This document shows positions 1 through 25,046 of a DNA stretch of 25,046 nt, piece by piece. The notes beneath the pieces are model-generated. The model was not told where the DNA came from. It did not search any database and worked only from the letters and a program-made list of their open reading frames with translations. Source of the DNA: Chloroflexota bacterium (lineage in GTDB: Bacteria; Chloroflexota; Limnocylindria; Limnocylindrales; CSP1-4); the NCBI GenBank assembly GCA_021789355.1, contig JAJYJR010000018.1:1-25046 (forward strand), read 5' to 3'. Each line of letters begins with the position of its first letter. The stretch's first letter is position 1. A program made the translations under genes and the position numbers.

Positions 1-182
1 ACCCCAACACGGTTCTCCTGACCCCCCAGATCCTCGACAACACGACCGCGCAGGGCCGTGCCGACCTGCAGAAGTGGGTCTCGGTGCCCGGCCTGAACGC
101 GCTGTGGCCACTCAGCCTTTCTATCCCCGGCTGGACAACGTACGATCCGAACACGGTGCCTGCCACCTGCAGCGGCGGCTAA
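1..182 (+). CDS. Sugar ABC transporter substrate-binding protein, C-terminal end (partial)
   Basis: The window opens inside a gene. Reading from base 3, an open frame of 59 codons ends in TAA at 180-182. The residues (TPQILDNTTAQGRADLQKWV, then a segment with PGWTTYDP) resemble the C-terminus of periplasmic-binding-protein-like sugar receptors, where the last lobe often reads 'TPQ-(V/I)-(I/V)-D'. In the family this exported protein captures the sugar outside the membrane and delivers it to the permeases. It lies immediately before an RbsA-like ATPase and two RbsC-like permeases, which supports the call. The 5' part, including any signal peptide and lipobox, is outside the window. The frame is too short for the track supplied, so it was read directly from the bases. 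Confidence 0.75.
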   Translation, partial: PNTVLLTPQILDNTTAQGRADLQKWVSVPGLNALWPLSLSIPGWTTYDPNTVPATCSGG

Positions 183-204
183 CCGGATCCCGGGTCACGA
201 CTCT

Positions 205-234
205 GAGGGATGCCGGCCCAGGCCGGCATCCCTC
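205..234 (+). terminator. Perfect hairpin between receptor gene and ATPase gene
   Basis: Two 14-bp arms, GAGGGATGCCGGCC and its exact reverse complement, are separated by only CA. The hairpin lies 22 bp after the receptor stop codon and 29 bp before the ATPase start. There is no T-run after it, so it may be an mRNA-stabilising 3' hairpin or an attenuator rather than a full intrinsic terminator. Such a device would let the receptor be made in excess over the membrane components, as is common in binding-protein-dependent operons. Confidence 0.6.
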
Positions 235-263
235 GTATCCGCACTGATTCTCGGTTGGGAGCC

Positions 264-1841
264 ATGACGATCGCCACCACCGGCCTCGTGCTCGAGGCGA
301 CCGGAATCTCGAAGACGTACGGCGCCGTGGTGGCGCTGAAGTCCGCCTCGCTGGCCGTGCGCCCGGGCGAGGTGCACGCCCTCATGGGGGCCAACGGCGC
401 AGGCAAGAGCACGCTGGTCAAGATCCTGACGGGGGCCGTCCGGCCCGACGCCGGCAGCATCGCCGTGCGCGGGCGCGAGCGAACCGTTCACTCGCCGGCC
501 GAGGCGCGCCACGGCGGCCTGGTCTCGGTGTACCAAGACCCCGCGATCATCCCCGACCTCGACATCCGCGCGAACCTCCGCCTGACCGAGACACGGCTCG
601 AGCCGTTCCGGCACTGGCTCGCGGAGTTCGGACTCGCGGACCTCGATCTGTCGACCCTGGCGCGGCGCCTGCCGCTTGCCTCGCTCCGGATCATCGACCT
701 CGCCCGGGCGCTCGCGATCGAGCCGGACGTCCTGATGCTCGACGAGATGACAGCCGCACTGCCGGCGAACCTGACCGAGCGCGTGCTCGAGGTGATCGGC
801 GGCATGCGGGGCGGCGACCGCTCCGTCGTGTTCATCTCGCACCGGATGAGCGAGATCGGCTCGGTCTGCGATCGCGCGACCGTCCTGCGCGAAGGCGAGA
901 CCGTCGGCGTGGTCGACGTGACCGCGGGATCCGAGGAGCGGATCGTCGACCTCATGCTCGGCCAGATCGTCGACCAGATCATCCCGCAGGCGGAGCACGC
1001 CGCCGCCCGCGACGAGACGCTCCCGCCCAGGATGTCGGTGCAGGGCCTGAGCCACGGCAGCAGGCTCCACGACGTCTCGTTCGACGTCCATCCCGGGGAG
1101 GTCCTGGGGGTGGTTGCGCTCGAGGGGCAGGGCCAGGACGAGCTCTTCCAGATCCTGTCCGGCGCGAGGCGCCCGAGCAGCGGCCAGATCGTCGTCGATG
1201 GCACGAGCGTCTCGTTCCGGCATCCGGCAGATGCCATCCGGGCCGGACTCGTCTACGTCGCCGCCGACCGCGCCGAGGCGCTCCTCATGCAGCGCTCCGT
1301 GCGGGAGAACATCGCCCTCCCGTTCATCGCGCGCATCGGCCGGTGGGGACTGATCGACCTGCATCGTGAACGCCGCACGGTGGACGACGCCGTCTCGCGC
1401 CTGCAGATCGACGCCCGGGCGGGCAACGAGGTCCGCCGCCTGTCGGGCGGCAACCAGCAGAAGGTGACGATCGCGCGCTGGGTCGCGGGCGGCGTCCACG
1501 CCATGCTCTGCTTCGATCCGACGCGCGGCATCGACATCCGGACGAAGCAGCAGATCTACGTGCTGCTCCGGGAGCTGGCGGAGGCCGGCGCCGCGGTGCT
1601 CCTGTACACGTCGGAACTCAAGGAGGTCCAGCTCGTCTGCGACCGTGCGATCGTGATCTTCGGCGGGCAGGTCGTGGCCGAGGTCGATCGCGCCGACGCG
1701 GATGAAGCGACCCTCCTGCACGCTGCCTACCACCTCCAGTCCGGGGCGGCGCTGCCGGAGGAGCTGGCCGCGACTGCCGTCGAAGCGGCCGGCGGCGTAG
1801 AACGCGCCGACGCGACTCACGAGCCGGAGGTTCCAGCATGA
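264..1841 (+). CDS. Sugar ABC transporter ATP-binding protein (RbsA/MglA-like, two ABC domains)
   Basis: 525-aa cytoplasmic ATPase that would power sugar import through the two permeases that follow. ABC domain 1 has a Walker A (GANGAGKST), a Walker B (LMLDEMTAAL) and an H-loop (FISHRM), but its signature is degenerate (LPLASLRII instead of LSGGQ-like). ABC domain 2 is the reverse: a canonical signature (LSGGNQQKV) but no usable Walker A (ALEGQGQDEL) and an altered Walker B (CFDPTRGID). One composite ATP site, domain 1 Walker motifs plus domain 2 signature, therefore looks intact. I chose ATG 264 (MTIATTGLVLEATGISKTYG) over the in-frame ATG at 210 because 210 lies inside the upstream hairpin and adds residues unlike the family. 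The stop overlaps the next start (ATGA). The substrate cannot be read from the sequence; ribose-, xylose- or polyol-type sugars are typical. Confidence 0.93.
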   Translation: MTIATTGLVLEATGISKTYGAVVALKSASLAVRPGEVHALMGANGAGKSTLVKILTGAVRPDAGSIAVRGRERTVHSPAEARHGGLVSVYQDPAIIPDLDIRANLRLTETRLEPFRHWLAEFGLADLDLSTLARRLPLASLRIIDLARALAIEPDVLMLDEMTAALPANLTERVLEVIGGMRGGDRSVVFISHRMSEIGSVCDRATVLREGETVGVVDVTAGSEERIVDLMLGQIVDQIIPQAEHAAARDETLPPRMSVQGLSHGSRLHDVSFDVHPGEVLGVVALEGQGQDELFQILSGARRPSSGQIVVDGTSVSFRHPADAIRAGLVYVAADRAEALLMQRSVRENIALPFIARIGRWGLIDLHRERRTVDDAVSRLQIDARAGNEVRRLSGGNQQKVTIARWVAGGVHAMLCFDPTRGIDIRTKQQIYVLLRELAEAGAAVLLYTSELKEVQLVCDRAIVIFGGQVVAEVDRADADEATLLHAAYHLQSGAALPEELAATAVEAAGGVERADATHEPEVPA

Positions 1842-2827
1842 CCGCGCTGGCCGTCACGACTCGACGGAGCAATCTCGACCTTGCCGAGTGGGCACGTCGC
1901 GACTCCTGGACGATCGGGCTCATGATCCTGCTCGCCCTCCTGCTCGGCTTCACCAAGCTCATCCAGCCGAACTACGGCGCTTTCGGGATCCAGGGTCTCG
2001 GGATCTCGATCATGCCCCTGGCGTTCGCCGCGGTCGCGCAGGCGATCGTCGTGATCGCCGGCGGAATCGACCTGTCGATCGGGTCGATGATGGCGCTGAC
2101 CAGCGTCGTCGCAGCGACCCAGATGGAGGGCCAGAGCGGCACGTTCGCCGTCGCGGTCGTTGCCGGCGTGCTGCTCCTGGGGATCTCCCTCGGCGCCCTC
2201 AACGGCGCGCTCGTCGTGGCCACGCGCGTCCCGGACATCATCGTCACTCTTGCCACGTCGTTCGTGTGGGCTGGCCTGGCCCTGCTCGTCACGGCCGCTC
2301 CCGGAGGAGCGGCGGCGCCCTGGCTGATGAGCCTGACGACGGGGGCATTCCTGAGCGATTGGCTGCCGAAGGCGGCCGTCGTGCTCGTGGTGATCGTCGT
2401 CGTCATCTGGATCCCCCTTTCCAGGTCACGACTCGGTGTCTCGCTCTACGCCGTGGGCAGCGACCAGCTGGCGGCCTTCCGGAGCGGGGTCGCGATCGGC
2501 CGCACGAAGGTGATCGCGTACGCCATCGCCGGTCTCTTCGGCGGCCTAGCCGGTCTGTCGCTCACCGCGAGCACCGGTATCGGGACGCCCGTTCCCGGGC
2601 CGTACACGCTGCAGAGCGTCGCGGCCGTCGTGCTCGGAGGCGTCAGCCTGGCCGGTGGCCGCGGTGGCGTCTTCGGCCCGATCGTCGCGGTCATCGTCCT
2701 GCAGCTCATCCAGAACGACACGACGTTCCTCGGGATCGACCCCAACTACGCCCTGGTCGTGCAGGGCGTCATCCTCGTCGGCGTGCTGATCCTCGGCAGC
2801 ATTCTCGAGAGCCGGAGGGCAGGCTGA
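1838..2827 (+). CDS. Sugar ABC transporter permease (RbsC-like), first subunit
   Basis: 329-aa polytopic inner-membrane protein of the BPD_transp_2 (RbsC/XylH/LsrC) family. After an N-terminal segment (WARRDSWTIG) come about eight to ten hydrophobic helices. The family landmark GGIDLSIGSMMAL is present near residue 80, and GGVSLAGGRGGVFGP near residue 270 matches the cytoplasmic loop that docks with the ATPase. Its ATG overlaps the TGA of the ATPase gene, and its own TGA overlaps the ATG of the second permease, so the three are translationally coupled. It presumably forms a heterodimer with the next gene product. Confidence 0.93.
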   Translation: MTALAVTTRRSNLDLAEWARRDSWTIGLMILLALLLGFTKLIQPNYGAFGIQGLGISIMPLAFAAVAQAIVVIAGGIDLSIGSMMALTSVVAATQMEGQSGTFAVAVVAGVLLLGISLGALNGALVVATRVPDIIVTLATSFVWAGLALLVTAAPGGAAAPWLMSLTTGAFLSDWLPKAAVVLVVIVVVIWIPLSRSRLGVSLYAVGSDQLAAFRSGVAIGRTKVIAYAIAGLFGGLAGLSLTASTGIGTPVPGPYTLQSVAAVVLGGVSLAGGRGGVFGPIVAVIVLQLIQNDTTFLGIDPNYALVVQGVILVGVLILGSILESRRAG

Positions 2828-3816
2828 TGGCGGTCGTGACGGCAAGCGGTCGCGGACACGCCGCTGCGGCATGGCGCACAACGCTGCGGGACCGGCCCAT
2901 CATCCCGTTGATCGGCCTGCTCGCCCTCCTCGTGCTGGCCATCGAGGCGGCGGATATCGGGATCGTCACGCCGGAATGGGCGGGCGTGATCGTCCGTGCC
3001 TCCATTCCTCTCGCAATCCTCGCCGGGTGCCAGACCCTGACGATGCTGACCGGCGGGATCGACCTTTCGGTCGCCTCGGTGGCGTCGATGGCGGGCTTCG
3101 TGACGGCAACCCTGGTCAACAGCCCGGGAGGCGTCGCGCAGGGAATCGTCGTCGTGCTCGTCGCGGCCGCGTTGGTCGGCCTGGTCAACGGCGTCGGCGT
3201 GGGTGTCTTCAGGGTCCACCCGCTGATCACGACCCTCGGCATGAGCTTCGTCGTGGAAGGCTTCGCGAACGTCTGGCAATTGCAGACGGTCCAGACGGGC
3301 GCCGGAGTCCCGCCGGTGCTCCGCACCATGGGCAGCGGCATCGTCGGCGACGTCGTGCCGTACAGCCTGGTGGTATTCGTCCCGCTCGCGGCGGCGATCA
3401 TGATCGGGCTGCGGCGGACCGGCTACGGGCGGCTGCTCTATGCGATCGGAGACAACCCCACCGCGGCGCGGCTGTCCGGCGTCCGCTCGTGGCAGGTCCT
3501 GACCCTGCTCTACGTGATCTCGGCGCTCATGGCGGCGATCGCCGGCCTGCTGATCGCGGGGCTGACGAACACGGCCAGCGTCACGCTCGTGGACACCTCG
3601 CTCCTGCCGTCCGTGGCGGCCGCGGTCATCGGCGGGACCTCGATCTTCGGCGGCCGGGGCGGCTTCGGCGGCACCATGGTCGGAGCGCTCATCCTCACGG
3701 TCCTCTCGGCGCTGATCACGGTGCTCGGCCTGCCCGAGCCGACCAACCAGGTCCTGTTCGGATCGATCATCGTGGTCGTCGCGGCGGCCTACACGCGAGT
3801 GACGTCCGAGTCATGA
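2827..3816 (+). CDS. Sugar ABC transporter permease (RbsC-like), second subunit
   Basis: 329-aa polytopic membrane protein paralogous to the preceding permease. It carries the same landmarks: TGGIDLSVASVASMAGF near residue 78 and GGTSIFGGRGGFGG near residue 273. The start at 2827 shares its A with the TGA of the upstream gene (TGATG), and the mature family N-terminus (MAVVTASGRG, then a first helix from RPIIPLIGLL) begins there. A much longer frame extends upstream but is the shadow of permease 1. Two different permease genes behind one fused ATPase resemble the LsrC/LsrD (autoinducer-2) arrangement and several polyol/sugar importers; this does not by itself define the substrate. Confidence 0.93.
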   Translation: MAVVTASGRGHAAAAWRTTLRDRPIIPLIGLLALLVLAIEAADIGIVTPEWAGVIVRASIPLAILAGCQTLTMLTGGIDLSVASVASMAGFVTATLVNSPGGVAQGIVVVLVAAALVGLVNGVGVGVFRVHPLITTLGMSFVVEGFANVWQLQTVQTGAGVPPVLRTMGSGIVGDVVPYSLVVFVPLAAAIMIGLRRTGYGRLLYAIGDNPTAARLSGVRSWQVLTLLYVISALMAAIAGLLIAGLTNTASVTLVDTSLLPSVAAAVIGGTSIFGGRGGFGGTMVGALILTVLSALITVLGLPEPTNQVLFGSIIVVVAAAYTRVTSES

Positions 3817-3881
3817 GGGCAGCCGGCCCGGACGTATCGCACGGGCACGGTCCCCGCAGCGCACAGACGATGGGAGAGGGC

Positions 3882-4739
3882 ATGGGGTTCAGGATCCGCG
3901 AGGCGGTGGACGCCGACTGGCAGGAGGCGGGGCGAATCTGCTACGAGGCGTTCGCCACCCTGGCCGATCGCCACGGCTTCCCGCACGACTTCCCGACCGT
4001 GGCCGCCGCGGCCGACCCGATCCGCTGGATGATCAACCATCCCGGCTTCTTCTCGGTCGTCGCTGAGGAGGACGGGCACATCCTCGGCAGCAACTTCATG
4101 GACGAGCGGTCGATCATCTCGGCTATCGGGCCGATCAGCGTCGATCCGGGCGCGCAGAACCACCAGGTCGGCCGACTGCTCCTGCAGGCCGCGCTCGACC
4201 GCGCGCACGCCCGCGGCGCCGCGGGCGTGCGACTGCTCCAGATCGCCTACCACAACCGGTCGCTGAGCCTGTACGCGAAGCTGGGCATGGACGTGCGCGG
4301 CTCGTTCGCCGCCATGCACGGGCGACCCGTCCACATTGCCATGCCGGGATACGCGGTGCGCGCGGCCACCCCCGACGACGAGGAGGCGTGCAACGCACTC
4401 TGTGCGCGCGTCCACGGGCACAGCCGCGCGGCCGAGGTTCACGGCGCGGTCAAGGCCGGAGACGCGACGGTGGTCGAGCACCTGGGCCGGGTCACCGGGT
4501 ACACGACCGGGATCACCTACTTCACGCACTCCGTCGCGGAGACGAACGACGATCTCCGGGCGCTCATCGTGGCCGCTCCGGACTACGGGACCCCGGGGTT
4601 CCTGGTCCCCCTCGCCAACGCCGACCTGTTCCGGTGGTGCCTCGAGCACGGGCTGCGGGTCTTCTTCGTGCTGAACATGATGACGATCGGCCTGTACCAG
4701 GAGCCTCGCGGCGCCTACATGCCGTCCGTGGGCTATTGA
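3882..4739 (+). CDS. GNAT-family N-acetyltransferase with a second, GNAT-like C-terminal half
   Basis: 285 aa if translated from ATG 3882, which follows the purine-rich GGGAGAGGG. Earlier in-frame ATGs exist at 3870 and at 3813, the latter overlapping the permease stop; the family-like sequence (FRIREAVDADW) starts just after 3882. Residues 1-145 form an acetyltransferase domain: ISVDPGAQNHQVGRLLLQA is the beta4/motif A acetyl-CoA loop, and YHNRSLSLYAKLGM the C-terminal motif. Residues 150-285 begin again with a GNAT-like strand (YAVRAATPDDEEACNALC) but lack an obvious acetyl-CoA loop, so this half may be a substrate or dimer domain. The acceptor is unknown. Its position directly behind the transporter suggests co-transcription and perhaps action on the imported compound; this is inference. 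Confidence 0.85.
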   Translation: MGFRIREAVDADWQEAGRICYEAFATLADRHGFPHDFPTVAAAADPIRWMINHPGFFSVVAEEDGHILGSNFMDERSIISAIGPISVDPGAQNHQVGRLLLQAALDRAHARGAAGVRLLQIAYHNRSLSLYAKLGMDVRGSFAAMHGRPVHIAMPGYAVRAATPDDEEACNALCARVHGHSRAAEVHGAVKAGDATVVEHLGRVTGYTTGITYFTHSVAETNDDLRALIVAAPDYGTPGFLVPLANADLFRWCLEHGLRVFFVLNMMTIGLYQEPRGAYMPSVGY

Positions 4740-4810
4740 CCGCGGACACCGGGCGCCCATCGGCGCCGTCACCACCTCCATCCCGTTCGTGTCGGATCAA
4801 GCTCGGCCGT

Positions 4811-4860
4811 CGAACCTTCGACGCTCAAAGCAGAAGTCCAACCTTCGATCGGCAAAGCAG
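4811..4860. repeat. Imperfect direct repeat pair, 27-bp offset (first pair)
   Basis: Bases 4811-4833 and 4838-4860 match at 18 of 23 positions; both contain AACCTTCGA followed by CAAAGCAG. The first copy also includes the small palindrome TCGAA-CC-TTCGA at 4810-4821. Confidence 0.55.
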
Positions 4861-4934
4861 CAAGCCCCGACACAGCTCCAGCGGCCGCCTGAGCCCGTTC
4901 AATCTCTCGTCGCAGTGGACACCCTCTGGTCCAC

Positions 4935-4979
4935 CGCGGCAACCTGTTGAGTCCGATTGCACGCGGTCACCTGTTGAGT
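4935..4979. repeat. Direct repeat pair, 27-bp offset (second pair)
   Basis: Bases 4935-4952 and 4962-4979 match at 16 of 18 positions (CGCGG, two variable bases, then ACCTGTTGAGT). The offset is again 27 bp, the same as in the pair about 120 bp upstream. Function unknown: tandem operator half-sites and an insertion-sequence end are both possible. Confidence 0.55.
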
Positions 4980-5203
4980 TCACGGTTCGGCGGACTGCTC
5001 GCCGACCGCCTCGCCGGGCGCAAGTTCAACGGGTGAGTGGTTCCTGAGAGTGTGAAAGCGAATTCGTTCGCGCGGCGTTCGACCAATCGCTACGTGCCAC
5101 TCGGGGTGGCTTCGCCGGGCTCCGAGGCTCACGGTCCGCCTCGCCGGAGCCACCGGGGGGCGTACGCAGACAGGACGGGGCGCGGACTGATCGACGCGGG
5201 CAC

Positions 5204-5644
5204 CTACGGCATCGGCCACGCCTCGAGCCGGCGGCGCCAGTCGACCTGGGTGGCCGGCGGGAGGTCCAGGATCAGCTCGAAGGTCGGGTCGCCCACTGCC
5301 CCGTGGATCAAGAGCCGCAGTGCGCCGTTGGGCAGCCAACGGGCATCGATGAAGGCGGTCTCGGGCAGGGGCAGGGCCACGAACACCCCGGGACCCCACG
5401 GGTGCTGGTCGGGGAACATGCCCGGGCGCTCCGCCGTGGGGTCCAGGGTCCAGAGCAGGCGCTGCCGCACCTTGGGTGCGAGGTACCCGCCGACGGTGTG
5501 CCATCGTCCGTCGTGGAGCAGGTCGATCTCGACAAAGGCGTCGGCGGTGTCGTAGTCAAGGCGGTGCTGGATGACCAGCGCATCCTCCCCCGGGCAGGGC
5601 AGGCGCAACAGCTCCCTGCGGTCTGGTTCTGCCGCCGTCGCCAT
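5204..5644 (-). CDS. Hypothetical protein, 146 aa
   Basis: I do not recognise the family. The frame starts at ATG 5644 with a good ribosome binding site (GGAGGAAG, about 8 bases upstream) and has the codon pattern of a real high-GC gene. The product is soluble, with no signal peptide or membrane segment. It is rich in alternating hydrophobic and polar stretches (LVIQHRLDYDTADAFVEIDL; GALRLLIHGAVGDPTFELIL) that suggest beta strands, with a Pro/Trp-rich middle (FPDQHPWGPGVFVALPLP). It is followed downstream by the gene-free repeat region. It lies 94 bp downstream of the glycosylase-like gene on the same strand, so the two may be co-transcribed. Confidence 0.65.
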   Translation of the reverse strand: MATAAEPDRRELLRLPCPGEDALVIQHRLDYDTADAFVEIDLLHDGRWHTVGGYLAPKVRQRLLWTLDPTAERPGMFPDQHPWGPGVFVALPLPETAFIDARWLPNGALRLLIHGAVGDPTFELILDLPPATQVDWRRRLEAWPMP

Positions 5645-5738
5645 CGTCGGTCACTTCCTCCAGTGGCATTCGAGCTTGGCCCGCTGTTGAGCGTGCCCCG
5701 CTACGGCGCCGCCGCGGGCCGAGGCGGTCCGGGGCCGA

Positions 5739-6335
5739 TTACGCGCGGATCTCCGCCAGGACGCGATCGCGGTACTCGGTTGGGCTGAACTGCCAAGCGC
5801 TGTAGTGCGTCACTTCGATGATGGATCCTGTGTACCAGGCGGGGTCGACATACTTGCGAGCGAGCCGGGCGGTCAGCCCACCGAAGGCGATCAGCGTCGG
5901 CGGTGGGCCGCCGAGGTCGTCGAGCTGCTCTCGCAGTCGGGGCAGGCTCTGATCGACGAGAGCCGAGCTGATCGACACGTTGCGAGCAACGACCGATGAG
6001 TCGCGGTCCAAGGTCACCAGCAGGTCGGTCATGTAGGCGCCCCAGTACGGAGTGCCGGCGAAAGCGAGCGCGATCCTGTAGTCGTGGCCTCGCCCGCGGT
6101 TCAGTTGGTGGAAGTTGCTCAGCGGTCGCTCGATCTCGAACCCGGACTGGTTGAGGCCGAGCATCACGACATCGTTGCGGAGCATCCCCAGCAGACCAGG
6201 GTTCTTGTCCGGGTCGAGGATGTCGGGGTCGGCGACCCAGGCCCGACTCTTCGGGCGCGGTTGGGCCCACACGGCCCAACTCCCGACCTGTCCGTGCTTG
6301 GCCTTGATCCGCTCGAACGTGTCCTTGTCGATCAT
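5739..6335 (-). CDS. Conserved protein with uracil-DNA-glycosylase-like features, 198 aa
   Basis: Starts at ATG 6335 (MIDKDTFERIKAKHGQVGSW). The segment VVMLGLNQSGFE (about residues 56-67) resembles the GxNPS/GLNPG active-site strand of the MUG/TDG-like branch of the uracil-DNA glycosylase superfamily. GTPYWGAYMTDLL follows, TLIAFGGLTARLARKYV fits a core Rossmann-like strand and helix, and THYSAWQFSPTEYRDRV occupies the place of the C-terminal His-Pro-Ser loop. These are motif resemblances by eye. The family could be a catalytically altered relative, and residues such as NFHQ may be its own signature. If correct it would recognise damaged bases or a nucleotide. The ribosome binding site is weak, and a TATAGA hexamer lies 16 bases before the start, so the mRNA leader could be very short. 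Confidence 0.7.
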   Translation of the reverse strand: MIDKDTFERIKAKHGQVGSWAVWAQPRPKSRAWVADPDILDPDKNPGLLGMLRNDVVMLGLNQSGFEIERPLSNFHQLNRGRGHDYRIALAFAGTPYWGAYMTDLLVTLDRDSSVVARNVSISSALVDQSLPRLREQLDDLGGPPPTLIAFGGLTARLARKYVDPAWYTGSIIEVTHYSAWQFSPTEYRDRVLAEIRA

Positions 6336-6490
6336 CGCCGGCGGAAGTCTATACGTTCGATCAGGAGCGCATTCTCGCCATCGACCGCGGATCTCAGCTC
6401 AGGCGGATGCCTCCGCGGGTCGGTCTCGCCAGTGGCTCGGCGGGGTCGAGGAGGCCCGGTCCTGGCCGTGCGTCAACGCCCCCCGCGTGC

Positions 6491-8911
6491 TCAGCAAGCA
6501 CGTGGCTGCTCGATACCGGCGCAAGAGCGGGACGACCCGAACGCCAAGACCTTCGTCGAGCAGGGCCCGTCCGGCACAGCCCCGCCGGCTCCGGCTCGCG
6601 GTCGGCCCGCGGTCGGCTCGACGGCAGACACGGCTGCCGCCCAGCACGGAGCGGGGCGAGTCTCGGCGAGCACGCAATAGCCCCGATGGGGAGGCGACCG
6701 GGGCTCCTCATGGCGAGATCGTTGGAGCGAGTAGTCGACGATGACGGGTGCGCTGCGGTCGAGGACAGGAGCGATCGCGTCGAGGGCCCCCCGAGGATCC
6801 CGGTCCGCGAGGCAGATAGCGGCGAGCGCGATCCTCGTCTCCCCAAACCGGAGGTCCGCGTCGGATGCAGGCGTCAGCAGCGCTCGGGCTCGTGCCGTGT
6901 CGCCCAGCCGCGCGAGGGTCTGCGCCGCGAGGGCGCGGGCGGCGATTGCCAGGGGATCGGGCGCGACCAGCACGGACTGGAGCCGCTGTGCCTCGGCGAA
7001 CTCGGCGACCGCGTCGCTCGGCCGCCCTTGGCCGAGACGCTGGAGTCCCCGGCTGTACCGCACGAGGATTTCCTTCGTGGGCTCCACGTTGGGACGCAAC
7101 GCCCGCTCCGCGCGATCGAGCCAGGTCTGGGCTTCGTCCACCCGGCCCTGCAACACGTCGGCCGCGCCGATCGTCGCCAGCAGCATGGGAACGACGGGCT
7201 CCGAAAGCCACCCGTACCGCTCGAGGATGGCCAGCGCCTGCATCGCGAGGTCGCGGGCCGCGGTGATCGAATGCCGAGCCACGGCCACGGCGAGATGCGC
7301 GAGACAGCCCTGTTCCACATAGGGCCGTCGGATTCGGCGCGCGAGATCAGCCGCTTCGCGCAGGTGGCGCTCTGCCTCGTCGGGTATCCCCGCCCAGACC
7401 TCGACGATGCCGAGACTCATGAGGGCGACGGCGTGCAGGTCGTTCGCGACGGCGATCTGATTGACCGTCTCGACCGCTGTCGGCTCGACCAGCGCCGGCA
7501 CGTCGCGGACCGCCATGCTGTAGTCGCCGCGCCACCGGGCGAGCGTCAGGCGTGCGGCCGCGAGCATCGCCTCGAACGTCTGGCGCCGCTCCGCGGGCAC
7601 CTCGGATGCGCGCCGCTCGGCGAGGGCGAGGTACGAGATGACGGTGTCGAGGGAGGGTCGGATCACCTCGCCGTAGGCAAGGAACGCGGCGAGCTCCGGG
7701 TTGTCGAGGGCGTCTCGCGGAAAGGGCTCGAGCAGCGTGCCCACGGTCGCGAAGCTGCCGTCGAGCGCGATGCTGAACCCGTGCTGGCCGACCAGCGCGG
7801 CCGCGTAGGGCCAGTTCCCCGCAGCCTGCGCGTGGCGGATTGCCTCGATCGGGAAACCGTGCTCGGCATACCATGCGGCCGCCGTCCCGTGCAGCTGCGG
7901 AATCGCGCCCGGGTCCACGCGCCGGAGCTCAAGGCGAAGGAGATCGGCGAAGAGCGCGTGGTACCGGAACCACGAGCGCTCCCGGTCCATCGAGTGCACG
8001 AAGGCTCCGGCGTTCTCGAGCTCGAGCAGGGCCGCTTCATTGCCGTTCGATCCGAGAAGCTGGTCCGCGAGCTCGCCGTTGACGCGGTCGAGGATCGATG
8101 TGCGCAGCAGCAGCTGCCGCACCGGGTCAGGCTCGCGTTCGAGTACCTCGGCGAGCAGGTAGTCCGCCACGCTCCGCTCGCTGCCGGAGAACTCCTCCAC
8201 GAAGCGCTCCGGGTCGGGGTGGCCGGAGAGCGAGAGCGCGGCCAGACGGATGCCGGCCACCCAACCCTCGGTGCGGGCAAGGAGCGCCGCAGCGGCGCTG
8301 TCGGAGAGCTTCACGCCGGACGCCGCGAGGAGCTGGCGCGCCTCGTCGAGCTGGAATCGCAGATGCGAAGCGCGAACCTCGGTGAGCTCGCCGGCCAGGC
8401 GGAGTCGATGCAACCCGAGCGGCGGGTCGTGCCGGGTGGACAGGACGACGCGCAGCGGGGGCGGGCGCCGGGACAGCAGCAGCTCGAGCTGTGCCAGGGT
8501 GGCCGGCTCGAGCAGCTCGTGCAGGTCGTCGATGACGAGCAGGACGGGTGTGTCGAGCTCCCGCGCGCCGTCGACGATGCGCTCGACGACGACGTCGCCG
8601 TCGAACCCGGGCGCCGGCCCGAGGTCGCCGATCGGCCCGTGCGGACCCGCCGCGCGTCGCAGCGCCTCGACGACCGAGAGCCAGAACCGCTGCGCGTCGC
8701 GCTCGTCGCGCTCGACGGCGATCCACGCTGTGCGACCGCGCAGACCGGTGCTGTCGATCCAAGAGCGGAGCAGCACGGTCTTGCCGCTTCCGGCAGGCGC
8801 GGACACGAGGGTCACGCCGCCTGCATACCCCGCCGAAAGCCGCTCGAAGAGTGCAGCCCGCGCCACGAGCGACGGCACGGCCACGGATGCGGACCGCTCG
8901 GGAGCGCCCAT
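6491..8911 (-). CDS. MalT-type (LuxR-family) STAND ATPase regulator lacking its HTH; C-terminus probably decayed
   Basis: 806-aa frame starting at ATG 8911. It has the order of MalT-like signal-transduction ATPases: an NTPase with Walker A (SAPAGSGKTVLLRSW, residue about 37) and Walker B (LLVIDDLHEL), a winged-helix/arm region (RTEGWVAGIRLAAL; RYHALFADLLRLEL), then TPR-like helical repeats from about residue 360 to 715. Family homology fades after DRSAPVI (near base 6745). The last ~80 residues are Arg/Pro/Ser-rich and unlike the family. The C-terminal LuxR-type HTH expected (LSESE...VNTVRTH) is absent in all three minus-strand frames down to 6336. A neighbouring frame contains LLDPAEPLARPTRGG, which resembles the linker that normally precedes that HTH, just before homology ends. 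Frameshift plus loss of the DNA-binding domain is likely, so it may be a pseudogene. Confidence 0.8.
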   Translation of the reverse strand: MGAPERSASVAVPSLVARAALFERLSAGYAGGVTLVSAPAGSGKTVLLRSWIDSTGLRGRTAWIAVERDERDAQRFWLSVVEALRRAAGPHGPIGDLGPAPGFDGDVVVERIVDGARELDTPVLLVIDDLHELLEPATLAQLELLLSRRPPPLRVVLSTRHDPPLGLHRLRLAGELTEVRASHLRFQLDEARQLLAASGVKLSDSAAAALLARTEGWVAGIRLAALSLSGHPDPERFVEEFSGSERSVADYLLAEVLEREPDPVRQLLLRTSILDRVNGELADQLLGSNGNEAALLELENAGAFVHSMDRERSWFRYHALFADLLRLELRRVDPGAIPQLHGTAAAWYAEHGFPIEAIRHAQAAGNWPYAAALVGQHGFSIALDGSFATVGTLLEPFPRDALDNPELAAFLAYGEVIRPSLDTVISYLALAERRASEVPAERRQTFEAMLAAARLTLARWRGDYSMAVRDVPALVEPTAVETVNQIAVANDLHAVALMSLGIVEVWAGIPDEAERHLREAADLARRIRRPYVEQGCLAHLAVAVARHSITAARDLAMQALAILERYGWLSEPVVPMLLATIGAADVLQGRVDEAQTWLDRAERALRPNVEPTKEILVRYSRGLQRLGQGRPSDAVAEFAEAQRLQSVLVAPDPLAIAARALAAQTLARLGDTARARALLTPASDADLRFGETRIALAAICLADRDPRGALDAIAPVLDRSAPVIVDYSLQRSRHEEPRSPPHRGYCVLAETRPAPCWAAAVSAVEPTAGRPRAGAGGAVPDGPCSTKVLAFGSSRSCAGIEQPRAC

Positions 8912-9126
8912 GCCGCGTATCGTCGCACGCCCTGATTCCCCGGTGCACGCTCTGCTGACGCGGAGTCGGCGGGATCGTGTGACGCGCCCGCGGGCTTCCT
9001 GGGAAGTGGGCCGTGCCAGGAACGACGTGTCGCCGCGGCGGCCTCATTGCGCGCACGGCATCACCGGGCCAGACAAGGCACGCGCCGCGGACCACGCGCT
9101 GGATCGAGGGTGGTTCAGGCGAGACG

Positions 9127-9582
9127 TCAGCGAGGGGATGGCGGCGCGAACCACGCGGGCAGATCGGAGGGCGATGCGGCGGGGCGGCCGGTATCGAGCG
9201 GACGCGCAGTCTCCTGCGTCGGCGACACGGTGCCGTGCGGGAGGACCGGCGGGCTGAAGACGGTGATCATGCGCAGCGGGGTGACGGCGCGGTTGATGAG
9301 CTTGTGCGGGGTGCCCGCGCCCACGAAGTCGAGGTCACCCTCCTCCACGCCGAGGGTGAGGGTCCCGACCTGCGCCTCGCCGACACCATCGACGAAGACG
9401 AGCAGCTGGTCGGTGTGGGCATGCACGATCCTGCCCGTTTCTCCATCCGGCGGCAGCGCCATCACCACGATCTGCTCGTGCTCGCCCGTGTGGATGACAC
9501 GCATGAACGCGTTGTTCACCCGTGCCTCGGCGCGGATGTTCAGCCGCGCTGCCGCCTCCACGTCCATGGGGTAGCTGGTCAT
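9127..9582 (-). CDS. Cupin-domain protein
   Basis: 151 aa from ATG 9582, preceded by AGGAG. It is a single small beta-barrel. The first cupin motif is GRIVHAHTDQLLVFVDGVGE (metal ligands probably H54 and H56, plus an acidic or Gln residue near 58-59), and the second is GDLDFVGAGTPHKLIN (H93). About 35 residues at the C-terminus are Pro/Ser-rich and probably unstructured. Metal-binding cupins of this size act as small-molecule dioxygenases, isomerases or sensors; the substrate cannot be inferred. It lies 46 bp downstream of the DoxX-like gene on the same strand and is probably in its transcript, under the shared upstream element. Confidence 0.87.
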   Translation of the reverse strand: MTSYPMDVEAAARLNIRAEARVNNAFMRVIHTGEHEQIVVMALPPDGETGRIVHAHTDQLLVFVDGVGEAQVGTLTLGVEEGDLDFVGAGTPHKLINRAVTPLRMITVFSPPVLPHGTVSPTQETARPLDTGRPAASPSDLPAWFAPPSPR

Positions 9583-9628
9583 GACGGTGCTCCTGTCGTC
9601 TGCCGACCCTGGTCACGCGGACTCGGCG

Positions 9629-9994
9629 CTATCCGATCGAACGGCCAACGCCGACCACGATGGCTGCGGCAAGCAGGAGGAGGTTGAACCAGAGCTTCTC
9701 GCGCTCCCCCCGGCGCAGGTGCGTCCAGATCGCTCCGACCTGGACGGCTGCCAGGCCCCAGGCGGCGAGGGGTGCCAGAGGCGAGAGGATGCCGGTGGCC
9801 CACGGAACGATGATGCCGACCGCGCCTGCCACCTCCAGCGCGCCGACGAGTCGAACGGACGGCATCGGGGCCTCCTCGACCCAGCCCATGCCGGCGGCCA
9901 CCAACCGGTTTCGTGACGCGGCGAGCTTGGTGACGCCTGTTGCCGCGTACACCACGCCCAGCAGCGCGCTGAGGATCCAGAGCACGAAGTCCAC
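9629..9994 (-). CDS. DoxX-like membrane protein
   Basis: 121 aa from GTG 9994 (VDFVLWILSALLGVVYAATG), preceded by a strong AGGAGG-type site. A longer frame upstream begins with TTG and adds Arg/Ser/Pro residues unlike the family, so it was rejected. Four predicted helices carry DoxX-family landmarks: YAATGVTKLAASRNRLVAAGMGWVEEAPMPSVRLVGALEVAGAVGI (read in parts) and a last helix LWFNLLLLAAAIVVGVGR. Family members sit in the membrane and are linked to redox or thiosulfate/quinone chemistry in some organisms, but most are uncharacterised. It is preceded by a copy of the shared regulatory element and followed by the cupin gene. Confidence 0.85.
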   Translation of the reverse strand: MDFVLWILSALLGVVYAATGVTKLAASRNRLVAAGMGWVEEAPMPSVRLVGALEVAGAVGIIVPWATGILSPLAPLAAWGLAAVQVGAIWTHLRRGEREKLWFNLLLLAAAIVVGVGRSIG

Positions 9995-10083
9995 GGAGAT
10001 CTCCTCCTGTGTCGAGACATCCGGCCGGAGAGGGCGGTCCCCCGCCTCCGGGACGGCGTCAGGGCAACGCCCTGGCAGCCGGG

Positions 10084-10124
10084 AGCGTCCGTGCCGCGCG
10101 GATGACGCGACGTCGTCCGATTCG
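10084..10124 (-). promoter_or_regulatory. Shared composite element, copy 1 (DoxX-like/cupin)
   Basis: Read on the minus strand: CGAATC, then GGACGA, 7 bases, TCATCC, and GGACGCT with its last base at 10084, 16 bases beyond the end of the palindrome. It ends 89 bp before the DoxX-like start. It differs from the other copies by GA for GG in the first block. See the finding on the five-copy element. Confidence 0.7.
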
Positions 10125-10171
10125 ACGGATTTCGACGGACGCTGAATGAGTGGCGCCAAACGGCAGATCGA

Positions 10172-10567
10172 TCACTGCGCCGCCGGCTCGGGCTGATGCC
10201 AATGCCGCGCGTCCGCGCCACGGTGGGCTGCGAACCTGGGATGTCGCCGGGCGGCGAGGACCGCGACGCGGGACAGCGCGATCACGGCGACGCACGGCCC
10301 GACGAGCCGTGCGATCGTCGCATTGGGGGTTCCCGAGTACCCGAGCAGCGCTGGCGTCAGCGCGACCAGCAGGCCAAGCGCGACGTTGACGAGCTCGGGC
10401 GTCGGCTGATCGGGGTTCGCCAGCGACCAGATCCCGACCAGCGCGACGGCCGTCCCGCCGAGGAGGATGCCCCACAGGCGCACCCCGGAGGGCGTCACGC
10501 CCCACATCAGCAGCACGACGCCGAGGACGATGTTGGTCCAGTCGATCAGGGAATCCGGCGACTCCAT
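10172..10567 (-). CDS. SPW-repeat-like small membrane protein
   Basis: 131 aa from ATG 10567, with GGGAG about 8 bases upstream. It has four hydrophobic helices: IVLGVVLLMWGVTP, LWGILLGGTAVALVGIWSLA, ELVNVALGLLVALTPALLGY and TIARLVGPCVAVIALSRVAVL. The start 'DWTNIVLGVVLLMWGVTP' followed by a second related unit (ELVNVALGLLVALTPALLGY) has the repeat logic of SPW-type proteins (W-x-N-x-x-LG-xx-L...P), although the S-P-W triplet itself is not kept. The C-terminal tail is polar and His/Arg-rich. Function unknown; such proteins are common next to HdeD and stress genes. A strong hairpin separates it from hdeD upstream, and it lacks its own obvious copy of the shared element. Confidence 0.7.
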   Translation of the reverse strand: MESPDSLIDWTNIVLGVVLLMWGVTPSGVRLWGILLGGTAVALVGIWSLANPDQPTPELVNVALGLLVALTPALLGYSGTPNATIARLVGPCVAVIALSRVAVLAARRHPRFAAHRGADARHWHQPEPAAQ

Positions 10568-10605
10568 TGGTCAGCTCCCGTGCGTTGCGCCCCGACGTGA
10601 GAAAG

Positions 10606-10653
10606 GGCACCGACGCGGTCTCCCGGAACGTCCCAGAGATCCGCGTCGGTGCC
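10606..10653 (-). terminator. Intrinsic-terminator-like hairpin after hdeD
   Basis: Perfect 13-bp arms (GGCACCGACGCGG and its complement at 10641-10653) enclose a 22-nt loop that can extend the stem with TCTC/GAGA around one bulged base. On the minus strand it starts 45 bp after the HdeD stop and is followed by CTTTCT, a modest pyrimidine tail. It most likely ends the hdeD transcript before the SPW-like gene. Confidence 0.7.
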
Positions 10654-10697
10654 ATCCTCGTTCGGGGCCTCCTGACCCCACGCGGGGCGTTGTGCGA

Positions 10698-11285
10698 CTA
10701 GGCCGCGGACGCGGCCTTGTTGAGGTCCTTGCCGAGCTTGTCCAGGTCGTTGTGGATGGTGTGCAGGCGATAGGCGAGCCCGAGGTCCGAGACCCCGTAT
10801 GCCATGGCCCAGATGCCCACCAGCCACGCCAGCGTGACGAGGCCGCTGCCGGGGAAGATCAGGAGCAGTGCGCCGAATGCGATCGAGAGCAGGCCCCCGA
10901 GGGCCATCCAGAACTCGCCCGCGACGAGCGTCCGGACGCGCAGCGCGAAGACGACCTGCAGGATCCCGACGACGATCGCCCACACCGCGACCACGTAGAG
11001 GAGCGCGATCGCGGTGATGCCGGGCCAGAGGAACGTGCCGATCCCGGCCAGGATGCCGACGACGGCCATCGCGCCGACGGCCCACGGGTGGCTGCGGACG
11101 AGCACGTCCCGGCGCGCGAGCGCCACGAGCAGGGCGATGCCGTCGACGAGCGCGAAAGCGCCGAAGAGGATCACGAGCACCCCGAGCGTGATACCGGGCC
11201 ACGCGAACGTGAGAACCCCGAACACGATCGAGGTGACACCGAGGAGCGCGTAGAGCCAGGAGTCGCGGTTGATCTTGCTGAGCAT
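10698..11285 (-). CDS. HdeD-family (DUF308) membrane protein
   Basis: 195 aa from ATG 11285, with GGAGG upstream. The longer frame reaching 11540 runs through the intergenic region and its regulatory element, so it was not used. Six hydrophobic segments occur in three related pairs, each following the DUF308 pattern of a helix ending in 'FAWPGITLGVLVILFGAFAL', 'FLWPGITAIALLYVVAVWAI' or 'LIFPGSGLVTLAWLVGIWAM'. The soluble tail is short (DLDKLGKDLNKAASAA). HdeD in enterobacteria contributes to acid resistance; the role elsewhere is unknown. The gene is transcribed divergently from ftsH, and both directions carry a copy of the shared element. Confidence 0.9.
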   Translation of the reverse strand: MLSKINRDSWLYALLGVTSIVFGVLTFAWPGITLGVLVILFGAFALVDGIALLVALARRDVLVRSHPWAVGAMAVVGILAGIGTFLWPGITAIALLYVVAVWAIVVGILQVVFALRVRTLVAGEFWMALGGLLSIAFGALLLIFPGSGLVTLAWLVGIWAMAYGVSDLGLAYRLHTIHNDLDKLGKDLNKAASAA

Positions 11286-11327
11286 CGGACGAGTCCTCCA
11301 AAGCGGTGATGCGTGTTGTCGGGGGGA

Positions 11328-11369
11328 AGCGTCCGGTCCAACCGGATGAGGAGTCGTCACCCGATCCGG
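11328..11369 (-). promoter_or_regulatory. Shared composite element, copy 2 (hdeD)
   Basis: Read on the minus strand: CCGGATC, GGGTGA, 7 bases, TCATCCG, 3 bases, GG, 3 bases, GGACGCT. It ends 42 bp before the HdeD start. Spacing is identical to copies 1 and 5. Confidence 0.75.
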
Positions 11370-11492
11370 TGGAAACCGCGTCACCGGGTCCGTGCGCGCG
11401 CCGATCCGAGGTCTGTGCGCTCGACCGGCGCGCAGCGAGCAGGGACGTGTCGGCCGACACCGGAGTGTCCGGGATCCTGACGCGGGAATCGA

Positions 11493-11534
11493 CCGGATCG
11501 GACGAGGCTGCCTCGTCTGCCCATGCGCCAGCCT
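11493..11534 (+). promoter_or_regulatory. Shared composite element, copy 3 (ftsH)
   Basis: CCGGATC followed by GGACGA, 7 bases, TCGTCTG. GAATC precedes it at 11486. Within the site GACGAGG-CTG-CCTCGTC is a perfect inverted repeat. The distal RGACGCT block is poorly kept (CCAGCCT). It ends 37 bp before the FtsH start. Confidence 0.7.
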
Positions 11535-11571
11535 CCGCACGTACCGATCCGACGACAGGAGGCTTCCCGCA

Positions 11572-13785
11572 ATGACTGGTCAGGGGTCCGTGCCGAACCC
11601 GACCGCAGATGGAAGGCGGCCTGAGAATGCCGCCGCGACACCGCCCGAGCGAGGTGCGAATCCCGCCTGGGATGCGCGCGCCCCGGCCGGTTCGAGAGTC
11701 TCGAAGAGCACGTCTCCGGTGCCGACGGGCGCCGCCGACAAGCCGCCCTCTCCGAGGGTTCCCGGCTGGGCCAACTGGCTGGTCTTCGCCATCCTGCTTG
11801 CCTGGAATGCGTTGCTCTTCCTGCCCCTGGGCAGCTCCGCAGTCGCGCTTCCGTATTCGGATTTCCTCGCGCAGGTGCAGCAGGGCAACGTCAGCCAGGT
11901 CCAGTTCAACGGGCAGTCGATCTCTGGCGCCTTCCGCCAGGCGGTGACGTGGCCCCCGGCGGCGCCGTCGCCGGCCCCTGGCCAGACGTCCAGCGCCACG
12001 CCGGCGGCGCCGGCGCAGTCCGCGAGCTTCACGACGTTCACGACGGTCATGCCGCCGACGACGGACCCGCAGCTGCTCCCGCTGCTGCAGCAGGAGCACG
12101 TCACGGTCACGGCCGAGGACACCACGAGCTCGGGCGGGATCCTCGCGCCCCTGCTGTTCACGTTCGGCCCGACCCTGCTGCTGCTCGCGTTCTTTGCGTA
12201 CCTGGCTCGCCGGATGCAGCGCAGCGGTGGCGGGGTGCTCGGATTCGGCGGCTCGAAGGCACGGCTCTACGATCCCGAGCGGCCCTCGGTCACGTTCGCC
12301 GACGTGGCGGGCGAGGACGAGGCCAAGGTCGAGCTGCTGGAGGTCGTGGCGTTCCTCAAGGAGCCCGACCGCTACCGGAAGCTCGGCGCCCGGCTGCCGC
12401 GCGGCGTGCTGCTCGTCGGCCCGCCCGGCGTCGGCAAGACCCTCGTCGCCAAGGCAGTCGCCGGCGAGGCCCACGTTCCGTTCTTCAGCATCAGCGCCTC
12501 CGAGTTCGTCGAGATGTTCGTCGGGGTCGGTGCGTCGCGGGTCCGTGACCTCTTCGCCAAGGCCAAGGCGGCCGCGCCCGCCATCGTGTTCGTCGATGAG
12601 ATCGATGCCGTCGGCCGCCAGCGCGGCGCCGGCATGGGCGGCAGCAACGACGAGCGCGAGCAGACCCTGAACCAGCTGCTCGTGGAGATGGACGGTTTCG
12701 ACGAGAACTCCAGCGTCATCGTCATCGCGGCCACGAACCGCCCCGACGTCCTCGACCCGGCGCTCCTTCGGCCCGGCCGGTTCGACCGCCAGGTCACGCT
12801 CGGGTACCCGGACCGCGTCGGACGCGAGGCGATCCTCCGCATCCACGCGCGCGGCCTGCCGCTCGAGTCCGACGTCGATCTCGGGCTGCTCGCCCGTGCC
12901 ACCCCCGGCTTCTCGGGTGCCGATCTGGCCAATCTGGCCAACGAGGCCGCGCTCCTGGCGGCGCGCGAGGGCCGCACGACGGTCGGCCGCATGCAGTTCG
13001 AGGAGGCCATCGACAAGATCACCCTCGGCACGAAGCAGGCGGGCCTGACCGACGCCGACGAGCGTCGGCTCGTCGCCTACCACGAGGGTGGACACGCCCT
13101 CGTGGCGGCGCTCACGGCCGGCGCGGACCCGGTCCAGAAGATCACCATCGTCCCGCATGGCCGCGCCCTCGGCGTCACCGAGCAGCGGCCCGACGAGGAC
13201 CGGCGGAACTACTCGCGTGAGTACCTGCTGGCCCGCCTCGGCGTCATGCTCGGCGGCCGAGCGGCCGAGGAACTGGTGTTCGGCCAACCGACGACCGGCG
13301 CGGAGAGCGACCTGAAGGGTGCCACGAACCTGGCACGGCGCATGGTCGGGCTGTGGGGCATGAGCGACGAGCTCGGCCCGGTGTCCTACGGGGTCGGCGA
13401 GACCCATCCGTTCATGGGGCGCGAGGTCGAGGATGCCCACGAGTACGCCGAGTCGACCGCGAGCCGCATGGACGCCGCCGTCATCCGGCTCCTCGAGGAT
13501 GCGCGCGCACGCGCCACCGAGCTGCTGCGCAACCATCGTGCGACGCTCGATGCACTCGCCACGGAGCTGATCGAGAAGGAGCTGGTGACCGGCGAACGGC
13601 TGCGGGAAATCGTGGCCGAGACCGCCTCGGCCGAGGCCGCTGCCGCGCCCGCGGAGTCGACCACGGTCATGGCGGTGCCCGGGACCGTCGCGGCTGCAGC
13701 CAGCGTCGCTGCTGCCGGCGCAGTTCCGCAGCGCGGTGGCACGCCCCGGGTCGACACGCTCGTCCCCGCCCTCGGCGCCAGGTGA
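11572..13785 (+). CDS. ftsH: ATP-dependent zinc metalloprotease FtsH
   Basis: 737 aa from ATG 11572, with ACAGGAGG upstream. Membrane-anchored AAA+ protease that extracts and degrades damaged or regulatory membrane proteins. Order: an unusual Pro/Ala-rich cytoplasmic N-terminus of about 65 residues, TM1 (about 68-86), an extracytoplasmic domain with a Pro/Ala-rich insert, TM2 (about 188-208), the AAA domain with Walker A GPPGVGKT (283-290), Walker B VFVDEID (about 339-345), the FtsH pore motif region [14 protein letters not shown], and the SRH ([20 protein letters not shown]). The protease domain has zinc motif HEGGH (504-508) and a third ligand in [10 protein letters not shown]. The last ~50 residues are an Ala/Val-rich tail absent from E. 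coli FtsH. All catalytic residues are present. It is divergent from hdeD, with a shared-element copy upstream. Confidence 0.97.
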
Positions 13786-13790
13786 TCGAG

Positions 13791-13904
13791 ATGCCCGTGC
13801 CGGTCATCATCTTCGCCGCCTGCGCGGCGGCGATCGTCATTGCCCAGGCCGCGCTCGGCATCCGGTCCGGCTTCCAGCTCGGCGGGCGCCCGTTCGGCCA
13901 TTGA
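13791..13904 (+). CDS. Small single-helix membrane ORF after ftsH
   Basis: 37 aa from ATG 13791, or 40 aa from GTG 13782, which overlaps the FtsH stop as GTGA and would be translationally coupled. The peptide has one hydrophobic helix (VPVIIFAACAAAIVIAQAAL) and a short polar tail (GIRSGFQLGGRPFGH). Length and position suggest a membrane micropeptide that could associate with FtsH, but no family is recognised and random frames of this size are common in high-GC DNA. Confidence 0.35.
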   Translation: MPVPVIIFAACAAAIVIAQAALGIRSGFQLGGRPFGH

Positions 13905-13960
13905 TCCAGGGGCCGCCAGCCTCACCCGTACCTGGTCACGTGCGGAGAGCGCGGCGGCAG

Positions 13961-14257
13961 CTAACCCGCGCGCTCGAAGCGCCGCTTGGCCAGCTCCACC
14001 AGCCCGAGATGCGCCCCGACGTTGTCGGTGGCGAGCACCGCGCCCACGAGGATGAGCACGAGCGGGCTCGAGACCTGCGCGACGAGGATCGCGAGCCGGG
14101 TCCGGCGGGCGCCACCACCGATCGTGTTGGAGCCGTCCGCGGCGAGGCGGCCGGCTGCCTCGGCGCTCGTCAGGCCCGCGGGAGTCGGGGCGTCCGACGC
14201 CGCCTGCGTCGTCCCAGGGGCGATAGTTGCCGCCGTCCGGACGTCTGCCGACGACAT
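13961..14257 (-). pseudogene. P-type cation-transporting ATPase remnant (N-terminus joined to C-terminal tail)
   Basis: 98 codons from ATG 14257. Residues 27-75 match the N-terminal cytoplasmic domain and start of TM1 of P-type cation ATPases: GLTSAEAAGRLAADGSNTI, then RTRLAILVAQVSSPLVLILV. Residues 84-98 (LGLVELAKRRFERAG) resemble the last residues of MgtA/PMA-like P-type ATPases, which commonly end in LVE-x-x-KR-x-F. The actuator, the phosphorylation domain (DKTGT) and nearly all transmembrane helices are gone. This is best explained by an in-frame internal deletion of roughly two kilobases, with the junction near 14010-14030. It cannot be an ion pump; at most it could make a small membrane peptide. 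It lies between ftsH and the BI-1 gene, divergent from the latter. Confidence 0.65.
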
Positions 14258-14417
14258 GTCGTCGCAAGCGCAGCGGACGCGGGGCGATGTGACGCGCCGC
14301 CCTGGTAGCCACAACCCGCGGAGCACCGCGAGTGAGCGGCGTCTTCGATACCGGATTCGTCCAATGCGCAGCTAGGCACCCGACCGCGGTCGGCGACCCG
14401 GACCGCGACGGAATCAA

Positions 14418-14459
14418 CCGGATCGTGCGACGAGCGCTCACCCGCTCGCAGGAGAGGCT
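14418..14459 (+). promoter_or_regulatory. Shared composite element, copy 4 (BI-1 gene)
   Basis: CCGGATC, GTGCGA, 7 bases, TCACCCG, and AGAGGCT at 14453-14459, one mismatch from AGACGCT. GAATC precedes it at 14411. It ends 37 bp before the gene start, the same distance as at ftsH. The palindrome is weaker here than in the other copies. Confidence 0.6.
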
Positions 14460-14496
14460 CACCGTCGACAAGCAACCACGCTGGAGGTCAGTTCTG

Positions 14497-15210
14497 ATGC
14501 TTGGTGATCGATTCGGGAATCCGCCATCTGCTCTCTATCAGGAGCGCCAACCCCGGTGGGGAACCTCGGCCGAATCCGGCTTCCTGACCGCCGCGTACGG
14601 CTGGATGTTCCTGGCCCTGCTCACCAGCGCCCTGACGGCCCTGGTGACCCTCGTCATGCCGGGTGCGCTGGACTTCGTCGCGAACAACGGGCTCCTCTTC
14701 GTCGTGGCGGAGCTCGGCCTGGTCGTCCTCCTCAGCGCAGGTATCAACCGTATCGGTACGGCCATGGCGGCGATCATGCTGTTCGTGTTCGCGGCGTTGA
14801 CGGGCACCACGCTGGCGATGCTGCTGGCCGTCTTCACGGCCGAGTCGGTCATTGCCTCCTTCGTGGGCGCGGCAGCCATCTTCGGTGTCGCCGCCCTGTA
14901 CGGGGTCACCACGGGACGCGACCTGACAGGCCTCGGAGGGATCCTGTTCGCGGGACTGATCGGGATCGTCATTGCCTCGATCGCCAACCTCTTCGTCGGC
15001 GGAGACCAGCTGAGCTGGATCATCGGCGTGATCGGCGTGCTGCTGTTCACCGGGCTCACGGCCTATGACGTCCAGCGTTTCAATGCGGGCCGGGTCGCCG
15101 GCGTCGCGAACCGCGAGAACGCCGCCGTGTTCGCCGCGCTCTCGCTGTACCTCGACTTCATCAACCTCTTCGAGATGCTGCTGCGGCTCACGGGGTCGAG
15201 GCGTCGCTGA
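14497..15210 (+). CDS. Bax inhibitor-1/YccA family membrane protein
   Basis: 237 aa from ATG 14497, preceded by GGAGG at 14483. The frame upstream of this ATG crosses the regulatory element and is not coding. Seven predicted helices follow a polar N-terminus (YQERQPRWGTSAESGFLTAAYGWM read in parts). Typical BI-1 features are the start of TM1 'AYGWMFLALLTSALTALV', an internal 'VTTGRDLTGLGGILFAGLIGIV', and the terminal 'LTAYDVQRFN', followed by a last hydrophobic segment 'ALSLYLDFINLFEMLLRLTG'. Bacterial relatives such as YetJ act as pH-sensitive calcium leak channels, and YccA binds and restrains FtsH in E. coli. The nearby ftsH gene sharing the same upstream element makes a functional link with FtsH plausible (inference). 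Confidence 0.92.
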   Translation: MLGDRFGNPPSALYQERQPRWGTSAESGFLTAAYGWMFLALLTSALTALVTLVMPGALDFVANNGLLFVVAELGLVVLLSAGINRIGTAMAAIMLFVFAALTGTTLAMLLAVFTAESVIASFVGAAAIFGVAALYGVTTGRDLTGLGGILFAGLIGIVIASIANLFVGGDQLSWIIGVIGVLLFTGLTAYDVQRFNAGRVAGVANRENAAVFAALSLYLDFINLFEMLLRLTGSRRR

Positions 15211-15338
15211 GGTCCGCGGGCGGGACCGGCGGGGGCAGCAACCGGCGCCGTGTCGCCTCGAACGCGAGCATCGGCTCTGGCGCCGTCAATATCCGCGGAG
15301 TTCCCCAGGGCGATGACTTTCAGCAAGCGCTGAATCGG

Positions 15339-15380
15339 CCGGATCGGATGAGGCGGAGTCATCCGTCTGGGCGAGACGCT
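15339..15380 (+). promoter_or_regulatory. Shared composite element, copy 5 (EAL gene)
   Basis: CCGGATC, GGATGA, 7 bases, TCATCCG, 3 bases, GG, 3 bases, AGACGCT. The palindrome is perfect here. GAATC precedes it at 15332. It ends only 10 bp before the annotated ATG of the EAL gene, leaving no room for a ribosome binding site. Confidence 0.75.
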
Positions 15381-15390
15381 GACGACCATC

Positions 15391-17814
15391 ATGAGCGAAA
15401 CGAATGCGGCGGCCGTCCCGCCGGGTGACGAACCAGAAGTCATGTCCCCTCGGGCGACCCTCGAGGAAGGCCTTGAACGGATGCCCCTCGGGTTCTTCAC
15501 CCTTGACCAGGGGGGGCGCGTCGAGTTTGCGAACGCGGCGGCCCTTGCACTGGCCGCCGGTCTGACGCTCAGGGCAGCTCGCGGTCGGCGGCTTCGCGAC
15601 CTGTTCCCCGAGATGAGTCCGGCGAGTCTGGATGCCGCCTTCTCGGCCATCTCGTCGGGACACATCGTCGAATCCGAGATGTACTTCACTCCGGAAGACC
15701 GATGGGTCAGCGTCCTCGGCTGCCCGACGTCGACGGGGGCGGCCGTCTTCGTGCGCGACATCACCGACCAGCATCGCGCGCAGCAGCAGGCCATGGAGCT
15801 GGGGGCGCTCGTGCGGGGCTCGCTCGACGCGATCATGGACCCCTTCGCAATCAGCCGTCCCCTCCGTGACGCCGAAGGGCAGATCGTCGATTACGATCTG
15901 GAGTACCTGAACAGATCCGCCCGCGGATGGGCCGGCCTGGACGACACGGAGCTCTCGGGCCGACGGTGCCTCGAACTGCTGCCCGCCTTGCAGTCGACGG
16001 GCCTCTTCGATGCGTTTCGCCGCGTGGCGGAGACCGGCGAGCCTCTTCAGCTGACGGCCTTCCCGTACTCGGACCGAGCCGCGGGCGAGCACAGCATCTC
16101 TGGGGTATTCGATCTGCAGTCCCTGCGATTCGGTGATCGCCAGCTCACGATCTGGCGCGACGTGACCGAGCGCGAACGCTCGCGTGCCGAACGCGAGCGG
16201 CTGGCGAGCGCCGTGGACCAGACACCGGATGCCGTGGCGATCACAGGCCCCGAGGGCATCCTCGTGTACGTCAACCGCGCATTCGCGGTGCTGCTCGGCG
16301 AGGACGCCGGTGCACTCGTTGGACGGCGCGCCGCCGAGATCGCCCCACGCGTCATCGGCCGCGCCGCGCTTGAGGAACTCGCCCGCGAGGTGCGCGGCGG
16401 GCCCTGGCTGACGGAAGTCGACGTTGCCACACCGGACGGAGCGCGCCGCCGACTTCTTACCACCGTCGCCCCGATGCGCGATCCCGACGGCTCGCTCACG
16501 GCCTATCTGACCGTGTGCCGCGACGTCACCGAGCTGCGGGCAGCCCAGGCGCGGCTCGCGCACGACGCACAGGTTCGGGCCGTTCTCATCGAGACGGTCA
16601 CGAGCATCGGGCCCGATAGTTCGTTGCGCGAGGCCGCGCAGCGTGTCTGCGAGGCCCTCGTCACACTGCCCGGCATCGACGGAGCGGCCGTGGAGGCGTT
16701 CGTCGGCGAGACGGACGTCGAGGTGATTGCGCGAACCGCTCCGCCAATGCGTCATCCGAGCATCCCCGGCGAGCGCATCGAGCCCGAGCGTGCGCGCTAT
16801 CTGCGCGAGCGCGCCGGGCATGGGGCGTGGGCGGAATCCTGGGAGCCCGGAGCGCCGCGGCACGGCCGGACGCCACGAGGTCGCGAGGGCCTTCGCGCGG
16901 CGGCCTACGGCCCGATCGTCCACGACCATCATGTGGACGGCATCCTCAACATCACCACGGCGGATCCCGAGTTCGCCCGCGCCCTCCTCGACGCGATGCC
17001 CGATGTGCTGGCCCTCACCGCGACCACGAGCGCGCTGCTCGCCGAGCGGCTGCACGCGTACCGACGCGGGATCGACGTCCGCGAGCGGATCGAGCAACTT
17101 CTCGCGAGCCGTGCGTTCCATCCCGTGTTCCAGGTCATCGTGGACCTGGGAACACGGGAGGCCGTCGGCTACGAAGCGCTGACGCGCTTCGACTCCGGTG
17201 ACCGGCCCGATCTCGTGTTCGCCGACGCCTGGTCGGTCGGGCTGGGCGCCGAGCTCGAGCTGGCCACCGTCGAGCGTGCGGTCAACGCTGCCCGCTCGGC
17301 GCTGCCGCCCGGCCTCTGGATCGACATCAACGTGTCACCGCGCCTGCTAGTGGAGCTCCCCGGGTTGGGCGAGGTGCTGTCCGAGGCGGGACGGCCCGTC
17401 GTGGTCGAGATCACCGAGCACGAGGCAGTGGGCGACTATAGGGCGGTCCGAAAGGCGGTGCGCGGGCTCGGGCGCGACGTGCGTCTGGCGGTCGACGACG
17501 CGGGCGCCGGCGTCGCGAACTTCGGCCACATCATCGAGCTCAAGCCGGACCTCGTGAAGCTCGACATGAGCCTCGTGCGGCGCGTCAACGCCCACCTCGG
17601 GCGCCAGGCCCTCGTGATCGCGATGCGCCACTTCGCGCGGAGCGCGGGGTGCCGGCTGGTGGCCGAGGGAGTGGAGACCGAACTCGAGGCGGCCACGCTC
17701 GAGAAGCTCGGCGTGGAGTTTGGCCAGGGGTTCCTGTTCGGGCGACCCGGGCCAATGTCGGTGGACGTGCGCAAGCGAAGGCGCATTGCCCCCGGGCGGG
17801 GTACCGAAGCGTGA
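15391..17814 (+). CDS. PAS-PAS-PAS-GAF-EAL protein (probable c-di-GMP phosphodiesterase)
   Basis: 807 aa, soluble, no membrane segment. Order: PAS 1 (about 25-130, ending FVRDITDQHRAQQQ), PAS 2 (about 135-260, ending IWRDVTERERSR), PAS 3 (about 265-390, ending VCRDVTELRAAQ), a GAF-like domain (about 395-540) and an EAL domain (about 565-795). EAL catalytic positions are kept: YEALTRF (594), INVSP, VEITEHE, VDDAGAG, KLDMS, AEGVETE and GQGFLFG. There is no GGDEF domain. It therefore probably hydrolyses c-di-GMP in response to a small ligand, light or redox signal. ATG 15391 has no ribosome binding site and lies 10 bp after the shared element; the in-frame ATG at 15442 (MSPRATLEEG) keeps all domains and may be the real start. 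Confidence 0.93.
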   Translation: MSETNAAAVPPGDEPEVMSPRATLEEGLERMPLGFFTLDQGGRVEFANAAALALAAGLTLRAARGRRLRDLFPEMSPASLDAAFSAISSGHIVESEMYFTPEDRWVSVLGCPTSTGAAVFVRDITDQHRAQQQAMELGALVRGSLDAIMDPFAISRPLRDAEGQIVDYDLEYLNRSARGWAGLDDTELSGRRCLELLPALQSTGLFDAFRRVAETGEPLQLTAFPYSDRAAGEHSISGVFDLQSLRFGDRQLTIWRDVTERERSRAERERLASAVDQTPDAVAITGPEGILVYVNRAFAVLLGEDAGALVGRRAAEIAPRVIGRAALEELAREVRGGPWLTEVDVATPDGARRRLLTTVAPMRDPDGSLTAYLTVCRDVTELRAAQARLAHDAQVRAVLIETVTSIGPDSSLREAAQRVCEALVTLPGIDGAAVEAFVGETDVEVIARTAPPMRHPSIPGERIEPERARYLRERAGHGAWAESWEPGAPRHGRTPRGREGLRAAAYGPIVHDHHVDGILNITTADPEFARALLDAMPDVLALTATTSALLAERLHAYRRGIDVRERIEQLLASRAFHPVFQVIVDLGTREAVGYEALTRFDSGDRPDLVFADAWSVGLGAELELATVERAVNAARSALPPGLWIDINVSPRLLVELPGLGEVLSEAGRPVVVEITEHEAVGDYRAVRKAVRGLGRDVRLAVDDAGAGVANFGHIIELKPDLVKLDMSLVRRVNAHLGRQALVIAMRHFARSAGCRLVAEGVETELEAATLEKLGVEFGQGFLFGRPGPMSVDVRKRRRIAPGRGTEA

Positions 17815-17862
17815 CTGGATCAGCGTCGTGACGGGCGTGGGCACAGCGCCGACGGCGCGTCG

Positions 17863-17893
17863 GGGCTGGGCGGCTCAGGGCGCCGCCCAGCCC
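17863..17893 (+). terminator. Hairpin after the EAL gene
   Basis: Perfect 11-bp arms (GGGCTGGGCGG and its complement) around a 9-nt loop, 48 bp after the stop codon. There is no T-run, so termination strength is uncertain; it could equally serve the minus strand. Confidence 0.5.
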
Positions 17894-18059
17894 GCTCTGC
17901 CTCGCGACGAGGCGGAGACGGGCCTCGACGCGTCCATCCACCCCGAAGAGGCGTATCTCACAGGAGCGATCTGAGCAAGCCGACCGGACGCGGTTCCGGT
18001 CGCACGCTTGATCGACCGACGAGCGGCGATCGACAAGGCGGCCACTGTGTCAGGGCACC

Positions 18060-18124
18060 GCATACCACGCGAGCGCATCAGGCACTTTGCTTCGTGTGCC
18101 CCCGAGTCCGTCCGGGGGCGCCAG
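18060..18124 (-). repeat. 65-bp repeat, copy A: remnant of a serine-recombinase 3' end
   Basis: Matches 20115-20179 at 55 of 65 positions with no gaps. On the minus strand it still reads LAPPDGLGGTRSKVPDALAW, then YA and soon a stop, the counterpart of LAPPGGRGGARGKVRDLLAW in the recombinase fragment. No further recombinase coding sequence was seen on either side. Both copies contain the stem GCCCCCG / CGGGGGC. Confidence 0.75.
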
Positions 18125-18344
18125 CCCACCCGAATCAACCGACCATCGGCGGCGCAATCCAGCTGCCGCCAAGCCGGCTGCGCCGGACGGGCGCGTCACA
18201 GGATCCTCACGCGGGGACCAGTGGGGGCGACCGGCGGCGACCCCTGTGAGCGACCGCTACCGAGCCCGCGCCGATGAGGTGCGCAGGCAGTGCTTCGTGG
18301 ACGCGGTGGACCACGGGTGCAGGAACTCGTCCACCTGCCAGGCG

Positions 18345-19925
18345 TTACAACCGCGCCCTCGCCGTCCCGGTCAGGACGTCCATGCCCTGCCGATAGATCG
18401 CGGCCCGCGGGATGTCCGCCTTGGCGAGACGGTCCAGAACAGGCCGCACTGCGGCATACGCGTCCTCGGCGGTCGCCAGGAAGGCGGCGGCCCCATCGCG
18501 ATCGCCGTCGCCCTGCAGCATGAGGAGCTTCGCCGCGAGAGCGGCGATCCCCTCGCGCATCCCGACCGGGTCCACGCGGAAGGTGCCGGTCGAGGCGTCG
18601 CGCGAGACGACGCCGCGGTGCGCAAGGTCGGCGTACTGCGCGAGACGGCTGCGCGCATAGGTGTGCGACAGCCCCAACAGGGCGGCGCCAAGAACGGCCA
18701 CGGGGAAGGTGATGACGCTGTCGAGCATGTCGGCATCGACAGGCTCACCCATCGCCTGCAGCGTCCCGATGAGGTGGAGGCCCAGGGCGTCTGCCTTGGC
18801 CTCCTCGATGGCCGACTGGTGCGCTTCCAGCGCCTCCCGCACCGTGCCCTGCCCGTCGAGCGTGTGCTTGACGCCCAGGCCGTGCGCCACCTCGTGGAAG
18901 AGGACCAGCTGGAAGTACGCCTCGAAGGTGTAGCGCGCCCGCTGGTCGGGCGCGCACACGAGGTCGGCCATGAAGCGGTTGCGCCTCTCGAACGCGGCCC
19001 GCATCACGTTCCTGAGCTGCAGGCGCCGCGTCCCCCTGGCGAGCTGGACCTCCTCGTCGGCGGGGAGGTTGATCGCTGCAGGTGTGTCCGCACGCGCATC
19101 GCCGGCCAGGAAGACGGCGTCGTAGGCATTCAGATCCGAGTCGCTGCCGGGCATCTGCTGCTTGTACACGTCGGGCACGGGGAGCCGGCGCTGCAGCTCG
19201 GGCAGGAGCGCCGCGAGCCGATTCAGCCGCGTGCTCCACCCACGGTCCTTCAGCAGCACGATGCCCTCGTGGGCGGCCTTGACACCGAAGCGCGCGTCCT
19301 CGTACTGCTCGATGGGACCGATGATGATGTCGATCCCGTTCTCCTTCATGTCGAGCCAGGCGAGATCGCTCGCCCGGTAGTCATCGTCGAGGAGGGCGGC
19401 GGCGCGCAACTCCAGGTACCGGCGCAGGCCCGGATCCTCCGCCAGCTCGGCGGCCTGCCGCAGCTTCTCCGCGGCGCGTCCGAGCGGCGCGGCGAAGGCG
19501 ACGTGATAGGGGACCGCGACGAGCGCGCCGTGGGCGTCGCGGCGGACGAGCGTGTACGGGCTGCGGAGCGCGGCCGCCCGCTCGGGCGAGACTGCGCAGG
19601 CCGCCTCGAACTCCTCCTTGGTCATGTCGGAGGGATAGAACCCCGCCCCGGCAGGCTTCGGGCCGAACCCCGCGATGAAGGGGACGTTGTCGTCGCGCCG
19701 GTCCCAGGGGCCGTAGTGGATCTCGGCCAGGCGGCGCTGCTCGGGATCGGCGATCGAGGCCAGGAGCGCATCCCGGTCCCCGTACGCCTCCTGCCAGAAG
19801 ATCGCGTCCATCTCCCGTGCGGCGTCCATGAGGAGCAGCAGCATGGCCTGCTCCTGCGGCGTGAGCTGCGCATACAGCTCGGAGGTGAGGGGGACCTCGA
19901 CGTAGGCGGACAGGGGGACGGGCAT
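18345..19925 (-). CDS. M49-family (dipeptidyl-peptidase III-like) zinc peptidase
   Basis: 526 aa from ATG 19925 (MPVPLSAYVEVPLTSELYAQ), with GAGGTC upstream; no signal peptide, so cytoplasmic. The zinc site is HEVAH (344-348) followed by EEAKAD (374-379), giving ligands H344 and H348 plus a glutamate of the second motif. M49 enzymes classically have the hexapeptide HEXXGH. The pentapeptide HEXXH with EExKAD is the form known from Caldithrix abyssi DPP III and Nudix-linked relatives. NLPADEEVQLARGTRRLQLRNVM (read in parts) and FGVKAAHEGIVLLKD are further family blocks. It would remove dipeptides from short peptides, or may be an altered-specificity relative. It stands alone between two 65-bp repeats. 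Confidence 0.88.
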   Translation of the reverse strand: MPVPLSAYVEVPLTSELYAQLTPQEQAMLLLLMDAAREMDAIFWQEAYGDRDALLASIADPEQRRLAEIHYGPWDRRDDNVPFIAGFGPKPAGAGFYPSDMTKEEFEAACAVSPERAAALRSPYTLVRRDAHGALVAVPYHVAFAAPLGRAAEKLRQAAELAEDPGLRRYLELRAAALLDDDYRASDLAWLDMKENGIDIIIGPIEQYEDARFGVKAAHEGIVLLKDRGWSTRLNRLAALLPELQRRLPVPDVYKQQMPGSDSDLNAYDAVFLAGDARADTPAAINLPADEEVQLARGTRRLQLRNVMRAAFERRNRFMADLVCAPDQRARYTFEAYFQLVLFHEVAHGLGVKHTLDGQGTVREALEAHQSAIEEAKADALGLHLIGTLQAMGEPVDADMLDSVITFPVAVLGAALLGLSHTYARSRLAQYADLAHRGVVSRDASTGTFRVDPVGMREGIAALAAKLLMLQGDGDRDGAAAFLATAEDAYAAVRPVLDRLAKADIPRAAIYRQGMDVLTGTARARL

Positions 19926-20053
19926 CGGTCTGACCTCGTGTGCGCGGGGACGGGCGAACACGGTTGTCGCGGGGACGCGGGGTGCGCGGTGTGACACCGG
20001 CCGGGCGAGCATGCCGCGTCCCCGGGCGGGCGTCAAGGAGTCCGTCGCTCGGG

Positions 20054-20764
20054 TCACGCCTCGACGCCGGTTCGTGCCTTGGGCTCCCGGGCAGCCGCCG
20101 TCGGTCGTGCGCTGGCATACCACGCGAGCAGGTCGCGCACTTTGCCTCGTGCGCCCCCGCGTCCACCCGGGGGCGCCAGAAGCAGACTGTCCGCGGCCGC
20201 GAAGAACGGCCGCGCGGCCGGGACCGGCTCGATCTCGTACTCGCCGTCCTCGGTCACCTTGATCCGCTCGATCAGCATCCCGATGAGCTCACGAAGCTGG
20301 ACGGGGCTGGCCTTGTCGATGGCGGCGCGGAGCGACTCGACGACAGTAGCCACGGCGTCGAACGTGACGACCTTGTCGGGCTCGGGCAGCAGGACGAGCT
20401 CCGCCTTGGTCTCCTGCATCTTCGCCCGGTACTCGGGCGCCTCGATGTCGCCCCACTCGAACTGCTGCCTCAGGCGGTCGAGGCGCAGCTCCAGGCGGGA
20501 GCGCAGCTCGTCCGAGGCGCCGCGGGACGGGAGCGCCAGGCGGCGGCGTAGCTCGTTCCGGCTCGCCTCGATGATCGACGCCGGCAGGATGATGCGGCGC
20601 AGGCGGGCGAGGACGATCTGGTCCGCGTCCTTCGTGGCGATCGCCTGCCGCCCGCAGTCGCGGCAGAGGTAGTACATCCACTCGTTCCCACGCGACGATC
20701 GGGTCTGGCCGTGGAAGCGGCGCCCGCAGGCGCACTCGAGGATACCGGTAAGAGCTTCGGCCAT
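20054..20764 (-). pseudogene. Large serine recombinase, C-terminal fragment
   Basis: 236 codons from ATG 20764. It begins with the recombinase zinc ribbon (GILECACGRRFHG, then YYLCRDCGRQ), continues with a long charged coiled-coil-like helical stretch (ELRSRLELRLDRLRQQFEWG, then EYRAKMQETKAELVLL), and ends in KVRDLLAWYASARP. This matches the C-terminal half of large serine integrases and transposon recombinases. The N-terminal resolvase catalytic domain with the nucleophilic serine and the following Recombinase domain are missing: upstream sequence turns into the divergent lipoprotein gene. An alternative frame start at 21079 only adds Arg-rich shadow sequence. On its own it cannot catalyse recombination. 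Confidence 0.8.
20115..20179 (-). repeat. 65-bp repeat, copy B: inside the recombinase fragment 3' end
   Basis: Direct-repeat partner of 18060-18124, same orientation, 2055 bp apart, flanking the M49 gene. It encodes the near-terminal LAPPGGRGGARGKVRDLLAW and contains the perfect inverted repeat GCGCCCCC / GGGGGCGC. Confidence 0.75.
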
Positions 20765-20877
20765 TGCCGACGTTTCCGTGCCCGTCCCGGGACGCCGGGT
20801 CGTCCGGCGGCATCTGTGTGGTGGCGGGAGGCACACGTGGCGGTTGCCTCCGCCGGCGGAGCGAGGCAGGCGAGAGC

Positions 20878-21900
20878 GTGACGTCGAGAAGCGCGTGCGT
20901 GCTGAGCCGGCGACCCGGGTCTCTGGGGCGCCTCCGGCCGCTGCTCGTTCTCGGCTCGCTGGCTGCTGCGGTCCTGCTCGGGTGTGCGACGAGCGTGCGC
21001 CCGGCCGACGGCGGATCGTCGGCCGTTCAGCCGACCGAACCCGCCGCATCCGTCTCGCCGTCCGCCGCTCCGACGCCACCGCCGGCCGTCACGACCCAGC
21101 CGAGCGAGTCGCCGATCCCGTCTCCGACCGGGTCCGCGGCACCCTACGCCGGCCTGCCGGCAGTGCCTGCCGCGCTGCGCGTCGACCGGTTCGCCCAGGT
21201 GGTGACGAACGATCTCGCGGTCAGGTCCCGGCCATCGGTGGGGAGCGACTCGGTGATACTGGACCACCACCTCGGGGTCGGCGACCGGCTCTTCCTCGGG
21301 GCCGGTCCCATCCAGGCGTCGGGGTACACGTGGTACGCCGCGCAGGCGGTCGGGCCGTATCGGGACGAGCCCTTCGGATGGGTCGCCTCCGCGAGCCGCG
21401 GCGGGGAGCCTTGGCTGGTCGGCCTCGACCTCGCCTGCCCGTCGCCCCCGGTCACGATCGAGCAGCTCGCCGCCATGTTCGACCTCGAGCGAGTCGCCTG
21501 TTTCGGCGACACCTCGCTGTCGTTCGAGGCGTACGCGTGGAGCATGCTGCTGGCGGACCTGCCAATGGGCTGGTGGGGCACACCAGCTTGGTTGAATCCG
21601 CTCGTGCACACCCGGTTCGTCGAAGGCGGGTTCGGGCACCAGATGGCGGTCGTCTACGACCCACGGGCGAACATCGCGGAGACGGCGGACGAGTACGTCG
21701 GCGATTACCCTCCGGGCAACGGCATCCGCTACCGGATCACCGGGCACTTCGATGACCCCGGCTCCGCCTCGTGCCGTGGAGGCGGGACCGACCCCGTCAC
21801 AGGGAGCAGATACGAGAACCCCCCGGAGTTGATGCGGCTGCTCTGCCGTGCGGAGTTCGTGGTTACGGCGCGTGAGCGGCTCGGGGGTGACTCGACATGA
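20878..21900 (+). CDS. Lipoprotein with SH3-like domain and a C-terminal GHFDDP-type domain
   Basis: 340 aa from GTG 20878; the longer frame from 20764 is shadow of the recombinase region. It has a twin-Arg-containing basic n-region, a hydrophobic segment and a lipobox VLLGC (Cys 36), so it should be a surface-anchored lipoprotein. A Ser/Pro/Ala-rich linker follows (about 40-90). Then comes a bacterial SH3-like segment (VVTNDLAVRSRPSVGSDSVI, then TWYAAQAVG and GWVAS), which in the family binds cell-wall or protein ligands. The C-terminal part has spaced cysteines and the motif RITGHFDDPGSASC, then LCRAEFVVTA. I believe this domain recurs in Chloroflexota lipoproteins, but I cannot name it. 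The stop overlaps the next start (ATGA), so the two lipoproteins are co-translated. Confidence 0.82.
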   Translation: MTSRSACVLSRRPGSLGRLRPLLVLGSLAAAVLLGCATSVRPADGGSSAVQPTEPAASVSPSAAPTPPPAVTTQPSESPIPSPTGSAAPYAGLPAVPAALRVDRFAQVVTNDLAVRSRPSVGSDSVILDHHLGVGDRLFLGAGPIQASGYTWYAAQAVGPYRDEPFGWVASASRGGEPWLVGLDLACPSPPVTIEQLAAMFDLERVACFGDTSLSFEAYAWSMLLADLPMGWWGTPAWLNPLVHTRFVEGGFGHQMAVVYDPRANIAETADEYVGDYPPGNGIRYRITGHFDDPGSASCRGGGTDPVTGSRYENPPELMRLLCRAEFVVTARERLGGDST

Positions 21901-24323
21901 AACGAGGTCCTGTCCTCCACGGGCCGTCACATGAGATTGCGGCTCTGGCCTTCGCTGCCGCGCTCGTGGCTGGCTGCGGAGGAGCGGCGCCGTCGGGTGC
22001 GCCGCCCGCCACCCCCGAGCCAACCGCGCCGTCCTCGATCACCTCTCCGTCACCCCAGAGGGTGGCAGATGGGACATCGCCGAGCGGTGCAGGCCGGACC
22101 GTGCCACCGGCCGCGCCTCAGGGTGCTTCGCCTGCCACCGCGGCCGACGTGCCGGCGGGATCGCTAGCCCCCGCGGTCCCGCCCCCGGCAGCGACAGCGA
22201 CCGCGCGCCCCGTTCTTTCGGCCTTCGGGACGGCCGCCGTCAACGGGACCGTCGATCCCGGCGAGTGGGATGGGGCGTCACAGCTCGAGCTGCTCCTCCG
22301 AATGCCCGAGGCGGACGGCGGCTCGGTGGGATCCGGGCGCGTTCCGGCCGTCGTCTCGGTCATGAACGACGCCGCGAACCTGTACGTGGCGGTGCAGATC
22401 GGTCAGATCGCCGACGGCGCCGCGATGTGGATCACGTTCGACAACGACAACGACGGCACGGCAGTGGAGGCCGGCGACGACGTCGTCGCGGTGCAGCGCA
22501 CAGAGGAGGTCTTCAGCTTCTACGACGCGGCGTGGTTCCCGTGCACGGAGGGTCAGGGCGTGGCGGGCGCGTGGTGCGAACCGCTGGACAGCACGACGGG
22601 AAGGGGCTACCCGGCGGCGGGGACGATCGACGGCACGGCCGGCGGCGCGCGCCCGGTCGAGACGCAGATGTTCGAGCTCTCGCACCCGCTCGATTCGGGC
22701 GACGCCCGGGACGTTAGCCTGCGCCCCGGCAGCGCGGTCGGCATCCAGGTGGTCCTGCAGCTCGCCGAGCGCAGGAACCCGAGCTCGTTCTGCGACTCGG
22801 GCGCGTGCGGGGGCGGGGGAATCGGATACGCGACGATCATCGTGGCGTCGCCGGGTGCCGCCCCGCTCGGCCAGGGCCCCATCGTCAGCGCGACGGCGTC
22901 CCCGGCGGAACCCTTGACTGGTTGGTACACGGGCCGCACGAGCGTGCGGGTTGCCGGCGTCGCGACGACCGAATCGCCGGTGGCAGCGGTCCGCGTGTGG
23001 GGCCTACCTGCGCGCTTGCCGTGGATACTCTGGCAGCCTCCGGGAGGGCTCGGCGGGCAGGTCCTATCGCTGACGGGGAACGCGGCACATCGGATTTGGC
23101 TCGACGGGATCACGATCCTGCATGCCTATGCGGTCGACCGGGACGGTCGACTCGGGCCTTGGCTCTCGCTCCCGGTTCGCATCGACACCATGCCGCCCGC
23201 CGTCAGCCCGCCGCGCATCGTCTTCCGCGACGGCGGGGTCGTCGGGGGGACGCCGACCTCGACGCTCGTGCGCTGGATCGGCACCGACGCGCAGTCGGGC
23301 GTGGCGCGATACGAGCTGCAGGAGTCGGTGGACGGCGGTCCGTACCGGGTCGTCGCTGCGGTGAATGGCGCGACGACGGCGGTCGCGCGCCGCCCAGTGC
23401 TCGACGCGGTCTACCGCTACCGAATCCGGGCGACCGACACGGCCGGCAACGTCGGCCGATGGATCGAAGGCGCACCGTCCCGCGTGTCGCTGGTCGACTC
23501 AAGCGACACCCGGATCGATCTCGCCGGCAGATGGGAGACGATGGCCGATCCCGAGGCCATCGAGGGATCGCTCCTCGTGGCCACGGATCCCGGCGCGACG
23601 GCTCGCCTGACGTTCGACGGCAGCGCAGTTGCGGTCATCGTGCGAAGCGGAGTCGGGTTGGGTGTCATGCAGGCTGCGCTCGACGAGTCACGCCTGGCCG
23701 GGCCGCGCGACGTCGACCTTGGCTCGCCCGTCGCCGATGCGCGCGTGGGGTATCGCGCGGAGTGGAGCGGCACCGGCCGACACGTCATCGAGCTCACCGT
23801 GGCGGGCACGTCGGCACGGCCCACGGTGGCCCTCGACGCGTTGCTCGTGGCGACGGCGGTGGCAACGCCTGGTAGTCCGGCGGCGGGCATCCCGGAAGCG
23901 AGCTACGAGGCCGAAACGCTGGGATGGCGTGGTGACGTGACCACGTTCCCGCTCGTCCAGGCCATGAACCGAGGGTTCGGAGCCTGGAGTAACGGACGAC
24001 AGCTCTCGTGGTTTGCGCGCGTGGACGAGACGGTCAGGCTCAACGTGCCGGTCACGCCGGGACGCTGGGCGGTCCGCGTGTACGCCATGAACGACACGTG
24101 CGCGCCTACCGTCCGCTTCTGGCTCGAAGGCGCTCCGCTCGGACCGCCCGTCGACCTGCATGCCGATACCGTCGGACTCTCCGGGCCAATCGAGCTCGGC
24201 ACGACGGCATCCTCCGGCTCGGGAGTCGTAGGCCTGTTCATGTCGGTTGTGGGGTCCGTGGACGCGGCGTGCGGCTCCGCGTTGGTTGGGCTCGACCGTG
24301 TGGTGCTGACACCCGCGGACTGA
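21897..24323 (+). CDS. Large multidomain lipoprotein (carbohydrate-binding-like and fibronectin-III-like domains)
   Basis: 808 aa. Signal peptide with lipobox LVAGC (Cys 27), then a Pro/Ala/Ser/Thr linker to about residue 105. Residues about 105-320 resemble CBM9/DOMON-type beta-sandwiches: NGTVDPGEWDGASQLELLL, NLYVAVQIGQIADGAAMWIT and FDNDNDGTA, a possible Ca-binding loop. A middle Ig/FN3-like domain follows (VRWIGTDAQSGVARYELQES, then YRYRIRATDTAGNVGRW), then another sandwich (RLTFDGSAVAVIVRSGVGLG, then GTGRHVIELTVAG). The C-terminal domain resembles CBM6 (ASYEAETLGWRGD, GRWAVRVYAMND, ending LVGLDRVVL). No catalytic domain is evident. It probably binds polysaccharide or scaffolds at the cell surface. 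It overlaps the upstream lipoprotein gene by 4 bp. Confidence 0.82.
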   Translation: MKRGPVLHGPSHEIAALAFAAALVAGCGGAAPSGAPPATPEPTAPSSITSPSPQRVADGTSPSGAGRTVPPAAPQGASPATAADVPAGSLAPAVPPPAATATARPVLSAFGTAAVNGTVDPGEWDGASQLELLLRMPEADGGSVGSGRVPAVVSVMNDAANLYVAVQIGQIADGAAMWITFDNDNDGTAVEAGDDVVAVQRTEEVFSFYDAAWFPCTEGQGVAGAWCEPLDSTTGRGYPAAGTIDGTAGGARPVETQMFELSHPLDSGDARDVSLRPGSAVGIQVVLQLAERRNPSSFCDSGACGGGGIGYATIIVASPGAAPLGQGPIVSATASPAEPLTGWYTGRTSVRVAGVATTESPVAAVRVWGLPARLPWILWQPPGGLGGQVLSLTGNAAHRIWLDGITILHAYAVDRDGRLGPWLSLPVRIDTMPPAVSPPRIVFRDGGVVGGTPTSTLVRWIGTDAQSGVARYELQESVDGGPYRVVAAVNGATTAVARRPVLDAVYRYRIRATDTAGNVGRWIEGAPSRVSLVDSSDTRIDLAGRWETMADPEAIEGSLLVATDPGATARLTFDGSAVAVIVRSGVGLGVMQAALDESRLAGPRDVDLGSPVADARVGYRAEWSGTGRHVIELTVAGTSARPTVALDALLVATAVATPGSPAAGIPEASYEAETLGWRGDVTTFPLVQAMNRGFGAWSNGRQLSWFARVDETVRLNVPVTPGRWAVRVYAMNDTCAPTVRFWLEGAPLGPPVDLHADTVGLSGPIELGTTASSGSGVVGLFMSVVGSVDAACGSALVGLDRVVLTPAD

Positions 24324-24409
24324 GGGCCTGTGAATGAGAGTTCGCCCTGCTTGCCTTTCCAACGCGCACGCGGGAGGATCAGCGCGGTCGAAGCGGAGGA
24401 AGGTTCGAC

Positions 24410-24973
24410 ATGCGGGTACGCGTCCGGGTCGTGCCGTGGCTGCTCGCACTGGTCGGGCTTGCGATCCCGATGATCGGCAGTGGGTTCATCGGATGGCCGT
24501 TCGTCGCCGTCTGGCTGGTCGTTCTGGCGTTGGCCTGGATCTTTAGCCGCCGGGATCCCGGCACGAGGGAGCAGCGCATGACTCTCGCCGTCCTGCTGTT
24601 GCCCGTCCTCTTCCTGCTCGGCTGGGAAGGTGGCTGGTGGCTGATCCCAGCCGATCTCGCGTGGCTCGTCATCGAGTTCGCCGATCGAGGCCGGGCCGGC
24701 GAACCTCGGAGCAGCCGCATCGGCGGCGCGGCTAAACAGGTAGACGCGGACCGCACTGCGGCCCGCGCGATCGCAGCGCCGGAGGCAGGCCGCCGATCCC
24801 CGACACAGTGCCCCGCCGGAGGAGCGTCGACGGATACGCAGTCCGCTCGGCCCCGGCGTCCGTCCGGGAGCGCTTGTTGGTGCTCGAATCTTCGAGGATG
24901 CCGAAAAGGTCCCGTGCCAGGGAAGCGCGGTGCGTCCGTTGGCTGGAGTGAGGAAATGCCGCTGGTGTGTTGA
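24410..24973 (+). CDS. Small membrane protein with an unusual C-terminal tail
   Basis: 187 aa from ATG 24410, preceded by GAGGAAGG. Residues 1-95 contain three or four hydrophobic segments (VVPWLLALVGLAIPMIG, WPFVAVWLVVLALAWIF, TLAVLLLPVLFLLGW, WWLIPADLAWLVIEF) and look like a genuine membrane protein of unknown family. From about residue 100 the sequence changes to Arg/Ser/Pro/Cys-rich residues without structure (CWCSNLRGCRKGPVPG), typical of translated non-coding high-GC DNA. A lost stop codon or frameshift near 24710-24740 is possible, with the true protein about 100-110 aa long. The stop codon lies inside the TTGACA of a candidate promoter for the next gene. Confidence 0.6.
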   Translation: MRVRVRVVPWLLALVGLAIPMIGSGFIGWPFVAVWLVVLALAWIFSRRDPGTREQRMTLAVLLLPVLFLLGWEGGWWLIPADLAWLVIEFADRGRAGEPRSSRIGGAAKQVDADRTAARAIAAPEAGRRSPTQCPAGGASTDTQSARPRRPSGSACWCSNLRGCRKGPVPGKRGASVGWSEEMPLVC

Positions 24974-24994
24974 CAGGCTTTCCCCTGGTAGCGT
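24970..24994 (+). promoter_or_regulatory. Candidate promoter for the right-edge gene
   Basis: A perfect TTGACA at 24970-24975 is followed by TAGCGT at 24989-24994, but the spacer is only 13 bp, shorter than the usual 16-18. With a normal spacer the -10 would be GTTCAC/TTCACT, which is poor. It lies 37 bp before the start of the next gene. Confidence 0.3.
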
Positions 24995-25030
24995 TCACTT
25001 CGACGACTTTCGACAACAGGAGGAAGGTCG

Positions 25031-25046
25031 ATGATCAGGCTTCAAT
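25031..25046 (+). CDS. Start of a gene running off the window
   Basis: ATG at 25031 with a strong ribosome binding site (CAGGAGGAAGG at 25017-25027). Only five codons are visible (MIRLQ), so the product cannot be identified. The strong site and the candidate promoter upstream support a real start. Confidence 0.6.

What the first reader, a model, noticed from the sequence alone, without database searches (positions are those of the whole stretch)
10084..15380. Five copies of one composite regulatory element upstream of doxX-like, hdeD, ftsH, BI-1 and EAL genes
Seen directly: at 10084-10124 (-), 11328-11369 (-), 11493-11534 (+), 14418-14459 (+) and 15339-15380 (+) the same layout recurs: CCGGATCGGRYGA, 7 free bases, TCAYCCG, 3 free, GG, 3 free, RGACGCT. 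Spacing is identical in all copies and the 7-base gaps are not conserved. Three copies (1, 2, 5) keep every block nearly intact; ftsH loses the last block and the BI-1 copy has a weaker palindrome. Three copies are also preceded by GAATC two bases upstream. Every copy is intergenic and points toward the next gene. Inference: a local regulon under one regulator or alternative sigma factor, joining membrane quality control (FtsH, BI-1), HdeD, DoxX/cupin and c-di-GMP turnover. The directional outer blocks suggest promoter parts; the inner GGATGA-N7-TCATCC palindrome suggests a dimeric regulator.
Basis: partly seen in the sequence, partly recalled or inferred. Interest (0 to 1): 0.82.

Follow-up and report, generated by a model that had tools for sequence, protein, structure and literature searches.

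The report
MalT-type operators controlling stress genes
Five look-alike control sites in front of neighbouring stress and membrane-care genes in an uncultured bacterium appear to be docking sites for a MalT-like activator protein, and closely matching sites, in the same register to the promoter, sit in front of stress genes in distant actinobacteria.

Summary
Five copies are real (0.06 expected), intergenic, co-directional and fixed in spacing. Tighter versions occur in Micromonosporaceae: 126 matches in 51 of 150 genomes, 0 for the reversed pattern. They precede BON, peroxiredoxin, DsbA, DUF2267 and DUF308/HdeD genes among others; all 15 fetched DsbA regions also hold a MalT-type (STAND-TPR-LuxR) gene, 5 BON-only regions do not. 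Spacing and start-site distance match the published Actinoplanes MalT motif TCATCC-5nt-GGATGA (PMC7567727), although the window palindromes differ from its letters at 2-4 of 12 positions. BldM spacing (N4) was tested and rejected. The window's own MalT-like gene, 1.2 kb from the doxX copy, lacks its HTH, so another copy must act. Best reading: a MalT-type activator drives a membrane/redox stress regulon, a new variant of a known kind. No binding or expression was tested; no relative from the window's own phylum could be scanned.

The parts
10084..10129 (-). doxX copy: palindrome TCCGTCG-AAT-CGGACGA (10113-10129), third half-site TCATCCG (10099-10105), -10 GACGCT (10084-10089), inferred start site 10077
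11328..11373 (-). hdeD copy: palindrome TCCACCGGATCGGGTGA (11357-11373), third half-site TCATCCG (11343-11349), -10 GACGCT (11328-11333), inferred start site 11321
11489..11534 (+). ftsH copy: palindrome TCGACCGGATCGGACGA (11489-11505), third half-site TCGTCTG (11513-11519), -10 CAGCCT (11529-11534), inferred start site 11541
14414..14459 (+). BI-1 copy: palindrome TCAACCGGATCGTGCGA (14414-14430), third half-site TCACCCG (14438-14444), -10 GAGGCT (14454-14459), inferred start site 14466
15335..15380 (+). EAL copy: palindrome TCGGCCGGATCGGATGA (15335-15351), third half-site TCATCCG (15359-15365), -10 GACGCT (15375-15380), inferred start site 15387, 4 nt before the ATG
9629..9994 (-). DoxX_2 family gene, target of copy 1; followed by a cupin gene 9127-9582 (-)
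   Evidence: Pfam PF13564 E 4.3e-22; Cupin_2
10698..11285 (-). DUF308 (HdeD-like) membrane gene, target of copy 2; followed by SPW-repeat-like gene 10172-10567 (-)
   Evidence: Pfam PF03729 E 1.8e-25; SPW 31.0 bits, just under its cut-off 31.5; NCBIfam HdeD only 17.4 bits, cut-off 189
11572..13785 (+). ftsH, target of copy 3
   Evidence: TIGR01241 754.7 bits, cut-off 600; Pfam M41
14497..15210 (+). BI-1 (Bax1-I/YccA-like), target of copy 4
   Evidence: Pfam PF01027 E 2.3e-46; best NCBIfam is FtsH modulator YccA, 38.2 bits, under its cut-off 353
15391..17814 (+). PAS-EAL protein (c-di-GMP phosphodiesterase-like), target of copy 5
   Evidence: Pfam EAL E 4.9e-40, PAS_4 E 4.7e-39
6491..8911 (-). 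MalT-like (STAND ATPase + TPR) regulator gene. Relative P0122 is 97% identical over its residues 1-720 (window 8884-6725), after which the window no longer matches and no LuxR/GerE HTH is found: a broken copy
8966..8982 (+). weak possible palindrome (2 mismatches, no third half-site) 55 nt upstream of the MalT-like gene, pointing away from it
   Evidence: chance about 0.05, so unproven

Best explanation
Each copy is an activator-dependent promoter of MalT type. A LuxR-HTH protein of the MalT/LAL class (STAND ATPase, TPR sensor domain, C-terminal GerE HTH), switched on by an unknown ligand or stress, binds three half-sites: the palindrome TCNNCC-N5-GGRYGA at about -52 to -36, and a third half-site TCRYCC at about -28 to -23. 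It thereby recruits RNA polymerase to a weak -10 (NANNNT, mostly GACGCT) without a proper -35. The five promoters make DoxX/cupin, HdeD-like/SPW, FtsH, BI-1 and a PAS-EAL protein one regulon for membrane protein quality and redox/envelope stress. Shown here: the sequence anatomy, the fixed register, and conservation in other lineages, in part beside MalT-type genes. Inferred: binding, activation, the inducing signal, and which MalT-like protein acts in this organism.
For: (a) 5 copies vs 0.06 expected. (b) The palindrome has the 5-nt spacing of the motif upstream of genes activated by Actinoplanes MalT, TCATCC-5nt-GGATGA, whose 3' end lies 34.4+/-1.0 nt from mapped start sites (PMC7567727, passages); in the window it ends 35 nt before the inferred +1. 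(c) Family of G001 (genome of L004, Micromonospora qiuiae): 126 matches in 51 of 150 genomes, 0 reversed-pattern controls; with a looser pattern 207 of 354 genomes, 11 control matches in all (controls counted by me). (d) Asking for the palindrome only, 79 of 87 non-coding sites in 40 regions have TC[AG][CT][CT] at exactly +7 on one side, other offsets 0-7 of 87; among the 42 sites not touched by any pattern used to fetch the regions, 34 have it. (e) 88 distinct co-directional sites from other genomes have A at +11 (77%) and T at +15 (77%) after the third half-site; all five window copies have both at the same places. (f) All 15 fetched regions with a DsbA-like gene hold a MalT-type gene; the 13 of these with upstream sequence held have a palindrome within 260 nt upstream of it. 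(g) A shared target: sites point at a DUF308 (HdeD-like) gene in L099 and at an SfLAP-DUF308 pair beside a MalT-type gene in L148, the latter outside the family of G001. (h) A MalT-like gene lies in the window.
Against: The window's own MalT-like gene lacks its HTH, so the acting regulator must be elsewhere and was not seen. No genome of the window's own phylum could be scanned: none is held for the window, and the one genome-contig scan returned no relative. The window palindromes differ from the published letters TCATCC/GGATGA at 2-4 of 12 positions and from TCACCC/GGGTGA at 2-5 of 12. MalT-type genes are in 19 of the 40 Micromonosporaceae regions fetched; 5 BON-only regions and 16 of the other 20 have none. 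In 12 of the 13 sites upstream of a MalT-type gene the third half-site is present and points away from that gene, so autoregulation is not shown. In L145 the site next to SfLAP-DUF308 points at the divergent small ORF instead. MalT/LAL genes are thought to be common in such genomes (recalled), so proximity alone is weak. Droste et al. show activation by deletion and overexpression; 'EMSA', 'shift', 'footprint', 'in vitro' do not occur in their main text. Early or wide counts were weak: 8 matches vs 5 control, 11 vs 2, 64 vs 22 (counts of controls mine).
Confidence: 0.77

Rival explanations
1. The regulator is another LuxR-HTH protein, such as a BldM/NarL-type response regulator, not a MalT-type one.
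For: BldM group I sites are TCACcCgnncGgGTGA, i.e. the same half-sites (PMC4125116, passages). GerE domains share much of the recognition helix (for MalT-type ones), so half-sites alone may not tell them apart.
Against: BldM sites have 4 nt between the hexamers; all five window copies have 5. With the third half-site, N4 gives 2 matches in 2 of 150 genomes and N5 gives 126 in 51 of 150, same family and sample size. The N5 form is the published Actinoplanes MalT motif. MalT-type genes are in all 15 DsbA regions; response regulators were not searched for systematically.
Confidence: 0.14
2. The blocks are the -35/-10 parts of an alternative (ECF-type) sigma factor promoter.
For: Directional blocks at fixed spacing; GACGCT sits where a -10 would.
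Against: The main block is a two-fold symmetric 17-bp operator with a third copy of the same half-site, which a sigma factor would not need; the -10 conserves mainly A2 and T6. A motif of the same geometry is tied to a MalT regulator by deletion and overexpression (PMC7567727).
Confidence: 0.05
3. The repeat is an RNA hairpin (leader element) or a mobile REP-like repeat.
For: GGRYGA-N7-TCRYCC could fold; five copies lie in 5 kb.
Against: In the stem, doxX and BI-1 each have a C-A mismatch and BI-1 also a T-C mismatch (by eye). Half-sites vary independently as R/Y, as in protein sites. The inferred start site lies downstream of the hairpin, so it would not be in the RNA. Rfam's gathering-score search has its only window match elsewhere. 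Spacing to the -10 is fixed and the gaps are unconserved, unlike a mobile copy.
Confidence: 0.03

Closest known systems
Actinoplanes sp. SE50/110 MalT (ACSP50_3915) and its maltose-regulated large genomic region
   Same: Same palindrome geometry (TCATCC-5nt-GGATGA) at the same distance from the start site; MalT-like LuxR regulator nearby; no maltose genes among the targets (PMC7567727: abstract, section 13 and passages read).
   Different: Published targets are poorly annotated, ten of them resembling amino-acid metabolism; the passages read do not mention a third half-site at +7 (figures and supplements not seen). In the window the targets are FtsH, BI-1, HdeD-like, DoxX and EAL genes, and the letters differ at 2-4 of 12 positions.
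E. coli MalT / MalT box GGGGA(T/G)GAGG (consensus as quoted in PMC7567727)
   Same: Core GGA(T/G)GA resembles GGRYGA; same protein class. P0122 scores 272 bits against NCBIfam MalT PRK04841.1, under its cut-off 537, and is 28% identical to E. coli MalT over 457 aa.
   Different: In the E. coli malP-malT intergenic region the best match to TCAYCC-N5-GGRTGA has 3 mismatches. Targets here are not maltose genes.
Streptomyces BldM group I sites
   Same: TCACCC/GGGTGA half-sites; BldM is described as an atypical response regulator (PMC4125116, passages).
   Different: 4-nt spacing (16 bp), not 5; with the third half-site the N4 form has 2 matches in 150 Micromonosporaceae genomes.

Membership tests
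MalT-type (Actinoplanes) operator-promoter | Two inverted hexamers 5 nt apart | tested here: met
   5 of 5 fit TCNNCCGNNTCGGRYGA with at most 1 mismatch; that pattern was drawn from these copies.
MalT-type (Actinoplanes) operator-promoter | Letters TCATCC and GGATGA | tested here: inconclusive
   2-4 of 12 letters differ in the five copies.
MalT-type (Actinoplanes) operator-promoter | 3' end of palindrome about 34 nt upstream of the start site | tested here: inconclusive
   35 nt if NANNNT is the -10; start sites were not mapped.
MalT-type (Actinoplanes) operator-promoter | A STAND-TPR-GerE regulator encoded with the targets | tested here: inconclusive
   The window's MalT-like gene lacks the HTH. 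In Micromonosporaceae: 15 of 15 DsbA regions, 0 of 5 BON-only regions, 4 of the other 20.
MalT-type (Actinoplanes) operator-promoter | The regulator binds the site and activates the genes | not testable with these tools
   Needs footprints and mutants.
BldM group I site | 16-bp palindrome TCACCC-N4-GGGTGA | tested here: not met
   All five window copies have N5.
Alternative sigma factor promoter | Conserved non-palindromic -35 and -10 read by sigma | tested here: not met
   The upstream block is a palindromic operator with a third half-site; the -10 conserves mainly A2 and T6.
Known cis-regulatory RNA | Match to an Rfam family at its gathering score | tested here: not met
   One match in the window, c-di-GMP-II-GAG at 6409-6492, not at the elements.

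The most novel reading that the evidence does not exclude
A cross-phylum stress system: STAND-type MalT/LAL activators with a three-half-site operator in strict register to the -10 run a conserved envelope/redox regulon (HdeD-like, FtsH/BI-1, DoxX, BON, peroxiredoxin, DsbA, Hsp20, DUF2267) in Chloroflexota and Actinomycetota, so that a class known for maltose and antibiotic control is in large part a stress-sensing class.
Probability: 0.4. Interest if true: 0.72.

Novelty: new variant of a known kind. Interest (0 to 1): 0.55.

Why it matters
MalT/LAL regulators are thought to be abundant in soil bacteria, while few have a known target set (recalled). This gives a precise operator (two-fold palindrome, third half-site, -10 register) that can be scanned for in any genome. 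It also joins a set of poorly understood membrane and redox stress genes to one regulator class across lineages, which makes their signal and function testable.

Tried and rejected
Rejected readings: ECF sigma promoter; RNA hairpin; mobile repeat; BldM-type site. HspR/HAIR-like (7-N7-7) and MerR-spacer geometry were considered from memory only: letters and position relative to the -10 do not fit. CRP (GTGA-N6-TCAC, recalled) differs in spacing.

Led nowhere: composites in viral contigs: one search gave 3 hits, read by eye as lying inside genes; two searches gave none. The search for related loci in viral contigs for the HdeD-like and BI-1 proteins: no relatives. Genome contigs: 2 hits, L004 (Micromonospora, promoter-like) and L005 (Hyphomicrobiales, read by eye as coding); 8 matches in 7 of 121 genomes vs 5 control, so that count alone was not significant; 17 matches in 16 of 61 genomes, 0 control; several read by eye as not promoter-like. 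Class-wide: 11 matches in 10 of 246 genomes, 2 control; contexts mixed, several inside long frames, not counted. Phylum-wide: 64 matches in 44 of 296 genomes, 22 control (my counts). From it I fetched regions of seven genomes besides G001: G624 and G610 look real, G687 plausible, the sites of G637, G702 and G650 lie inside genes, G712 is unclear; the other genomes were not looked at. A co-occurrence test of MalT-type genes with sites across genomes could not be run (searches failed). Literature searches were seen as listings; among the listed papers I noticed none describing this regulon in Chloroflexota or with these stress targets, but only open-licence texts are held and I opened two papers.

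Confidence lowered from 0.80 to 0.77 and the BldM/NarL rival raised from 0.12 to 0.14 for these reasons.


Full report
Observation. The 27-base core gives 5 hits with up to 3 mismatches; shuffles give 0.06 on average. All are intergenic and point at the next gene. Pfam supports the gene names: DoxX_2, DUF308, FtsH, Bax1-I and PAS-EAL. The window's organism is probably a Chloroflexota of Limnocylindrales type. This rests on one named BI-1 homologue, 59% identical (P0044), and a more distant one named Chloroflexi (P0079, 47%); named MalT-like homologues are from Dormibacteraeota, Gaiellaceae and others. It is not firm.

Anatomy. Comparing the copies shows an invariant TC two bases before the reported block. 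With it the element reads TCNNCC-N5-GGRYGA (17 bp, two-fold symmetric), N7, TCRYCC, 10 nt, NANNNT. The last six letters are GACGCT (doxX, hdeD, EAL), CAGCCT (ftsH) and GAGGCT (BI-1). Taken as a -10, they put the start sites 83, 36, 31, 31 and 4 nt before the doxX, hdeD, ftsH, BI-1 and EAL start codons. The simple sigma-70 consensus scan found no promoter in 9600-15500, as expected for promoters with a poor -35.

Related sequences. One scan of the species-genome collection for the composite found two places. One was promoter-like: Micromonospora qiuiae, between the end of a BON-type gene and the start of a DsbA-like gene. Following it into its family (Micromonosporaceae), 126 matches lie in 51 of 150 genomes against 0 reversed controls. 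A looser pattern hits 207 of 354 genomes, with 11 control matches (controls counted by me). Downstream genes include BON, AhpC/TSA peroxiredoxin, DsbA/thioredoxin, DUF2267 (Pfam), SCP2 and DUF308/HdeD-like in L099, and an Hsp20-like gene (L031, read by eye).

Third half-site and -10. In 40 fetched Micromonosporaceae regions I searched for the palindrome alone. Of 87 non-coding sites, 79 have TC[AG][CT][CT] at exactly +7 on one side; other offsets from 0 to 19 give 0 to 7. The regions were fetched with patterns that contain the third half-site; among the 42 sites that no fetching pattern touches, 34 have it. Aligning 88 distinct co-directional sites, A (77%) at +11 and T (77%) at +15 after the third half-site stand out from about 10% at most neighbouring places. 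All five window copies have A and T at exactly those places. This shared register is the strongest link between the window and the actinobacterial element.

Regulator. Of the 40 Micromonosporaceae regions, 19 hold a MalT-type gene: all 15 with a DsbA-like gene, none of 5 with a BON gene only, and 4 of the other 20 (L094, L095, L100, L101, two such genes each). Four were checked by Pfam: AAA_16, MalT-type TPR and GerE. The 13 DsbA regions with upstream sequence held each have a palindrome within 260 nt upstream of the MalT-type gene; in 12 a third half-site is present and points away from that gene, so autoregulation is possible but not shown. Outside the family, in an order of three genomes, sites occur in 2 of 3 (6 and 5 matches, 0 control). 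There L148 has a site pointing at an SfLAP-DUF308 gene pair beside a MalT-type gene; L145 has the same genes and a GerE fragment, but its site points at the divergent small ORF. Droste et al. 2020 (PMC7567727; abstract, section 13 and passages read) showed by deletion and overexpression that Actinoplanes MalT activates a region whose promoters carry TCATCC-5nt-GGATGA, 34.4+/-1.0 nt from mapped start sites. The window palindromes have the same 5-nt gap and lie 35 nt from the inferred start, but differ from those letters at 4 (doxX), 3 (hdeD), 3 (ftsH), 4 (BI-1) and 2 (EAL) of 12 positions.

Rival regulator. BldM group I sites have the same half-sites with a 4-nt gap (PMC4125116, passages). With the third half-site, the 4-nt form gives 2 matches in 2 of 150 genomes, the 5-nt form 126 in 51 of 150. 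The element is therefore MalT-type in geometry.

The window's MalT-like gene. Gene 6491-8911 (-) is STAND plus TPR. Relative P0122 (881 aa, with GerE) is 97% identical over residues 1-720, ending at window 6725. Beyond that the window does not match, and no GerE is found. The copy here is broken or misassembled, so the acting regulator is presumably an intact homologue elsewhere. A weak palindrome lies 55 nt upstream of it, a placing also seen in Micromonospora, but chance would give one in about 5% of such stretches.

Function (inference). FtsH and BI-1/YccA act together in membrane protein quality control; HdeD-like, DoxX and the actinobacterial targets are envelope and redox stress genes (recalled knowledge; not tested here). 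The inducer is unknown; in Actinoplanes the regulon rises on maltose.

Limits. No genome of the window's phylum could be scanned. Gene calls in fetched regions come from my own simple scorer, and start codons are approximate. No binding, start-site or expression data were available for the window.

Noticed in passing
window 6409-6492 (-): Rfam c-di-GMP-II-GAG riboswitch match (48.5 bits, gathering 40), at the broken end of the MalT-like gene and about 74 nt before an uncharacterised 198-aa ORF (5739-6335, -).
   Followed up: no
window 13961-14257 (-): Short ORF with only the N-terminal domain of a P-type cation ATPase, between ftsH and BI-1: probably a gene remnant.
   Followed up: no
window 18345-20123 (-): Gene with a Peptidase family M49 (dipeptidyl peptidase III-like) match, 44.8 bits over a cut-off of 21.
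   Followed up: no
window 20054-21079 (-): ORF that by eye resembles the C-terminal part of a large serine recombinase, apparently lacking the catalytic part; no NCBIfam match, Pfam not run.
   Followed up: no
L074, L082, L093, L009: In these Micromonosporaceae peroxiredoxin/DsbA promoters the -10 lies 6-7 nt before the ATG, which suggests leaderless transcripts; the window EAL copy is similar (inferred 4-nt leader).
   Followed up: partly
L148:3540-3600, L163:1490-1572: Two or three overlapping or back-to-back copies of the composite in one intergenic region outside Micromonosporaceae.
   Followed up: no
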